Source: Occallatibacter gabretensis (GTDB taxonomy: Bacteria > Acidobacteriota > Terriglobia > Terriglobales > Acidobacteriaceae). Taken from it: 64,000 nucleotides of DNA. The first letter of the stretch is position 1, and each line of letters begins with the position of its first letter. The stretch covers positions 558,001 to 622,000 of the forward strand of contig NZ_LAIJ01000010.1 of NCBI RefSeq assembly GCF_001449115.1, read 5' to 3'. Under the pieces are notes generated by a model, which searched no databases, was not told the origin of the DNA, and saw only the letters and a program-made list of their open reading frames with translations. Below are positions 1-64,000 of this stretch, piece by piece. The position numbers were made by a program, and so were the translations under genes.

Positions 1-948
1 CTGAAATCGCTGCCGGGCGTACAGTCTGTCACTGTGGGGGATTTCGCGCCGCTGAGTTTTAGCATCCGTACGGACTTTATCCAGCCTGAAGGCTATGTAC
101 CGCGGAAGAACGAGTCCATGGAGGTCGACAGAGGTGTGGCGGGACCGGAGTATCTGCGAACGGTGCGTACAGCATTGCTGGCGGGACGGGACTTTACCGA
201 CAGGGACGATGCCGGCGCGCAGCCGGTCTCGATTGTCAACAAGGCATTGGCCGACCGCTATTGGCAGGGGCAGGACGCGCTCGGCAAGCGGCTACAGGTT
301 GCCGGACACTGGACGACGGTGGTTGGTGTGGCCGCCAACGCGAAGTACCGGCGCCTGGTTTACGATGCTGCGCCACTGGTGCTGATTCCGATGTTGCAGA
401 GCTACCGAACCGACCAGGTTCTATATGTGCGTGTAGCCGGCGATCCTCTGTCCTATGCTTCTTCTGTGGAACGAACAGTCCACGGACTCAATTCTGATTT
501 GCCGCTCTTCAACGAGACCACGCTCGCTGCGAACATGCAGTTGGGGAATGCCTTCGAGCGCATCGAAGCAGCCTTCGCAGGTTCATTCGGGCTGTTGGCT
601 CTTATCCTCGCCGCCATCGGAGTTTATGGTGTGGTTGCCTATGCCACGAAGCAACGCACTCATGAAATCGGCATTCGCATAGCACTCGGCGCAGGCAAGC
701 AAGACATTTTTCGCCAGGTCTTGGGACGAGGCTTGCGCCTTGCGGGTTTTGGAGTGGTTCTCGGGCTGATGATCTCATTTGCTCTTACCCGCTATCTACG
801 TGGAATGCTCTATGGCGTGGGGACTGCGGATTGGCTGACATTCGTTATAGTTGCCATTCTGCTCTGCGTCATTACACTGATTGCCTGTTTTGTTCCTGCC
901 CGCCGAGCAGCATCTGTAGATCCCATGCAGGCCTTGCGGACAGAATGA
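1..948 (+). CDS. ADOP-family MacB/FtsX-like permease, C-terminal part
   Basis: The reading frame is open from base 1, so the N-terminus lies outside the window. What remains is a periplasmic MacB_PCD-like domain (about residues 1-180), then a last FtsX domain with three or four membrane segments and the typical motif of a region reading THEIGIRIALGA, ending in the usual PARRAASVDPMQALRTE tail. Acidobacterial ADOP permeases are duplicated MacB-type permeases lacking a fused ATPase; their substrates are mostly unknown. No partner ATPase is visible nearby. The family assignment is firm, the function is not. Confidence 0.85.
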   Translation: MKSLPGVQSVTVGDFAPLSFSIRTDFIQPEGYVPRKNESMEVDRGVAGPEYLRTVRTALLAGRDFTDRDDAGAQPVSIVNKALADRYWQGQDALGKRLQVAGHWTTVVGVAANAKYRRLVYDAAPLVLIPMLQSYRTDQVLYVRVAGDPLSYASSVERTVHGLNSDLPLFNETTLAANMQLGNAFERIEAAFAGSFGLLALILAAIGVYGVVAYATKQRTHEIGIRIALGAGKQDIFRQVLGRGLRLAGFGVVLGLMISFALTRYLRGMLYGVGTADWLTFVIVAILLCVITLIACFVPARRAASVDPMQALRTE

Positions 949-1255
949 CCAAGGTAAACCGACATCGGACTTACAGCATGACACCGGAATGGCGCATCAT
1001 CGCCAAAGCACTCGTTGAGAAAGATAAGTAACGAGAAGTCCGCTTCTGTGTACCACTCTCATTCTTAATTGGCGATAACAGGGCAACGCGCTTATTGAAC
1101 GCGACTCGTCCGCTGCTTGTCTCGATTTGATCCTCGGCGATTTAGCGGCGACGGGGGATTGCTCTGGAGGGAATGGCCACTCAAATCAGCCGGTAATACG
1201 GCTCGCCGTTTTTTTCTCTTGCCATTTATTTAGATTGTGCCTCAGGCGAAAACTC
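949..1255. other. intergenic stretch, no credible gene
   Basis: About 300 bases between the permease stop and the convergent oxidoreductase. A short open frame at 979-1031 (17 codons) has no recognisable ribosome binding site. The only structure I can support is a terminator-like element near 1146-1215. Confidence 0.5.
1146..1215 (+). terminator. possible Rho-independent terminator
   Basis: CGGCGA at 1146-1151 can pair with TCGCCG at 1203-1208, with an inner GCCG/CGGC pair at 1189-1202, and a run of seven T follows directly at 1209-1215. The T-run after a GC stem fits intrinsic termination of the permease transcript, although it is 250 bases past the stop codon. Confidence 0.4.
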
Positions 1256-1939
1256 CTAAGGCACGCTATTGAGCTGCTCGGCGAGTTTTTTCATGGCTGC
1301 ATTTTCGCGGGTGACTTCACCTGTCTCACGGCTGTGCAAGGCTATCTCGGCGGCGATGGAGCGGCCGAGAATTTTTTGATCGATATTGCCGAATGAACCA
1401 GGGACGAGGTTTCCCAACCAACCGACCCAGGTGGGCGTGTGAGCATTGCCGACAATGATGCCGGGGCGAAAGATGGCCAGGCGGGTGAAACTGATGTTGC
1501 GCACGGCGTCTTCCTTCATGCCCATGATTCGCGCATAGCGAATCCAGCTGCTCGCTGTGCTTCCTGCGGCGGAAAGGAGGCAAAACTGGGCGACCCCGAC
1601 GTCATGGCAGCCCCGTGCGAAGGCACCGACGACGCCGATCTCAAGTTGCTTCAATTCTTCTTCGCTCCAGCGGGCCGATCCGGAACCGACGCCGACGCAG
1701 CTCACGGCGCTGACGGGCCCGTGGCTTAAAACTTCGCGGGCCAGGACGGCAGTGCGCTCGGAAAAGTCAGCCGCGCCGGTATCAAGAACGATGTTGCGCA
1801 CTCGCGATTGCGGCGCAATGGGCTTTCTGGTGATCATTACCACTTCCCGGCATTCCGAAGTAGCGAGCAGCTCCGCGACAGCCGCACCGCCGACTTGTCC
1901 GGTGCCACCGAGGATGATTACGGCGAAATTCTGATTCAC
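1256..1939 (-). CDS. NAD(P)-binding oxidoreductase, atypical SDR (HTATIP2-like)
   Basis: 227 residues. The N-terminus carries a Rossmann dinucleotide-binding motif GGTGQVGG at about residues 11-18 after a hydrophobic strand, followed by an Arg-containing ITRKP stretch that suits NADP. The remainder resembles atypical short-chain dehydrogenases of the NmrA/HTATIP2 type, including a conserved CVGVGSGSA stretch and LLSAAGS (about 120-126). These proteins are cytosolic and often have unknown substrates. It stands alone and is divergent from the wHTH-TPR regulator, with about 290 bases between them. Family is confident, reaction is not. Confidence 0.75.
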   Translation of the reverse strand: MNQNFAVIILGGTGQVGGAAVAELLATSECREVVMITRKPIAPQSRVRNIVLDTGAADFSERTAVLAREVLSHGPVSAVSCVGVGSGSARWSEEELKQLEIGVVGAFARGCHDVGVAQFCLLSAAGSTASSWIRYARIMGMKEDAVRNISFTRLAIFRPGIIVGNAHTPTWVGWLGNLVPGSFGNIDQKILGRSIAAEIALHSRETGEVTRENAAMKKLAEQLNSVP

Positions 1940-2230
1940 AAACAGGACCTCTGCTGAAGTAAGGATGCAACAACGCGCTCAGCAAGGCGGCGAAAATGCG
2001 TCCGGGTGCGTGGAAATTCCTGCTGCGGAGTTGACGCGGCGGGTGGCTGGGGTTGGGTGAGAATATATGGCTTCCGCTAAACCCTGAAGCGGAGTTGAAG
2101 CTTCGTATCCGATGTTCGGTTAGCAAATTGGTGATCATGCGCTAACGGATGCGCGCTGGTTTCTGAGCAGGCGAAGCCACGTACTGAGGCTGCTGACGAA
2201 AATCGCAGATGAAATCACCCTTCAGAGCCA

Positions 2231-4168
2231 ATGCTAAACTCGGTGCTGGCAGACGCGCGGGGGAGAGAAGTGTCGGTTTCGCCCACTGAGAACGTGATTC
2301 GCTTCGGCCTTTTTGAGCTGGAACTGAAGAGCGGCCAACTTCGCAAAAATGGCAGCCGGATTCGCATTCCACGGCAGCCTGCTCAAGTGCTTGCCCTGCT
2401 GCTTGAGCGGCCGGGCGAAGTGGTAACGCGAGAAGAGCTTCGCCAGAGGCTGTGGTCGCCAGACACTTTCATCGACTTCGATCATGCACTGAATAAATCG
2501 GTGCAGAAGCTTCGAGATGCGCTGGGAGATTCGGCAGAATCACCGCGGTTCATTGAGACGATTCCACGAGTCGGATACCGGTTTATTGCGCCTGTGAAGG
2601 AGAATGCGCGCCGAGTCATCGAGGAGCTAGATGAGCAGACGGGCGATGAGCTACCTGCAGAGCCCGCCAGCGATAAGAACACACTAATATTGCCAACGGA
2701 ACCCCGGACCAAAACGGGTTGGTTATTGGTGGCTGGATGCATGGCTGCACTGCTGATGGGCGCTGGATGGCTGGCTTACACAAAGCACGAAAGAGAACAA
2801 CAGATAGCCCCAGTTCATTCCCTTGCGGTGCTTCCTCTAGACAATTTATCGGGCGACCACGAGCAGGATTACTTCGCGGACGGGATGACCGATGAGTTGA
2901 CGACCATGCTGGCAAAGGACTCCACGCTGCGTATCGTCTCGCGTACGTCCGCCATGCAATACAGAAGAGCGACTCGGCCTCTGCCTGAGATAGCGCAGGC
3001 GTTGGGAGTGGATGGCGTGGTGGAGGGCTCAGTGGAGCGAAGTGGCGACAAGGTCCATATGACGCTGCAGTTGATTCAGGGCTCATCTGATGCGCATGTG
3101 TGGGCGGAGAGTTATGACCGTGATGCGAACAACACGGTTTCCCTGCTGAACGAAGCGGCAATGGCCATCGCGAAGAAGACGAATAGCGCAGTTGCGGAGC
3201 GGCCCCCGGCCCGCTACGTGAACCCGGAGGCGCATGACGCTTATATGCGGGGGGAACATCTCTGGTATAGCGAAAACAACAGCGATAAGGCGAAGGATTA
3301 CTTTCAGAGAGCAGTCGAGCTGGAGCCGGACTACGCGTTAGGCTGGCTGGGCCTTTCGCAATACTACGGGAGCAACTTGCTGAATGGCCGGATGAACCCC
3401 ATGGAAGGGCTTGTGCCCATGGAAGCGGCCGCGCAAAAAGCAGTCGAACTGGATGGCTCGCTTCCTGACCCGCATATTGCGCTGTGTGGATCGATCTTTT
3501 TCAAGGAGCATGACTGGGCGCGCGCCGACAGGGAATGCATGCGCGCCATCGATCTGGATCCAAGATATGCGTCTGCATATCGCATGCGCGCGAGACTTTT
3601 CGGGGCAGTCAATCGTCACGACGAGGGCATCGCGCAGGAGAAGATTGCCACCGAGCTTGATCCATCGGGCGACCAGTGGGGACTGGCACGCTCTTATCTA
3701 TGGGCACGAAAGTATGACCTTGGCATTGCTGATGCGCGCCTGCGCCTTGAATCCAGTCCGCACAACGCGAAGACGTTAGAAAACCTGGCTGCCCTTTACC
3801 GGTGCAAGGGAATGTACGAAGAGGCTGCACAGGCCTGGGAAGATATGTTTTCCGCGCGGGGCGATGAAGTATCAGCATCGAGCGTGCGGCGAGCCTTTGC
3901 GGAGGGAGGCTATACGGCGGTAGTTCGTTGGAACCTGGCTGACCTGAAAAAACAATCCCTGCAGCACTATGTTTCCCCGGTCCTTTTGGCGCTGGCGCAT
4001 GCGCAATTGCAACAGCGAGAGGAGACGCTGAATTCCCTGGAAGAGGCTTATCGCAGTCGTGATCCTCTGCTGCTGTGGGTCCAGGATGATCCTGCCTACG
4101 ATTTTGTTCACTCCGATGAGCGCTATCGGTCGGTCATCAAGGGGATGGGGCTGCAGCCCGCGTATTGA
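2231..4168 (+). CDS. CadC-like winged-helix transmembrane regulator with TPRs
   Basis: 645 residues. Residues about 20-122 form an OmpR/CadC-type winged helix (recognition region around FIDFDHALNKSVQKLRDALGD, closing with the typical PRVGYRFIAPV). One membrane segment lies at about 163-183. The outside part starts with a TolB/FlgO-like domain (SLAVLPLDNLSGD to HVWAESYDRD, about 200-300), then several tetratricopeptide repeats to the C-terminus. The layout predicts a one-component membrane-bound transcription factor: DNA binding in the cytoplasm, ligand or protein sensing outside. Such proteins are numerous in Acidobacteria and their targets are generally unknown. Start chosen at the first ATG with AGAG upstream; another start slightly downstream is possible. 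Confidence 0.85.
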   Translation: MLNSVLADARGREVSVSPTENVIRFGLFELELKSGQLRKNGSRIRIPRQPAQVLALLLERPGEVVTREELRQRLWSPDTFIDFDHALNKSVQKLRDALGDSAESPRFIETIPRVGYRFIAPVKENARRVIEELDEQTGDELPAEPASDKNTLILPTEPRTKTGWLLVAGCMAALLMGAGWLAYTKHEREQQIAPVHSLAVLPLDNLSGDHEQDYFADGMTDELTTMLAKDSTLRIVSRTSAMQYRRATRPLPEIAQALGVDGVVEGSVERSGDKVHMTLQLIQGSSDAHVWAESYDRDANNTVSLLNEAAMAIAKKTNSAVAERPPARYVNPEAHDAYMRGEHLWYSENNSDKAKDYFQRAVELEPDYALGWLGLSQYYGSNLLNGRMNPMEGLVPMEAAAQKAVELDGSLPDPHIALCGSIFFKEHDWARADRECMRAIDLDPRYASAYRMRARLFGAVNRHDEGIAQEKIATELDPSGDQWGLARSYLWARKYDLGIADARLRLESSPHNAKTLENLAALYRCKGMYEEAAQAWEDMFSARGDEVSASSVRRAFAEGGYTAVVRWNLADLKKQSLQHYVSPVLLALAHAQLQQREETLNSLEEAYRSRDPLLLWVQDDPAYDFVHSDERYRSVIKGMGLQPAY

Positions 4169-4249
4169 GTTGGCGAAGAGTGCAACACCGCTGACAGTTC
4201 CATGCGGAAATGCCAGCGGCTGCGCGAAAACAAGGTAGGTCCTCCGTGG

Positions 4250-4843
4250 TCAGTCAACAGTGATTCGTGATGCGGCGATTGTGCCTGTCGTCTCCGTTCC
4301 GGAGATGTAGTATCCGTTCGTGTCGAAAAGTTTGAACGTAAAAGTGCCGCTGTAGCTCATGCCATTAGGGGCGACGACGTCGGTTTCGTCGATGGTGAAG
4401 GACCCCGTGGCATTCCCGTTGTCATCGAACGTCCATCCGGTGTGATGCAAGCGGACTGTCCGGAGACCTACTTCCTTCCACACGCCGAAGCAAACATTTC
4501 CGATGACGGCAGAATGGTCAACGTTTTCAGACTCCGTTCCATCGGCGTGCCATTCTTTGAAAGATATGCCGAAGTTAGCTCCGCCGGCGGTGTAGACGGT
4601 ATGCCACAGACCCACAATTGAATTCGGGCCTACGACGCCGTCGTGCTCCTGGAGGGGATATTTGACGATACTGTCTCTGCCGGCCAGTCCGTTGCATCCG
4701 GCTGCCTTTGCTGAAAGGGTTGTGGTGGATACAAGGATGAAGAGACCGAGGAAAGCCAACGTCGCCCGGGAGAACCGGTTACGCAGAGCTACCCTCAGCG
4801 CGGACATGAAGCGAATCCCCGGCTTGTTTGCAAGTTGATTCAT
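4250..4843 (-). CDS. secreted hypothetical protein, beta-rich
   Basis: 197 residues from the ATG at 4843, which has AAGGAG eight bases upstream; an upstream in-frame ATG at 4921 lacks a good site. After a basic N-terminus there is one hydrophobic segment that fits a signal peptide ending near AKAAG. The mature part has many short alternating strands with Gly, Thr and aromatic residues (for example YSGTFTFKLFDTNGYYISG) and two cysteines, suggesting a small calycin-like beta barrel in the periplasm or outside. I do not recognise a named family. It is convergent with the wHTH-TPR gene. Confidence 0.6.
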   Translation of the reverse strand: MNQLANKPGIRFMSALRVALRNRFSRATLAFLGLFILVSTTTLSAKAAGCNGLAGRDSIVKYPLQEHDGVVGPNSIVGLWHTVYTAGGANFGISFKEWHADGTESENVDHSAVIGNVCFGVWKEVGLRTVRLHHTGWTFDDNGNATGSFTIDETDVVAPNGMSYSGTFTFKLFDTNGYYISGTETTGTIAASRITVD

Positions 4844-5373
4844 GATGCTGCTCCTTTTCTTATCTCTTCGGATACAAGGAATCGGTTCCGTGCCCGCAAA
4901 AGCGGGTTCCGGTTCCCGCAACCGTTGGCGAGATGAACGGGAGTGTCAGGGAATCCAGACATTACTGCAATGCCCACGAAGCGGATTGTTTGTACCTGCC
5001 TAATCCGTTAAGAATGAACTTGCTAGCGGGAGTCATCCCCGGGTGACAGGTAGGGTCAAGCAATGCGACCTGCGATATCTTGACGAACCCGAGCGGGGCT
5101 ATGAGCAATTTTCGGCCGTGGCGCATCGCTCCTAAAAATACGCATATATAGGTGAAACGCATTTCGCTTTGGACGCACTACATATGCGTAACCCAAGTGA
5201 GAGGGTTATACAGGCCCGGCTCTCCGTGCGGAGATCCCCAGATCCGCGAAGTTTATGCACGTTCCGGGCCGGAAGACATTTAAGCGTGCTTTGCGTGATT
5301 TTGCCGCTGCGCACGCGGATTTCTGGGCCAGGCTTGTTCAGGCACCGCACGCACCTGGACCGGTTTCCCAGAA

Positions 5374-5416
5374 CACAGACGGTGCCCGCGTTTCGGAGGC
5401 GCGGGTTCCGTCTGTG
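5374..5416 (+). repeat. two-step inverted repeat / hairpin
   Basis: CACAGACGG at 5374-5382 pairs perfectly with CCGTCTGTG at 5408-5416, and inside it CCCGCG pairs with CGCGGG across a short loop. There is no T-run after it, so it is either a Rho-aided terminator or a structured leader element upstream of the sigma factor gene. Confidence 0.5.
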
Positions 5417-5453
5417 CCCCCACTCGAGCCGTGCCGCAGGAGTTCTGGGCGCA

Positions 5454-5639
5454 ATGAACGTAAATGACCGCGATTTGGGCCGGAGTTCAGGAATGATGAC
5501 GCGAATAATTCCGATGGCGATTTGGCTGGGCATGAGTGGAATTGCATTGCTGGCGCTGTTTCAAGCGATGCCCGCGGCGGCGTACTTGCGGGCGAAGAAT
5601 CAGAGCCGCTCAGAGAGAGGGGATCGTCATGATGCGTGA
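5454..5639 (+). CDS. doubtful small membrane protein
   Basis: A 61-codon frame beginning MNVNDRDLGR with one hydrophobic segment (about residues 18-40, IPMAIWLGMSGIALLALF) and a basic tail. It lies upstream of the ECF sigma gene on the same strand. No clear ribosome binding site and no recognised family; it may be chance, listed because the single membrane segment is well formed. Confidence 0.2.
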   Translation: MNVNDRDLGRSSGMMTRIIPMAIWLGMSGIALLALFQAMPAAAYLRAKNQSRSERGDRHDA

Positions 5640-5826
5640 TCCTCAGACAAGCCGAAGAATGCAAGGGGCGGCGATGAGCTGCTCGGCGGCAGCGGCGCTG
5701 CCGGCAACGCGCGAAACTTTGGGGTCGCGCCGGGTGACTTCGGACAGCTCCAAAGGTCGCGCCGTTTATGGGTCTACAATCGGCCCGGTGCTATACTCGT
5801 CTCCTTTAAAGAAGGTGGAGACGGGT

Positions 5827-6414
5827 TTGCAATTTCATTCTTTTGACGCGAGTTACGTGGAAAAGCTCTGTGCCGGCGATGGCGTCACACAGGAGCATTT
5901 CACTACGTATTTCTCGGCGCTTCTACAGATCAAGCTGCGTTCGCGGCTGCGGTCTCCGCAGGCTGCAGAGGATGTACGCCAGGAGACCTTTGCACGGGTT
6001 CTAACGGTGCTAAGGCGAGATGGCGGTCTTAGGCAGCCGGAGCGTCTGGGCGCGTTTGTGAATACGGTATGCAACAACGTTCTCTTTGAGCAGTACCGGT
6101 CGGCTGGACGGGGGGAGAGCCTGGATGAGGAAAACAGCGTTGAGCCGGTGGATCCGGGCAAGGACGCGCTGGAGATTGCGTCTTCACGGCAGATTGCGGT
6201 GAAGGTGCGGGAGATTTTGCAGGAACTGCCGGCGCGCGATCGTGCGCTGCTGCAGGCGGTGTTCCTGGATGAGAGCGAACGGGAAGAGGTCTGCACGAAG
6301 TTTGGAGTGGATCGCGAATATCTGCGGGTGCTGCTGCACAGGGCCAAGCAGGGATTCAAGCAGGAATACATAAAACGCGTTGGAAGCCCTGCACCGCAGG
6401 GAGCCGGAGCGTAA
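5827..6414 (+). CDS. ECF RNA polymerase sigma factor
   Basis: 195 residues from a TTG at 5827 with GGTGGAG upstream. Region 2 contains AEDVRQETFARVLTVLR and the linker to a region 4 helix-turn-helix (EEVCTKFGVDREYLRVLLHRAKQGFK). Acidobacterial homologues begin with a similar FHSFDASYVEKL sequence, which supports this start; in-frame alternatives are GTG 5815 and ATG 5629. It should direct RNA polymerase to a small regulon under control of the anti-sigma factor that follows 79 bases later. The following CHAT cluster is the natural first candidate target. Family firm, start moderately sure. Confidence 0.85.
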   Translation: MQFHSFDASYVEKLCAGDGVTQEHFTTYFSALLQIKLRSRLRSPQAAEDVRQETFARVLTVLRRDGGLRQPERLGAFVNTVCNNVLFEQYRSAGRGESLDEENSVEPVDPGKDALEIASSRQIAVKVREILQELPARDRALLQAVFLDESEREEVCTKFGVDREYLRVLLHRAKQGFKQEYIKRVGSPAPQGAGA

Positions 6415-6493
6415 GCAATTTGGTACAGCTGGCATTTTGATGGTTTTACTGGAAGTTTTGAATCAGCCTTGGAAAAGAATGAGGATTAAGACT

Positions 6494-7204
6494 ATGAATC
6501 ATAGCGAAGCAGTTGTACAGATGGCCGCCGAGCGGTACCTACTCGACGAATTGGGCCCGGACGTTCGCGATGAGTTCGAAGAACACTTGTTCGAGTGTTC
6601 GGAGTGCGTGGTGGATGTGCGGGCTGGCGATATGTTTTTGCGCGAAGCCAAGGTGCAGCTGCCTGCTCTGGTAGCAGAGGATGAAGCACGCGCCGCGAGA
6701 GACCGGGAGAAGATAAGGCCGGTGAAGGAAAAGCGGGACTGGTTTGCGTGGATGCGGCCGGTTTACCTGGCTCCGGCGTTTGCCATGCTGCTGGCGGTGG
6801 TGGCGTATCAGAATATTGTGACGCTGCCCGGGCTGGAGCAGGCGGCGAATGAGCCGCGGCTGGCGCCATTGACGCCGGTGCGAAGCGCGACACGCGGCGA
6901 CGGACATCAGACGCTGACGACGACGCGGAAGCTGGGTTTGACGCTGCCGGTGGATTTGCTGCCGGTGGATATGCCGGAGGCGAAGTTTGCTTCGTATGCG
7001 TTTACGCTGACGGGGCCGGACGGCAAGGTGTCCTGGAGCGGCACGATTCCGGCGCCTGCGGATGCGAGCCGCCAGATGTCGCTTGAGATTCCGGGCAAGC
7101 TGTTGAGCAACGGAACGACTACGGTGACTGTGGCGGGAATTGGTGCGGATGGTGCGCGGACCGACACGGAGCGGTATGTGTTTAATTTGGTTGTGACCGA
7201 ATAA
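6494..7204 (+). CDS. membrane anti-sigma factor (ZAS type)
   Basis: 236 residues. The N-terminal domain has the zinc-associated anti-sigma motif H-x3-C-x2-C (EEHLFECSEC, about residues 29-38), which binds and holds the cognate ECF sigma factor. A membrane segment follows at about 88-108, and the rest is an outside domain rich in beta strands (SYAFTLTGPDGKVSWSGTI). The start at 6494 is set by GAGG nine bases upstream; an earlier in-frame ATG at 6437 has no such site. Directly downstream of the sigma gene, so the two probably form one transcription unit, with the outside domain sensing an envelope signal. Confidence 0.85.
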   Translation: MNHSEAVVQMAAERYLLDELGPDVRDEFEEHLFECSECVVDVRAGDMFLREAKVQLPALVAEDEARAARDREKIRPVKEKRDWFAWMRPVYLAPAFAMLLAVVAYQNIVTLPGLEQAANEPRLAPLTPVRSATRGDGHQTLTTTRKLGLTLPVDLLPVDMPEAKFASYAFTLTGPDGKVSWSGTIPAPADASRQMSLEIPGKLLSNGTTTVTVAGIGADGARTDTERYVFNLVVTE

Positions 7205-7298
7205 GGCTGAATGACAAAGGACGAGAGACTAAAAAACTGTCAGCTGGTCGGTCTTGGTTTCGTAACGAATGTGTGAGCGAGGGCACTTTAACCCTTCT

Positions 7299-7332
7299 TA
7301 TCCCTGGCACGCAAAATTACGTGCCGGGGATA
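7299..7332 (+). terminator. strong hairpin between anti-sigma and next gene
   Basis: A 13-base arm TATCCCTGGCACG (7299-7311) pairs with CGTGCCGGGGATA (7320-7332) around an 8-base AT-rich loop, with a single G-U wobble. No T-run follows. It could end or attenuate the sigma/anti-sigma transcript before the gene at 7414. Confidence 0.55.
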
Positions 7333-7413
7333 CAGCGTTTTGAAATTTGTCATAAATGTAATAGTGCGCCGGGTACAATTCCGGCAGTTCCCTAAGTTGC
7401 GAAAGGCGAAGTT

Positions 7414-8325
7414 ATGTCCAGAGTGCACGAGAATGCAGCAGTGAATGGCAGGACTCATGAGTTTCACGCGGAGGCAACGGTTGTCTCCGGGAACCTGCAT
7501 CTGCCGTTTCCGCAGACGATTGAGCCGCAGGCGAAGTCGAACCTCTTCCACAAGGGCGGGTACCTGGCTCAGCATGTGGGCGAGTTCCGGGTGGAGGGTG
7601 TGCTGACCTTTGAGAAGGCGTACACGCAGGTGGCGGGAAATCCTGGAAAGAAGCCGGGGCACGGCTGGTCTACGCTGACCACGACTGTAATCGAGAAACT
7701 GAACGTGCTGGAGATTCTGACTGCGGACAAGGTGGTGGGGCAGATCATCACGGAGCATCCGCTGGAAGGGTATGTGCCGCGCATCTCGTTCCTTGGGACG
7801 CGATTTGAGGGACTGAAGATTGCGGGATTCCCGGTGGACATCGAGTGGGACCTGAATATTCTGGGTGAGAAGCCGGAAAAAGATCATGGCTACTCGCAGC
7901 ACGAAGGCGTGCTGAAGAAGGTTAAGGACCTGATGAAGGGGTTCGGCAAGCCGGATCAGCTTCCGGCGGAGGTGACTGCGCAGTACAATCGACTTTCATC
8001 GAATCTTGAGTCTCCGGGGGCCGTGGAATGTTCGCTGGTCAAAAAAGCGTGGGGTGGCTACCCCGGCTTTACCTTTGGCCATATCATTCGCGTGCCGGAT
8101 TTTGGAACGATCGAGCTGGCGAAGCTGAGCGTGAAGCACGAGGATTACGGGACGCCGGAAGATCCGCACAACCCGGATCCAAAAGTGCCGGAGACCACTA
8201 CGATCACGCTGACGATGATCGACCTGAAGCTGGGTTGCGCGGTGGACGGGGACATTCCGGTGGGGACCAGCACGAGCAACGGGGGAACCCCGAAGGGCGG
8301 AACCGCGAAGGGCGGCAACAGCTAA
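7414..8325 (+). CDS. hypothetical protein upstream of CHAT protein
   Basis: 303 residues, no signal peptide and no membrane segment, so probably cytosolic. The body alternates strands and short helices; I see no catalytic signature. A recurring region GWSTLTTTVIEKLNVLEILTAD and a later IRVPDFGTIELAKLSVKHEDYG look structured. The last 15 residues are a low-complexity tail of NGG/KGG units (TPKGG, TAKGG). It ends directly before the TPR-CHAT gene with no spacer that could hold an independent promoter, so it is likely a partner or substrate of the CHAT protein. Function unknown. Confidence 0.7.
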   Translation: MSRVHENAAVNGRTHEFHAEATVVSGNLHLPFPQTIEPQAKSNLFHKGGYLAQHVGEFRVEGVLTFEKAYTQVAGNPGKKPGHGWSTLTTTVIEKLNVLEILTADKVVGQIITEHPLEGYVPRISFLGTRFEGLKIAGFPVDIEWDLNILGEKPEKDHGYSQHEGVLKKVKDLMKGFGKPDQLPAEVTAQYNRLSSNLESPGAVECSLVKKAWGGYPGFTFGHIIRVPDFGTIELAKLSVKHEDYGTPEDPHNPDPKVPETTTITLTMIDLKLGCAVDGDIPVGTSTSNGGTPKGGTAKGGNS

Positions 8326-11066
8326 AACAGGCGGGCGCGCAGCAGCCACGGAAAATATGGCTGTGGCTGCTGTGCCCGCTGGTACTTCTGGTGCTCATTC
8401 CTCTGCGCGACAATGACGCAGATGGGGTGCAGATCAATTACGACCATGCTCTAAAGCTCTTTCAACGGCAGCGCACGGAGGCGGCGCGGGCCGAGGCGGC
8501 TGCGGGCTGGGAGCGTTATCGCGAGACCGACCGGCCCCTGGCGGCTCAGTATCAACTGCTTTATGCCGAAGCGCTGAAGAATGCGGGCGAAAATGCAGAG
8601 GTCCTGCGGGTGCTGGCCTCTTACCCGGATACCGGCCCATCGGAGGGCGTGGTTCAGCGGTACGTCATGGAGGCACGCGCCCTGGCGTCCCTTGGTCAAC
8701 CAGCATCTGCGGAGCAGACGCTGACGAAGGCTGAGGCGCTTTGCAAGAAAGCCGACCTTACGGCGTGCAGTGGTGTGACCTTCACGCGGGGATCGATTGC
8801 TCTGTTGGCGAGGCAGACGCTTGGGGAGGGACAGCTAGAGAAGGCGCGAAGATACTATCTTCAGGCGTATCAGTTTGCGCACAGCCATCATGATCCGTGG
8901 CAGGAATCGCGTGCTTCGGCCTATCTGGGTTACATCGGTCTACAGACAGAGCATCTGAATGAAGCACTCGACTGGTCGCAAATTTCATATCAGATCGCGT
9001 CACAGCATAGCTATGAGGGCATAGCGGGAACGGCGACCGGGAACCTGGGCTTTGCATGGTTCCAGCTTGGAGATGGCGAGCGGGCTCTGGAACGTTTTCA
9101 GGAAGCGGAGAAGAACGCCGAACGTCTGGGTGATGAGGACGATGAATTTCGCTGGCTGAGCGATACGTCCTATGTCTACCGAGACCGGGGAGAGCTCAGT
9201 CGCGCGGAGGAACTGCAGCAGAAGGCTCTGGGACTAGCACGCGCGACGAAGGACCAGGGCCAGATTGTGAATGCGCTGGGCGATCTGACTGCAGTGGAAA
9301 TTTCAAATGGAGATCTGACGGCGGCTGACGGTCACTTAGTGGAGGCGCTGCGGATCGAGACGGCCGGTGGGCAGAAGCCGCGGCCGTTTTTTGCGTTGAT
9401 GCAGGGCGATCTGGCGGCGGCGCGGCATGAGTACGCGAGGGCTGAGGGGCTGTTTCAAGCAGTGCTAAGCGATAAGGCCAGTCCGATAGCGGTGCGGCTG
9501 AATGCGGGCAATGACCTGGGCCGAGTGTATGAGGACGAGAAGAAGTATGCTGCCGCGGAGCGCGAGTACCGGGAGACGATTTCAGCATGGGAGGCGGCGC
9601 GCGCTGCGTTGAAGCGTGAGGAGTCGGCGCTTTCGTTTGGCACGAATGCAAGGGGAGTTTATGGGAACTATGTTCGGTTCCTGGTGGAGCGCGGCAGGAA
9701 TGCCGAGGCGCTTGCGCTGGCAGACAATAGCCGGGCTCGGACGCTGGCTGAGGGGCTGGGGTTTGGACAGAATCATGCGGCTGCGGGAGCTGGGTCTGCG
9801 ACGGAGGTGCTGCATCCGGAGCAGATTGCGCGGAAGACGGGAGCTACGCTGCTGTTTTATTGGCTGGGCGATAAGGACTCGTACCTGTGGGCGGTTGGGC
9901 CGGAGAGAACAGCGTTTTCCACGCTGCCTGCGAACCAGCAGATTACGACATGGGTGACGCGCTACAACAAGGCGATTCTGGATTCGGGCGATCCGGCGGA
10001 GGCGGCGAATGCCGACGGCGTGGCGCTGTATGCGGCGCTGATTGCTCCTGCGCTGAAGGTGATGGATACGCATAAGCCTGTCATTGTGCTGGCTGATGGC
10101 GTGTTGAACCAGATGAATTTTGAGACGCTGCTTGCGCCGAATGCGGCGGCGGGGGAAAAGCAAACCTCAGGGCCTAAAAGCCGCGAGGTTTCCGCGGGAT
10201 TGATTGCCGGGGCTAAAGTCCCGGCTTACCCATCTTCGCGAGGAAACGTTGGGGCTGAAGGGCCGGCATACCAGAGAGGCGCGGCAGCTGGAACGCAGCA
10301 CTACCTGGTGGAGGATTACACGCTGGAATCTGCGCCGTCATTGGATCTGCTGGCGCATGGCGGGACTGGGCCAGATAGAAAAGGGTTGGATGGAAAAGGA
10401 CAGACGAAGGGCAATCCAGCGACGAATAATCTGCTGCTGATGGGCAATGCGGCTGCTGCCGATGCGGATTTTCCGCCGCTGCCGCTCTTTGGCATGGAGA
10501 TGACGCGGATTGCGGGCCGCTTTCAGCCGGAAGAGACGACTGTTTTTACTGGAGCGAAGGCTACGCCGGCGGCGTATGAGGCGGCGAATCCGGAGAAGTT
10601 TGCCTACATCCATTTTGTGTCTCATGCGACGGCTAGCGAGACGAGCCCGCTGGACTCGGCGATTATCTTGTCGAATCCCGCGGGGGCGAACTCCGGTGCT
10701 TCCAGTTCTGGTGGAGTGAGCGCGTACAAACTGTATGCGCGGGAGATTGTGACGCATAAGTTGAATGCGCGGCTGGTGACGATTTCAGCGTGCTATGGAA
10801 CGGGGACACGGGCTTATGCGGGTGAGGGGCTGGTGGGGCTTTCGTGGGCTTTTCTGCGCGCGGGATCTCGGCAGGTGGTGGCGGCGCTGTGGGAGGTTAC
10901 GGACGAGTCCACGCCGCGACTGATGGATGGGTTGTATGCGGGGATTGCCGCGGGAGAGAAGCCGATCGATGCGCTGCGAGAGGCGAAGCTGGCGATGCTG
11001 CACTCGGGTACGCGATTCAAGGAGCCGTTTTACTGGGCTCCGTTTCAGATTTATAGTCGCGAATGA
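8235..11066 (+). CDS. TPR-CHAT domain protein (caspase-like peptidase)
   Basis: About 943 residues from a TTG at 8235; the true start is uncertain (no ATG between the preceding stop and the membrane segment). A single hydrophobic segment (IWLWLLCPLVLLVLIPL) near the N-terminus anchors it. Then come many tetratricopeptide repeats, and a C-terminal CHAT domain with the caspase-like dyad: His in HFVSHA (codon at 10623) and Cys in ISACYG (codon at 10791), followed by GLSWAFLRAGSRQVVAALWEV and a final FYWAPFQIYS. CHAT proteins are clan CD cysteine peptidases that cleave partner proteins once their TPR region senses a signal. The domain is firm; target and trigger are unknown. Confidence 0.85.
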   Translation: MRGGRGHSGGDQHEQRGNPEGRNREGRQQLKQAGAQQPRKIWLWLLCPLVLLVLIPLRDNDADGVQINYDHALKLFQRQRTEAARAEAAAGWERYRETDRPLAAQYQLLYAEALKNAGENAEVLRVLASYPDTGPSEGVVQRYVMEARALASLGQPASAEQTLTKAEALCKKADLTACSGVTFTRGSIALLARQTLGEGQLEKARRYYLQAYQFAHSHHDPWQESRASAYLGYIGLQTEHLNEALDWSQISYQIASQHSYEGIAGTATGNLGFAWFQLGDGERALERFQEAEKNAERLGDEDDEFRWLSDTSYVYRDRGELSRAEELQQKALGLARATKDQGQIVNALGDLTAVEISNGDLTAADGHLVEALRIETAGGQKPRPFFALMQGDLAAARHEYARAEGLFQAVLSDKASPIAVRLNAGNDLGRVYEDEKKYAAAEREYRETISAWEAARAALKREESALSFGTNARGVYGNYVRFLVERGRNAEALALADNSRARTLAEGLGFGQNHAAAGAGSATEVLHPEQIARKTGATLLFYWLGDKDSYLWAVGPERTAFSTLPANQQITTWVTRYNKAILDSGDPAEAANADGVALYAALIAPALKVMDTHKPVIVLADGVLNQMNFETLLAPNAAAGEKQTSGPKSREVSAGLIAGAKVPAYPSSRGNVGAEGPAYQRGAAAGTQHYLVEDYTLESAPSLDLLAHGGTGPDRKGLDGKGQTKGNPATNNLLLMGNAAAADADFPPLPLFGMEMTRIAGRFQPEETTVFTGAKATPAAYEAANPEKFAYIHFVSHATASETSPLDSAIILSNPAGANSGASSSGGVSAYKLYAREIVTHKLNARLVTISACYGTGTRAYAGEGLVGLSWAFLRAGSRQVVAALWEVTDESTPRLMDGLYAGIAAGEKPIDALREAKLAMLHSGTRFKEPFYWAPFQIYSRE
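10165..10275 (+). repeat. REP-like GGGGCTAAAGYCCC element inside the CHAT gene
   Basis: Within the linker before the CHAT core the DNA reads CTCAGGGCCTAAAAGCC, then GGGGCTAAAGTCCCGGC and GGGGCTGAAGGGCC. These match the palindromic style of the intergenic element just after the gene (11131-11187), so an element seems to have been inserted in frame, giving a low-complexity protein loop. Confidence 0.5.
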
Positions 11067-11129
11067 AGGCGCGGATCAAGCAGTTCTGACGAGTCCTTTT
11101 CGAGCCCATTCCACCCTGAAAAGCGTCTC

Positions 11130-11187
11130 TCAGGGGCTAAAGCCCCATCATTTTGGGGTCATCTTCGACACGGCTAAAGCCGTGCGC
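11130..11187. repeat. REP-like palindromes after the CHAT gene
   Basis: CAGGGGCTAAAGCCCC followed by CATTTTGGGG and then CACGGCTAAAGCCGTG: two short perfect palindromes with GGCTAAAGCC cores. This is a repeat type common between acidobacterial genes and could form hairpins that end both convergent transcripts here. Confidence 0.6.
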
Positions 11188-11220
11188 TGATACAAATCCA
11201 ATTCAGACTGAACCACTACC

Positions 11221-12879
11221 CTATTTTGAAGCCGACTGCGTGGAAGAAATGAATTCTTTCACGTGTGCGAATTCGGGGCGTGCCGATTGGCCGCCGTTAT
11301 CTGTTGATTTCAGAAGTGTGGCGTAGTACTGATGCGCTTTTGCCTTGTCGCCTGTTGCCTCTGCTGCAAGACCTGCATGGTAGAGGCCGTTGAAGCGGTT
11401 GGGGCTGAGCTTGAGGGCGATTTGATACTCGGCGAGCGCTTGTTGCGGCTGATGCCACTCGAGCAGCATATCGGCCACCATCTCGCGGGCGGGAATATCG
11501 ACTTCGCCCTGGCCGACCTTGTCCTGCAGGTCGGCGGCGGCGCGGATGTTTTTCAAGGCTTCGTCCTGTTTGTTTTCAGCGAAGGCGACCCAGGCTAGGA
11601 TCTCTGAGTGCTTGATCTTCACGCCGGTATCTTCGGCCACGTAGGAATCCTTACCCTTTTTGAGCTCATCCAGGGATGCGGCATAGTTGGCAAGGTCGGC
11701 TCGCGCCTCTTCCGGTTGACGCAGACGACCATGGGCGATGGCACGTGCCCATGCTGCCAGCATGACTGTCTCAGAAGGCGCACCGGCGGCGGCCTGCAGC
11801 ATGGCCGCGGACTTCCAATCCCGCGTTTCCAGCGCATAGAAGACCGCATATTTCGTGTGATAGGCAGGAGCCATGGTCTCCATACGGTGATCGTTATGAT
11901 CTGACGTCGCGGCCATGGATGCGATTTTGGGCAACAGCTCGGATGTCTGGCTGAGGACCCATCCGGCGCGGTTATCCTGACCGCTTTGCAGATAGGCGTA
12001 GAGCATGAAGTCGTAGGCATGGGCCTCGTTCATGATTCCGGTGCCGTATTTCGCCTGTGCGGATTCCGCGGCTGCTACCGAACCGAGATTGGCATGGATG
12101 TCCTGCGGCCACATGCCAAGGCGGGCGTAGATGTGGCTCGGCATGTGGTAGGCGTGCGCGCTGGATTGCGCAATTTCGCCATAATGATTGGCTGCGGACA
12201 GCCCTTCGGCGGCCATTTCAGGATTGTCGCAAGCGTGGGTGATGTAGTGATCCACGCCGGGATTGTCGGGATACTTTAGGAAGAGAGGCGACAGGACTGC
12301 CATTGCCTTGCGATTTGCGACCAGGCTGGTGTTGTTCGATGGGGCGGCTGCCAAGAGCGACAACGCATAGAATGCGCCAGCGTCGACGTCGTCTGGAAAC
12401 TGCGCGTAAAGCTTACCCATGTCATCGGAATACGCTTGAACGCGCTCGGGAAATTGCTGCTTGCCGGGACGGTAGAAATCGCTCAATGCTGCGACATAGG
12501 CGCGCTCGCGGGGAGTCTTCGCCGATTGCGCCTGCTGGATGGCAGTCCATCCGCGAGCCATGTCGCTTTCGGATGGCCGGTTCCATATCTGACGGAAGTA
12601 GCTGAGGGCTACGCCCCAGTGCGCCATGGCGCAGTCCGGATTCGACTTTGCGATCTCCTGAAACTGTTGCAGCGCTTCGTCGTATCCGAAGTCATGCAGC
12701 TGAGCGACGCCGCGATTGAAGGGCTTCTGTACAGCGGCCGCGCACGAGATGGAAAAGGACACGGTTCCGAGCCGTTCGGGAGCGGATGCCGCATCCGATT
12801 TGGCCGGATGATCCATTGCCATTTGGGCCACAGCAGGCAGGGAGACCAGGGCAAGCACGGAGAGCGACAAAATTTTCAT
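11221..12879 (-). CDS. exported TPR protein
   Basis: 552 residues. A signal peptide is clear (hydrophobic segment followed by PAVAQ, cleavage near residue 19). The mature protein is almost wholly helical repeats: FNRGVAQLHDFGYDEALQQFQEIAKSNPDCAMAHWGVALSYF starts the first tetratricopeptide unit, and more follow up to the C-terminus. Between them are conserved His-rich stretches (DNPGVDHYITHACDNPEMA, AYHMPSHIYARLGMW) that recur in related periplasmic proteins and could bind metal. Probably a periplasmic scaffold. Convergent with the CHAT gene; a divergent MarR gene lies upstream on the same strand. Precise role unknown. Confidence 0.75.
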   Translation of the reverse strand: MKILSLSVLALVSLPAVAQMAMDHPAKSDAASAPERLGTVSFSISCAAAVQKPFNRGVAQLHDFGYDEALQQFQEIAKSNPDCAMAHWGVALSYFRQIWNRPSESDMARGWTAIQQAQSAKTPRERAYVAALSDFYRPGKQQFPERVQAYSDDMGKLYAQFPDDVDAGAFYALSLLAAAPSNNTSLVANRKAMAVLSPLFLKYPDNPGVDHYITHACDNPEMAAEGLSAANHYGEIAQSSAHAYHMPSHIYARLGMWPQDIHANLGSVAAAESAQAKYGTGIMNEAHAYDFMLYAYLQSGQDNRAGWVLSQTSELLPKIASMAATSDHNDHRMETMAPAYHTKYAVFYALETRDWKSAAMLQAAAGAPSETVMLAAWARAIAHGRLRQPEEARADLANYAASLDELKKGKDSYVAEDTGVKIKHSEILAWVAFAENKQDEALKNIRAAADLQDKVGQGEVDIPAREMVADMLLEWHQPQQALAEYQIALKLSPNRFNGLYHAGLAAEATGDKAKAHQYYATLLKSTDNGGQSARPEFAHVKEFISSTQSASK

Positions 12880-12954
12880 GGTGACCGAATTATAGGCTGG
12901 GCGACTATTGGTTGAGCTGATGCGTTGAAAAATCCGAGCTGAAATTTCTCGTCC

Positions 12955-13440
12955 TTAGGCTAAGGAGTTTAGGTTGCGGCGGAGATCGTGGGGGGAGCCG
13001 GCGGGCAGGAGCGCTTCAATTTCATTGTGCGTGGATTGCCAAGTGGGCATGGCTGCGGCCATGGTTTTTTTGCCTTTTGTGGTGAGGATCAGGATGCGGC
13101 TGCGGCGGTCATTGGGATCGGGAGAGATTTTGACGAGGCCGCGGCGCTCGAGGGGTTTCAAGGCGGCGGTGAGGGTGGTGCGGTCCATGGCGAGCAGCGA
13201 GGCGACGGGCGCCATGGAGGGCGGCTCGGGGCGGTTAAGGCTCATTAAGAGAGAGAATTGGCCGTTGGTGAGGCCGAAGGGGCGGAGGGCTTCGTCGAAG
13301 CGGCGGGCGAGTGAGCGGGCGGCGCGCTGCACGTGAAGACAGAGGCAGCAGTCGCGTACCAGAAGCGTGGTCTGGTAAGGGAGAATGTTTGCCTGGGGCG
13401 CAGGCTGCGCGCGGCGGGCAGGACTTGGAGGGATTTTCAT
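12955..13440 (-). CDS. MarR-family transcriptional regulator
   Basis: 161 residues from ATG 13440; an in-frame GTG at 13467 would leave little room for a promoter. Core of a winged helix of the MarR kind: FGLTNGQFSLLMSL, MAPVASLLAMDRTTLTAALKPLERRGLV, and the beta wing DPNDRRSRILILT. A CCLCLHVQRAA segment in the first helix gives several cysteines, which could allow redox sensing (inference). Divergent from the ADOP permease at 13539 across a 98-base spacer with facing TTGACA boxes, so it probably represses that permease and itself. Confidence 0.85.
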   Translation of the reverse strand: MKIPPSPARRAQPAPQANILPYQTTLLVRDCCLCLHVQRAARSLARRFDEALRPFGLTNGQFSLLMSLNRPEPPSMAPVASLLAMDRTTLTAALKPLERRGLVKISPDPNDRRSRILILTTKGKKTMAAAMPTWQSTHNEIEALLPAGSPHDLRRNLNSLA

Positions 13441-13460
13441 CTGTAATGCAATTTTAAAGC

Positions 13461-13502
13461 TTGACACGGAGATAGATTGGTTGATACCAACATATCTGTC
13501 AA
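13461..13502. promoter_or_regulatory. overlapping divergent promoters / MarR operator candidate
   Basis: TTGACA at 13461-13466 on the plus strand and at 13502-13497 on the minus strand face each other, within larger arms CTTGACA and TGTCAAG. Each could be the -35 box for the permease and MarR gene respectively, with weak -10 boxes between. A dimeric repressor bound here would block both. Confidence 0.35.
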
Positions 13503-13538
13503 GGTTTTAATTGTAATTTTCTTCCCTGGAGCCAGCCT

Positions 13539-15995
13539 ATGAACTTCCTGCGCGATTTGAAGTACGCTGTTCGTTCGCTTTCCCGCGTTCCCGCACTCTG
13601 GATTACCGTGGCGCTGACGCTGGCGCTGGGTATTGGCGCGAATGCGGCGATCTTCAGCGTGGTGCGTGCGGTGCTGCTGAAGCCGCTGGCGAACCAGGAT
13701 GAGAGCAGGCTGTTGTACATCCGGCAGAGTGCGCAGGGACTGGGCGAGGAGAACGCGAATTTTTCCGTGCCGGAGATCAACGACATCAACACGGGACTGA
13801 AGTCGATCAGCGAGGTGGGAACCTTCTCGCAGGTGGATTTCACGATTATCGGCTTAGGGACGCCGCGCACAGTGACTGCGGGCGTGGTGGATGGAAATTA
13901 CTTCCAGGTGATGGGATTGCGGCCGGTGCTGGGAAGGCTGCTGGGACCGGGCGATGATGGGCGGAATGCGCCGGGCGCGATTGTGCTGACGTACAACTTC
14001 TGGCGCGAGTCTCTGCATGGGGATCCGAATGTGCTGGGCAAGGTTGTGCGGATCGAGGTGTACAACGGACCGACTTCAGGAGTGGTGGTGGGAGTGCTGG
14101 AGCCTTCGGTGCCGTACCCGGTGGCGACACAGATCTTTGCCAACCTGGTAACGAGCCCGCATCATCTTTCGGCGACGATGGTGACGGGGCGCTCGCACCG
14201 GATGACGGAGGTGTTTGGGCGGCTTGCTCCAGGAGCGACGCTGGAGCAGGCGCGGTCAGAGCTGAGCACGGTTTACTCCGCGATGACGAAGGCGCATACG
14301 GAGGAGTATCACCCGACGGATCACTACCAGATCAGCGTGAGGCGGATGCATGACCAGATCAATGCGAAGGCAAACACGATTCTGTGGATCTTGTTTGCGG
14401 CGTCTGCGCTGCTGTTTGTGATTGCGAGCTCGAATGTGGCGAACCTGGTGCTGGCGCGGACGGTGCGGCGCGAAAGCGAGCTGTCAACACGTGCGGCGCT
14501 GGGCGCAACGACCGGCGCTCTGAGGCGGACGCTGCTGGCTGAGAGCCTGGTGCTGTGCGGAACGGGTGCGATTGCGGCGGTGGCGCTGGCGATTCCTATG
14601 GTGAAGGAGCTGGCGCGGTATGCGGCGCGGTTCACTCCACGGGCGAGCGAGATTCATCTCGACATTACGCTGGTGTTGGCGGGGATTGCGCTGGCTGTAT
14701 TGGCGGCGGTGTTCCTGGCGTTTGTGCCGCGGCTTCCTTCTCCAGATGCAGCACAGGGCGGGCTTGCGGGCCGTGGAACGCGAGTGACGGGAGGAAGCAG
14801 CCGCCGGCTGCGTATCTTTGCGATCACGCAGATTGCGGCTTCATTCCTGTTGCTGGTGGGAGCTGCGGTGCTGATGCGGACGCTGTTTGTGCTGGAGCAG
14901 ACACGGCCTCCGTTTGATTCTTCGCGGGTGATGGCGATTGATTTGCCGGTGATGTCGTATGGCAGGACGCCGGAGCAGATCACGGAGTTTCGGCGCGAGG
15001 TGGTGCAGAATGTGGCGGCGATTCCGGGCGTGGAACATGTGGCCGAGGGCTTTGCGGTTCCGTGGCGGGATGAGCGAAACCTGGGGCTTGGGCTGCAGTT
15101 TGCGGCGTCCGGCGCTCGGCGGCCGGATGGACAGGACTATCGCGCGAAGTTCCGCCCCGTTGGGCCGGGGTTCTTTGACACGCTGGGCGTGCCGCTTCTT
15201 GGCGGGCGTGATTTTAACTACGGTGACAAGGAAGGCGCAGAGCGGGTTGTGATTATTTCGAAGAGCCTGGCTGACTTGTTGTATCCGGGGCAGAATGCGC
15301 TGAACCGCACCATAAGCTGGACCGATCCGGTGATCAAGTTTATCGGCATGGGCTCCGAGCCGCGGAGAATTGTGGCGGTGGTGCCGGACTTTGATGACGA
15401 GAACATCATTCCTGCCCCGGTAATGACGATCTATCAGCCGACGGAGCAGGAGGGTTTTCCGGGGAGCCTGTTTGTACGGGCAAAGCAGGATCCTTATGCG
15501 CTGCTGCCTGTCATTACGCAGACGATTCGCAAGATGTCGAATGACCAGCCGGTGGAGAAGCCCACGACGTTGGGCGATGTGCGGGCTGAGGTGCTATCAC
15601 CAAACAAGTTGAATGCGATTGTCTTTGGCGGGTTTGCCGCGGTGGCGCTGCTGATCAGCGTGGTGGGCGTGGCCGGCGTGCTGGCCTTTTCGGTGTCGAG
15701 CAGGACGCGGGAGTTTGGTATACGGATGGCGCTGGGCGCGCAGCCGAGGACGATTCTGGCGGGAGTGCTGCGCGATGGGTTGTGGATGGCAGGCATCGGC
15801 GTGGCGGCGGGGATTGCAGTGGGATTTGTGCTGGCGCGTGTGGTGGCGAGTAAAGTCGCGGCGATTGACCAGCCGGGCGTGCTGGCTTTTGCTGGGGCGG
15901 CGGGTGTGATTCTGGCTGCTGCGGTGGTGGCATCGGCGATTCCTGCGATGCGTGCGGCGCGAGTGAATGCGGCTGAGGCGCTGAGGGCGGAATAA
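13539..15995 (+). CDS. ADOP-family duplicated MacB/FtsX permease
   Basis: 818 residues, inner membrane. Order: MacB-like N-terminal helix with the signature LALGIGANAAIFSVVRAVLLKPL (about 28-50), periplasmic domain, FtsX domain with three helices around 285-390, second N-terminal helix, second periplasmic domain, and last FtsX domain (EFGIRMALGAQPRTILAGVL near 725), closing with MRAARVNAAEALRAE. It lacks the N-terminal helical extension seen in the permease at 31827. GGAG precedes the ATG. The divergent MarR gene suggests drug- or stress-inducible expression. Export of a hydrophobic compound or lipoprotein is plausible but not shown. Confidence 0.9.
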   Translation: MNFLRDLKYAVRSLSRVPALWITVALTLALGIGANAAIFSVVRAVLLKPLANQDESRLLYIRQSAQGLGEENANFSVPEINDINTGLKSISEVGTFSQVDFTIIGLGTPRTVTAGVVDGNYFQVMGLRPVLGRLLGPGDDGRNAPGAIVLTYNFWRESLHGDPNVLGKVVRIEVYNGPTSGVVVGVLEPSVPYPVATQIFANLVTSPHHLSATMVTGRSHRMTEVFGRLAPGATLEQARSELSTVYSAMTKAHTEEYHPTDHYQISVRRMHDQINAKANTILWILFAASALLFVIASSNVANLVLARTVRRESELSTRAALGATTGALRRTLLAESLVLCGTGAIAAVALAIPMVKELARYAARFTPRASEIHLDITLVLAGIALAVLAAVFLAFVPRLPSPDAAQGGLAGRGTRVTGGSSRRLRIFAITQIAASFLLLVGAAVLMRTLFVLEQTRPPFDSSRVMAIDLPVMSYGRTPEQITEFRREVVQNVAAIPGVEHVAEGFAVPWRDERNLGLGLQFAASGARRPDGQDYRAKFRPVGPGFFDTLGVPLLGGRDFNYGDKEGAERVVIISKSLADLLYPGQNALNRTISWTDPVIKFIGMGSEPRRIVAVVPDFDDENIIPAPVMTIYQPTEQEGFPGSLFVRAKQDPYALLPVITQTIRKMSNDQPVEKPTTLGDVRAEVLSPNKLNAIVFGGFAAVALLISVVGVAGVLAFSVSSRTREFGIRMALGAQPRTILAGVLRDGLWMAGIGVAAGIAVGFVLARVVASKVAAIDQPGVLAFAGAAGVILAAAVVASAIPAMRAARVNAAEALRAE

Positions 15996-16057
15996 GGCAG
16001 GGATCAGGGGTCAGAGATCAGTGGTCAGGGTTATCGATAAGAGGCAAAGACTATAGA

Positions 16058-16100
16058 TATCCCACCCATCGAGCAAAAGAGGCTCGATGGATGGGGCACC
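16058..16100. repeat. CCCACCCAT-type palindromic repeat
   Basis: CCCACCCATCGAGC (16061-16074) pairs with GGCTCGATGGATGGGG (16081-16096), followed by CACC. The same layout with a different core occurs at 35801-35842. Preceded by short direct GATCAG/GGTCAG repeats (16000-16030). It sits between convergent genes and may act as a terminator. Confidence 0.6.
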
Positions 16101-16104
16101 CGAA

Positions 16105-16533
16105 TTACAGCGCTACGGCTGGGTATTCCTCGACGTATGCTTCGTCGTTGACGCCGTAGTAGGTGACGGTGCGGGCGGCGAAGTCTACCTCGTATTTCAC
16201 GATGCCTGCCTTCCATGAGGCTTCTAAAAATTCCGGAAATGTAGTATGGCCTGCTTGATCGGTGCGCAGGGCAGTGATGAGTGCTGCCTGATCGAAGGCC
16301 GGAATGTCGGCGATGCCTGAGATGAGCGGCTGAGCTTGCATAGCAACTGCGCCTTGCTGCGTTTGAAAGATGCAGTGACACGAAGGCAGATACCAGAGGT
16401 TATGCGTTGCGCCGGCCTGGCGGAGGACTTCGGCCAGATAAGGAAAGCCACCGACTTTGGGCCGGATGGTTTCCGCGTGCTGCATGGCTCGCTGAAGATT
16501 CTCGATTGCTTTGGACGAGACTGCATTACTCAA
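16105..16533 (-). CDS. DUF1398 family protein
   Basis: 142 residues matching the DUF1398 family (E. coli YbcV/YdfO-like, once called phage envelope proteins): an N-terminal helix with AIENLQRAMQHAETIRPKVGGFPYLAEVLRQAG, the central TQQGAVAMQAQPLI, and the C-terminal FPEFLEASWKAGIVKYEVDFAARTVTYYGVNDEAYVEEYP. The family has no assigned reaction. It begins 12 bases after the MarR gene upstream, so the two form an operon and the protein is likely made when that regulator releases DNA. Confidence 0.8.
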   Translation of the reverse strand: MSNAVSSKAIENLQRAMQHAETIRPKVGGFPYLAEVLRQAGATHNLWYLPSCHCIFQTQQGAVAMQAQPLISGIADIPAFDQAALITALRTDQAGHTTFPEFLEASWKAGIVKYEVDFAARTVTYYGVNDEAYVEEYPAVAL

Positions 16534-16545
16534 GGGTGTTTCTCC

Positions 16546-17022
16546 TTATGTCGTTGGGGTGTCGTCCCAGTGGTGAATTTTGGTAAGGCGCTCCATGAGG
16601 CGGCGCAGCCTGGCTTGTTCCTTGCCGGAAAGTTCGCCGAAAAAGTGGGCATCATTTTCGTCCGCGATCCTGGCGAGTTGAGGCACGGCTTTGCGCCCGG
16701 CGGCGGTGAGGGTAAGAAACTGCTGACGTCGGTCGGCCTGGTTATCCTTTGCGGCGATCCAGCGCTTGGCGAATAGCTTGTCGAGGATCTTCGAGATGGC
16801 TCCCTGGGTCATGCCGAGTGCGAGCGCCAGGTCGCTGGGACTGAGGCCGGGCTGGTCGTAAAGATGGCGCACAGCTACCCACTCAGCAACGGAAACATTC
16901 TGCGCGGCGAGCGTGCGGGAGAACTGGAGCGAGACGTGATTCGATACGCGCCTGAGCCAATAGCCGAGGTGGGAATCGAGAGCGGAAGGTTCAGAGGATC
17001 TCATTCTCTTAATAGTTTCCAT
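16546..17022 (-). CDS. MarR-family transcriptional regulator
   Basis: 158 residues. Winged helix: VSVAEWVAVRHLYDQPGLSPSDLALALGMTQGAISKILDKLFAKRWI with wing DNQADRRQQFLTLTAAGRKA. Cytosolic dimer expected. Its start codon region is covered by a 32-base palindrome (17006-17037), the likely autoregulatory operator. The ATG at 17022 sits at the palindrome centre; a second in-frame ATG at 17004 is possible. The following DUF1398 gene is 12 bases away, so both are probably co-repressed. Confidence 0.85.
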   Translation of the reverse strand: METIKRMRSSEPSALDSHLGYWLRRVSNHVSLQFSRTLAAQNVSVAEWVAVRHLYDQPGLSPSDLALALGMTQGAISKILDKLFAKRWIAAKDNQADRRQQFLTLTAAGRKAVPQLARIADENDAHFFGELSGKEQARLRRLMERLTKIHHWDDTPTT

Positions 17023-17037
17023 GGAAAGTATTAAGAG
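17006..17037. promoter_or_regulatory. 32-bp palindrome over the MarR start codon
   Basis: Left arm CTCTTAATAGTTTCC and right arm GGAAAGTATTAAGAG around AT form a near-perfect palindrome with one symmetric mismatch pair. Size and place fit a MarR dimer operator, centred on the ATG at 17022. Confidence 0.6.
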
Positions 17038-17185
17038 GTCAAGAGAGATAAGAAGATTTGCACGTGACGAAATTGGCGATGGTGAGCCGCTGAGGAGTTG
17101 CTTTTGCCGCAGCCTGTCCGTGATGGATAATAAAATTACGATTCCCCACCTTACCTTCCCCGTGGGGATGCAAAGAGAAAACTGA

Positions 17186-18628
17186 TTGGTCGGTTATTAC
17201 GATCTCTGGACTGTCTTTTGCTCTTTCGTGATTGCGTTTCTTGCCGGGTTCGCCGCCTTTGAGTCGGTGGATCATGTGCGGTCGGGCGCGTCGCGGCAGA
17301 AGTGGGTCTTCTTTGGCGGCGTGACGCTGGGGCTGGGCATCTGGTCGATGCATTTTGTCGGCATGCTGGCGTGGCATCCGCCGTTTCCGCTGTTCTATGC
17401 AGTAGATCGCACGGTGTTTTCGGTACTGGCGGCGATCTGCGCATCCTGGCTGGCGCTCTACCTTGTGGCGGACGATCTTGCCAGGCAATCCCTGTTTCGG
17501 CGTGGGCTGGGGGCGCTGCTGGTGGGCGCGGGCATCTGTTCGATGCACTACATCGGCATGGCGGCGCTGGGTTTTTCCGGGCGAGTGATGTGGGATCCGC
17601 TCTGGCTGCTGTGCTCGTTTGTCATTGCCGTCACAGCCTCATGGGCGGCGATGGCGCTACTGGCGCGCAGCGGCGATGGGATGAAGGATCTGATGCCGCG
17701 GCTGATGGCTTCGGCGGGGATCGCGGTGGCCATCTGCGGAATGCACTATGCAGGGATGCGGGCCTTTATGCCCGAGCCGGACGCGTTGAGCCTGCACCTG
17801 CCGGCGAGCTTCAGCGGCGTGACGCTGGCACGGATTGGCGTAGGCAACGCGATGCTGTTCACCTTTGCTCTGCTGGTGGTTTCTTACCGGGACAAGGCAC
17901 GGTGGATTCAGAAGGCTGGCGCGGCGCAGACGGAGAGCGCAGAGTCTGCGCGCAAGCTGGATGCGCTGGCCGCGGCGAGCAAGATTGCGGCCAGTGTGGC
18001 CCATGAGATCAACAATCCGTTGGAGGCGGTGACGAACCTGCTGTACCTGGCGCAGATGGGGAACGTGGGCGAGAGTGAGCGCGAGTACCTGGCGATGGCG
18101 CAGAAAGAAGTGGGACGGATTGCCTCGATCACCACGCACACGCTGCGGTTTTACCGGCAGCAGAGCGGGCCTGCGCCGGTGTTGATTCCGGAGCTGCTGG
18201 AGTCGGCGCTGGTGCTCTTTCAGACGCAACTTACGGAGCAGAAGATTACGTTGGAACGCGATTGGCCGGAGCAGACTCCGCAGGTGGTTTGCCGGGAGGG
18301 CGAGATCCGGCAGGTGATTGCCAACCTGATCAGCAATGCGATTGACGCGATGCCGGACGGTGGGAAACTGCGGCTTGGCGTGAAGCCTGTGTCGAGCGGG
18401 ATCGAGGTCGAGGTGGCCGACACTGGCCGGGGGATTCCGGCAGAGGTGCGGGGCAGGATTCTGGAGCCCTTTTTTACGACCAAAGGTCGCAATGGAACCG
18501 GGCTGGGGCTGTCGATCTCGGCCGAGATTCTGGCGCGGCATGGAGGACGGCTGGACTTTGAGTCGGGAGCCGGCGGAAACGGCTCGTGCTTCCGGTTCTT
18601 TTTGCCGTTTACGCCGGAAGGCGACTAA
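17186..18628 (+). CDS. MHYT-domain sensor histidine kinase
   Basis: 480 residues. The membrane part has seven predicted helices with three MHYT repeats: SMHFVGM, SMHYIGM and GMHYAGM, thought to bind a metal and sense a diatomic gas or redox state. A kinase core follows: H-box [12 protein letters not shown] (about residue 272-283), N-box [15 protein letters not shown]1 DTGRGIP, and G2 [18 protein letters not shown]. Start is a TTG at 17186 with AGAGAAAA upstream; no ATG is near. No response regulator is adjacent on the same strand. The last four bases overlap the convergent rph gene. Confidence 0.88.
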
Positions 18629-19362
18629 GAGCCAAGCACCGCCTGCTGTGCCGCGAAGATTTCTTTCAGGCCGGCTTCGGCGAGGTCGATGAGAGCGTTT
18701 AGCTGCTGGCGCGAGTAGCTGCCCTTTTCCGCCGTGGCCTGGGTTTCGACAAGGCCTCCGTCGGCGGTCATCACGACATTCATATCTACTTCTGCCTGCG
18801 AATCTTCCTCATAACAGAGGTCGAGCAGGGCGTTGCCTTCGACGATACCGACACTGGTGGCGGCGACGAGCTGCTTCATGGGCGATTGCTTGAGCGTGCC
18901 GGATTGGACCAGGGCGTTGAGGCCGAGAGCCAGAGCGACCGCCGCGCCGGTGATGGCCGCGGTGCGTGTACCGCCGTCGGCCTGAATCACATCGCAGTCG
19001 AGGATGACGGTGCGCTCGCCGAGTGCCTGCATGTCGATGACGGAGCGGAGGCTCCGGCCGATGAGGCGCTGGATCTCGTGGGTGCGGCCGCCGATCTTGC
19101 CGCGCTCGCTCTCGCGGGGTGTGCGGGTGACGGTGGAGCGGGGAAGCATGGAGTACTCGGCGGTGACCCAGCCGCGGCCGGAGTTGCGGAGCCAGCCGGG
19201 AACGCCCTGCTCAATGGTGGCGTTGCAGAGGACGCGGGTGTTGCCGCAGGCGACGAGGACGGAGCCTTCCGCGGTCTGGACGTAGCCGGGGGTAAGGGTA
19301 AGAGGCCGCAGTTGGGCCGGTGTGCGGCCGCCAGGGCGGAAAAAGGAAAAGGACGAACTCAT
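18625..19362 (-). CDS. rph: ribonuclease PH
   Basis: 245 residues, the family length. It is a phosphate-dependent 3' to 5' exoribonuclease that trims tRNA precursors, working as a hexamer in the cytoplasm. Visible signatures: [29 protein letters not shown], the [33 protein letters not shown] block, and [20 protein letters not shown] with the phosphate-site residues. The N-terminus starts with [20 protein letters not shown]. No oddity in the core. It is convergent with and overlaps the MHYT kinase by four bases. Confidence 0.95.
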
Positions 19363-19395
19363 AACGGCATTGTAGCGGGTTCGATTTGGGGCTGA

Positions 19396-19795
19396 ATTCC
19401 GGCTGATTTCCGTTGCCGGGATTCCCCGGTCAGGACGGGCTGGGAGGAGTGGGTTGAGTTGGTTTCATTTTGGGAATGGAGGATTGAAATGGGAAATTGC
19501 AGTTAACACTTTCAAAATCAATACATTAGCCGGAAATATTCTTGGCGATAGTTTCATTCTGGAACCAATCTGGAGGAGACGGGGGATTTTCAGCGGAGCG
19601 GGAAACTGGATTGATTCCTTTTCTAATGAACCACTTAGGGAACGCGTTCGAGTTTGGCACGCGACGTGTATATAAGCGGGACAGAAGCGGATGCGCAGGA
19701 CGTATTCGGAACCAATCGAATTCGAAATGGAATCCGGGCATTGGGGACCGGATTCGAGACCTGAAAGCGGACGCAAAGAAGGGGGAACGGGGCAA
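19396..19795. other. AT-richer leader before the kinase operon
   Basis: About 400 bases with lower GC than the flanking genes and short repeated words (GGAACCAATC at 19559 and 19708; GAATGGA and GAAATGG). I looked for a sigma-54 promoter because an NtrC-type gene follows; TTTGGCACG near 19652 is followed by no proper -12 element. Most likely it holds the promoter of the kinase operon. Confidence 0.35.
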
Positions 19796-20725
19796 ATGCA
19801 TACGACGGCGGAAACAGCGCATACTCCGGAAAACAATCGGGGGAGTGTTCGCGGCAGGGCGCAGGCCTTTGCCGAGACCCTGGCATCGTCGCACAGGCAG
19901 TCCGAGTCGCTCTCGGAACTGGCCCACGACGCACGCAATATGGTGATGGCGCTATCTCTCTACTGCGACCTGCTGGAGGAGCCGGGTGTGCTCTCACTCC
20001 CTTACCGGCATTATGCAGCCGAGCTGCGGCTGGTGGCGGCTTCAAGCCGCCGCCTGGTTGAGAAGCTGGCGCTACTGGGCAAGCGGGAGATTGCCGGAGG
20101 GAGCGGACCCATCCCGGCTGGACCCAATAAAACCAGGCCGGTTGCGCTCGCGATGGCGGTACCGGAGCAGCCGATCGAGGATCTGAGCGAGGAGGTGCTG
20201 GCGGCGCGAAATCTTCTGGACGCACTGTCCGGGCCACTGGTAGCCGTGACGGTTTCGGCTCCGGTGGGCGCGCTGCCAGTGTGGCTGACGACCGAAGACC
20301 TGACGCGGGTGCTGGTGAACCTAGTCAAGAACGCGGGAGAGGCGATTGGAGGCAACGGGTCGGGATCCGGTTCGGGGCACGATTCAGGGACAGGGAGACG
20401 GACAGGCAGGATCGACATCGAGCTGCGGGAACGCGCCGGGAGCGCGGATGCGTCGCCCACTCTGCTGTTGACTGTGGAGGATTCGGGGCCGGGCATCGAT
20501 CCCGGCCTGCTGGAAGCGATTTTTGAGCCGGGCTTTACCACGAACGCCCACGCAAACGGGGCGACGGGCGCATGGCCTGCTTCGCATAGAGGCCTCGGGC
20601 TCTTTATCTGCCGGTCCATTGTGGAGGCGGCAGGCGGGCGCATGCTGGCCGGAAACCGGGGCCGCATGGGCGAGCAGCGGGGCGGGGCGCGGATTGAGAT
20701 TGAGCTGCCGGTACGGACTCACTAA
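19796..20725 (+). CDS. soluble histidine kinase
   Basis: 309 residues from the ATG at 19796, preceded by GGGGAACGGGG; a longer in-frame start at 19691 gives an unstructured head. No membrane segment. H-box-like LAHDARNMVMALSLYCDLL (about 43-61) is followed by a GHKL ATPase domain: N-box RVLVNLVKNAGEAI, G1 EDSGPGIDP, F-box FEPGFTT, G2 GLGLFICRSIVEAAGG. A Gly-Ser-rich loop (GNGSGSGSGHDSGTG) is inserted after the N-box. It starts a three-gene unit with an NtrC-like regulator and a degenerate receiver protein, so it probably phosphorylates a receiver, though the adjacent one lacks the acceptor Asp. Confidence 0.82.
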   Translation: MHTTAETAHTPENNRGSVRGRAQAFAETLASSHRQSESLSELAHDARNMVMALSLYCDLLEEPGVLSLPYRHYAAELRLVAASSRRLVEKLALLGKREIAGGSGPIPAGPNKTRPVALAMAVPEQPIEDLSEEVLAARNLLDALSGPLVAVTVSAPVGALPVWLTTEDLTRVLVNLVKNAGEAIGGNGSGSGSGHDSGTGRRTGRIDIELRERAGSADASPTLLLTVEDSGPGIDPGLLEAIFEPGFTTNAHANGATGAWPASHRGLGLFICRSIVEAAGGRMLAGNRGRMGEQRGGARIEIELPVRTH

Positions 20726-20820
20726 AAGAGTTGTTGCCGATGTATGGAACAGGTCCGGGATGGCGAAGGTACCTGAACTTTCAACACTTACCGAACGAAA
20801 ACCCACGCGAGGCGAATACA

Positions 20821-22287
20821 ATGTTAGCAACAGTCTTCCACACACCATCCATGGAGTTCTTCCCTCAAGCAGCAGAGCCGGTTGCGCGTCTGCACCTGCT
20901 GGTCGTCGACGCCGATCCGGCGATTCGCTCGGCCTGCGCCGAGATTGCGTCCGGTCTGGGCTACGCTGCTGAAACCACCTCGGACTTTCAACAGGCGCGG
21001 AGCCTGCTGCGTTCAAGCGCCGCGGATATCCTGCTGGTGAACCTGCCTCTGGCCGGATCCAGGCAGGGCCTCGAACTGATTGCCGAGGTGAAGCTGCTCT
21101 ACCCGCGCATTGCAATTGTTGCCATGACTTCCTCCGGCCTGGTGAACACGGCTGTGGAGGCGATGCGCTGCGGAGCGAACGACTATCTGACGAAGCCCTT
21201 TACGATGGACGATTTCTCGGGCGTCCTCGAGCGCGCGAATCAGACGGTTACAACGGACACGGCGTCGCGGCGATTGCGCGAACAACTTCGCGCGAGCCAG
21301 GGACTGGGCGCGATGATCGGGCGATCGCCGGAGATGGAGAAGGTTTACCGCATTCTGTCGAAGGTAGCGCAGAGCTCGCATCCAGTCCTGATTCTGGGCG
21401 AGAGCGGAACGGGCAAAGAGCTGGTGGCGCGCACGATTCATGCTTATGGGCCTAACGGACAGAAACCTTTTCTGCCGGTCGATTGTGGATCGCTGGTGCC
21501 GACGCTGATTGAAAGCGAGCTCTTTGGCTATGTGAAGGGGGCATTCACCGGCGCAAACCGCTCGAAGGATGGATTGCTGGTTTCGGCGGAGAGCGGGACC
21601 GTGTTTCTCGACGAGATTGGCGAGCTGCCGCTCGACCTGCAGGCGAAGCTGCTGCGGGCGCTGCAGGAGCGCGAGGTGCGGCCGGTAGGCGCGACGCATT
21701 GCGTGCCTATCAAGGCCAGGATTGTGGCGGCTACAAATCGCGACCTGGCTGCGATGGTGGAGAAGGGAAGCTTCCGCAAGGATCTTTTCTATCGTCTTAA
21801 CGTGGTGAATCTGCGGTTACCTTCGCTGCGGGACCGGCGCGAGGACATTCCGATTCTGGCGGCGCATTTTCTGGAGCGCATCAGCCGCGAGCAGATAAAC
21901 AAATTTACGCTGAGTGACGAAGTGTTGCGGACGATGATGCGCTATGACTGGCCGGGCAATGTACGCGAGCTTGAAAACTCCGTACAGGGGGCCTGCACTA
22001 TGGCCTCTAGTCCAGTGGTGCAGCTTTGCGATTTGCCGACGCAACTGCAGAACACTGGCCTGGAGGCGCGGCGGATAACGTTGGAGGCGGCGCAGCCTGC
22101 TGAAAATGGCGCAACGAGTGCGGCACCGCTGACGACGCTGGCCGATCTTGAGAAGCAGGCGATTCTCTCGGCGATCCGCACGCTGCATGGCGATAAGCTG
22201 CAGGCCGCGAAGCTGCTGGGCATCGGCAAGACGACGCTCTACCGCAAGCTGAAGGAATACGGTATTGCGGACCCGATGGCGGACTGA
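20821..22287 (+). CDS. NtrC-type sigma-54 activator with Asn-74 receiver
   Basis: 488 residues from ATG 20821 (GAGG eight bases upstream). Receiver domain 25-145 has the acidic pair (D30, D32 in VVDADP), the switch Thr (VAMTSSG) and Lys (LTKPF), but the phosphoacceptor position is Asn-74 (LLVNLPLAG). AAA+ domain: Walker A GESGTGKE, the sigma-54 loop GAFTGA, Walker B GTVFLDEIGEL, and the LPSLRDRREDIP segment. A Fis helix-turn-helix ends it (AAKLLGIGKTTLYRKLKEYGI). It should open sigma-54 promoters, but control cannot be by ordinary Asp phosphorylation. It lies 95 bases after the kinase gene. Confidence 0.9.
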   Translation: MLATVFHTPSMEFFPQAAEPVARLHLLVVDADPAIRSACAEIASGLGYAAETTSDFQQARSLLRSSAADILLVNLPLAGSRQGLELIAEVKLLYPRIAIVAMTSSGLVNTAVEAMRCGANDYLTKPFTMDDFSGVLERANQTVTTDTASRRLREQLRASQGLGAMIGRSPEMEKVYRILSKVAQSSHPVLILGESGTGKELVARTIHAYGPNGQKPFLPVDCGSLVPTLIESELFGYVKGAFTGANRSKDGLLVSAESGTVFLDEIGELPLDLQAKLLRALQEREVRPVGATHCVPIKARIVAATNRDLAAMVEKGSFRKDLFYRLNVVNLRLPSLRDRREDIPILAAHFLERISREQINKFTLSDEVLRTMMRYDWPGNVRELENSVQGACTMASSPVVQLCDLPTQLQNTGLEARRITLEAAQPAENGATSAAPLTTLADLEKQAILSAIRTLHGDKLQAAKLLGIGKTTLYRKLKEYGIADPMAD

Positions 22288-22291
22288 GGAC

Positions 22292-22442
22292 AGCTTCTAG
22301 CTGCCAGCTCCTAGCCGCTAGTTCTATTGTGCAGGTGCTGGCTGCTGAAACAAATTCTCGCGGTCCAGACGGATTGAGTTCAACAACACATTTCATCAGC
22401 CCGGCTTTCGAGCTAGCGGCTAGGAGCCGGCAGCTAGAAGCT
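22292..22442. repeat. 30-bp inverted repeat element (151 bp)
   Basis: Two 30-base arms (22292-22321 and 22413-22442) are inverted copies with a single mismatch, enclosing 91 bases. Arm core is CTCCTAGCCGCTAG. It lies between the NtrC-like gene and the next gene; it would form a long hairpin in the transcript and looks like a small non-autonomous mobile element. Confidence 0.7.
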
Positions 22443-22461
22443 GCCTCCGAAGGAGGACATT

Positions 22462-22986
22462 ATGAGCATTCTTCTCGTGACTGGAATTGAAGGGGCGCGG
22501 AATTGCGCCGATGTAATTGCCAAGAACCTGGGAACCGAAGTGGAGATAGCGGAGGGGCGCAAGACTGCACTGGCTGCACTGCGGCGCGGAGAATTTTCCG
22601 CCGTTGTCGTCGATGAGACGATTGCCGAGTGCGATCCGGCTGCGGCCGAAGCAATCTGGGAGCGTGCAGGGCTTGCGATTCCTGTGCAGGTGAACTTTGC
22701 GCTGACCGGCGCGGCGCGGCTGATTCGCGAGTTGCGCGCGGCGCTGAACCGCCGCGAGCGGGAGCAGGCGCTGGCCCGGAAAGCGGCTGCCGCGGCGATT
22801 GAGTCCGAGCTGAAGTCCACGGTTGCAGGATTGTTGCTGCACTCGGAGCTTGCCCTTTCAGGGTCGGATGCGGGGTCGCCTGCGGCGGAGCGGCTGCGCA
22901 CGCTGGCTGATCTTGCTGGAATTCTCCGGCAGAAGCTGAGCGCGCCGCTGCCCGCGCGCGGTGAGGCGGTTCCGGCGATTCACTGA
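22462..22986 (+). CDS. degenerate receiver protein with helical tail
   Basis: 174 residues, AAGGAGG upstream of the ATG. Residues 1-100 follow the receiver fold (MSILLVTG, AVVVDETIAECDP with an Asp at the acceptor-like place) but the acidic pair after strand 1 is missing. Residues 108-165 are helical and resemble a dimerisation helix pair of histidine kinases without the His (IESELKSTVAGLLLHSELALSG). This suggests a regulator or phosphotransfer decoy for the kinase two genes upstream. Same strand and likely same operon, separated by the inverted repeat element. Function inferred only. Confidence 0.65.
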   Translation: MSILLVTGIEGARNCADVIAKNLGTEVEIAEGRKTALAALRRGEFSAVVVDETIAECDPAAAEAIWERAGLAIPVQVNFALTGAARLIRELRAALNRREREQALARKAAAAAIESELKSTVAGLLLHSELALSGSDAGSPAAERLRTLADLAGILRQKLSAPLPARGEAVPAIH

Positions 22987-23022
22987 GATTTGTGTTTTGA
23001 GTTTGCGTTGCACGCGCAAAAC

Positions 23023-23056
23023 GCCGGGGCGATGTTTTGCCCCGGCTTCCTTTTTT
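23023..23056 (+). terminator. Rho-independent terminator
   Basis: GCCGGGGC (23023-23030) pairs with GCCCCGGC (23039-23046) around GATGTTTT, followed by TTCCTTTTTT. It closes the kinase/regulator operon. A second hairpin, GTTTGCG with CGCAAAAC, lies just before it. Confidence 0.85.
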
Positions 23057-23148
23057 GGAGGTGCGGGGCAATTACTTTCGCGTGGCGTGCGGTGGCATCT
23101 GGAGCGGAGGATTCTCTGCTATGCCGCCCTTCGCTTCATGTTTATAAC

Positions 23149-24012
23149 TTATTCAACAAAGACGCGGGTTGCAGACTTGTGCTGAGGTTCCCTAGGGAAT
23201 AGGAATCTCCTATTAACTGGGACAGACGAATACCAAACAGACCCCTCCTTCCACACATTGCCGATAATCATCCGGTCTTCGTTCGATACAAAAACGACGA
23301 TATAGTCAACTTCCTCTAAACCTTCATAGCCACTCAACGTACTGCCTCTCAGAGTGCCAGCAACGTCTTCAAGCAGGAGCGCGGTTTTGAAACCCTGCTC
23401 CTTCTTGTACTTCGTCAGTTTAAGAAGCCCATGTTCAACTGCCTGCCCAAGTCTTTGGCTTTGTAGAGCTTTCTGGTCCTCTGGTTCTTCAGGCATGGGC
23501 CAGACGTTTCCATTCAACTTCGCGTGGTCCCCGCTGCACATAAGTGTTATCTTATGTCCTTCGTATTCAGTCCGTACGTAACTGTCGACCATTAGCAACG
23601 TCGGGGCGGTATCCACTACCCAGGAAACGAGATCGCTGACAAACAGCTCCCTACTACTCTCCTTCTCAAGGGAATCCACGCTTGCTGGAGGAGCAGCAAG
23701 AAAATAATAACGATCGGGGGGAATTCGCTCTTTACAGCCAGCATTGACGGAACAGACGATTTTCCTCCACCTGTTCACATACTCAATCTGCCCATCGAAA
23801 GATTGAACACTGGTATGCTCAACCGCAATCTTGTCATTTTCATCGCTGCTGGGGAATAGAACGAAGTCAACGTCACGAGTGCTTCGATTAACCTCATCAG
23901 GCGATTCAGACTTCTCGTATTCTATGTCCGTGAGCGACCTCAGAATAGTAATAAAAGCGTCGCGTGCGTTCAGTTCGTTCGGTTTCTTCATAATCTTGAC
24001 TGGAATTTCCAT
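23149..24012 (-). CDS. orphan hypothetical protein, atypical composition
   Basis: 287 residues from ATG 24012, which has AGGAAAG upstream; an earlier frame start (24189) runs through a palindromic repeat and is unlikely. No signal peptide or membrane segment. I recognise no family. A segment RDVDFVLFPSSDENDKIAVEHTSV has the spacing of an acidic residue followed by a strand with E-x-T, faintly like restriction-endonuclease-type folds, but this is weak. Codon use is less GC-rich than in neighbouring genes and the surroundings are full of repeats, which suggests recent acquisition. Confidence 0.6.
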   Translation of the reverse strand: MEIPVKIMKKPNELNARDAFITILRSLTDIEYEKSESPDEVNRSTRDVDFVLFPSSDENDKIAVEHTSVQSFDGQIEYVNRWRKIVCSVNAGCKERIPPDRYYFLAAPPASVDSLEKESSRELFVSDLVSWVVDTAPTLLMVDSYVRTEYEGHKITLMCSGDHAKLNGNVWPMPEEPEDQKALQSQRLGQAVEHGLLKLTKYKKEQGFKTALLLEDVAGTLRGSTLSGYEGLEEVDYIVVFVSNEDRMIIGNVWKEGSVWYSSVPVNRRFLFPREPQHKSATRVFVE

Positions 24013-24066
24013 TTTTCTTTCCTGGCGACGAGAGTATACAGCCAGTTGCCGCCTACCGCCGGGTGC

Positions 24067-24095
24067 CCCAGGTCTCCAGGGTTTGGAGACCTGGG
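24067..24095. repeat. CCCAGGTCTCCA palindrome
   Basis: CCCAGGTCTCCA (24067-24078) and TGGAGACCTGGG (24084-24095) form a perfect 12-bp stem with a 5-base loop, flanked by GGTGCC. Another short acidobacterial-type palindrome, here in the leader of the minus-strand orphan gene. Confidence 0.6.
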
Positions 24096-24293
24096 AGACC
24101 ACAAAAGCTTGCCCGTCTTCTTGTCCCCTGCAACCTGTCACGAGCGAAGCACGCTGCTTTACTAACACTGCTAACTCCGCCAAGATCACTGATTACTTTG
24201 GTCCACTGTCCTTTCGTAACGTCCCACCCCAAAAATAGTTTTCCTACAATTAAGGGGAATTGTGCTTTACTTAGAATCAGCAGTAGAAAAGCC

Positions 24294-24324
24294 ACGGCCC
24301 GAACCCCTAAAAGGTTCGGGCCGT
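24294..24324. terminator. perfect 12-bp hairpin
   Basis: ACGGCCCGAACC (24294-24305) pairs with GGTTCGGGCCGT (24313-24324) across CCTAAAA. No clear T-run on either side. It resembles a bidirectional terminator but no complete gene ends here, so it may be the leftover of a lost gene. Confidence 0.5.
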
Positions 24325-24411
24325 AGTCGTTTAAGAGAGTTGAAGGGAACTGGGCCTTCAGGCCTCTGACAACAAAAGGAGATTAGCCCGGGCTTGTAAA
24401 CAACATGCCCC

Positions 24412-24610
24412 TGCACAGTCCCGAAAGAAAGATCGCATGAAGATATCGCGCGCAAATCGTCTGGTTTTCCGCAACTCGCAGAAACAGAACTATTTTCCAT
24501 CCAGACAGATTGCACAGTCTCGAAATGAAGGTCGTATAAAGATTTTTCCAGAAACTGTGCAATCTCCTGTAACCTGCAGAAACAAAACAGCTTCAGAAAC
24601 TGTGCTGCAC
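24412..24610. repeat. imperfect tandem repeat, period 99 bp
   Basis: Words TGCACAGTCYCGAAA at 24412 and 24511, and CGCAGAAACAGAACTA-like words at 24479 and GCAGAAACAAAACAG at 24577, recur with a spacing of 99 bases; a partial third TGCACAG appears at 24606. Low GC, no coding potential. Confidence 0.5.
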
Positions 24611-24678
24611 AGGATAACTCCTGAAATCGCCCAAAATCAAACACTGCGCAGCCACCCGGAAGGAAGCCGACGATGCTC

Positions 24679-24745
24679 TAAAGCGCAATCGTCACAGCTT
24701 TGGTTTTGAGGTAGTTGTGGAGGACTTCTTCGCCCATGCCGCGGA
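24679..24745 (-). pseudogene. remnant of an aldehyde dehydrogenase 3' end
   Basis: Read on the minus strand, the last 19 codons give MGEEVLHNYLKTKAVTIAL and a stop (24681-24679), identical but for one residue (K for E) to the C-terminus of the intact aldehyde dehydrogenase at 25653. Upstream of that the similarity decays quickly. It is the tail of a duplicated or deleted paralogue. Confidence 0.75.
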
Positions 24746-24948
24746 CTTGGCAGGCTTGGCTGTTGCTTCCAAGGGGTAGATGCGTTGGCATTGCCTGCTG
24801 GAAAGACAGTGGGGCAGAATTATTTTTACAAATATAGATGCAGTGCGTATCATTCCGGCTGAACCGGGAAGCCGAGCTACAAATCCTGGAACGGTCACAT
24901 TCGCAGAGCAGTTATCTTCCTCCGAGACAACCTGAAGGAGGTCCATGG

Positions 24949-25557
24949 ATGAACAATATGGCTTACATGGGGCAGGACGGACAGACCGTTGTGCCCAAAG
25001 TGGAAGAATTGCTGAGCAAGGAACTGGGCATAAGCGGGCCCATCACCAGCTTGGTTGAGGTTGAAGGCGGAGGGGTGAGTGGAGCTTCAGTGCTTCGGGA
25101 TCTCGGCGCTTCTGTCTTCGGAGGCAATACAGTTCCGCTTTTTACCATTCACTTTCAACTGACGCAACCGCGCCTTGCTCAACTGGACGTGCACATGTTG
25201 CGTAAGGGCCTGGGGTGCGTCGGCGGCCCACTGGCTTACAGCGCGGTCCTGAACAAAGCCATCCCAGGAGATGTTGCGATGGCGGATGACGGTAAATTCA
25301 CGGGAGATGCCGGATTTGCAGGCAGGCTCAATGGCAACAAAGACCTGCGGAAGAAATGCGAGGCATTTGCGGTGAAGAAAGGCGGGCTCGCAGGTGCAGA
25401 GATTGAGATTCCGCGCACGCTTAAGGTTGTTTCCCGCGATGGCGCGGCGCAGCTGATTGCGGTGACTCTGCCGAAGAGCAAGTCGATGGGATTCAGTGCT
25501 TCGCTGGGAGCACATGAGTTTCTAGAGCTTGCTTCCGCGGTGGAATCCGCGCTGTGA
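24949..25557 (+). CDS. hypothetical protein
   Basis: 202 residues from ATG 24949, chosen for the strong AAGGAGG seven bases upstream. No signal peptide or membrane segment. The sequence begins MNNMAYMGQDGQTVVPKVEELL and contains a glycine-rich middle (VEGGGVSGASVLRDLGASVFGG) and a Lys-rich amphipathic region (NKDLRKKCEAFAVKKGGLAGAEIEIPRTLKVV). I do not recognise the family. It is convergent with the aldehyde dehydrogenase and shares a strong bidirectional terminator with it. Confidence 0.65.
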   Translation: MNNMAYMGQDGQTVVPKVEELLSKELGISGPITSLVEVEGGGVSGASVLRDLGASVFGGNTVPLFTIHFQLTQPRLAQLDVHMLRKGLGCVGGPLAYSAVLNKAIPGDVAMADDGKFTGDAGFAGRLNGNKDLRKKCEAFAVKKGGLAGAEIEIPRTLKVVSRDGAAQLIAVTLPKSKSMGFSASLGAHEFLELASAVESAL

Positions 25558-25600
25558 AGCAGAAGGCGGAGTGACGGCGCAGATTTTGTCCAGCAAGAGG

Positions 25601-25644
25601 CGAAAACAAGAGCGGCCTGCGAGGGTAGGCCGCTCTTGTTTTCG
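25601..25644. terminator. bidirectional Rho-independent terminator
   Basis: A perfect 18-bp stem (25601-25618 with 25627-25644) with an 8-base loop; the outer part is AAAACAAGAGCGG / CCGCTCTTGTTTT, giving a T-run on each strand. It sits between the two convergent stop codons. Confidence 0.92.
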
Positions 25645-25652
25645 AAATGAGC

Positions 25653-27152
25653 TTACAGCGCGATGGTTACGGCCTTGGTTTCGAGATAGTTGTGCAGGAC
25701 TTCTTCGCCCATTTCACGGCCCCAGCCGGATTGCTTGTAGCCGCCGAAGGCGAGGGAGGCGTCGAAGACGTTGTGGCAGTTGACCCAGACGGTTCCGGCG
25801 CGCAGGCCGCGGGCGACTTTGTGAGCAGTGGATAGGTTTTCCGTCCAGACGCTGGCTGCGAGGCCGTAGATGGAATCATTGGCTTTTCGGAGGATCGCTT
25901 CGATGTCTTTGTCGGAGAAGGGCGTGGCGCAGACGACGGGTCCGAAGATTTCTTCGTCGACAACCTTCATGCCGGGATGGGTGTTGGTGAGGACGGTGGG
26001 CTGTACGAAGTAGCCGTGCTCCGCCTTCTTTGCGCCGCCTGCGGTGACTTTTGCGCCTTCGTTCACGCCGGACTCGATGTAGCCGAGAACCTTGCGATAC
26101 TGCTCATCGCTGACGAGCGGTCCCATCTGGCACGATGGGTCGAGGCCGGGAGCGACGTTGATGCCGGAGGCAACTTTGCTGACGCCTTCGACGACTTCGT
26201 CGTAAATCTTTTCATGCACGAAGAGGCGCGAGCCGGCGCAGCAGCACTGGCCGTGGTTGAAGAAGATGGCCGAGGCCGTTCCCTGAATTGCGTTGTCGAT
26301 ACGCGCATCGGGGAAGACGAGGACGGGAGATTTTCCGCCGAGCTCGAGGCTGACTTTCTTGAGATTGCCCGTGGCGGCTTTGACGATGAGCTTGCCGACT
26401 TCGGTTGAGCCGGTGAAGGCGACCTTGTCCACATCGTTATGCGAGGCGAGCGGAGCTCCGGCTCCTTCGCCGAAGCCGGTGAGGACGTTGACCGCGCCGG
26501 GAGGCACGCCGGCTTCATGGAGGATCTGAGCGAGGCGCAGGCCAGAGAGCGGGGTCTGCTCGGCGAGCTTCAAGACAACGGTGCAGCCGCAGGCGAGCGC
26601 TGGAGCGAGTTTCCATGCGGCCATGAGCAGCGGGAAGTTCCAGGGAATGATTTGTGCGACGACGCCGATGGGTTCGCGAAGGGTGTAGGAGTGGAAGTCG
26701 CCGGGGAAGGAGATGGGGAAGGTCTTGCCGGCGATCTTGGTGGTCCATCCGCCCATGTAACGGAACATGTCGGTGGCGAGCGGGACATCTGCGATGCGGG
26801 CGACAGAGAAGGGCTTGCCGTTGTCGAGTGATTCGATTTCAGCGAACTCATCGTTGTGCTTTTCGAGCAGCTCGGCGACGCGCCAGAGGATGCGTCCGCG
26901 CTCGGAGGGCGACATGCGCGGCCAGGGGCCTTCATCAAAGGCGCGGCGGGCGGCGGCGACTGCGCGGTTGACGTCTTCCGCTTCAGCCTCGGGGGCATGG
27001 GTGATGACCTCGCCGGTGGCGGGGTTGTAGACGGGGAAGGTTTTGCCGGAGGCGGCGGAGACGAAGCGGCCGTCGATGAGCATCTTGTGATCGGCGGTGA
27101 CGAAGCCAGCTGTTGAGTGGCTGATGCGAGGATCAATTGCGACAGTTGCCAT
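25653..27152 (-). CDS. NAD(P)-dependent aldehyde dehydrogenase
   Basis: 499 residues, typical length. It oxidises an aldehyde to the acid with NAD(P)+ in the cytoplasm. Signatures: IPWNFPLLMAAWKLAPALACG with the catalytic Asn, the cofactor loop AFTGSTEVGKLI, the Glu in LELGGKSP, and the nucleophile Cys in NHGQCCCAGSR. The C-terminus FGGYKQSGWGREMGEEVLHNYLETKAVTIAL is typical of class 1/2 enzymes (retinal or betaine aldehyde type). Its substrate is not evident from the neighbourhood. A degenerate copy of its last 19 codons lies about 970 bases further along at 24679. Confidence 0.93.
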   Translation of the reverse strand: MATVAIDPRISHSTAGFVTADHKMLIDGRFVSAASGKTFPVYNPATGEVITHAPEAEAEDVNRAVAAARRAFDEGPWPRMSPSERGRILWRVAELLEKHNDEFAEIESLDNGKPFSVARIADVPLATDMFRYMGGWTTKIAGKTFPISFPGDFHSYTLREPIGVVAQIIPWNFPLLMAAWKLAPALACGCTVVLKLAEQTPLSGLRLAQILHEAGVPPGAVNVLTGFGEGAGAPLASHNDVDKVAFTGSTEVGKLIVKAATGNLKKVSLELGGKSPVLVFPDARIDNAIQGTASAIFFNHGQCCCAGSRLFVHEKIYDEVVEGVSKVASGINVAPGLDPSCQMGPLVSDEQYRKVLGYIESGVNEGAKVTAGGAKKAEHGYFVQPTVLTNTHPGMKVVDEEIFGPVVCATPFSDKDIEAILRKANDSIYGLAASVWTENLSTAHKVARGLRAGTVWVNCHNVFDASLAFGGYKQSGWGREMGEEVLHNYLETKAVTIAL

Positions 27153-27307
27153 GAAAATTCCTCCGTGTTTCCGGCTGTGGTGAGCCGGAATATTGCACGG
27201 AGGAACAGTAGCACCGGGCGCGGAGAGTTGGCCAGCGCGGGTAAGGGAATTTGTTGTGCTGTTATCGAATATTCCGCATGCACAGCGGCTTCTTCTACAC
27301 TCGATGA

Positions 27308-28423
27308 GTGAGCTTCCGGGAGTTTCTGGGCAATACGGCGACTGTGACGCGCCTGCGCGAGAGTGTTGCGGCGGAGCGCGTTCCGCAGTCGATGATTCTG
27401 GCTGGGCCGCGCGGGGCGGGGAAGTACACGCTGGCGCTGATGCTGGCGCGTGTGGTGAATTGCAAGGGCGGTCCGGATGGCGGCCCGATTGTTACGGATG
27501 GGCTGCCGGATTTCTGCGGGCGATGTCTCAATTGCGTGAAGATTGGCGAGGCGGCGAATCTGGAAGAAAAGGTTGCCGAGGCCGTGGAGGCGCGCGAGGA
27601 TCTGCGCGAGGCGGATAAGAAGGATACGCGGATTCTTATCCAGACTCATCCTGATGTACTGGTAATTCCTCCTGATCCGCCGCAGTTGCTGATTAAGTTG
27701 GGACAAGTGCGGCAGGTGATTCACGCGGCTTATTACCGGCCTCCGGTGGAGGCGCGGCGCTCATTTTTCATTTTTACGAGCGCAGCGTTTATGAAGGAGG
27801 CGGCAAATAGTCTGCTCAAAGTTCTGGAGGAACCGCCGGCCTACGCAACGCTGATTCTGCTGGCGGAAAATCCTCAGGAGCTGCTGCCGACGATTCGTTC
27901 TCGCGCGGTGACGCACCGGCTTGGCGCGCTGCCTAGCGGAGAGCTGGAAACACTGCTTGGTGTGCGCAGGCCGGAGCTGAAGCCCGCGGAGCGCGCGCTG
28001 GTGGCGCGGCTGGCTGAGGGCGCGGTTGGGCGGGCGCTGGGCTTCGATCTTGCGGCCTGGCTGCAGAGCCGGCAGGATGCGCTGATTCTTTTGCGAACGG
28101 CGCTGCGTGAGCCGGATTACTCGACGCTGTTTCGCACGACGGAAGCGTATCGCGCGGGAGCAGAGGGGCAGGAAAAAACTACGAACTTGCTGCGAGTTCT
28201 GGGCAGCCTCTTTGAGGACCTGCTGCTGACCCATGCGGGTACGCCTCAGCTCATACGGAATATCGATATGGCTGGCGAGTTGGGGCAGTTGGCGCAGGGA
28301 ATCAACGTGGATTGGCTGGATGGAGCCGCCTATGCGCTGGGACAGGTTCAGAGCGGAATGCGCAGGAATCTGTTGCGGTCGCTGAGCCTGGATGCGATGG
28401 CGCTGAGTCTGCCGGAGCGCTGA
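27308..28423 (+). CDS. holB: DNA polymerase III delta prime subunit
   Basis: 371 residues. Part of the clamp loader that opens the beta ring on primed DNA. Walker A variant GPRGAGKYTLALMLARVVNC (about 33-50), a zinc-binding set of cysteines (C in VVNC, then FCGRCLNC), the segment FFIFTSAAFMKEAANSLLKVLEEPP with the SRC-like region read as SRAVTHRLG (the usual Arg finger Cys is changed). Start GTG at 27308. The Tyr in GKYT replaces the common Ser/Thr pattern, in line with delta prime subunits that need not hydrolyse ATP. Confidence 0.9.
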   Translation: MSFREFLGNTATVTRLRESVAAERVPQSMILAGPRGAGKYTLALMLARVVNCKGGPDGGPIVTDGLPDFCGRCLNCVKIGEAANLEEKVAEAVEAREDLREADKKDTRILIQTHPDVLVIPPDPPQLLIKLGQVRQVIHAAYYRPPVEARRSFFIFTSAAFMKEAANSLLKVLEEPPAYATLILLAENPQELLPTIRSRAVTHRLGALPSGELETLLGVRRPELKPAERALVARLAEGAVGRALGFDLAAWLQSRQDALILLRTALREPDYSTLFRTTEAYRAGAEGQEKTTNLLRVLGSLFEDLLLTHAGTPQLIRNIDMAGELGQLAQGINVDWLDGAAYALGQVQSGMRRNLLRSLSLDAMALSLPER

Positions 28424-28734
28424 AAATACAAGCGGCGACAGGGCGCGGTGCTCAGAGTGTTCGAGCGCAATGGAAGTTCGCACTGTGGGAATTTCCACAT
28501 CGTGGCGCACAACCCGGAGTAACGCGTGGGCATCTCTTTTAGTAACAGCTTTCCAAAATCCGAGAGCAGTACGAAGAGGCCTCAGCGAGGCCTCAGCGCT
28601 GGTGCAGGTTCTCTTTGTCCTTGCTGCCGGTATTGGAGAGAGGGCTTTATCGATGCACGAGTTTGCACAGCCTGCGTTTGAGCAATCAAACGCGATGTCC
28701 CGTCGATAAAGCACCGAAAGAAAGGATGAGCTTT
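28424..28734 (+). promoter_or_regulatory. structured leader before the Hfq-like gene
   Basis: About 310 bases without a gene. GCTTTATCGA (28644-28653) and TCGATAAAGC (28703-28712) form a perfect 10-bp inverted repeat whose right arm ends 22 bases before the start codon. Further upstream GAGGCCTCAGC occurs twice in tandem (about 28577-28600). The stem could control translation of the RNA-binding protein. Confidence 0.45.
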
Positions 28735-29070
28735 ATGAGCGGACAAGCTATTCTTCCCCGCGTTGCAGAGGATGGTATTGCAACCCAGCCGGAGATCTCG
28801 GCACCGCGCAAACGCCGTAGCACGGCACCAATTTCAGTGCGTTTGCCCGAGTACCAGGAGCCGTTCGCGCTGCATCACGCGGAGCTTTTTTACCTGCAGA
28901 AACAGATTCAGTCGCAGACGTCGATGGTGATTGTGATGGAGGATGGCGAGACGATTGAAGGCTGCATTGAATGGTACGACCATCATGCGCTCAAGGTGCG
29001 GGGGCGGACGAGGATGCTGATTTACAAGTCCGCGATTAAATTTATGTACAAGCAGGGCGAGAACGGCTGA
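28735..29070 (+). CDS. hfq: Hfq-like Sm-fold RNA-binding protein
   Basis: 111 residues from ATG 28735 (AAAGGA eight bases upstream; another ATG at 28726 is too close to that site). The last 65 residues match the Hfq core: HHAELFYLQKQIQSQTSMVIVMEDGETIEGCIEWYDHHALKVRGR with Sm1, and MLIYKSAIKFMY matching the Sm2 YKHAI motif (His replaced by Ser). The first 45 residues are a basic extension (APRKRRSTAP) not found in enterobacterial Hfq. It should form a hexameric ring that pairs small RNAs with messages. The symbol is given on family resemblance. Confidence 0.75.
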   Translation: MSGQAILPRVAEDGIATQPEISAPRKRRSTAPISVRLPEYQEPFALHHAELFYLQKQIQSQTSMVIVMEDGETIEGCIEWYDHHALKVRGRTRMLIYKSAIKFMYKQGENG

Positions 29071-29502
29071 AGGCTATTGTTTTTCAAGAGCACTCTATGT
29101 CGGTTCAACTAGTAATGCCTCAGCGATCATGTGCCATCGACAATCTGCGAGTCAGCAAGCAAGATTCGAACTGAAGCCTGTCGGTCGATATCCATCGGTT
29201 TTCTTGAGATCGGCTCGGCCTCAAGAGGCCACTGGTAGTGGTATGAAGAGAATTCTTGCGAAGGTAAACCGGGTGTATGATGCCAGTGTTCAGACGATGG
29301 GATCGCACCGTCAGTAATCTGAGCCCAATATAGCTGAGTACTTCGAGTCTTTCGTTTGAATCATGCCGCTTCCCGGTATTTCTGGAATTGCCTTCAACTG
29401 CACTGTGCGTTTCTCGCAAGTCGGTTCAAGGTTCGCCTGAGGGTGGGCGTTGGGCTCACCAGATCTGGTCCTCCAGTTTCGTAGTGCTTGTGGTTCGCCG
29501 CT
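29071..29502. other. intergenic stretch, nothing recognised
   Basis: About 430 bases with slightly lower GC. Open frames here have no ribosome binding site or familiar sequence. It presumably carries the promoter of the EAL gene. Confidence 0.4.
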
Positions 29503-31056
29503 ATGCGAAGACTTTTTGTGACGGACATGTCGGTGCGCCTGGCAGCTACCACGTGCGTGGTCGTATTCCTGGTGTGTTTTTTCAGTCTGGGATCGACGAG
29601 CAGATATCTGGCTAACCGAGCGCTTGCGCGCCAGACGAATGTGATGGTTCGCGCACTCGAAGAGGGCGTTGACGGCACGCGCCGCGAACTCGAGCAGTTG
29701 CCGCCCGTTGAAGCGCTGAACTGCAGGAACGGCGTCAGCGATATATTGGCCCAGCGAGCATTCGAGAATCCCTATATTCGCTGGATAGGCGTCAGGCGCG
29801 CGGGGAAGATGATCTGCCGCAGCGGTCTCGTGAACAGGGATCCCGGGCTCGCCGCTCATCTTTACCGCATTAACGATGTATGGTCGATAGGCTTCCTGGA
29901 AGGCAAGTCCGACGTCGTTTATCTGGAGCAGCGCCGGGGTGACACGGAGTACATCGCAATCCCTGAGGCGATGATGTTTGACTTCGAAAGCTCACTCGAT
30001 TGCCCGCGATGTGTGGCATATCAATGGGATGTTGACCAGCCAGGTTTCGTAATGAGGTTCGGAGACTGGAACAGCGTCGTCATACGCCAAACAGGGGATG
30101 TGGTGATCTTGGGCATCCGCAACAGGGTTACGCTGGGAGCGTCGCAAAGCTACGTTGACAGGCTTCAATCCAGCGGCCGTGTGCTGGCCGCGGGCATTGC
30201 GGCTATCGTTGCGTTGATCTTGAGCTTCCTCTTGTATGCCTTGCTGGCGCGGCAAACTTCAGTCGTAAGCCTGATCAGACAGGGGCTGCGACGAAATGAA
30301 TTTTTGCCATATTATCAGCCCATCGTCGATGGCCGTGATGGATCCGTGCTTGGGGCGGAAGCCCTGGTGCGCTGGTCGCGCCCGCATAAGCTGGTTCCAC
30401 CGGAACAATTTGTTCTGTTTGCCGAAGAAAATGGTTTGATTGGACCCATCACCGAACAGCTCGTAAAGAAGGTTCTGATGGACATCAAGACATTCGGATG
30501 GGTGGGGACGAATCGCTACATCAGCATCAATGCCGAACCCGACCAGATTGTGAAAACAGATTTTTGCAAGTCCCTTGTGAAGCAACTGGCCGATAGCGGC
30601 ATTCCGGGCAAGAACATCGCGGTCGAGGTCACCGAACGGCGACAATTGACAGACCTTGCCATGGGGCGCAGCCATCTGCTCTACCTGGCGAATGCTGGAG
30701 TTGACATCAAAATCGATGATGCTGGAACAGGATTCGGAGGATTTTCTTACCTGCTGGAACTGCCAGTAAGCACGTTGAAAATCGACAAGATATTCATCGA
30801 CACGCTGCGTGCAAAAGACGATGCGAAGCGCCCGGTCCTGGACGCGATCATTCATTTCGCAAGACAGTCTGGTCTAAGCATGATTGCGGAAGGTGTGGAG
30901 ACGAACGAACAGGTCAATTACCTGGTCCAAGCTGGCGTTTATGCTATCCAGGGCTATGTGTATTCGCCGCCCTTGTCGGCGGAAAAGCTGATGAGCTGGG
31001 TGAAAGAACATGAATTAGAGACGCCTGGCGTGATTATCGGCTCCAGATCACTGTGA
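29503..31056 (+). CDS. membrane c-di-GMP phosphodiesterase (CSS-like sensor, EAL)
   Basis: 517 residues from ATG 29503; a TTG 15 bases earlier is in frame. First membrane helix about 10-30, periplasmic domain 35-235 of the CSS-motif kind with Cys in LNCRNG and ICRSG (the canonical CSS triplets are changed), second helix about 232-252, then an EAL domain. Catalytic set looks complete: GAEALVRW, the Asn in SINAEP, EVTERRQL, DDAGTGFGG, KIDK, AEGVET and QGYVYSPPL. It should cleave c-di-GMP in the cytoplasm, lowering biofilm signalling, under periplasmic redox or ligand control. No GGDEF domain. Confidence 0.88.
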   Translation: MRRLFVTDMSVRLAATTCVVVFLVCFFSLGSTSRYLANRALARQTNVMVRALEEGVDGTRRELEQLPPVEALNCRNGVSDILAQRAFENPYIRWIGVRRAGKMICRSGLVNRDPGLAAHLYRINDVWSIGFLEGKSDVVYLEQRRGDTEYIAIPEAMMFDFESSLDCPRCVAYQWDVDQPGFVMRFGDWNSVVIRQTGDVVILGIRNRVTLGASQSYVDRLQSSGRVLAAGIAAIVALILSFLLYALLARQTSVVSLIRQGLRRNEFLPYYQPIVDGRDGSVLGAEALVRWSRPHKLVPPEQFVLFAEENGLIGPITEQLVKKVLMDIKTFGWVGTNRYISINAEPDQIVKTDFCKSLVKQLADSGIPGKNIAVEVTERRQLTDLAMGRSHLLYLANAGVDIKIDDAGTGFGGFSYLLELPVSTLKIDKIFIDTLRAKDDAKRPVLDAIIHFARQSGLSMIAEGVETNEQVNYLVQAGVYAIQGYVYSPPLSAEKLMSWVKEHELETPGVIIGSRSL

Positions 31057-31418
31057 CCGGACTAATCCATATTGAAGGCTGACAGCCGGCGAACTCTGAG
31101 CTTGGATCCGCAGAGATTCTCTCTCTGGAGTGCAGACGTTCAAATGGGCGATAACGAGATGAGCAGGCACAATTCACTTGACACGCGGCCCCGATCAGGG
31201 TCGTATGGGGTACTGCCATCCGACAATCAGCGAGGGCTGCAATGAAAGCTGCATGCTGCCGGCCAATCACGGCACACAGAGGGACTCGCCGATTTTTTGC
31301 GCAAATCTACCAGGTCCGATCTTCAGCAACTGCTTTCAATCGTCCGACAAATCGGCTCGAGACTGACCGTCCAGTTTCGACACGGCTCAATTCGCCGTCG
31401 ATGGTTCGATGCAGCTTC
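31057..31418. other. intergenic stretch, nothing recognised
   Basis: Some 360 bases between the EAL gene and the PadR promoter. No credible open frame or palindrome seen. Confidence 0.4.
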
Positions 31419-31466
31419 CTCTTGACTATCGAGAGAAGATGCGCGTATTATCTCGACAATCAAGAG
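31419..31466 (+). promoter_or_regulatory. padR promoter with operator
   Basis: TTGACT (31422-31427), 18 bases, TATTAT (31446-31451). Inverted arms CTCTTGACTATCGAGA (31419-31434) and TCTCGACAATCAAGAG (31451-31466) match at 14 of 16 positions and cover both boxes, as expected for PadR autorepression. Confidence 0.65.
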
Positions 31467-31479
31467 GAGTGAAGTCAAG

Positions 31480-31803
31480 ATGGGCCAACGAGACGTTGTG
31501 CAAGGCACGCTGGAAATGTTGATCCTGAAGACCCTGGCACATGAGCCAATGCACGGTTACGGAGTAGCCTTGCGCATCGAACAGATGAGCAAAGGTGTTT
31601 TTCGCGTCAACCCGGGATCGCTGCTGCCGGCGCTGGCCCGCATGGAGCGTGCAGGGCGCGTCAAGAGCGGTTGGCGCACAAGCGAGAATAATCGCCGCGC
31701 CAAGTACTACATGTTGACTGCACGAGGACGCAAGTCGCTCTCTGAGGAAGCAGAGACGTGGAACCGCCAGATCTCTGCCATCGCTCGCATCATGGAAGCC
31801 TAA
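31480..31803 (+). CDS. PadR-family transcriptional regulator
   Basis: 107 residues, a small PadR of the type that precedes ADOP permeases. The winged helix is GTLEMLILKTLAHEPMHGYGVALRIEQMSKGVFRVNPGSLLPALARMERAGRVKSGWR, with wing NNRRAKYYMLTARGRK and a short dimer helix. AGGAG lies upstream of the ATG at 31480. The palindrome over its own promoter points to autoregulation, and the ADOP permease starting 23 bases later is the obvious co-regulated target. Such regulators release DNA on binding hydrophobic or phenolic compounds; the ligand here is unknown. Confidence 0.9.
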   Translation: MGQRDVVQGTLEMLILKTLAHEPMHGYGVALRIEQMSKGVFRVNPGSLLPALARMERAGRVKSGWRTSENNRRAKYYMLTARGRKSLSEEAETWNRQISAIARIMEA

Positions 31804-31826
31804 GTGAATAGGCCGAAGGAGCTCGA

Positions 31827-34595
31827 ATGGGGCTGCTAAACAATATTGCACAGGGTGTCCGCTCGCTGTTCCAGCGAGATCGTATCGAGCGCGAAATGGA
31901 CGATGAATTACGCGAGTTCGTCGAGGCGTCCACCGCAGACAAGCTTCGTCGTGGCATGTCCGCAGAGCAGGCCGGTCGCGCCGCCCGCGTTGAGATGGGC
32001 AGCTCCAACGCTGTCAAACACCGTATTTATTCCGCTACATGGGAGTCAAAGATGGAGATATTCTGGCGCGATCTGAAACATTGTGTTCGCGGATTGTTGC
32101 ACAGCCCCGGCTTCACGCTGATTGCTGTGCTGTCGCTTGGGCTTGGCATCGGCGCGAACACGGCTATCTTTACTCTGATCCGGCAGGTTCTTTTGCAGCA
32201 GCTCCCGGTACGCGATCCGCAGCAGCTCGTCACCTTCGGCGAGTCCACCGGCGGGGGCGTTCTCGGCGGCATCGACCTGGGTACCGCCGACTTGTTCACC
32301 TACGATTTCGCGCGGCAACTCGAAGCCAATCCCGGCCCATTTCAAGGGGTTGCTACTTACTCCAGTTTTTCGCCACAAGTGAGTGTTCGTCTCCCCAACA
32401 CTGCAGGTGCGCTTCAGATTTCCGCCAGTCTCGTCTCCGGCAACTTCTTCAGCGTTCTGGGTGCAGAGCCGCTGCTTGGCCGCACCATTGTCCGGTTTGA
32501 CGCCGATGCTCCGGACCGCAGCCCGGTTGCGGTCATCAGCTATCACCTGTGGCAGCAATCGTTCTCTTCCGACCCTGCCGTCCTCGGCAAGCCCGTCTCC
32601 ATCAATGGCACGCCGTTTACGGTGATCGGTGTAATGCCGCCCGCGTTTCATGGCATTCAGCAGGAACTGGAACCGGCGGAAATCTGGGTGCCGGTTACCA
32701 TGACGCGGGAGATTCTCTTGCAGCCGGGCTTCCTGGAGCCGCGGTCGTTTTATTTTCTGCATATGGTTGCGCGGCGAAGCCCCCAGTCACAGCTTGCCAC
32801 TGACCAGGGATGGCTCGATCGTCAGATTCGTGATTACGTTCGCGCAGGCGAAGGCCAAACCATCGCCCCTGCGCGGCAGCAGGAGATTGAGCGCATCACC
32901 GCTCTCCTCGTCTCTGGCGCACACGGAGTTTCGCAGCTTCGCTCTCGATACGGCGACTCCCTCACGATCCTCATGGCGATCGTAGGTGTCGTTCTGCTGA
33001 TCGCATGCGCCAACCTTGCGAATTTCCTGCTGGCCCGAACCATTGCGCGGCAACGCGAAACAGCCACGCGTCTTGCCCTGGGTTCGAGTCGCGGACGCAT
33101 TATCTGGCAGAGCATGCTGGAGGCGCTGCTGTTGTCGCTTTCGGGAGGCCTGCTCGGGCTTGGTCTGGCATTTGCCGCTACGCGTGCTCTCATCGCCTTT
33201 GTGGCGCGGGGTGCAGCGTATGTTCCGCTCAATGCCTCGCCGGACTCTACGATTCTGTTGTTCACGCTGGGCGTGTCGATCTTTGCGGGTTTGCTTTTCG
33301 GTCTGGCTCCGGCACTGCATCTGGCTCGTGCCTCGGCCATGCCAGCTATGAATGCCGGCACACGAACGGCCGCAAGCAGCGGCGGACGTACCAGCCGGTG
33401 GTGGCCCAAGGCGCTGGTTACCGCGCAGATCATGTTCTGCCTTCTGCTGCTCGTGGCAGCCGGACTATTTCTGCGCACGCTCGGCAATCTCCAGAACCAG
33501 GACTTCGGTTTCGAGCGCACGCATTTGTTAATTGCTGACCTAGCTGAGAGCCTGGCAGGCTACAAGCCGGAGCAGGCTCCTGCCTTAAATCAGCGCGTGT
33601 TGGAACGCCTGTCGGCGATTCCGGGCGTTCGCTCGGCGGCTCTTGCAGCATTGCCGCCCATCAGCTTCGGCGCATGGAGTTCCTCCGTCCATTTCTCCGG
33701 ATACACACCAGGTCCAAAGGAGGACATGGGGTCGGAGCTCAACCGCGTTTCAGGCCAGTACTTTGAAACCACGGGAATTTCGATCATCGCCGGCCGGCCC
33801 ATTTCGCCCACCGACAACGCAACCAGCATGAAAGTAGCTGTAGTGAACGAGACCATTGCTCGCAAGTTCTTCCCCAATGGAGATGCGGTCGGGCACACGG
33901 TGAAGATCGATATTGATACTGTCGAGGGACCGTGGCAGATTGTGGGCGTGGCGCGCGACACCAAGTCCGGTAACCCGCGACAAGAGCCTCACCGCATGGT
34001 CTATCTACCCATAGCGCAGATCCTGGACAAGAATGGCGCAGGCAATCAGGACAGCTTTGCCCATACAATTCTTCTGCGCACAGAAGGCGACCCGGCGTCG
34101 ACGATCAACGAGCTTCGCAGCGCAATCGCAGGCATTGACCCCAATCTGCCCATTCTTCAGGTTCACACCATGCACGATCACATGGAAGCTTTCATGAGCC
34201 AGGAGACGCTGGTCTCACGGCTCACGGCCATCTTTGCCTTGCTTGCAGTGCTGCTTGCGTCCATTGGACTCTACGGCGTGATGAGCTTTAACGTTGCGCG
34301 CCGTAGTAATGAGATCGGCATCCGTATCGCTCTGGGTGCTTCCGGGGCCGGCGTGCAGTGGATGGTGCTGCGCGAGTCGCTTGTCTTGCTCGCTGCGGGC
34401 CTGGCCCTCGGTATTCCAATCGCCCTCGGCGCCGCTCGCCTGATCCGTGCACAGCTCTACCAGATGAGTCCCTTCGATCCCATGATCTTCATCGCAGCAA
34501 CAGCCGGCATCGCGGCCGTCACCGTACTCTCCGCATGGCTCCCCGCGCGTCGCGCAGCTGCAGTCGACCCCATGGCCTCTTTGCGGTGTGAATGA
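31827..34595 (+). CDS. ADOP-family permease with N-terminal helical domain
   Basis: 922 residues. The first 70 residues form the charged helical extension of PadR-linked ADOP permeases (REMDDELREFVEASTADKLRRGMSAEQAGRAARVEMG). Then a MacB-like signature LSLGLGIGANTAIFTLIRQVLLQQLPV (about 100-126), periplasmic domain, FtsX domain around 385-500, a second half with helix, periplasmic domain, and a last FtsX domain (EIGIRIALGASGAGVQWMVL), ending PARRAAAVDPMASLRCE. AAGGAG precedes the ATG. Codon use is richer in C-ending codons than in the permease at 13539. Operon with the PadR gene; export substrate unknown. Confidence 0.9.
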   Translation: MGLLNNIAQGVRSLFQRDRIEREMDDELREFVEASTADKLRRGMSAEQAGRAARVEMGSSNAVKHRIYSATWESKMEIFWRDLKHCVRGLLHSPGFTLIAVLSLGLGIGANTAIFTLIRQVLLQQLPVRDPQQLVTFGESTGGGVLGGIDLGTADLFTYDFARQLEANPGPFQGVATYSSFSPQVSVRLPNTAGALQISASLVSGNFFSVLGAEPLLGRTIVRFDADAPDRSPVAVISYHLWQQSFSSDPAVLGKPVSINGTPFTVIGVMPPAFHGIQQELEPAEIWVPVTMTREILLQPGFLEPRSFYFLHMVARRSPQSQLATDQGWLDRQIRDYVRAGEGQTIAPARQQEIERITALLVSGAHGVSQLRSRYGDSLTILMAIVGVVLLIACANLANFLLARTIARQRETATRLALGSSRGRIIWQSMLEALLLSLSGGLLGLGLAFAATRALIAFVARGAAYVPLNASPDSTILLFTLGVSIFAGLLFGLAPALHLARASAMPAMNAGTRTAASSGGRTSRWWPKALVTAQIMFCLLLLVAAGLFLRTLGNLQNQDFGFERTHLLIADLAESLAGYKPEQAPALNQRVLERLSAIPGVRSAALAALPPISFGAWSSSVHFSGYTPGPKEDMGSELNRVSGQYFETTGISIIAGRPISPTDNATSMKVAVVNETIARKFFPNGDAVGHTVKIDIDTVEGPWQIVGVARDTKSGNPRQEPHRMVYLPIAQILDKNGAGNQDSFAHTILLRTEGDPASTINELRSAIAGIDPNLPILQVHTMHDHMEAFMSQETLVSRLTAIFALLAVLLASIGLYGVMSFNVARRSNEIGIRIALGASGAGVQWMVLRESLVLLAAGLALGIPIALGAARLIRAQLYQMSPFDPMIFIAATAGIAAVTVLSAWLPARRAAAVDPMASLRCE

Positions 34596-34712
34596 CTGTG
34601 AAAGGCCTGGCTCTCCTTTTGTGATTCAATTGCCTACTTCAGTGCCGAGCACTTATCCATTTCGGCGTGACCGCAGATTGAATCAGGCGCAACCCATGCC
34701 GAAACTTCATGC

Positions 34713-35753
34713 CTAAAGTCTCTCGTTCTTCCAAGCGGCTTTGCGGAGACGATCGCGGAGTGCGGCTCCGATGCCTTCTGCGGAGGGCAGCGGGCAGAGA
34801 ATGTGATCGCAGCCTGCGGCGTCGAGTTCGCGGAGACCGGAATAGAGGCGTGCCGCGAGTTCTGCCGGTGTGGACCAGCTTCCCCAGTCAAAGATTGCTG
34901 CGTGCTGCGGGGCAGTCTGCGCGAATTCGCGCGGGAGAAGAATGCCGAGGCGTTCCTGTTCGTGATTTTGCGTGTGATTGGCGGCGGCGTGTGTGAGTGC
35001 GGCGGGCAGATCTGCATCCGGCGCTTCGATCAGAATGAGATGCGCGCGCGGCGCGTAGTGGCGAATACCGACGCCTGGGGATGGCAGGCCCTCCGGGCTT
35101 TTGCTTTTTGGAGGGGGTTCGTACATATGAGCGGAACCCGCGACAGCGCGAACTTGTTCCAGAGTGATAGCCCCAGGGCGGTAGATCACGATGGGGTTCT
35201 GCGTGGGATCGAGGACGGTGGACTCGACACCGTGAAGCGTGGGTCCGGCATCGACGATGGCGTCGATGCGGCCATCGAGGTCGGCGAGTACGTGCTCCGC
35301 GGTGGTTGGGCTGGTGTGGCCGAAGCGGTTGGCGCTGGGCGCGGCGATGGGGACGCCGGCGAGACGGATGAGCTCAAAGGCTATGGGATGCGCGGGCATG
35401 CGCACGCCGACGAGAGGACGGCCGGCGGTGACGGTGTCGGGGATTGCCGAAGAGCGGGGCAGGAGAAGGGTGAGCGGGCCGGGCCAGAAGTGGTCGATAA
35501 GATTCTGCGCGGATGGCGGGACCTCTGTGGTGATTTGAGAGAGCGTGACTGTGTCTGCGATGTGGACAATGACTGGATCCCAGGCGGGGCGCTGCTTTGC
35601 GGCAAAGATGCGGGCTACGGCAGCGGGATCCAGCGCGTTGGCTCCGAGGCCATAGACGGTCTCCGTGGGGAAGGCTACGAGGCCGCCGGAACGGAGAATT
35701 TCAGCGGCGCGGGAGAGGTCTTCCGGCGTGCTGGTCAGCCGCAGGGTTTGCAT
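34713..35753 (-). CDS. L-threonylcarbamoyladenylate synthase (Sua5 type)
   Basis: 346 residues, the long Sua5 form rather than the short TsaC form. It makes threonylcarbamoyl-AMP from threonine, bicarbonate and ATP for the t6A37 modification of ANN-decoding tRNAs. Visible: GGLVAFPTETVYGLGANAL, KQRPAWDPVIVHI, FWPGPLTLLLPRS, VGVRMPAHPIAFELI, PIAAPSANRFGHTSPTTAEHV, and STVLDPTQNPIVIYRPGAIT. After a Pro-rich linker (YEPPPKSKSPEGLPSPGVGIRHYAPRAHL) a C-terminal Sua5 domain follows. Stands alone. A palindromic repeat lies just upstream of the start. Confidence 0.93.
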   Translation of the reverse strand: MQTLRLTSTPEDLSRAAEILRSGGLVAFPTETVYGLGANALDPAAVARIFAAKQRPAWDPVIVHIADTVTLSQITTEVPPSAQNLIDHFWPGPLTLLLPRSSAIPDTVTAGRPLVGVRMPAHPIAFELIRLAGVPIAAPSANRFGHTSPTTAEHVLADLDGRIDAIVDAGPTLHGVESTVLDPTQNPIVIYRPGAITLEQVRAVAGSAHMYEPPPKSKSPEGLPSPGVGIRHYAPRAHLILIEAPDADLPAALTHAAANHTQNHEQERLGILLPREFAQTAPQHAAIFDWGSWSTPAELAARLYSGLRELDAAGCDHILCPLPSAEGIGAALRDRLRKAAWKNERL

Positions 35754-35800
35754 AGGTTAATTTTCGCAGGACTGGCTTCGGAAGACTCGGCCTTTGTGCG

Positions 35801-35842
35801 ATCCCACCCATGCGCGACGAAGCTGCGCATGAGTGGGGCACC
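35801..35842. repeat. CCCACCCAT-type palindromic repeat, second copy
   Basis: ATCCCACCCATGCGC and TGCGCATGAGTGGGGCACC around GACGAAGC. The frame CCCACCCAT...ATG(R)(R)TGGGGCACC is shared with 16058-16100 although the inner arms differ. Confidence 0.6.
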
Positions 35843-35889
35843 TGTCACTTGCATCGGCACCCGCGTCTCGGGGCAGCGAAGAGGATCGC

Positions 35890-37104
35890 TTAATTGGTGA
35901 GGACAGACTCGTTGCCAAGCAGGCGATAGAGCGTGGAGCGGCTGATGCCGAGTTGGCGGGCGGCGCGGAGCTTGTTGCCGCGGTTGAGATCGAGGACATA
36001 CTGCACGTGGCGTTGAATTATGTCGTCGAGCGTGAGCGGACTGGATTGTGGACCGAGAGAGAGATCATGTGGCATCTGGCCTGGGGCGGGGAGGGCCAGG
36101 TTGGCGGGGAGGATGGCGTCGCTGGTCGATTCGAGGATGGCGGCTTCGAGCACGCTGGCCAGTTCACGCACGTTGCCGGGCCAGTTGTGCTGGAGCAGGC
36201 GGGCGAGTGTGCCGGGCCCGAGCGAGACGGGGCGCTGCTGGTAGCGGGCGCAGAGCCGGTCGAGGAGGGCTTGCGCGATGGGTGCAATGTCTTCCTTGCG
36301 CATGCGCAGCGCGGGAACAGCAAAGCGGCAGGCGGTGAGACGGAAGGCGAGGTCGGGAAGGAACTGGCCCTGACCGGCCATTTGACGGATTGAGGCCTGC
36401 GAGGAAGCAACGATCAACAAGCGTGGCGAGCGGTCATCCGCGCTCTGCTGGGGATGGCCGGGAAAGGTGTGGCGCTGTGGCTGCCGGTTCTCAATTGCTT
36501 TGAAAACATTCAGCAGCAGGGCTTGGCCTGGAGGCGTGAGCAGGTCTACGCGATCCAGATACAGAAAGCCGGAGAGCCTGGCAGGGTCAAGATCGCTGAG
36601 CAGCCACTCGCGCGCATCATGGCGCTGAAAGACGGCGCGGGCCAATGGCGAACGGCTGAGCAGATAACGGGCGACGGTCTGCTTGCCTGATCCTTGCTCG
36701 CCTTCAATTGAGGCAATTTGCAGGTGCGGCGCGGCCATTTCAGCCTGCAGAAGGAGCTTACGCCAGGCAGAGCTGATGCCGGTCGCGTGTGCGTTCTGTG
36801 ACAAACCGTTCTCCGCGTGATCCGGAAGGGCAGGAAGCTGAGAAAGATAGGGAATGGGGTTAGGTTGTGTGCTCAACTTGCCTGCCTCCGGTACAGATGG
36901 AGCGCCAAAATAGGGCCCGGTGGCCAGGAAATGGCCAACAGGTGTTTCATCGGCGGGCAGGGGAAGAACGTTAGTAAGGCAGGGACAAGGGACAAGGGAC
37001 AAGGGACAAGGGACAAGGGACAAGGGACAAGGGACAAGGGCGGGATGCGGATCGGCTGTTGCGGGGTGTCTTATTTTGACGCATAAGCAAAATGCGCTGA
37101 TCAT
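35890..37104 (-). CDS. AAA+/Fis regulator lacking the GAFTGA loop
   Basis: 404 residues from ATG 37104 with AAGGA upstream. After an odd N-terminus containing a CPLSLVP repeat, an NtrC-like AAA+ domain starts near 110: Walker A GEQGSGKQ, degenerate Walker B FLYLDRVDLL, RLTACRFAVPALRMRKEDI, and NWPGNVREL. The sigma-54 contact loop GAFTGA is missing, so it probably does not open sigma-54 promoters in the standard way. A Fis helix-turn-helix ends it (AARQLGISRSTLYRLLG). The N-terminal repeat is a DNA heptamer array, so a later TTG start is also possible. Confidence 0.7.
   Translation of the reverse strand: MISAFCLCVKIRHPATADPHPALVPCPLSLVPCPLSLVPCPCLTNVLPLPADETPVGHFLATGPYFGAPSVPEAGKLSTQPNPIPYLSQLPALPDHAENGLSQNAHATGISSAWRKLLLQAEMAAPHLQIASIEGEQGSGKQTVARYLLSRSPLARAVFQRHDAREWLLSDLDPARLSGFLYLDRVDLLTPPGQALLLNVFKAIENRQPQRHTFPGHPQQSADDRSPRLLIVASSQASIRQMAGQGQFLPDLAFRLTACRFAVPALRMRKEDIAPIAQALLDRLCARYQQRPVSLGPGTLARLLQHNWPGNVRELASVLEAAILESTSDAILPANLALPAPGQMPHDLSLGPQSSPLTLDDIIQRHVQYVLDLNRGNKLRAARQLGISRSTLYRLLGNESVLTN
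36982..37040. repeat. heptanucleotide tandem array (GGGACAA)8
   Basis: Eight perfect GGGACAA units (36982-37037) plus GGG. It lies inside the 5' part of the AAA+/Fis gene if that gene starts at 37104. Because seven is not a multiple of three, gain or loss of one unit would change the reading frame. Confidence 0.95.
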
Positions 37105-37149
37105 CCAATATCCTTGCAGGATGACCAGCGCAGTTGTTTTTCTTGTTCC

Positions 37150-37914
37150 TTATCCCTGGCTGCTCTGGAACCTTTTGCTTGGGGTGTCGGAGAAGAGCTG
37201 GCCGTCGCGGATCATGACGACGCGGTGAGCGTATTCGGCGATGTCCGGCTCATGGGTGACGAGGACGATGGTGTTGCCTTTGGCGTGGAGCGCATCGAAG
37301 AGGGCCATGATCTCTACGCCGGTCTTGGAGTCAAGGTTGCCGGTGGGCTCGTCGGCCAGGATGATGGAGGGCCGGTTGACGAGCGCGCGGGCGATGGCGA
37401 CGCGCTGACGCTGGCCGCCTGAGAGCTCGTTGGGCTTGTGCATCATGCGTTCTTCAAGATTGACGCTGGCGAGGGAGGCTTTGGCGCGTTCAATGCGCTC
37501 GGCAGCAGGGGTGCCGTTGTAGATGAGCGGCAGCTCGACGTTGTGCAGCGAAGTGGCACGGGCCAGCAGGTTGAAGGTCTGGAAGACGAAGCCGATTTCC
37601 TTGTTGCGGATGCGTGCGAGCTGGTCGTCATCAAGATCGCTGACGAGCTGGTTGTTGAGCCAGTACTTGCCCTGCGAAGGCGTGTCGAGGCAGCCGATGA
37701 GGTTCATCAGCGTGGATTTGCCGGAGCCGGAGGGACCCATGATGGCCACATATTCATTGTGGCGGATGCGGAGGTTGAGGCCGCGGAGGGCGTGCACCTG
37801 CTGCTCGGAGCCCATGTCGTAGGTGCGCCAGAGGTTTTCGACGACAATGACGTCGCCCGTTGGACGAGCTGCCTGCTGTGTGCTTTCTTCGGTTCCGACG
37901 CTGTCGAGAGCCAT
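37150..37914 (-). CDS. ABC transporter ATP-binding protein (MacB/LolD type)
   Basis: 254 residues. Complete nucleotide-binding domain: Walker [20 protein letters not shown]-loop [22 protein letters not shown], signature [36 protein letters not shown] with Walker B, and H-loop [13 protein letters not shown]. This type powers MacB- and LolCDE-like permeases. It is transcribed after the MFP adaptor gene at 38061-39425 across a 146-base spacer rich in GATTCGT repeats. No permease is encoded beside it, so it may serve one of the orphan ADOP permeases in the genome (inference). Confidence 0.92.
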
Positions 37915-37926
37915 GTTCTTCTTTCG

Positions 37927-38014
37927 GTGATTCGTGATTCGTGATTCGTTGTCAGGACTCGTGAATGGATGAGAGTAGATCTCTGCTCATCACGAATCAC
38001 TAAAAACGAATCAC
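37927..38014. repeat. GTGATTCGT direct and inverted repeats
   Basis: GTGATTC occurs three times in tandem (37927-37948) and its complement twice (ATCACGAATCAC at 37989-38000, ACGAATCAC at 38006-38014), so the spacer between adaptor and ATPase genes can fold into a hairpin. Confidence 0.65.
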
Positions 38015-38060
38015 TTATTTAAGACATACGCAGATCAAACCGGGTTCGTTCCTCTTCTGC

Positions 38061-39425
38061 TTATGTAGTTGAGGACGGTATCGGCGCTGGCTTCTCGGTG
38101 TCGCGCTTGATGAGAGCGTTCTCTTTCAGGGCACGCAGTGTCTTGAAGGGACCGATGACGATCTCCTGGCCTTCTGTCAGACCGGAGAGCACTTCAATCT
38201 GGGTGGCTCCGGTGATGCCGGTGGTGACGGTGACGAAGTGTACACGGAGATTACCGGACTTGTCCTTGTCGACGACGTAGACGCCCTGCGGCTCAGGCGT
38301 GCCGGCGGGCTTAGTGGCAGCCTGCACATTGCCGGATGGCGGGGTCTCGACCGTTTTGATGGTGAGCGCCTGGATGGGCAAAGCGAGCACGCCGGATTTT
38401 TGTGCCGTGGTGATTTTGGCCGTGGTGGAGAGGCCGGGGCGCAAGGTCTCGTCTGGCTGATCGAGCGTGATGACAACCTTGAAGTCCTTCGCCTCTTCGG
38501 TGCCGGAGGTGGACTGCGAAGTGGCGACGCCGGTAGAGCGCAACAGGGCCTGATCGCCGACGAGGGTTACGTGTCCTTTGAAGACGCGGCCGGGAACTGC
38601 GTCCACGGTTACATCCGCGGGCTGGCCGATCTTGACGTTCACAATGTCGGTTTCGTCCACTTTGACTTCGGCGGTAATGATGCTCATGTCGGCGATGGTC
38701 ATGAACGTCGAGCCTGAGGTGTTCTGGATGCCTTCGACCACGGTTTCGCCTTCGCGGACGGGCTGGTTGGTGACGATGCCGTCAAAGGGCGCAATGGCAT
38801 TCGTCAGGTCCAGCATGTTCTTGTTGGCCTGCAGCGTGGCAACCTGTGTGCCGAGATGGCCGCGGGCGGAATCCGTATTGGCCTTGGCCTGGTTGAGCTG
38901 AGCTATGTTCTGGTCGAGCGTGGCGACGTCGGTATCGTAAGCAGCCTTTTTGGCGTCGTAGTCCTGCTTGGCCATGATGCCGGCTTTGTAAAGACCCTGG
39001 GCGCGGTCCCAGTCGAGCTTTTTCTGCTCAAGATCAGCTTTGGCGTGTTCGATGTTGGCATCGGCAGTCTTTTCGGCGGCGATGTAACTGTTAATGTCGG
39101 TTTTGGCCGCCGCGATGGCTGCCTGCTGACCGACAACCTGCGCCGTCTGCTGTACGTTCTCGACGGTGGCCACAAGCTGACCCTTCTTTACGTGGTCGCC
39201 TTCCTTGACGTAGAGGTGCGTGATGCGGCCCATGGCGGTGGCGCCAAGAACAACGAAGGTTTTGGGCCTGATCTGACCGGTGCCGCTGACCACGGTGGTC
39301 AGCTCCTGGCGGGCGACTTTGGCAGTGAGGACCTTGGTGAAGCCGGATTGCTGCTTGATGACGTAAAAGGTCACAGCTCCGGCGACCGCAAGCAGAATGA
39401 GGGCAATCAAAAGAATCTTCTTCAT
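38061..39425 (-). CDS. HlyD/MFP-family periplasmic adaptor
   Basis: 454 residues from ATG 39425. One N-terminal membrane helix (KKILLIALILLAVAGAVTFYV), then a membrane fusion protein fold: barrel-sandwich half (VSGTGQIRPKTFVVLGATAMGRITHLYVKEGDHVKKGQLVATV), a long coiled coil (about 95-205, with VGQQAAIAAAKTDINSYIAAEKTADANIEHAKADLEQKKLDWDRA), second lipoyl half (APFDGIVTNQPVREGETV), and beta-barrel. It should bridge an inner-membrane MacB-type pump and an outer-membrane factor. Upstream gene of the ABC ATPase; the permease and TolC partner are not present here. Confidence 0.9.
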   Translation of the reverse strand: MKKILLIALILLAVAGAVTFYVIKQQSGFTKVLTAKVARQELTTVVSGTGQIRPKTFVVLGATAMGRITHLYVKEGDHVKKGQLVATVENVQQTAQVVGQQAAIAAAKTDINSYIAAEKTADANIEHAKADLEQKKLDWDRAQGLYKAGIMAKQDYDAKKAAYDTDVATLDQNIAQLNQAKANTDSARGHLGTQVATLQANKNMLDLTNAIAPFDGIVTNQPVREGETVVEGIQNTSGSTFMTIADMSIITAEVKVDETDIVNVKIGQPADVTVDAVPGRVFKGHVTLVGDQALLRSTGVATSQSTSGTEEAKDFKVVITLDQPDETLRPGLSTTAKITTAQKSGVLALPIQALTIKTVETPPSGNVQAATKPAGTPEPQGVYVVDKDKSGNLRVHFVTVTTGITGATQIEVLSGLTEGQEIVIGPFKTLRALKENALIKRDTEKPAPIPSSTT

Positions 39426-39731
39426 GTGCGACTTTTTGCTCCCTGAGGGGTACCAGTCCAGTGTACGCAAAAACTTCGCAAAGAGTTCCTTGAGTTATCG
39501 AAAAGTGTTCCGGTTTTCTGCTATCCGGTGAAGGCTGAGAGGCAGAATACAGGGCCAATTTTTGCCCCAAAAGGTTACTTTCCGGCTCCTGGAGAGTCCA
39601 ACTTGCAGATTTATCTGCGCCAGAGCAGGGATCAGGCAGGGACAGGCGCTGGGGAATATCTTGCCGTCGTTGCTTCCGGACCGTAGAATAAAGGCAATCA
39701 GCATCGGTGATCCAGGAGTTCTTTGAGGGTT

Positions 39732-41453
39732 ATGACGCACAGCCGCAGTTCCTTGTTTGCCACCGCAGTACTGTGCGGTTTGTTTGCAGTTCCCGCCGCC
39801 AGGATGGCAGCGCAGCAGTCGACTCCACCGCCGAGTGCCGGAGCAGCCACGCAAGACGATCAGGATCCCCTGAAGCGCAAGCGCAGCGACAAGGAAACAC
39901 TGGATGCACGTAAGAACCTCCGGACAGAGTTAAAGGGCGCATACAAGACCTGGCTCGAACAGGATGTGGCTTACATCATTACGGATGAGGAACGGAAGGC
40001 TTTTAGAAGCCTCTCGAACGACGAAGAACGCGAGTCGTTTATCGAAAACTTCTGGCTGCGGCGCAACCCGAATCCCGATTCTCCCGAGAACGAATTTCGA
40101 GATGAGCACTATCGCCGTATTCAATATGCGAACGACCACTATGCGGCGGGCAAGCCGGGATGGAAGACCGATCGGGGTCATATATATATCGCCTTCGGCA
40201 AGCCGGACTCGACAGATTCCCACCCCTCCGGCGGCGCATATCAGCGTCCGATTGAAGAAGGCGGAGGCCAGACTTCGACCTTCCCCTTTGAGACCTGGCA
40301 TTACCGTTATCTCGAAGGCATCGGCGACAACATCGATATCGAGTTTGTGGACACCTGCCAGTGCGGCGACTACCACTTCACCATTGACCGCAGCGAAAAG
40401 GATGCTCTGTTGCGCGTACCGGGCGCGGGCCTGACGCAGTGGGAAGAGATGGGCATGGCCAAGAAGGCTGACCGCTTCAAGGGCAGCGGCGAAGCGCTTG
40501 GCCTGGGACCGCAGTCGAGCGGGCAGAATACCAAGGAGTTTGACCGCATTGAACTGGCTGCGAAGTTATTTGCGCCGCCGCCGATCAAGTTCAAGGACCT
40601 GGAAGGATTCATCTCCGAGCACACGATTCTGACCGGACCGCCGCTGCCGTTTGATGTTCGTACGGACTTTGTCCGGGTAACGGAGAGCACTGTACTGGTG
40701 CCTATCACGGTACAGCTCAAGAACCGTGATTTGACCTTTGTAACCAAGGATGGTGTTTCGACTGCAAGCGTCAACATCCTGGGCAAGGTAACTACGCTGA
40801 CGCACAAGACGGTGCAGACCTTTGAAGATACGGTCTCTGTGCAGGAGCCGGCCGAGCTGCTGGAGAAGGCGCTGGACAGCAAAAAGATTTACTGGCAGGC
40901 GCTTCCGCTTCTTCCCGGCCTCTACCGCATCGACATTGCTATCAAGGACGTGAACAACCCGGACCACGTGGGCCTGTATGGGCGCGGTATCAATGTGCCG
41001 ACGTTCGACGATGAGAAGCTCTCCACCTCATCGCTGATTCTCTCCGATAACCTGGCGCCTGTTGACTCGCACTCGGTAGGCACCGGCACGTGCGTCATTG
41101 GCGGCACGAAGATCTGCCCGCGCGTACAGGCCGGCCCAGCCACGCCGGTGAGCTACAAGCGAAACCAGAATCTGGCTTTCTGGATGCAGGTGTACAACCT
41201 CAGCATCGACGAGCAGAGCAAGAGCAATCTAGCCAAGGTGACCTATCAGATCATTGATTCGACCACAAACAACGTCATCTTTGAGAAAGAGATTGAATCC
41301 AAGGACCTGGGCGCTCACAGCAACCAGCTGACGGTGGAGAAGCTGCTCCCGATCGCAGGTCTCCAGCCGGGCAAGTACAAGGTAACGATCAAGGTCAACG
41401 ACACAATCTCCAAACAAGAGATTGCGCAATCGGCTCCCTTTGTCGTGGAATAG
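39732..41453 (+). CDS. GWxTD domain-containing exported protein
   Basis: 573 residues from ATG 39732, with GAGGG just upstream. A signal peptide ends near AARMAAQQ. The GWxTD domain is at about 65-200: YKTWLEQDVAYIITDEERKAFRSLSNDEERESFIENFWLRRNP, FRDEHYRRIQYANDHYAAGKPGWKTDRGHIYIAFGKPD, and TWHYRYLEGIGDNIDIEFVD. A long beta-rich part follows. The family is widespread in Acidobacteria and some Bacteroidota; its role is unknown, with roles in the envelope suspected. Followed 60 bases later by a carboxypeptidase-regulatory-like protein on the same strand. Confidence 0.85.
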   Translation: MTHSRSSLFATAVLCGLFAVPAARMAAQQSTPPPSAGAATQDDQDPLKRKRSDKETLDARKNLRTELKGAYKTWLEQDVAYIITDEERKAFRSLSNDEERESFIENFWLRRNPNPDSPENEFRDEHYRRIQYANDHYAAGKPGWKTDRGHIYIAFGKPDSTDSHPSGGAYQRPIEEGGGQTSTFPFETWHYRYLEGIGDNIDIEFVDTCQCGDYHFTIDRSEKDALLRVPGAGLTQWEEMGMAKKADRFKGSGEALGLGPQSSGQNTKEFDRIELAAKLFAPPPIKFKDLEGFISEHTILTGPPLPFDVRTDFVRVTESTVLVPITVQLKNRDLTFVTKDGVSTASVNILGKVTTLTHKTVQTFEDTVSVQEPAELLEKALDSKKIYWQALPLLPGLYRIDIAIKDVNNPDHVGLYGRGINVPTFDDEKLSTSSLILSDNLAPVDSHSVGTGTCVIGGTKICPRVQAGPATPVSYKRNQNLAFWMQVYNLSIDEQSKSNLAKVTYQIIDSTTNNVIFEKEIESKDLGAHSNQLTVEKLLPIAGLQPGKYKVTIKVNDTISKQEIAQSAPFVVE

Positions 41454-41459
41454 AAAACA

Positions 41460-41512
41460 TTCCCCCACAAACCCGGTAACCCGGCTTCAGACCGGAATTC
41501 CGCGTGGGGGAA
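41460..41512 (+). promoter_or_regulatory. hairpin covering a ribosome binding site
   Basis: TTCCCCCAC (41460-41468) pairs with GTGGGGGAA (41504-41512), with an inner CCGGT/ACCGG pair. The right arm contains the GGGGGA that would serve as ribosome binding site for the ATG at 41514, so folding would hide it. Confidence 0.55.
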
Positions 41513-41513
41513 A

Positions 41514-43274
41514 ATGCAGTTGAGCTTGCACTTCGGATTTGCCAGAGACGCCGCGCAGTCACAGATGCCAAGAGTGATCATACGCAGGCTCCATCTCGCG
41601 TTGTTTCTTATGCTGGCCGGTCTGGCCGCGGCTTCGGTCGAAGCCGGCGCACAGACGTCAGTATCGGGAATGGTGCGCGACTCGGCAGGGGTGCCGCAAA
41701 TCGGCGCCGAAGTGCAGCTTATCAAGGCCGATCTGACGGTGGCGGCGAACGCCTATACGAACAGCAAGGGACATTTTGTATTTGCTTCTGTGCTGCCCGG
41801 CTCCTATGCCGTGAAGGCTATCGGGAGCTCCTTCCTGCCATCGCTGCGCGAAAATGTCCGTGTTCGCTCAGCGACAGTGGTTAATCTCACTCTGAATACT
41901 CTCTATGAAGTAATGCAGTGGCTCCCCGCGCAGCCGCGCAATGCGAGCACGCAGAAGGATGATTGGGCGTGGACGCTGCGCTCGACGGCAAACCGTCCGT
42001 TGCTGCGCTGGCTGGAAGATGGCCCGCTGGTGGTGGTTTCCGAGGGGCCGAACTCGCAGCCCAGGCTGAAGGCGCGTCTAGTTGCCAGCGGGCAACAGGG
42101 CGCATTTGGCGAGGATGGCGAGCGTATCACGATGGAAGTGGAAGATACGCCTTCGAGCAGCCGTGAGCTTCTAGCGCGCGTGGATTTTGACCCTACGACC
42201 AATGCCGGCATGGAGTCAATGCTTGGCTTCCGGCAGGACCTTGGATTTGCCGGCTCCGTTGAGTCGGTAGCTGCGGTTGCGATGCATCCGGAGATTGAAG
42301 ATGCCGGAGGTAATGGAGCGGGCGTGGGGCTGGAAGAGGCTGCGGTTCGGACTACTGAGCGGATGCAGTTCGGCGATATGGCTGAGGCGGAAGTAGGCAC
42401 GCAGCAGGTGATGGCGCGCTTTATACAGAATGGCCCGAATACGGTCCTGGCAGAGATGCCGTTTGCCATGGTTGGCTGGCGGACGGGCAACAACGAAATT
42501 CACTACCGGATGGCGACAGCCGTGCCGGCTCCGGGAGCCGATGCTTCGGGAGCTGCAGGTGTGCTGCCGGCAGTGGAAATGGCAAATGGAAAGCTCGTTG
42601 TGGAGCGCGGCACGCACCAGGAGATTGGGTGGGAGCGCCGCACGGATGCTTCCGGCGTGCAGATTCTGGTGTATGCCGATTCGATCAGCAATCCGATGTT
42701 GGAAGCCAGCGCGCACCAGACGGGTGGAATGGGCTTTGCCGGACAGGCGCTTATGGATCCGGCCAGCGGCTTGATACGCACCGCAGGAGAAGGATTCTCG
42801 ACGGCAGGCGTGGTGGCCAGCGTTGAGCATCGACTGCCTGGCGGCAACTCGGTGCGACTGAGCTATGCCAACGGCGATGCGCTTGTGATTTCCGGTGCGC
42901 ACGGAGCCATGTCGCTGAGTGCGCTGGCGGGCGCGGCCAAGCCGCGGCGGACGCAAATGTATTCGCTCTCGCTTTCAGGAACGATTGACGGCACGGGAAC
43001 TCGCTGGCGCGCCAGTTATCGCTGGCAGCCGGAGGAGACTCTGACGCGAGTGGCGCCCTATGCGCTCGATGCGGCCGAGCCATTCATGAATCTGCATGTG
43101 CGGCAGCCCATATACCGCGTGCGCGGAGAGCACGCGCACAGCATCGATGCGATGGTGGACGCGCGGAATCTGCTGGCGCAAGGATACAGATCATTTGTGC
43201 TCAATGATGGGTCGCTGCTGATCTTTGCCCAGGAGCAGCGCAGCCTGAGCGCCGGGCTTGCGTTTACATTCTAG
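41514..43274 (+). CDS. carboxypeptidase-regulatory-like exported protein
   Basis: 586 residues from ATG 41514; an in-frame ATG at 41568 is an alternative that shortens the head before the signal peptide (LALFLMLAGLAAASVEAGAQ). A CarboxypepD_reg-like Ig domain follows (SVSGMVRDSAGVPQIGAEVQLIKADLTVAANAYTNSKGHFVFASVLPGSYAVKAI, about 50-125). The rest is beta-rich with alternating hydrophobic strands and ends in LAFTF, a C-terminal Phe typical of outer-membrane barrels. Probably an outer membrane protein working with the GWxTD protein before it. No enzymatic motif seen. Confidence 0.72.
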   Translation: MQLSLHFGFARDAAQSQMPRVIIRRLHLALFLMLAGLAAASVEAGAQTSVSGMVRDSAGVPQIGAEVQLIKADLTVAANAYTNSKGHFVFASVLPGSYAVKAIGSSFLPSLRENVRVRSATVVNLTLNTLYEVMQWLPAQPRNASTQKDDWAWTLRSTANRPLLRWLEDGPLVVVSEGPNSQPRLKARLVASGQQGAFGEDGERITMEVEDTPSSSRELLARVDFDPTTNAGMESMLGFRQDLGFAGSVESVAAVAMHPEIEDAGGNGAGVGLEEAAVRTTERMQFGDMAEAEVGTQQVMARFIQNGPNTVLAEMPFAMVGWRTGNNEIHYRMATAVPAPGADASGAAGVLPAVEMANGKLVVERGTHQEIGWERRTDASGVQILVYADSISNPMLEASAHQTGGMGFAGQALMDPASGLIRTAGEGFSTAGVVASVEHRLPGGNSVRLSYANGDALVISGAHGAMSLSALAGAAKPRRTQMYSLSLSGTIDGTGTRWRASYRWQPEETLTRVAPYALDAAEPFMNLHVRQPIYRVRGEHAHSIDAMVDARNLLAQGYRSFVLNDGSLLIFAQEQRSLSAGLAFTF

Positions 43275-43407
43275 ATTGCTTACGCGCGCTTTTTAAGCAA
43301 GACAACTCTGTGGTATATTCATTGAGGTGGCTGAGGCAGTTTTACTGCTCAGAGCACGCTTTCCGGAGCGTATCCCGGCGCGCAAAAGGCCCCATTTCAA
43401 CCCTCCC

Positions 43408-43483
43408 GGACGCGTAGCTCAACTGGCAGAGCATTCGGCTCTTAACCGACAGGTTGTAGGTTCGATTCCTACCGCGTCCACCA
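43408..43483 (+). tRNA. tRNA-Lys(CTT)
   Basis: 76 bases including encoded CCA. Acceptor GGACGCG/CGCGTCC, D arm GCTC...GAGC, anticodon loop CTCTTAA (anticodon CTT, reads AAG), T arm GTAGG TTCGATT CCTAC. Its 3' end lies eight bases from a decayed tyrosine recombinase gene, the usual arrangement at a tRNA attachment site. Confidence 0.96.
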
Positions 43484-43490
43484 ATTAGAA

Positions 43491-44041
43491 TCAACAACTT
43501 ACAATACTTCTCAGCCTCCTGACACCCTCCAAAATACAAGACTGTAGGGACTTTTGTAGGGACTCCCCTTCAAAATGCTGCGCAATCAATGGCGATTCTG
43601 AGCAATGCTGTCCCGTTTTTCTTGCTCCGGCCGAGAGGGTCATTGTGTGACTGCTCGTTGGCCGCGGGACTCCGTTCCCGGCCGCTTGTAGGGCCTCTTG
43701 CGGCGAGGCCACATCCTGCCCTTTCCGTTGAGCAGAGGCGCCCTCATTCGCTGACTTCTTGACGATGGATTCGAGGGCCGCGCGCTTGGCCTCCATGCGA
43801 ATGTGGCTGTAGTGCTTGAGCATTTGCTGGAGACGTGACCGGCAATATCGCCGAAGAGTGTCAATGAGGAAGTGGGTTTTCTGCTTCGCATCCTCGCGAT
43901 CCGGGTGACATAATGCGCATTCGGCTCCGCAAATGAAAGATGCTCAAGCTCAAGGTACGTGCGCTTGATCGATCCCTGAACCCGTCGTCCCGCAAACCAG
44001 AACTCATACCACCAGACACCGCCGCGGCGAAAGAAGCTCAT
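43491..44041 (-). pseudogene. decayed tyrosine recombinase (integrase) remnant
   Basis: On the minus strand from 44041 the frame begins MSFFRRGGVWWYEFWFAGRR, the start of a phage-type integrase arm-binding domain, and reaches GDIAGHVSSK. There, near 43825, one missing base shifts the frame: the next frame continues MLKHYSHIRMEAKRAALESIV, the C-terminal HYSH-containing end of the catalytic domain. The catalytic core with the Arg and His residues between is absent, so this is a deletion plus frameshift remnant. It ends eight bases from the tRNA-Lys 3' end, so the tRNA was the insertion site. Confidence 0.8.
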
Positions 44042-44859
44042 GCCCCCTCTTTCATTGCCCGAGCGAGATTGTCGGAGGTGGAGCCGCGCGCCGGGACAGA
44101 AGTCTTGCCAAGCACGCAAGTTCGGGCCCGCTCCTGAATTGCGTTTTCTCCGGAGAGGATGGAAGGCTTGGTTGAACAGCAGCGCAGACAAGTCAAATGC
44201 TTCTGTTGCAGATCCTTACGAAGGGACGGAATAGAGGCTGGCAGCAGCCAAAATAGCTTTCTCGATCTGATCCGTATTAGTGCGACCTCGAGAAGTTCCC
44301 CTCAGGCACTAGCACAAAGCTGCCAATCAATCTACAGACTTGTCTATGGATAAATAAGTGATGTAGTATATCGACATGTCTAGTAACCTACCGATGTTTA
44401 CGGGTCTAAACACGATCCGGCTGCCCTCGTACGGGCGGACAGCTAATACCGAAGGCATCCGCTTCCTCCAGATATCCTCGGTTCCGCGGGCGGTAAAAAG
44501 GGTTGGACTACCAATTTAGCAGTGGATTTCCAGCGGATGACTACCGAGGCTGTTTCATTGGACCAACTAATTCGAATGACTTTGTCTGCCCCAAATCGGT
44601 GATCGTTGAAAGGTTTGGAATCAAGGCGGCAGGCTGAGGCAAAGACAAACTGAGCGAACAGCTCTCATCAACCGCATGTTGATCGGTCCGACACATCAGG
44701 GGGAGCCAAGTGGATGGCGAAGTGCAATCCAAGTCGGCCTTTTCAATCGACCGGGCTTGCAACGGATATTAGCATTTCAAAAATCAGGGTGTACCTTCCC
44801 GGTGAAACAAAGCACATTCTTATACAAAGCGTTCTTGCATGGAGTTTAACGGGGATATT
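44042..44859. other. gene-free stretch next to the integrase remnant
   Basis: About 820 bases with irregular composition and no convincing gene. It probably consists of decayed mobile DNA up to the leader of the regulator at 44860. A word GACATGTCTAGTA near 44382 resembles GTGTCTAGTAT at 55501, upstream of the ROK gene. Confidence 0.4.
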
Positions 44860-45999
44860 ATGCACGATCTAGATTCGTCGTCAGAAGCGCCGCCAAAATA
44901 CAAGCAAATTGCCGACATGTTACGCGCGAAGATCTGCTCTTTGGAATATCCTCCGGGGGACAAGCTTCCTAGCGATTCCGAGTTGAGCAAGCACTTTAGC
45001 AGTTCGCGACTAACGGTAATCCGTGCTCTCCGACAATTAGAGTCGGAAGGGCTTGTAGAACGTAAGGCAGGTTCGGGAACCTACGTCGGACTCCAGCGTG
45101 ATAATGCTGCACACTCGTTTGGGCTTCTCTTTCCCAACTTAGGGGAAGGCGAAATATTTGAACCTATATGTGCGGGCTTGGCACGAGCCGGTAGCTCGTC
45201 GCAACAAGCTCTTATCTGGGGAAACATATCGAACTCCAGTGTTAACAAGGAAGCTCAGGCTCTTGAGCTCTGTAACTCATTTATTGCAAGAAGGGTGGAT
45301 GGAGTCTTCTTTGCACCACTCGAGCTAACTTCTCATACCAAGGAGATTAATCAGCAGATTGTTAATCGTTTGGATGAAGCAAGCATTCCAATTATCTTGC
45401 TGGATCGCAGCATACAACCGTTCCCAGAGCCTACGCAGCACGATCTTGTTGGTATAGACAATTGGCGCGAAGGATGCAGAATGGCTAAATATCTCCTGGA
45501 CCTCGGCTGCACAAGACTTGGGTTCGTTGGTCGTCCCGGTTCGGCCCCAACGGTGAATGCACGCATTGCAGGCTTGAGTGAAGCAATGCGTCAATATTCG
45601 TCCGGGATGTCCTCTGAGTGTATCTTAATGGCGGATCCGACCGATATAGACACTGTCCAACGCTGGGTTGAGGTCGTTCGTCCCGATGGCGTACTTTGCG
45701 CAACCGACTATACAGCGGGGCAACTGATGCACACACTCGCAAAGCTTGGAATTGCCGTACCACAAACAATCCGGCTTGTGGGTTTCGACGACGTAAGATA
45801 TGCGAGCATTCTTCCGGTCCCTCTAACAACACTACGCCAGCCATGCCTCGAAATTGGCATTGCTGCGATGAAGGCTATGCTAGCTCGACTCGAAGATCCG
45901 TCAATGGTTCCTCGCACAATTTCGCTTGACTGCGAGCTCATCGTACGGGCCTCTTGCGGCGCAAATCCGAATTACTCAATGAGCTCTCAATTTGGCTAG
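44860..45999 (+). CDS. GntR-LacI chimeric sugar regulator (AraR-like)
   Basis: 379 residues from ATG 44860 (GGGGAT upstream; ATG 44839 is in frame). Residues 10-82 are a GntR winged helix: PPKYKQIADMLRAKICSLEYPPGDKLPSDSELSKHFSSSRLTVIRALRQLESEGLVERKAGSGTYV. The rest is a LacI-type periplasmic-binding-like ligand domain (SFGLLFPN..., VDGVFFAPLELTSH, IPIILLDRSI, DNWREGCRMAKYLLDLGCTRLGFVG, LVGFDDVRYASILPVPLTTLRQP). This AraR layout means sugar binding relieves repression. It heads the carbohydrate island and is the natural regulator for the repeated operator found at 52909 and 55896. Confidence 0.9.
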   Translation: MHDLDSSSEAPPKYKQIADMLRAKICSLEYPPGDKLPSDSELSKHFSSSRLTVIRALRQLESEGLVERKAGSGTYVGLQRDNAAHSFGLLFPNLGEGEIFEPICAGLARAGSSSQQALIWGNISNSSVNKEAQALELCNSFIARRVDGVFFAPLELTSHTKEINQQIVNRLDEASIPIILLDRSIQPFPEPTQHDLVGIDNWREGCRMAKYLLDLGCTRLGFVGRPGSAPTVNARIAGLSEAMRQYSSGMSSECILMADPTDIDTVQRWVEVVRPDGVLCATDYTAGQLMHTLAKLGIAVPQTIRLVGFDDVRYASILPVPLTTLRQPCLEIGIAAMKAMLARLEDPSMVPRTISLDCELIVRASCGANPNYSMSSQFG

Positions 46000-46091
46000 T
46001 TTAGCGGGCCGAATCTCTCAAGTTCCGTCCCAAACCAAGTTGCGGATCGATAAAGACGATTCTTTTACATGTGTCCAATATCGAGGTAGGG

Positions 46092-47849
46092 ATGCATTTG
46101 TCTATTGGAAATAGCGCGGCGGGAGCCGGAACGATGGCTGGCGGCTTTGGTCGCAATCGTACGTGGTTTGCTATTCGCGTCCTCGCTCTAAGGTGTTTTC
46201 GTCTTAGCGTCTGCCTGTTAGGTCTTCATGCTTACCTTCCGATCTCCCTTTGTGCGGAGACTACGGTAACGCATATTACGAAGCAATACTTGAATATCCC
46301 CATCGGTCGCGAAGCCAAAATGCGCGTGTTTCAGATCAGCGTCAATGGCAAACCGCAGCGCGAATTCCCAGCGCAATTGGCGGAAGGATCAATCGACTAC
46401 TGGATATTTATCGATGTGAGTGAATTTCAGGGGCAGTCAATCACACTGTCCGGCAGTGCGTCGCAGTTGGCGTTGGGGCGCATCTATCAGTCGAGCAAGA
46501 TTGACGGTCAAGGCAGCTTGTATAAAGAACTCAATCGGCCCAAGTTTCACTTTACGGTCAAGCGTGGATGGAGTAATGACATCAACGGTCCGATTTTTTA
46601 CAAGGGCCAATACCATCTGTTCTGGCAGGCGTTTCCATTTGGAGTGACGTGGGATACCGGTTTTATGTATTGGGGACACGCAGTGAGCAAGGACCTGGTT
46701 CATTGGCGAGAGTTGCCGCCCGCTCTCATGGTCGACAAGCTGGGCTCTCCCTGGTCCGGTTCAAGCGTCGTCGATCGCAACAATGACGGCGGGTGGGGGA
46801 AAGATGCGCTCGTGCTTGTCTATACAGCCTTCGACCGCTTCTCGCATAAGCAGGTGCAGTGCATTGCCTACAGCACCGACAATGGAGTTACGTTCACCCG
46901 CTTTACTGGTAATCCAGTTCTTGACACCAACATCGAGGCAGGTACGAATGACACGAGGGATCCAAAGGTCTTCTGGTATGAACCGACAAAGCGTTGGGTG
47001 ATGGTCTTATTTGAGAATGACGGGATGTCTTTCTTTAATTCGGCCGACCTGAAATTATGGACGCGGCAGAGTCACTTCAAGGGTCTTCATGAATGCCCGG
47101 ATTTCTTTGAGTTACCCGTTGACGGAGATAACAGTCATCGCAAGTGGATCCTTCATGGCGGCTCGCCTACATACTTTATCGGCAGTTTCGATGGCAGCAC
47201 ATTCACTCCTGAATCATCGGCGCTGAGCTACGCGGAGGGAAAAAACACGAAGGGAGACGACATTCTTTATGCTGCCCAGTCCTTCGCCGATATGCCGGAC
47301 GGAAGGCGTGTCCAAATGGCATGGGGAAGAATCACCGAACCAGGCATGCCCTTCAGTCAGATGATGCTCTTCCCAACGGAATTCAAGTTAGCCACTACAA
47401 AGGATGGTCTTAGATTGCTTGCTACTCCTATTCGGGAAATCGAAGGGTTGCACGCCAGGGAGTATACATGGTCTTCACTAACTGCTATGGATGCTAACAG
47501 GAGGCTGCATCTTATTCCTCCTGGACCTCTGCATATGAAGATGCAGGTAACCTTAGAGAGAGATGACGAGCTGACCATTCGATACCAGGGAAAGTCTCTG
47601 GCGACTGTGAAGTTCGGCGACCTCGACAAAGGCATCGGAGCTGCGGAGATATTGATCGACAAATCTGTAGCCGAGATATTTATCGATGGGGGAAGGCGGT
47701 ACATCGTCACGGAGTTACCGGCGACTACGAATGTTCGCGGCATTGAACTTGATATGGGACGATCGGGGAGCATCTTTAACACTCTTGACGTTTATAAGAT
47801 GACCTCCATGTGGAGACGCGAGGCAAGAGATCGCGCTCCAAGACGCTGA
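46092..47849 (+). CDS. secreted GH32 fructan hydrolase
   Basis: 585 residues from ATG 46092 (GAGGTAGGG upstream; GTG 46071 is an alternative). Signal segment in the first 60 residues, then a beta domain (about 60-125), then the five-bladed propeller of glycoside hydrolase family 32. Catalytic triad motifs: nucleophile Asp-163 in WSNDINGP, RDP in DTRDPKVFW, and the acid/base Glu in HECPDFF. A C-terminal beta sandwich follows (EILIDKSVAEIFIDGGRRYIV). It should split beta-fructosidic bonds in levan, inulin or sucrose outside the inner membrane. The WxNDxNG variant NDING instead of NDPNG is unusual. Confidence 0.9.
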   Translation: MHLSIGNSAAGAGTMAGGFGRNRTWFAIRVLALRCFRLSVCLLGLHAYLPISLCAETTVTHITKQYLNIPIGREAKMRVFQISVNGKPQREFPAQLAEGSIDYWIFIDVSEFQGQSITLSGSASQLALGRIYQSSKIDGQGSLYKELNRPKFHFTVKRGWSNDINGPIFYKGQYHLFWQAFPFGVTWDTGFMYWGHAVSKDLVHWRELPPALMVDKLGSPWSGSSVVDRNNDGGWGKDALVLVYTAFDRFSHKQVQCIAYSTDNGVTFTRFTGNPVLDTNIEAGTNDTRDPKVFWYEPTKRWVMVLFENDGMSFFNSADLKLWTRQSHFKGLHECPDFFELPVDGDNSHRKWILHGGSPTYFIGSFDGSTFTPESSALSYAEGKNTKGDDILYAAQSFADMPDGRRVQMAWGRITEPGMPFSQMMLFPTEFKLATTKDGLRLLATPIREIEGLHAREYTWSSLTAMDANRRLHLIPPGPLHMKMQVTLERDDELTIRYQGKSLATVKFGDLDKGIGAAEILIDKSVAEIFIDGGRRYIVTELPATTNVRGIELDMGRSGSIFNTLDVYKMTSMWRREARDRAPRR

Positions 47850-47970
47850 GTATGTGTGCGGCAACAATTGTGTCCTTTTATACAACTTGCCCGACAGGGT
47901 CATCAAGCCTTGTGTAGATTACGCTGGAGCCGTGCTGGGACTTGGGAAAAGCTTCGGAGTTTCCCGCTTA

Positions 47971-49026
47971 TCAAATTGTCTTAACTTGAACTGGGGGGAG
48001 GCACTCAATTAATTCCATCCCCTCTTTGGTATGGATCGTAACTCCATGAGCAGCGAAGGGAACGAAGAAATACGCGCCTTTCTTCACTTTACTTGTACCA
48101 GCCAAGCTCGCCAATTCGCCCTCCCCGCTTGTTACGACGTAGACCGCCAGGTTCTGCAAGGCACAAGACGTTTTCACTCGGTACCGATTTACAGCGAAGC
48201 AGGGCGTATCTTTGAATGAGATGAGAACTTCTTTTCGATAATCATTGTTTTCCTCGTCAACCTTCGCCTCCTTCCTTCCCCGAGCGAGAACCGAAGGTCC
48301 TGCCTGCTCCAAATCAAAACAACCGAGAGCCACCTCTTTATCGAGGCCAAGATACATTTCCTGATCGGAGAGGCGATAACGATCGCACCAGCGTTCAGGT
48401 TGAATCGTGAAGTCAGTCGGTTCCTGGACTTCCAGAATCAGACATCCGGCTCCGATCGCATGTGCAACGCGGGCAGGGATCAACCACACGTCGCCTGAGT
48501 TGGCCTCGACCTCTTGAAGCAGAACGGGAAAGGCGTCGCCTGGTTGTTCGCCGTTTCTCACTGCGAGGCGCAAATCAGTTTCAGTCACGCCTTGCTTGAA
48601 GCCGAAGAAGAGCTTTGCACCCGGTCTGGTTGCAAGGATGACCCAACACTCAGTCTTCCCATGGTTACTAGCGAAATGTTTTCTCGAGAACTCAGGATCA
48701 GGATGAGTTTGAGCCGGCAATCGGACGGCGCTATCGAGAATCTTGACTAGAATGTCGAATCCATTGCCATTGGTCATTTCCCCAGGATTGCTTGCGAGCA
48801 GCGAGGCAAAGGTTGTCTCCTCACCTCGGATTCTTGAAAGCCCTTCATCTGGCCCTCGCATCTCCTTGTTCAAGGCTTTCACCTTCGATGCGATCCACTC
48901 CTCAGGCAAATTCCCGTCGACGGCTTCGTCTCCAAAGAAATCATGAAAAAGCTTGCCCCCTTCGTAAACTCGGAAGACGCGATTTCGCTCGAAAAATAAT
49001 GGGCTTTGAAAGTCTGATGTCGTCAT
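47971..49026 (-). CDS. class I mannose-6-phosphate isomerase-like cupin enzyme
   Basis: 351 residues from ATG 49026 (GGAG nine bases upstream). Type I phosphomannose isomerases interconvert mannose-6-phosphate and fructose-6-phosphate with zinc. Visible are the metal-site residues in LPAQTHPDPEFSRKHF and GKTECWVIL, the central helix region, and WLIPARVAHAIGAGCLILEVQEPTDFTIQPERW in the second cupin. The last gene of a minus-strand operon that starts with the triple-fusion protein, 23 bases after the SIS gene. Because its partners suggest heptose-like substrates, a different phospho-sugar is possible. Confidence 0.82.
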   Translation of the reverse strand: MTTSDFQSPLFFERNRVFRVYEGGKLFHDFFGDEAVDGNLPEEWIASKVKALNKEMRGPDEGLSRIRGEETTFASLLASNPGEMTNGNGFDILVKILDSAVRLPAQTHPDPEFSRKHFASNHGKTECWVILATRPGAKLFFGFKQGVTETDLRLAVRNGEQPGDAFPVLLQEVEANSGDVWLIPARVAHAIGAGCLILEVQEPTDFTIQPERWCDRYRLSDQEMYLGLDKEVALGCFDLEQAGPSVLARGRKEAKVDEENNDYRKEVLISFKDTPCFAVNRYRVKTSCALQNLAVYVVTSGEGELASLAGTSKVKKGAYFFVPFAAHGVTIHTKEGMELIECLPPVQVKTI

Positions 49027-49048
49027 CGCAATTAGCTCCAATCTGTGA

Positions 49049-49669
49049 TTATTCCCAATGTCTTACGAAATATTCTTCCAGCATCAACGAGAGGCAGTGA
49101 TAAATGGGAAGATGGAATTCCTGAACGTGCGGCGTCAGCGTGCTTGGAACGCAAATACAGACGTCAGCTAATTCTTTGAGGCTGCCGCCGGATTTTCCCG
49201 TCAATCCCAGAACAGGGAGGCTCTTCGCACGAGCGACCTCAGCAGCGCGGCACACATTGGAGGCGTTTCCCGAGGTGCTCAATGCAGCCAGCACATCGCT
49301 GCTTCTACCAAGTGCGAGTACGAGCTGCGCAAAGACATATTCTGGATCGACATCATTTCCGAATGCCGTTGAAAAAGCAAGAAAGCCCGTCAATGGAATG
49401 ACCGGAAATGCCCATTGGAGATGGGCAGCCATTTTGGGCGGCAGTCCCTTGCGCATGGAAGCGGTGAGCGGCCTGGGATGTGAAAAGCTCTTGAGAAGTT
49501 CGCCGGCCCAATGCTCCGCATCCGCGGCGCTTCCACCATTTCCGCATAGCAGAAGCTTTCCGTCTCTTCTGAACGTCGCAGTCAGCAGATCATATGCATC
49601 TTGAATTTCAGACTGGCATTCTTTCAGCAGGGGATAGCGTTCGATCAAATCCCGAAGGTGTGTTGACAT
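49049..49669 (-). CDS. SIS-domain phosphosugar isomerase (GmhA-like)
   Basis: 206 residues. A single SIS domain with the phosphate-binding GNGGSAADAEHWAGELLKSFSH signature near residue 43, ALSTSGNASNV near 140, and the final HLPIYHCLSLMLEEYFV. Order and motifs match D-sedoheptulose-7-phosphate isomerase (GmhA), including the conserved His in the last helix. GmhA turns sedoheptulose-7-phosphate into D-glycero-D-manno-heptose-7-phosphate. It lies two bases after the stop of the PfkB-HAD fusion, in the same order as the heptose kinase and phosphatase steps, so the two very likely act in one pathway. Confidence 0.85.
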   Translation of the reverse strand: MSTHLRDLIERYPLLKECQSEIQDAYDLLTATFRRDGKLLLCGNGGSAADAEHWAGELLKSFSHPRPLTASMRKGLPPKMAAHLQWAFPVIPLTGFLAFSTAFGNDVDPEYVFAQLVLALGRSSDVLAALSTSGNASNVCRAAEVARAKSLPVLGLTGKSGGSLKELADVCICVPSTLTPHVQEFHLPIYHCLSLMLEEYFVRHWE

Positions 49670-49671
49670 CG

Positions 49672-52600
49672 TTATCCTCGTAGTTCCTGTAGCAGTGCGA
49701 GTAGGAAGTCGCGGTTATCGGCGCAGACATAACGCATCGTTCCACCCATCCGGCTGAATGTTTTGCAAAAGCGCAAGTAATAGGCAGGATTGTCAGCAGG
49801 TGGTTCACCATCACGTTGCCAGTCCCAGGAGTTCTCGGCCAAGTCAACAATGACCATGTGGTGGTTGGTGATCTTGCGCTCTTGCAGCAGTTCAAGATTT
49901 TGCGACATGGAAAGCGATTTCTCGAATACCATCGGTGACATTACAGCAGAACCCACCGAAAGATACACTCCTCCCTCCAATCGATGTACTTGTTCCGCGT
50001 AAGTGAGAAAGTCTCTCAGTGCGACGCGTCCAATTGCTGCTCCGTTGTTTATCGGGTGGGTGTAAATGACGTCATGGCCGAACATCGGATGCGCTGTGAA
50101 AGGAATGTTCAGTCGAAAAGCTGCAGCCTGTGCGCTGTACTTCTTGAAGGGATGAGGGATAGGACGGAAGCCAGGTTCAAGGCCGAATCTTTGAATCGTA
50201 TCCGCTAGATCGAGGGCTGAAGCAGCACTGCTGGGATCCTGTTCTGCGTTGGTCCTGGCAATTCTTAACAACTCCTCCGGAACGGGAATGTCTAACCCAT
50301 CGCGCATGATCATCTTGCCTACAGCCTCACCGTAACCAATCCCCTCGTAGGCCCCAACGATTAGCGCTAGATTCAGATTGAATCCTGTCTCTTCCCACAT
50401 ACCGAATTGGCCAAGATTCACATTGGATCGGACATCCTCACTACTGAATCCTTGAAAAGCAAACTCCCAATCGTGAATGATTCCTGCTCCGTTGGTGGCG
50501 AGAAGAGTGACCCATCCCTGCTCCATGAGTTGGATAAGAACCGGTGCCAGGCCATTCTTAATGGTGTGCGCACCAAAGGCCAGCATGACAGGTCGGCCAG
50601 CGCTTCGAGCAGCGCGGATTTTCTCCGCGCATTCCACTAATGCCCCTGCAGTCGCCGGGGAAATAGGTCCTGGCGTGGCTTCCACCAAAACAGCGTCGCG
50701 CTCGATGTTGACCTTGTTCACACGGACATTGAGTTTACGAGTCTGCAAATGGGAGCGGTCAAATTGAGGATGCGAGATGTTTTGTAAGCGCGGACGAGGG
50801 AGTTGAAGCACCTCCCAGAGTTTTTGCCATTGCGAGAAATCAGGAACAACTGCATTCGCTCCTGCGCGAATGAGGCGAGTTCGTTTTTCTGGATTCAACC
50901 CGAAGCGGCGCAATTCGTTGCTGGCAACACCTACGGCGAGCGCATCTCGCCGCACAGTTTCGCGAATTTCGACAGGTCCATCTCCAAACGTGATGATTTG
51001 TTCGGCAGCTCCATTGATCTTGTTAAGAATTCCTTCGATGACGATTCTCTTTGCATCTTTGTCGACCTCGCCAATTGAACCGTAGATTCTACCATCGAAG
51101 ACATCTGCGTAGCCTAGTCGTTCGGCCTCCCTTTTCACGTCCTCCACGTCGGTGCCACTGGCTAGGTAGAGCAGCACGCCAGCCTGCCTGAGCGCTCGAA
51201 GAAACGGCACCACGCCCTTCAATGTGAAGTCGCTAACGCTCAATTCGCCGCGATCGAGCTTAGCTATACGCATGTCTACAACTTCTGTAAGTTCCTTGTT
51301 GAACATTTCTTTATATTCCGTCGCTGAACGGACCTGGTTCTCCGGCACAAGTCCAAACTCTCCGATCAATTGCGCGAGTCCGTGCATCTGCGCGATTGTC
51401 TGAATGCCCGTTGTGCGCTCGATGAACTCTCGCACACGCTTTCGGATTCGAAGGAATACTGCTTCATCATCCATGCGATGTTGAGTTCCAAGAATGGACC
51501 TGATCATCATCGGTTCCATGATCTCTTCCCACCCTTGGCGGAGCGTGGAGATGGTGCCATCATGATCGAATAGGATATGTCGGATATTTAGAGCAGGGAT
51601 GGGCTTGTTGATGGTTTCGATTTCGGATCCGTCAATATATCGTGCGCGATGGAGAGATTCGGCAAGTTCCGGATTGTGAACGCGATCAGCATGCTTCCCC
51701 AATTCAAGAATTTCCTGGCGACTCGCGGTGCCAGTCTGGAGAAGTTTCTGAACTGTAACCGCAGCCGCAATATTGGCGACGAACGCGGCGGAAGCGAGAC
51801 CTGCTCCGGCTGAGATACAGGCCATAAGCGCCGCACAAAAAGTGTCGCCCGCCCCGACCGGATCTAACGGGCCGGATAGTTGTAGACCGTAGACCCGAGA
51901 TACTTCACCGCCGGCGGCGATGATACAGCCCCGCTCTCCGCGAGTGACGATGAGGGGCGAATTCCAACGTTCGCAAAGCAACGGAGCTTGCTGAATGAGG
52001 TCTTCCAGAAGAACTGTTTCGTGGGCATCAACAGGCTTTCCACTTGCCCGCATAATTTCATGTTCGTTGAGCTTATGAATCGCCTTTGGATAAGAATCAT
52101 GGTATCCGCGTGAGTCGACGATGAAGATCAGTTGAGGATACCGCTCTATCAACTGCGCGAGTCGATGTCGAAAGGCCGGGGAGTCATGAATGCTTCCAGT
52201 AACTTGATGATTGATCAAAACTACGGAGACCCTGCGCAGAATCTCTTCAAGTTTTGTAAGAAGCTCCGCTTCCGCTAAATCGGATAGCCGATTGAAATTT
52301 CCAATATCGATACGGCTCAATTCCTGACTTTCCACACACGGCTTAATATAAGCCGGCGTCGCCCAGCCTTTATCCTGCGATACCAGGCCGGTGCAATTTA
52401 CATGAGGGTCTTTGAATAGCAGTCGCAGCTCGCGCCCAAAAGGATCTTCCCCTAACACTCCTACGGGATAGACGGTTTCAACCCCAAGAGCCAGTAGGTT
52501 CATAACCACGTTGCCCGCACCGCCTGGCGAGTATCGCTGGTGACTGACCGGCTCAGTGTTGAGTCCGGTCTCAATTGAGAGCTCAGATGCGGATCGGTCA

Positions 52601-52737
52601 ATTGCCCAATAAATATCCAGGCAAAAGTCGCCTATAACGGCTGCCGAGACGCTGGGAATGCTATCCAAGATTGAAGATATTTCCACCGTTGGGACCGTGT
52701 ATTGAGCCCGAAGGCTGTCTTCTTGCCATTCAGTCAT
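49672..52737 (-). CDS. PfkB kinase - HAD phosphatase - DHS-like triple fusion
   Basis: 1021 residues. Residues 20-355 are a PfkB carbohydrate kinase closest in style to the HldE kinase half: GGAGNVVMNLLALG (about 72-85), VDSRGY, and the catalytic Asp-298 in DPVGAGDTF. Residues 385-625 form a HAD phosphatase with an all-helical cap: FDHDGT (Asp-391), LASGTD, and TFGDGPVE. Residues 670-1021 resemble deoxyhypusine-synthase-like NAD-binding domains (FGAHTIKNGLAPVL, LATNGAGIIHDWE) but no active-site Lys pattern was found. It leads an operon with a GmhA-like isomerase and a PMI. Predicted to phosphorylate and dephosphorylate a heptose-like sugar; the third domain's role is unknown. Confidence 0.8.
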   Translation of the reverse strand: MTEWQEDSLRAQYTVPTVEISSILDSIPSVSAAVIGDFCLDIYWAIDRSASELSIETGLNTEPVSHQRYSPGGAGNVVMNLLALGVETVYPVGVLGEDPFGRELRLLFKDPHVNCTGLVSQDKGWATPAYIKPCVESQELSRIDIGNFNRLSDLAEAELLTKLEEILRRVSVVLINHQVTGSIHDSPAFRHRLAQLIERYPQLIFIVDSRGYHDSYPKAIHKLNEHEIMRASGKPVDAHETVLLEDLIQQAPLLCERWNSPLIVTRGERGCIIAAGGEVSRVYGLQLSGPLDPVGAGDTFCAALMACISAGAGLASAAFVANIAAAVTVQKLLQTGTASRQEILELGKHADRVHNPELAESLHRARYIDGSEIETINKPIPALNIRHILFDHDGTISTLRQGWEEIMEPMMIRSILGTQHRMDDEAVFLRIRKRVREFIERTTGIQTIAQMHGLAQLIGEFGLVPENQVRSATEYKEMFNKELTEVVDMRIAKLDRGELSVSDFTLKGVVPFLRALRQAGVLLYLASGTDVEDVKREAERLGYADVFDGRIYGSIGEVDKDAKRIVIEGILNKINGAAEQIITFGDGPVEIRETVRRDALAVGVASNELRRFGLNPEKRTRLIRAGANAVVPDFSQWQKLWEVLQLPRPRLQNISHPQFDRSHLQTRKLNVRVNKVNIERDAVLVEATPGPISPATAGALVECAEKIRAARSAGRPVMLAFGAHTIKNGLAPVLIQLMEQGWVTLLATNGAGIIHDWEFAFQGFSSEDVRSNVNLGQFGMWEETGFNLNLALIVGAYEGIGYGEAVGKMIMRDGLDIPVPEELLRIARTNAEQDPSSAASALDLADTIQRFGLEPGFRPIPHPFKKYSAQAAAFRLNIPFTAHPMFGHDVIYTHPINNGAAIGRVALRDFLTYAEQVHRLEGGVYLSVGSAVMSPMVFEKSLSMSQNLELLQERKITNHHMVIVDLAENSWDWQRDGEPPADNPAYYLRFCKTFSRMGGTMRYVCADNRDFLLALLQELRG

Positions 52738-52908
52738 TGCGCCGCAGCTCCAGTGGGGTGCGCCTTACAACTTGATTCGTCGACCAGGTTGTCGTCACAT
52801 TCGAAGAGGTGGAGACTCAAGCTCCCTCCCGGATAAATTGCCGAGCCGGAATTCCCTCTATTGGTTGCGATTGGCAATGCCTGCTCGCTCAGCGGCGGCC
52901 CGGATGTA

Positions 52909-52943
52909 CCAACATGTATACATACCAAGATTTAGAAAGTCAA
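52909..52943 (-). promoter_or_regulatory. promoter and operator of the fusion operon
   Basis: Minus strand: TTGACT (52943-52938), 17 bases, TATACA (52920-52915). The 18-bp word GGTATGTATACATGTTGG (52926-52909) covers the -10 box and contains the perfect palindrome ATGTATACAT. The same word with one change lies over the TonB receptor promoter at 55896. Confidence 0.75.
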
Positions 52944-53235
52944 TTATTTGATGCATACACGTATATGATATGTTGATCATCTCGGAGAATGGGTGAAATG
53001 GAGAGAATGCTCAAGCGTGGTGAAGTTTGATTGGGATGGAAAGGGACGGCCAGTTCTTATTTCTACGCTTGGAGCGGTCCAGAGGAAGGAAATGAGAACG
53101 GGCAATGCGGGAGTTGTCGTCTCGGCTCAAAGGCGTATACGCCACGTCAAAGGGCAGTTAGGCGCTGCAAACTCACGAGACACGTGAAGTCACTGAATGT
53201 CATGTTTATAGCCGATTGGGCCTTTGGAGTTGCAG
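52944..53235 (+). promoter_or_regulatory. divergent leader of the MFS gene
   Basis: A second palindrome-like word CATACACGTATATG (52954-52967) sits 24 bases beyond the fusion-operon promoter and probably controls the MFS gene in the other direction. The remaining leader to 53235 holds no credible gene. Confidence 0.45.
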
Positions 53236-54576
53236 ATGTCTGAAATACGCAGAGCTCTCAACAAAACCTTGTTGGCCACATGTTTGATTGCATCGCTGGG
53301 CGGGCTTCTATTCGGGTTCGATACTGCGGTCATTGCGGGAACAACTAGTTCGCTCACCGATGCTTTTCATCTTTCTCCGTTTGTTCTTGGCCTCACGGTA
53401 TCAAGTGCGCTATGGGGCACAGTTTTGGGGGCCGGCTTTGCGGGGAAACTGGGAGATATGTTTGGCCGTCGCACTTGTCTTCGCGCCCTGGGCCTGCTTT
53501 ATGTGCTTTCTGCCCTGGGGTGCGCATTGGCCTGGGGATGGTACCCCCTGATGTGTTTTCGTGTGCTCGCCGGCCTGGCAGTTGGCGCCTCGTCGGTGAT
53601 CAGCCCAACGTATATTGCGGAGATCTCTCCGCCGAATCTTCGCGGCCGCCTGGTAATGGCGTTTCAATTCAATGTTGTACTTGGAATGTTGTCCGCATAC
53701 TTTTCTAACTTCTGCCTGGGGTTGTTGCACCTTGGAGCAGCAGACTGGCGCTGGAAATTCAGCGTTGCGATCATCCCGGCTTTAGTTTTCTACTTTGCTT
53801 TATTTTTCATTCCTGAAAGCCCCCGCTGGCTGGTGGGTAAAACCAAGATGCCGGAGGCATTGGAAGTGCTCAGGCGAAACGGCGACCCCGATCCGGAACT
53901 TGAACTCGGCGAAATCTCCAGGTCTTTGCAGGTTGCAGTTGGATCGAAAGGAGGGAATGTCTTTCAATGGCGCTATCGCCTTCCCATATTTCTTGCCATT
54001 TCCATTGGAATGTTCAACCAGCTCTCGGGCATCAACGCCATCCTCTACTACCTGAATGACATCTTTGAAAAAGCCGGCTTTGACAAAGGATCAAGCGATC
54101 TTCAGGCGGTGCTCATTGGCATTACCAACCTCATCGGCGTGACTTTGGCGATGTTGGTCATCGATAGGATTGGCCGCAGGATGCTTCTCCTCATTGGCTC
54201 TGTCGGGACTACGATTTGTCTTTTTGGGGTCGGCACAATATTTCGGCTGGAACAGTATCAGGGATCTCTCGTTTGGCTCCTGATGGGCTTTATCGGTTTC
54301 TTCACCTTTTCACAAGGGGCTGTAATATGGGTCTATATCAGCGAAGTTTTTCCGAACCGGGTGCGGGCCAAGGGGCAGAGCATTGGCAGCTTTACGCATT
54401 GGCTGATGAATGCCCTGGTATCGATGGTCTTTCCGATTGCCGCTGCCAGGTGGCATTCAGGACCGTTCTATTTTTTCTCGGGATTTACGGCGCTCCAATT
54501 CATCGTTGTGATTCTTTTCTTTCCGGAAACACGCGGAGTCAGGCTTGAAGCGATGGAGGAACAACTGCATCGTTAA
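53236..54576 (+). CDS. MFS sugar porter
   Basis: 446 residues from ATG 53236 (GGAG eight bases upstream), 12 predicted membrane helices. Sugar-porter family marks: GGLLFGFDTAVIAGT in helix 1, GKLGDMFGRRTCL and DRIGRRMLLL loops, PESPRWLVGKTKMPEAL after helix 6, the QLSGINAILYYLNDIF motif in helix 7, and PETRGV at the end. These proteins usually bring in monosaccharides by proton symport. It faces away from the fusion operon and ends inside the ROK gene on the opposite strand (38-base overlap), so its substrate is likely the sugar phosphorylated by that kinase. Confidence 0.92.
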   Translation: MSEIRRALNKTLLATCLIASLGGLLFGFDTAVIAGTTSSLTDAFHLSPFVLGLTVSSALWGTVLGAGFAGKLGDMFGRRTCLRALGLLYVLSALGCALAWGWYPLMCFRVLAGLAVGASSVISPTYIAEISPPNLRGRLVMAFQFNVVLGMLSAYFSNFCLGLLHLGAADWRWKFSVAIIPALVFYFALFFIPESPRWLVGKTKMPEALEVLRRNGDPDPELELGEISRSLQVAVGSKGGNVFQWRYRLPIFLAISIGMFNQLSGINAILYYLNDIFEKAGFDKGSSDLQAVLIGITNLIGVTLAMLVIDRIGRRMLLLIGSVGTTICLFGVGTIFRLEQYQGSLVWLLMGFIGFFTFSQGAVIWVYISEVFPNRVRAKGQSIGSFTHWLMNALVSMVFPIAAARWHSGPFYFFSGFTALQFIVVILFFPETRGVRLEAMEEQLHR

Positions 54577-55459
54577 GCCGATCAAGACGCGCCGGATTCT
54601 GCTTATAAATATGTTCGGCAACGAGAGCTAAGGCCCCCCAAAGAACGCTCTCTCCGGTGAGAGCAGCCGGAACCACTGCGACGTTCGCTTTCCACCAGGA
54701 CGTCATTTGGCGGGCCAACTCCTCTCGCAAGGGAACGAAGAGCAAATCTCCGGCCTGGCTGATTCCTCCGCCGATGATGATGCGGGCAGGATTGAGGAAC
54801 ATCAGGCAGCTCTTGATCCCCTGGGCAAGATGAATCACATAACGAGAAACAAACTCCGGATCCTTGAAGAGTTTTTGTGCAGGACTGCCATAATCGCGTT
54901 CAAGCCAGAGCCCGGAGCACATTCGCTCGAGGCAGCCGTTGGAGCCGCAGAGACAGGCCGGCCCGCCCGGAACGATCGTGTGGTGACCTAATTCACAGGC
55001 AAATGAGTCAGCTCCACGATATAGCCCATTCTCGGTAAGCAGCCCGCCTCCGATTCCCGTGGAAAGCGTGATATAAAAGAGCGGCCGGAAGCCTCGGCCT
55101 GCCCCAAAATACCCTTCCCCTAGAACGCCGACCATGCTGTCGCGATCAATGACGACCGGCGCGCCGAATCGCTCCTGAACCTCTCTGGCCAGGTCAAAAC
55201 CTTCCCAACCGTCCACATGCGTGGAAGCAATAACCTTCTGGGCAGCGAAGTCAACTGGACCGCCGAATCCAACTCCGCATCCGTGGATGGCTGTGTCGCG
55301 CCATTGGACTTTGAGCATCTTTTCGATTCGATCCAACATACCCTTCGGACCTGCGGTTCGGTCAGTCGGGTGCGAGAGCTTTCCTCTCAACGATGTCCCC
55401 TCGAAGACAGCGATACTGAAGTTCGTTCCTCCGATATCGATTGCGAGAGTGTTTTTCAT
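54539..55459 (-). CDS. ROK-family sugar kinase
   Basis: 306 residues from ATG 55459. N-terminal ATP-binding AIDIGGTNFSIAVFEG, sugar-site ESTVGF-like GVGFGGPVDF, the catalytic region VVIDRDSMVGVLGEGYFGAG, ITLSTGIGGGLL, CELGHHTIVPGG, and the zinc-binding CLCGSNGCLER. No helix-turn-helix, so it is an enzyme of the glucokinase/fructokinase class rather than a NagC-type repressor. It would phosphorylate hexoses released by GH32 or brought by the MFS porter. Gene end overlaps the MFS gene end. Confidence 0.9.
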   Translation of the reverse strand: MKNTLAIDIGGTNFSIAVFEGTSLRGKLSHPTDRTAGPKGMLDRIEKMLKVQWRDTAIHGCGVGFGGPVDFAAQKVIASTHVDGWEGFDLAREVQERFGAPVVIDRDSMVGVLGEGYFGAGRGFRPLFYITLSTGIGGGLLTENGLYRGADSFACELGHHTIVPGGPACLCGSNGCLERMCSGLWLERDYGSPAQKLFKDPEFVSRYVIHLAQGIKSCLMFLNPARIIIGGGISQAGDLLFVPLREELARQMTSWWKANVAVVPAALTGESVLWGALALVAEHIYKQNPARLDRLNDAVVPPSLQA

Positions 55460-55878
55460 GCATTTCACGATAGCACATAGTTTTTAGCATATATGTATAC
55501 GTGTCTAGTATCTATTTAGCGGAATCTCTTGCGAATATCCGGAAATATATGGTAATAGAGAGGTTATAGCTGAAATGCAATCGAAAGGGCGTGAGCGGCC
55601 AGACTCTTCACCACCGACGTGCTCGTGCGCGAGGCGAATGATCCGTGACACGACGTTCTTTCCTGGTTTTCTGCTGGGGTTGCGGGTCGGATGGAAATTT
55701 ATATATATCTAGAAATAAACGACATATATCCATATATTACAGCTGATCTCTTCCTTGCGCGAACCGCTACGAGAGCAGGCTTGATTGAGATGTCCTCTCG
55801 TGCGGGGTTGGCTTGGTTGAAGACTCTTACTCTTTCACCACCGCCTCCTGATGCTCGATAGGTATATATATTTCATCG
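55460..55878. other. AT-rich spacer with operator-like words
   Basis: About 420 bases between the ROK start and the TonB promoter. ATGTATACGTGT (55493-55504) lies close to the ROK start and resembles the shared operator; CATATATCCATATATTA occurs near 55723. No credible gene. Confidence 0.45.
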
Positions 55879-55913
55879 TTGACATATGCAAATCCGGTAT
55901 GTATATATGTTGG
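55879..55913 (+). promoter_or_regulatory. promoter and operator of the TonB receptor gene
   Basis: TTGACA (55879-55884), 17 bases, TATATA (55902-55907). GGTATGTATATATGTTGG (55896-55913) overlaps the -10 box and differs in one base from the word in the same place of the fusion-operon promoter (52926-52909). Confidence 0.75.
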
Positions 55914-56164
55914 CGTCGTGAATCACGAAAAATCAACGTAACAAAGCCGCTGCGGGGATGAAGCCCGGAAACAAGACACGGGGAGCGATTTGGCTTGCAC
56001 TGAAGCAGCCGCAAGAAGTGTTTTGAGAAAGTAATTCCGGAGGAAGTGATGGCGGAGGAAGTAATAAGTGTGAAGACGCGGATTGGAAGCGGAACCATGA
56101 CAAAGATGCGCCAAGTACGACAATCTCCTGCATTCGTCATGGAAGCCGTCGGTTTTGAAAATTC

Positions 56165-56199
56165 GAGGAGGCAAAACAATGGGCGAGGAGGCGACACAA
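56165..56199 (+). repeat. tandemly duplicated ribosome binding site
   Basis: CGAGGAGGCAAAACAATG is followed at once by a second copy CGAGGAGGCGACACAATG whose ATG at 56199 is the receptor start. The first copy's ATG leads into another frame. Confidence 0.8.
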
Positions 56200-59100
56200 T
56201 GAAGAATTGGAGCTGGACGATCAAAGTACTGGTCGGGATCTTCGCGATCCTGACTTTAGCAGGTACGTACTTTCCATCTAATGTGGCCATTGCACAATCG
56301 ACGCGCGGATCTCTTTCAGGAAATGTTCTGGACCAGTCGGGCGCGGTCATTTCGGGAGCCAAGATCAGCGCCCGCGACCCCAATACAGGTGTGACGCGGA
56401 CCACGGTTTCGAGCGCCGAAGGTTCCTATAACTTTCCGGAGTTGAATCTGGGTTCCTATGATGTCACTGCATCAGCCCCCGGCTTTTCGACGCTCGTCCA
56501 GCATGGGGTGCAGGTTACGGTGGGCAATGTGTCCGCCCTGAACTTGACGCTGAAAGCCGGCAGCGCCGAGACGACGATCAGTGTGGATGCTTCTTCGCCG
56601 ACCATTGAGACGCGATCATCTGACATTGGTGGAACAATTCAGAACCGGGAGATCGAAGAACTGCCGCTTGCGCTTGGCGGCGTCGGCGCTCTTCGCTCGC
56701 CTGAATCTTTTGAATTCCTGCTGCCTGGCACGACGGGCCCCGGCTCTGAATCCAGCTTGACCGGCGACATTTATAACTTGAGGATCTCGGGCTCTGAGAT
56801 GCAGGCCAATAGCGACATTCTCGACGGCGCGGACCAGATTAGAAGCGAAAACGGCTCCGAGTTCGATGAAGAGGCGCCATCCGTAGAGGCGCTTCAGGAA
56901 TTCAAGGTGACGACGGGGATTCCCGAGGCGGAGTACGGACGGACAGAGGGCGGCACCGAGAGCTTTGTGACTAAGAGCGGTACGAACCGATATCACGGCA
57001 CAGCATTCGACATCGTCAAGAATGCAGCGCTCGACGGAAACACCTGGTTCAATAATGGAGGTCTAGCAACGATCTGCGTGGGCGCGAACAATACTCCTCT
57101 GTGCACCAGTAATTATGTGAAACCCGCCGATACGCAGAACGATTTTGGAGTCACGCTGGGTGGACCTGTAAGGGTTCCGCACGTTATCAACGGGGTCGAT
57201 AAGCTCCAGTTTTTCTTCGCCTGGGAGCAAATCCTGCATACAGTTGGCGGGACGATGATCAGCACTGTGCCGACTGTTCCCGAACGGGGCGGGGATTTTA
57301 CCGATCTCTATAATCCGGCGGCGCCACCGGCTGGCGGCAGCACGGCTATCAATCCTTGTAACGGCCAGCCTGTATATCCCGGCGAGATATTCGATCCTTC
57401 AACACAACGGGTTGTCAACGGAACGCCATGCCGGCTTCCCTTCGCGGGCAACAAGATTACGACGCCGATCAGTGCGGTGGCGACAAACGTTCTCGCTTAT
57501 ACTCCCTCTCCGACGGAGCCGGGCCTGATTAACAACTTCTATTATCCCTTTACGCAGCCAATCAACAACACCACTAACACCATCCGGATTGATGCCAGTC
57601 CTTCTCCCCGGCAGAAGTTATTCGCATCTTACTCGTCACGCGACAATCTCCGCACCTGCTGCTCAACTCCAAATCTTCCTTACCCTGAAGCTTCTATTGG
57701 CTGGAGCCAGAACTTCACGACGCATTTTGCCCGAGCTGGTTGGGACTTCATTATTACGCCAACCATGTTGAACCACTTCAACTTCGGATATAACCGCTCG
57801 AACAGCGCCTGTTTTGCCTTTCCGGCCTTAGGGAACATCGATTACACGCAGAAGCTTGGAATTTCCAATGCGCCTCCTTCCAAAAACTTTACCAATATCA
57901 GCTTCAACAGCCGGGATCAGTACGTCGCCTTGGGCAGTTCGCTGAACAACGATTGGATCGACAACGGGTGGCGCTTCAATGACAGCGTAAGCATAGAGAA
58001 GGGGCGCAACAGCTTCAAGTTCGGTGCGGACTACCGCATTCAGCAGTTTTCACCGATTTCCTATCCAACTCCCACTCTGGGCTATGATCGCGCGCAGACG
58101 GCATCGGACCCTGCGAACTCGGAGCTCGACGGCAACAGCTTTGCAAGCCTTCTCCTCGGCCAAGTCTCAACCGGCAACTTCGGGGCGGGGCTGAATTTTT
58201 CATTGCCGCGATGGACGTCGTCCTACTATGCGTTATTTGCCCAGGACGACCTGAAGGTGAGCGACAGGTTGACCCTCAACCTTGGCGTCCGCTGGGACGT
58301 GGATATTCCCCGCACGGCAGCACACAACTACACCTCTAATTTCAGCCCAACCGCGAACGACCCCGAGTACAACATTCCCGGAGCCCTCGTCTTCGGTACA
58401 ACCTATAAAGGTAATACGCGTTGGGCCGACACCTACTACAAAGACTTTCAACCTAGATTCGGATTCGCTTTTACTCCGTTTCTGAATGGAAAGACCGTGA
58501 TTCGCGGCGGCGCCGGCATGATCTCTGGTCCGCTACTCTATGCCGACGACGGCGGCGGAATGAACGTTGGCTACAAGATTCAGCCTGCGTTTACGAGCAG
58601 CGATGGCTTTTCGCCATCTTTTCTGGTCGACAACGGCTTCCCATCCTACGGTCAACCGCCGGATCTCGACCCGGGCATCTTCAACGGTCAGCCCCTGAGC
58701 GACCAATGGATCCGGTCTTCGCAAGGCAAACCGGACATGCTCTTTGAGTGGGCCCTCCAGGTTCAGGAGCAGCTTGCACAGGATCTTATCCTCGAAGTCG
58801 GCTATACGGGCAATAAGGCCCAGAACCTTCGTTCGTCTCTGGAAAACCCCAACAACATTCCCCAGAGTGCGTTCAGCCTGGGCAATGAACTGAATTCCGC
58901 CGTGGCTGGGAACACCGTGGGAGTGGTTGCCCCCTTCGCGGGGTTCTACTCTTTGTGGGGCGCGGGCGCGCCCATCAACCGCGCTCTCCGTCCTTTCCCT
59001 CAGTATTCTCAAATCGACGCAGGCTGCTGCCTTCAGAACGACGGCATGTCGACATACAACGCGCTCCTCGTGTCTCTGAACCGGCGCTACAGGAACGGTT

Positions 59101-59819
59101 TGTCTCTGCAGGTTTCCTACACCTTTGAGAAGACTCTGACGAATGCCGAATCGGAGCAACCGGAGCCTACTACCATTCAGAATCCCGCCGATCTTCACGA
59201 AGAAAAGGCCATCTCAATACAAGACCTGCCGCATACTCTGGTTCTGGCGCCTCTCTATCAATTGCCTTTCGGAAAAGGAAAGAAGTACTTAAACAGTGGA
59301 CCCGCCAGCTACCTTGCCGGCGGATGGGAGATCGGCACGATTCAGCGCTACGAGTCAGGGATACCGATCGCATTCTGTTGCGCAACCGCGATTCCCGGCT
59401 GGGATAATCTCATCCGCTACAACCGGGTTCTGGGGCAGTCCTTAAAGAGCCCGAGCTATCGTTCGGGCAAGATAAATCCCTTCGTCGCTGGACAGATCAG
59501 CTTCTTCAATGCTGCGGCCTTTAGTGATCCTAACAGCACTGCCAATCGAGGTGCCGGAGCCTATACATTTGGCAACACACCTCGGGTCACAGGAGAGGTG
59601 AGGATGCAGCACTACGACGATGAAGACATCAGCGTAATGAAGACCACTCCGGTCCGCGAAGGAGTGAATGTTGTGATCAAAGCGGAAGCGTTGAATATGT
59701 TCAACCGCCATATGTTCAATGTTCCGGACACGAATCCGACGGACTCCTCATTTGGGATTCCAAACTCAACCATTACGAGCCCAAGAAACATACAGTTCAC
59801 GATCCGTGTAAGCTTCTGA
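56199..59819 (+). CDS. Oar-like TonB-dependent receptor
   Basis: 1206 residues from ATG 56199. Signal peptide (IKVLVGIFAILTLAG... IAQS), then a carboxypeptidase-regulatory Ig domain (GSLSGNVLDQSGAVISGAKISARDPNTGVTRTTVSSAEGSYNFPELNLGSYDVTASAPGF, about 35-95), a plug (IETRSSDIGGTIQNREIEELPL), and a long beta barrel ending in NIQFTIRVSF with terminal Phe. This outer membrane class is large in Acidobacteria and takes up oligosaccharides or other large ligands with TonB energy. Set between the sugar kinase and two arabinofuranosidases and sharing its promoter design with the fusion operon, it likely imports the oligosaccharide handled by the island. Confidence 0.9.
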   Translation: MKNWSWTIKVLVGIFAILTLAGTYFPSNVAIAQSTRGSLSGNVLDQSGAVISGAKISARDPNTGVTRTTVSSAEGSYNFPELNLGSYDVTASAPGFSTLVQHGVQVTVGNVSALNLTLKAGSAETTISVDASSPTIETRSSDIGGTIQNREIEELPLALGGVGALRSPESFEFLLPGTTGPGSESSLTGDIYNLRISGSEMQANSDILDGADQIRSENGSEFDEEAPSVEALQEFKVTTGIPEAEYGRTEGGTESFVTKSGTNRYHGTAFDIVKNAALDGNTWFNNGGLATICVGANNTPLCTSNYVKPADTQNDFGVTLGGPVRVPHVINGVDKLQFFFAWEQILHTVGGTMISTVPTVPERGGDFTDLYNPAAPPAGGSTAINPCNGQPVYPGEIFDPSTQRVVNGTPCRLPFAGNKITTPISAVATNVLAYTPSPTEPGLINNFYYPFTQPINNTTNTIRIDASPSPRQKLFASYSSRDNLRTCCSTPNLPYPEASIGWSQNFTTHFARAGWDFIITPTMLNHFNFGYNRSNSACFAFPALGNIDYTQKLGISNAPPSKNFTNISFNSRDQYVALGSSLNNDWIDNGWRFNDSVSIEKGRNSFKFGADYRIQQFSPISYPTPTLGYDRAQTASDPANSELDGNSFASLLLGQVSTGNFGAGLNFSLPRWTSSYYALFAQDDLKVSDRLTLNLGVRWDVDIPRTAAHNYTSNFSPTANDPEYNIPGALVFGTTYKGNTRWADTYYKDFQPRFGFAFTPFLNGKTVIRGGAGMISGPLLYADDGGGMNVGYKIQPAFTSSDGFSPSFLVDNGFPSYGQPPDLDPGIFNGQPLSDQWIRSSQGKPDMLFEWALQVQEQLAQDLILEVGYTGNKAQNLRSSLENPNNIPQSAFSLGNELNSAVAGNTVGVVAPFAGFYSLWGAGAPINRALRPFPQYSQIDAGCCLQNDGMSTYNALLVSLNRRYRNGLSLQVSYTFEKTLTNAESEQPEPTTIQNPADLHEEKAISIQDLPHTLVLAPLYQLPFGKGKKYLNSGPASYLAGGWEIGTIQRYESGIPIAFCCATAIPGWDNLIRYNRVLGQSLKSPSYRSGKINPFVAGQISFFNAAAFSDPNSTANRGAGAYTFGNTPRVTGEVRMQHYDDEDISVMKTTPVREGVNVVIKAEALNMFNRHMFNVPDTNPTDSSFGIPNSTITSPRNIQFTIRVSF

Positions 59820-59832
59820 TCACTCTGGAGCA

Positions 59833-59860
59833 GTGCCAGGCAGTTAGGACCGCCAGGCAC
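59833..59860 (+). terminator. hairpin after the TonB receptor gene
   Basis: GTGCCAGGC (59833-59841) and GCCAGGCAC (59852-59860) pair with one mismatch, ending the receptor transcript. The arms share the GTGCCAGGC word with the terminator at 62205. Confidence 0.5.
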
Positions 59861-60068
59861 GGCTCTTCTCCCACCTCACAAAAACCGAATGGCTGGTGTT
59901 GCCTCGATTGGGCGGCACCGGTCCTGAATTCTCTATCCCACTTCGTTGCATCGCGCCGCGAAGTCACTTTCGGGGAGGCAGCCACATTTCTCTTGTTCTG
60001 GTTGATGCCGGGCGTGGGCTCAGCAACGAGGATGCGATATCCAAAATCAAGAAAAGGAGAGTAGCAAA

Positions 60069-62195
60069 ATGCTCGTACGAGACAAATCACAATCGTTGTA
60101 TCGGAGAATATCGTTCACAGCATCGGTTATTGCGCTTCTCGTCACCGGCTTGATCGATGTCCGCCCAGCACAGGCTAGTAATGGTCCATGCGACATCTAC
60201 GCAGCGGCCAGCACAGCTTGTGTTGCCGCATTCAGCACCACCAGAGCACTCTATAGCTCCTATACCGGTTCTCTCTACCAGGTAACCCGTGAATCAGACA
60301 ACACTACGACGAATATCGGAGTCCTCTCCGATGGCTATGCGAATGCTGCGACGCAAGACACATTCTGTGCCGGCACCGTCTGTACGATCACGGAAATTTA
60401 CGATCAATCATCGAACCATAACAATCTAACCGTCGCCCCTCCCGGTGGCGAAACTAGCGGCCCGGGTCCAGGCGGATACGATCTCCCCGCGTTTGCAACC
60501 GCGTTGCCGATAACTGCCGGTGGCCACAAGGTATACGGCGTGTACTTCCAGTCTGGCATGGGTTATCGCAACGATGCGACCACGGGCATTGCGGTCAACG
60601 GCCAGCCAGAGGGAGTGTATATGGTGACATCGGGGACCCATCTCAATGGCGGATGCTGTTTCGACTTTGGCAATGCTGAGACGAGCAACGATGACGACGG
60701 CGCCGGACGTATGGATGCGATCAACATTATCTGTACTACCAATCCATGCACTCCCATCGCGGGACTCGATATGGAGAACGGTATTTATGGGCAATTGGCT
60801 GTAGCCGGCGGAACCCCGTTTGTGACCGCGATGGGCTCAAACGACGGTCAGCATTACTATGCCATCTACCAGGGCAACGCTCAATCGGGCAGCCTCACGA
60901 CGACGGGCTCGACAGCCCTGCCAAGCGGGTACTCGCCGATGAGACAAGAGGGAGCTATCATTCTTGGGATAGGCGGAGATAACAGTCAATCGACGATAGG
61001 ATCCTTCTTCGAAGGTGTGATGACGGCAGGCGCTCCCACCAGCACAACCATGAATTCTGTTCAGGCTAATATCGTTTCGGTCGGTTACGCCGGTATGCTC
61101 CCGTATCATGACGGATTTGGAAGCGGCTCCGCATCGGGATGGACTACATATGACGGTAGCTGGTCTGTATCATCTTCTGGTGCGTACGTAAACAGTACAG
61201 CCGATAATAACGGAGACAAGGCAGTGACCGGCTCGCCAACTTGGGATAACTATACATTGCAGGGAGATGTTGAGATTACCAGCTCAGGCGATGCTGGATT
61301 GAACTTCCGTGTGACCAATCCGGCGTCGGGACTCGATTCTCTGGATGGCTACTATGTAGGCGTGGACGCGGTTAGTGGCGACTTAGTTCTGGGTCGTGAA
61401 AGCTACGGTTGGACGGCGTTACAAACAACGGCAATGCCCGGCGGTGTATCCACCAATGCGTGGTATCACCTCACCGTACAAGCCGTGGGGTGTACTTTCA
61501 CTGTTTCTGCTCAAGCGGTAGGATCAACAACCTCGACTGGATTCAGTTACACCGATTCCGGATGTACGTTCACAGCCGGCGCGATCGGAGTTCGCAGCCA
61601 TCTTGCATCGGCAATGTGGCGCAACATCTGCGTATCAGTAGGAGGGACTTCCACCTTGCCCTACTACGCTCCGTTTGCAGCGGGTACGGGGCCATCCGGT
61701 TGGACGACATACGCAGGAACCTGGTCCTTATCCAGCGAGAATTACATCGATTCAGCAAGTGAAACATCGGGCGACAAATCAATTGGCGGGCCTACTTCTG
61801 GCAACTTCACTTTAACTGGCGATGTTGACGTTACATCCAGTAGTGGAAATGCGGGCTTCTTGGTCCGTGCGACCAATCCAGCCGTTGGCGCTGACTCTGT
61901 GGACGCTTATTATTTGGGAGTCGACACTGGAGGTTTTATCGAAATCGGAAAAGAGAGCTACGGTTGGACCCAGCTAGCAGCAGCTCCTCTTAATGCTTCG
62001 CCTGCCAATACCTGGATTCATCTCACGGCGCAGGTCGTTGGTTGCCAGATTCGGTTGACAGCCCAGCCTGTAGACTCTTCTACCCCGGCCAATGACGTTA
62101 GTGTGACCGATTGCAGCTTCTCCTCTGGACAGGTCGGAGTGCGAGCGTACGATACAACAGCCCAATGGAGGTTTGTCAGCGTAATTCCCAACTGA
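60069..62195 (+). CDS. secreted GH54 alpha-L-arabinofuranosidase with two extra modules
   Basis: 708 residues, AGGAG upstream of ATG 60069. Signal peptide ends near PAQASN. Residues about 38-340 match the catalytic domain of fungal AbfB: GPCDIYAAASTACVAAFSTTRALYSS, FCAGTVCTITEIYDQSSNHN, CCFDFGNAETS. The nucleophile Glu-236 (LDMENG) and acid/base Asp-304 (GIGGDNS) of GH54 are both present. Two homologous beta modules follow (about 345-530 and 530-708, each with GFxxGxxSGWTTY, ESYGWT and AMWRN-like ends) in place of the fungal CBM42. It should remove arabinose side chains from arabinan or arabinoxylan outside the cell. Confidence 0.9.
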   Translation: MLVRDKSQSLYRRISFTASVIALLVTGLIDVRPAQASNGPCDIYAAASTACVAAFSTTRALYSSYTGSLYQVTRESDNTTTNIGVLSDGYANAATQDTFCAGTVCTITEIYDQSSNHNNLTVAPPGGETSGPGPGGYDLPAFATALPITAGGHKVYGVYFQSGMGYRNDATTGIAVNGQPEGVYMVTSGTHLNGGCCFDFGNAETSNDDDGAGRMDAINIICTTNPCTPIAGLDMENGIYGQLAVAGGTPFVTAMGSNDGQHYYAIYQGNAQSGSLTTTGSTALPSGYSPMRQEGAIILGIGGDNSQSTIGSFFEGVMTAGAPTSTTMNSVQANIVSVGYAGMLPYHDGFGSGSASGWTTYDGSWSVSSSGAYVNSTADNNGDKAVTGSPTWDNYTLQGDVEITSSGDAGLNFRVTNPASGLDSLDGYYVGVDAVSGDLVLGRESYGWTALQTTAMPGGVSTNAWYHLTVQAVGCTFTVSAQAVGSTTSTGFSYTDSGCTFTAGAIGVRSHLASAMWRNICVSVGGTSTLPYYAPFAAGTGPSGWTTYAGTWSLSSENYIDSASETSGDKSIGGPTSGNFTLTGDVDVTSSSGNAGFLVRATNPAVGADSVDAYYLGVDTGGFIEIGKESYGWTQLAAAPLNASPANTWIHLTAQVVGCQIRLTAQPVDSSTPANDVSVTDCSFSSGQVGVRAYDTTAQWRFVSVIPN

Positions 62196-62204
62196 GAAGT
62201 TGGT

Positions 62205-62243
62205 GTCGCCGTGCCAGGCATCATGATCGCCTGGCACGGCGAC
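62205..62243 (+). terminator. perfect 15-bp hairpin terminator
   Basis: GTCGCCGTGCCAGGC (62205-62219) pairs with GCCTGGCACGGCGAC (62229-62243) across nine bases. It lies just after the GH54 stop. No T-run follows. Confidence 0.75.
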
Positions 62244-62346
62244 CCTGCGGCCTTATGCCAACTCATGGCATGGAGTTATGCCTATGGGCCGCGTCTCTTC
62301 GCTGTTTCAAATCCATTTCCTTGTGCGAAAGAAGAAATCATTGAAC

Positions 62347-64000
62347 ATGAAGATCCTTGACAATTCGGCACCACGGCTCATCAAGTCTCTTACCTTGCTT
62401 TGTTTGTCAGTGTTGGCGGCTCCCCTCGCTTGGTCTCAGATGTCTGAGTCCTCACCGGGACTCCAGGACAAGCCTATCGCGATTCGAGTTAGCAGGCCCG
62501 ACACACCGCAGGAGATAGCGCCTACGCTTTTTGGAAGTTTTCTGGAGCCTATCGGTCATTCGATTTACGGTGGGCTCTGGGCCAACGTTGTGGAGAATCC
62601 TTCCTTTGAAGAGGGACTCTGGTCCGCGGAAAACCTCGAGACGCTATGGAATTCCCGTCCTGAACTTCGTGCCGCATCATCGCTCGGTCTACCGGCGCCA
62701 TGGGAGCCGCTCCATGAATCCCAGGGCAACCGCTATTCTCCTGTGCGGGGAGACGCGGCGAATTCAACTCAATCCATCCTCCTGATGTCGCTGCCTGGCA
62801 AGGAGGTGGGTATTCTGGAACAGGTCTATCTCCCGGTTCATCGCGAGCTCAAATTTAGCGGCAGCATTTGGCTCAAGCATATCGATGGGAACAACGCGGT
62901 AAAGCTCTCCCTGCGTCGTCATGCACACCCGGCGGAAGTGCTGGCGTCGAGTATCGTCGTGGCGCCATCGGAAACCTGGGCCAAATACACATTTCACCTT
63001 GAGTTGAATCCCGGCCAGGTAGCTCCTCTTGAACCCGTCGACCTGGTGATCTCTCTCGATGGCGATGCACGCGTACTGGTCGACAACATCGGCTTGAACC
63101 CTGACGACGCTGTGGATGGCATGGACCCTGATGTCCTGACGCTGGCAAGGGAACTCCATTCTCCGGCAGTTCGCTTTGGAGGTAACTTCACCTCTGCGTA
63201 TAACTGGCATGACGGCGTGGGGCCGCTAGACATACGCGTTAGTAAATTGAACCTGGCATGGGGTATACCCGAATACAACACCTTCGGCACGCTCGAGTTT
63301 CTTCGCTTTTGCGAACTCATTCATGCACGACCCCAGATTGCACTCAACCTGGGTACCGGAACTCCGCGCGAAGCGGCTGAGTGGGTCAGCTTCGTCAACG
63401 CGCACTGGGAGGATCATCGCGGAGGGCTCACCTGGGAGCTGGGGAATGAACTCTGGGGAGACTACCAGGTGGGATATCCTGCGCCGACGCTTGCCGCGGC
63501 CGCGACCCAGGCAAATAGCGAAGCTGTCCGAAAGGTCGACCCGAGTGCCCGGCTAATCGCGACCGGAGGCGACGCAGGCGTGTTTCAGGACTGGAACGCG
63601 CAACAACTTGCCACTCCCCCTGACACCTTCAATTACCTTTCCAGTCACTTCATCATGAGCGAGGACGTACTTCTTCCCGAGGCTACAAACGAATTTCGCA
63701 CGATGGCATTGCTCGCCCTCCCATGGGGTCTTTCGCAACGAATACGCGACATGAAGCAGCAAGCCATCGATGCTCACCGGCCCAAGGTGCAGTTTGCCTT
63801 TACAGAGTGGCTGATGGGCGCCAACAACTTGCACGCTGCGCCCAATTACAGCAATTTGGGAGGCGCACTCTTTGCCGGCGGATTCCTGAATGCGATGATG
63901 CGTAACTCCGATGTTGTGTCGATTGCCAATATGACAGGGATTCTCGAGTTTGGCGGCATCTGGAAGAAGCGGGAACAGGTCTATGCCTCTTCCGCTTACT
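62347..64000 (+). CDS. GH51-like alpha-L-arabinofuranosidase, 3' end outside window
   Basis: The frame is open from ATG 62347 to the window end (551 codons); ATG 62284 and 62278 are in-frame alternatives. A signal peptide (SLTLLCLSVLAAPLAWSQ) is clear. A CBM4/9-like part follows, starting FGSFLEPIGHSIYGGLWANVVENPSFEEG, then a TIM barrel with AVRFGGNF, WGIPEYNTFGTLEFLRFCELI, the acid/base Glu-368 in LGNELWG and the nucleophile Glu-487 in FTEWLMG. This is the layout of exported family 51 arabinofuranosidases. It follows the GH54 enzyme and would attack arabinose-containing polymers together with it. Confidence 0.88.
   Translation, partial: MKILDNSAPRLIKSLTLLCLSVLAAPLAWSQMSESSPGLQDKPIAIRVSRPDTPQEIAPTLFGSFLEPIGHSIYGGLWANVVENPSFEEGLWSAENLETLWNSRPELRAASSLGLPAPWEPLHESQGNRYSPVRGDAANSTQSILLMSLPGKEVGILEQVYLPVHRELKFSGSIWLKHIDGNNAVKLSLRRHAHPAEVLASSIVVAPSETWAKYTFHLELNPGQVAPLEPVDLVISLDGDARVLVDNIGLNPDDAVDGMDPDVLTLARELHSPAVRFGGNFTSAYNWHDGVGPLDIRVSKLNLAWGIPEYNTFGTLEFLRFCELIHARPQIALNLGTGTPREAAEWVSFVNAHWEDHRGGLTWELGNELWGDYQVGYPAPTLAAAATQANSEAVRKVDPSARLIATGGDAGVFQDWNAQQLATPPDTFNYLSSHFIMSEDVLLPEATNEFRTMALLALPWGLSQRIRDMKQQAIDAHRPKVQFAFTEWLMGANNLHAAPNYSNLGGALFAGGFLNAMMRNSDVVSIANMTGILEFGGIWKKREQVYASSAY

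Follow-up and report, generated by a model that had tools for sequence, protein, structure and literature searches.

The described systems closest to the protein reported here are the ADP-heptose pathway (GmhA, HldE, GmhB, and HldD), deoxyhypusine synthase (DHS, PF01916) with the ornithine cyclodeaminase domain of AgrE/ArgZ, and the GSU2086 family (NCBIfam NF052581), which is uncharacterised and carries a name that gives no reaction. DHS and AgrE act on amines. In the portion of PMC5585712 covered by our search, GSU2086 is placed by its locus-tag number between hldE and gmhA of Geobacter sulfurreducens, and the fitness table there gives similar scores for hldE, GSU2086, and gmhA (-3.1, -3.2, and -3.7, respectively). 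Within the literature searched, which included few subscription papers, this partly covered article was the only one to mention GSU2086, and neither an account of the function of GSU2086 or of the triple fusion described below nor the phrase "heptose catabolism" was found.

Domain organization of the fusion protein

The gene is an intact open reading frame of 1021 amino acids at 49672..52737 on the minus strand of the window, by which we mean the whole 64,000-nucleotide stretch that was analysed, and the plus strand over the same positions contains numerous stops. The sequence-only reading, which named no strand, had placed an HldE-style kinase, a HAD phosphatase, and a DHS-like domain on one chain, and motifs together with Pfam and NCBIfam profiles confirm three domains within a single polypeptide:

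51673..52677, minus strand, domain 1, PfkB kinase, residues ~21-355, nearest to the HldE heptose-7-phosphate kinase domain
50800..51585, minus strand, domain 2, HAD phosphatase, residues ~385-646, from Pfam PF00702 and motifs
50773..50799, minus strand, linker, residues ~647-655, from homology limits and codon reading; in split relatives, the boundary between two consecutive genes
49672..50772, minus strand, domain 3, GSU2086 family, residues ~656-1021 plus stop, from NF052581 and predicted fold
50158..50298, minus strand, insert of ~47 amino acids in domain 3, residues 814-860, from low-occupancy columns of alignment A1

The kinase carries GGAGN (72-76) and GAGDTF (295-300), the phosphatase FDHDGT (390-395) and FGDGPVE (584-590) as well as LASGTD, and domain 3 FGAHTIKNG (721-729) and TNGAGIIHDWE (748-758). 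Both catalytic assignments of the sequence-only reading for the first two domains are upheld by the profiles: Pfam PfkB matches residues 46-332 (E=2.3e-27), TIGR02198 (rfaE_dom_I) scores 124.1 bits (E 6e-36), below its equivalog cut-off of 345 bits, and PF00702 (Hydrolase) matches residues 385-591 (E=4.5e-14). Domain 1 also matches PDB 4e84, a heptose 7-phosphate kinase, with E 8e-10. Neither GmhB nor the TIGR02199 adenylyltransferase domain appears for the fusion protein among the 25 of 27 matching NCBIfam families listed. A sequence search of solved structures with the whole fusion gave 29 distinct sequences. Almost all of them align with the kinase and bear names of sugar or adenosine kinases, domain 3 drew no match, and 6lzh (E 0.45) was taken as chance.

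Domain 3 and the DHS/AgrE-type fold

NF052581 (GSU2086_dom) aligns residues 658-1017 with positions 1-300 of its 301 at 329.1 bits against a cut-off of 250, and scores 332.5 bits on the host genome. The predicted model of the domain (pLDDT 95.5, pTM 0.93) matches DHS and AgrE structures at Z 17-19, with AgrE at Z 18.7, the DHS structure 7cmc at Z 18.0 (rmsd 3.6 over 248 residues), and the DHS structure 8put at Z 17.6, and the fold matches listed comprise DHS, AgrE/ArgZ, and one putative LOR/SDH protein with no assigned function. Profile comparison by hhalign of GSU2086 with the DHS family agrees (probability 95.3, E 2e-8, 270 columns). The proposal of a DHS-like, NAD-binding fold is thus sustained by the model and by hhalign, and domain 3 probably binds NAD, but it is not near enough to bear the DHS name: PF01916 (DS) reaches 16.2 bits (E=0.0064) over residues 696-762 only, short of the gathering cut-off of 27 bits, which rules out membership, and AgrE/ArgZ fit equally well. 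Lys940 and Lys992, noted by eye as candidates for the catalytic lysine of DHS, gained no support from the profile alignment, in which the lysine of the DHS motif, Ser-Trp-Gly-Lys, was not placed on a conserved lysine. Lys992 is kept in all five kinase-linked sequences of alignment A1 and is Asn in all five others. The ~47-residue insert is common to the host fusion and one relative (L042) and missing in the remaining eight sequences of that alignment.

Gene neighborhood and relatives

Around the fusion gene the window contains the following genes:

49049..49669, minus strand, GmhA-like SIS-domain isomerase, 2 bp downstream of the fusion (Pfam SIS_2)
47971..49041, minus strand, ManA-like cupin isomerase, 7 bp beyond the SIS gene (TIGR00218 51 bits, cut-off of 116 not reached)
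54539..55468, minus strand, ROK sugar kinase (Pfam ROK 8e-51)
53224..54576, plus strand, divergent sugar porter of the MFS type (TIGR00879 348 bits, above cut-off; Pfam Sugar_tr)
46071..47849, plus strand, GH32 family glycoside hydrolase (Pfam PF00251 2.5e-64), which we take to be of the fructan type
44839..45999, plus strand, GntR-type regulator with a periplasmic-binding-like sensor domain (Pfam GntR 1e-19, Peripla_BP_3 1e-26)

TIGR00441 (GmhA) scores 134.1 bits in two stretches on the SIS gene, below its cut-off of 209.45, and a GmhA above that cut-off is encoded elsewhere in the host genome. The ManA-like protein is 51% identical to its counterpart in L127, where the order is kinase-HAD, GSU2086, ManA, SIS, and the ROK kinase has close relatives (phmmer E 8e-108 to 1e-113) in six of eight HAD-GSU2086-kinase-ROK-SIS regions from genomes of the same class.

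Relatives were surveyed in the best 80 of at least 586 confirmed; contig ends, some of which lie nearby, affect the partner counts, and neighbors were named by eye except for those run against Pfam or NCBIfam. The triple fusion was seen in the host alone, in none of these 80 relatives and in one of 349 genomes of the class, with at most two candidates scored per genome. Split versions are common: a separate GSU2086 gene with a kinase-HAD fusion immediately upstream occurs in 27 of the 80, and 24 of these 27 loci belong to Bacteroidota or Spirochaetota. Kinase and HAD activities are both encoded in 36 of the 80 loci and a GmhA-like SIS isomerase in 24, and 33 loci, some on contigs that end nearby, showed no partner of the kinds sought. 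Sugar importers, ROK and LacI proteins, and GH38/GH92 alpha-mannosidases occur in many but not all GSU2086 loci, with a GH38 cluster in 11 and an AGE-type epimerase cluster in 15 of the 80, each cluster named from one member. A plasmid locus of Chloroflexota has HAD, GSU2086, kinase, and SIS genes with an ABC sugar importer, Gfo/Idh, deoC, ROK, and GntR. A HAD-GSU2086 fusion was suspected in another genome (G358) from a match spanning 586-1017, and a closer look showed no HAD domain.

Links to heptose metabolism

GSU2086 is above its cut-off in 98 of the 297 genomes of a phylum sample, and gmhA lies within 520 bp of it in at least 23 gene pairs, a lower bound that comes from 82 GSU2086 places and 27 gmhA places, the latter chosen by eye as sharing a contig, and that includes one pair (G298) with a GSU2086 match under the cut-off. 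HldD adjoins GSU2086 in five of eight opened regions of same-class genomes, from three genera, and was above the equivalog cut-off in all three cases tested. In G017, a genome of the same genus as the host, a nucleotidyltransferase and an HldD epimerase, each above its equivalog cut-off, come after the equivalent kinase-HAD fusion; the kinase itself scores only 147.7 bits with TIGR02198 (cut-off 345), and this kinase-HAD groups among GSU2086-linked ones in an unrooted tree of 28. A second nucleotidyltransferase lies elsewhere in G017, within a 502-amino-acid frame, so the operon with the kinase-HAD could in turn represent a variant. This operon points to consecutive steps, and no evidence was found that the kinase-HAD regulates a bisphosphate in the manner of PFK-2/FBPase-2.

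Nucleotidyltransferases were sought in 40 genomes with GSU2086, 36 without, and four chosen ones (G000, G017, G019, and G306). The sequence-only reading had the expected nucleotidyltransferase replaced by the DHS-like domain, and this holds literally, in that G017 has one after its kinase-HAD and a profile search of the host genome with TIGR02199 (E <= 0.001) gave no match. NAD as an adenylyl donor in its place was rejected, as GSU2086 also adjoins a nucleotidyltransferase-kinase protein in L061 and an HldE annotated with its own such domain in the portion of PMC5585712 covered. The same placement between hldE and gmhA, and the frequency of the two-gene arrangement, count against the notion that such a partner for the kinase and phosphatase was unheard of.

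Proposed pathway and alternatives

We propose, with a probability of roughly 0.4, that the host protein is the one-chain form of a recurring set, made up of a GmhA-like SIS isomerase, an HldE-like kinase, a HAD phosphatase, and GSU2086, whose substrate would be a phosphosugar of the manno configuration, with D-glycero-D-manno-heptose 7-phosphate or something closely related as the most likely candidate. An imported sugar would be phosphorylated by the ROK kinase, and the SIS protein, to judge from its likeness to GmhA, would interconvert ketose and aldose phosphates. At the 7-phosphate stage the GSU2086 domain may catalyze a redox-neutral, NAD-dependent step of the isomerase or epimerase type, as its fold, gene neighbors, and conserved basic residues suggest. 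By analogy with the kinase-HAD of the ADP-heptose-type operon, the kinase would then place a second phosphate on C1 and the HAD domain would strip the distal one, shifting the phosphate to give a sugar 1-phosphate. As the host has no HldE-type nucleotidyltransferase, this product probably has a use other than nucleotide activation and perhaps, with the genes set in a sugar-utilisation locus, enters metabolism. Against this reading, there would be little point to pairing a kinase with a phosphatase in plain catabolism. The substrate may also have drifted, for example to hexoses, since the kinase, SIS, and ManA-like proteins of the host are under their equivalog cut-offs and GmhB is absent among the families listed for the HAD domain; some neighbors lean the same way, with GH32 and the ManA-like isomerase in the host and alpha-mannosidases in relatives.

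The same set may instead have been recruited to mannose or fructose, which we consider possible but rather unlikely. ROK would form mannose 6-phosphate or fructose 6-phosphate, ManA and SIS would interconvert them, the kinase-HAD would shift the phosphate from C6 to C1, and GSU2086 would convert an intermediate. The hexose-leaning genes, the sub-threshold scores, the GH38 and AGE clusters of the surveyed relatives, and the ROK gene adjoining the set in six of the eight opened regions all fit, but in G017 a kinase-HAD of this type neighbors a nucleotidyltransferase and HldD, GSU2086 is linked to gmhA, hldE, and hldD as well, and AGE and ROK would be enough for mannose use.

That GSU2086 is a non-orthologous replacement of HldD, epimerising C6 of the heptose ahead of nucleotide activation, is improbable. 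Among the 196 genomes of the phylum sample with GmhA (E <= 1e-35), HldD exceeds its cut-off in none of the 79 that have GSU2086 and in 63 of the 117 that lack it (Fisher 6e-19, ignoring relatedness), and this mutual exclusion seemed decisive; however, it failed in the second sample, the same-class regions where HldD directly adjoins GSU2086, and even in the first sample 3 of the 98 GSU2086 genomes carry HldD too. Because of those adjoining genes we dropped the replacement as the lead and keep it as a minor rival.

Amine handling like that of DHS or ornithine cyclodeaminase, with an amino group added to or removed from a sugar or polyamine, is very unlikely: apart from the putative LOR/SDH protein, the solved folds listed work on amines, but the gene neighbors are sugar and sugar-phosphate enzymes, PF01916 stays under its cut-off, and in the profile alignment the lysine motif does not fall on a conserved lysine. 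Least credible is an artefact of sequencing or assembly that merged two ordinary neighboring genes. The rarity of the fusion in both surveys and an in-frame GTG at codon 643 as a potential internal start might speak for it. Against it stand a continuous frame with no stop between residue ~646, where kinase-HAD homology stops, and residue ~655, where GSU2086 homology sets in, no in-frame ATG, GTG, or TTG from codon 644 to 663 (the next is TTG 664), and no homopolymer longer than five at the junction (five A's, upstream); the host genome, in 19 contigs, is rated at 100% completeness and 0.33% contamination.

Comparison with known systems

It is quite conceivable, and we put it forward tentatively, that bacteria of several phyla share a novel pathway for heptose or heptose-like phosphosugars that serves envelope biosynthesis and sugar-utilisation loci, with its signature step carried out on a phosphorylated sugar rather than an amine by a DHS-fold NAD enzyme, and that it is condensed here into a three-domain protein. 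To our knowledge, an enzyme of the DHS/AgrE fold acting on sugar phosphates would represent new chemistry for the superfamily. GSU2086 occurs in one-third of the genomes of the phylum sample and is repeatedly found next to heptose genes, and the fusion links it to kinase and phosphatase steps, which offers a concrete class of substrates for assays. Where importers, ROK kinases, and alpha-mannosidases share the locus, sugars of the manno configuration, perhaps heptoses, may serve as nutrients.

The host set shares with the ADP-heptose pathway the kinase and isomerase superfamilies and the logic of a kinase followed by a phosphatase, but its kinase and isomerase fall under equivalog cut-offs, GmhB is not among the listed families, and neither protein nor genome has the nucleotidyltransferase. 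Domain 3 resembles DHS and the AgrE/ArgZ domain in its predicted NAD-binding fold and profile homology, but it lies under the DS cut-off, shows no clear counterpart of the catalytic lysine motif, and is surrounded by sugar genes rather than polyamine or arginine ones. Within the GSU2086 family it is a member fused behind a kinase and a HAD phosphatase, whereas GSU2086 in the best 80 of at least 586 relatives is never fused to both. The nearest arrangement is that of the two-gene systems of Bacteroidota and Spirochaetota, such as L064 from Mariniphaga anaerophila, which have the same domains in the same order, with 37-49% identity to the host over the kinase-HAD part and 44-67% over domain 3 (64 aligned); L064 is flanked by GH38, GH92, AGE, and a LacI-like end fragment and the host by GH32, ManA, and GntR genes, and what is two genes there is one in the host.

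Structure of the fusion and its third domain

The fusion is encoded in the window by a continuous frame, and a second large frame lies nearby:

49672-52737, minus strand: 1021-residue fusion of PfkB kinase and HAD hydrolase domains (Pfam) with a third domain (residues 658-1017) belonging to the uncharacterized GSU2086 family (NCBIfam NF052581, 329 bits, cut-off 250)
56046-59819: 1257-residue frame resembling, by eye, a TonB-dependent outer-membrane receptor with a carboxypeptidase-like N-terminal domain

The three-domain single frame proposed by the sequence-only reading is real and uninterrupted, and at DNA level the junction of domains 2 and 3 contains no stop codon, no homopolymer longer than 5, and no in-frame start-type codon at codons 644-663, which are flanked by GTG 643 and TTG 664. 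The nearest NCBIfam model for the kinase is that of the HldE kinase domain, at 124 bits and so under the cut-off of 345, and in a sequence search of solved structures the nearest to the fusion is heptose 7-phosphate kinase (4e84, 8e-10).

The third domain, modeled from its own sequence plus those of 64 relatives (mean pLDDT 95.5, pTM 0.93), has as its top structural match the ornithine cyclodeaminase domain of AgrE/ArgZ (Z 18.7, 220 residues), with deoxyhypusine synthases likewise among the best matches (7cmc, Z 18.0, 248 residues), and its profile aligns with 20 deoxyhypusine synthase-family proteins from genomes of the phylum (probability 95.3, E 2e-8, 270 columns). Because of these matches, the earlier guess of a deoxyhypusine synthase-like fold was right, though membership of that family does not hold, PF01916 scoring 16 bits against a cut-off of 27. 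Across the window's clade, six or more basic residues vary little or not at all (R18, K73, K286, R335, K338, and R342, domain positions), a pattern that would suit a phosphorylated substrate. In a 10-sequence alignment, Lys992 (domain position 338) is Lys in all five kinase-linked sequences and Asn in all five others.

A widespread association condensed into one chain

Among the 80 best of at least 586 confirmed relatives, the 64 that were aligned are 44-67% identical to domain 3. The loci of the 80 contain a kinase in 38, HAD in 39, both in 36, and a GmhA-like SIS gene in 24, with none of the searched-for partners detected in 33. A kinase-HAD fusion occurs in 27 and is immediately upstream of GSU2086 in every case; by record titles, Spirochaetota account for 14 of these loci and Bacteroidota for 10.

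Conserved neighbors in the loci of the 80 best relatives, named by eye
ROK kinases: 16 of 80
AGE-type epimerases: 15 of 80; Pfam-confirmed in Mariniphaga anaerophila (L064)
LacI regulators: 14 of 80
GH38 alpha-mannosidases: 11 of 80; Pfam-confirmed in L064
SSS symporters: 9 of 80
ABC permeases: 9 of 80

GH92 is also Pfam-confirmed in the M. anaerophila neighborhood. Locus L127 has kinase-HAD, GSU2086, ManA, and SIS genes consecutively, its ManA being 51% identical to that of the window, and a Chloroflexota plasmid carries consecutive HAD, GSU2086, kinase, and SIS genes inside a sugar-import locus. Eight further regions from same-class genomes, picked for HAD adjoining GSU2086, contain all or part of a HAD-GSU2086-kinase-ROK-SIS group (HAD 8/8, kinase 7/8, ROK 6/8, SIS 4/8), with ROK of the window's type. 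Two side observations are a tandem pair of GSU2086 genes after a kinase-HAD fusion in Candidatus Alistipes (L119, 8992-11218), and an approximately 850-residue protein resembling, by eye, alpha-glucan phosphorylase near HAD-GSU2086-kinase-ROK groups (L175, L176, L179, and L182).

The triple fusion is absent from the loci of those 80 best relatives, and the host alone gave an end-to-end match in one frame among 349 class genomes, scored at up to two candidates per genome. A same-genus genome (G017) encodes a 686-residue kinase-HAD fusion, 47% identical over residues 21-646. After it, where GSU2086 would stand, come a nucleotidyltransferase and an HldD epimerase that each exceed their cut-offs, and a further nucleotidyltransferase is encoded elsewhere in that genome. 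A tree of 28 kinase-HAD fusions, unrooted and constructed without a canonical HldE outgroup, places the G017 protein among those linked to GSU2086 and loosely with that of the window (SH-aLRT 80). Another genome (G019) has HAD, GSU2086, and kinase as three separate genes and then a SIS gene; a hexulose-6-phosphate synthase-like gene, under equivalog cut-offs, follows this split cluster (L040, 5303-6133). At L041 (8062-11636), a kinase-HAD fusion, nucleotidyltransferase, and HldD epimerase are consecutive, an ADP-heptose-type operon in which HAD may replace GmhB. The fusion is real, singular so far, and condenses a widespread uncharacterized gene association.

Heptose or hexose as the probable substrate

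Several links tie GSU2086 to heptose genes. In the phylum sample (297 genomes), GSU2086 and gmhA are within 520 bp in at least 23 gene pairs, and GmhA is commoner with GSU2086 (79/98 genomes) than without it (117/199). In Geobacter sulfurreducens, locus tags run hldE, GSU2086, gmhA, and PMC5585712 lists the three in a single table of genes that influence electrode growth, with similar scores (-3.1, -3.2, and -3.7). On a Solidesulfovibrio plasmid (L061), GSU2086 and SIS adjoin a divergent protein that combines nucleotidyltransferase and kinase domains (13450-14979); in that protein the nucleotidyltransferase domain precedes the kinase domain, reversing the HldE order, and pseudaminic acid genes lie alongside. 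HldD adjoins window-type GSU2086 in five of eight opened regions (five genomes, three genera), and all three such HldD neighbors tested exceed the equivalog cut-off. Simple replacement of HldD by GSU2086, suggested by HldD occurring in 0/79 GmhA-bearing genomes with GSU2086 versus 63/117 without (phylum sample, counts ignoring kinship), is contradicted by these neighbors in other genomes of the class and is therefore only a minor rival.

A six-carbon sugar is the alternative favored by the neighbors, namely GH32, ManA, and alpha-mannosidases; in the window the fusion's companions are GH32, a sugar porter, a ROK kinase, a ManA-like isomerase, and a GntR-type regulator. The gmhA, hldE, and hldD links speak for heptose, and a seven-carbon substrate is the reading we favor.

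The host genome has one GSU2086 copy, no match to the TIGR02199 nucleotidyltransferase, and no HldD over cut-off. GmhA over cut-off is encoded elsewhere in the genome, near a GmhB-like match under cut-off and beside two genes whose products resemble, by eye, a sugar nucleotidyltransferase and a heptose kinase of the GHMP type, with polysaccharide-export-like genes nearby. By eye these four form a GDP-heptose set (L162, 7340-10566, contig C2), and the window module is therefore probably a second set.

Proposed pathway

ROK would phosphorylate an imported sugar and SIS, by homology, would interconvert ketose and aldose phosphates. From its fold and neighborhood, GSU2086 may act as an isomerase or epimerase that depends on NAD without net redox change. 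Homology further predicts that the kinase places phosphate on C1 and that HAD removes the distal phosphate, giving a sugar 1-phosphate. Consecutive steps in one chain would suit the putative channeling proposed earlier. GSU2086 is a family already catalogued without an assigned function, and the fusion and its neighbors narrow its role to phosphosugar metabolism, probably of heptoses.
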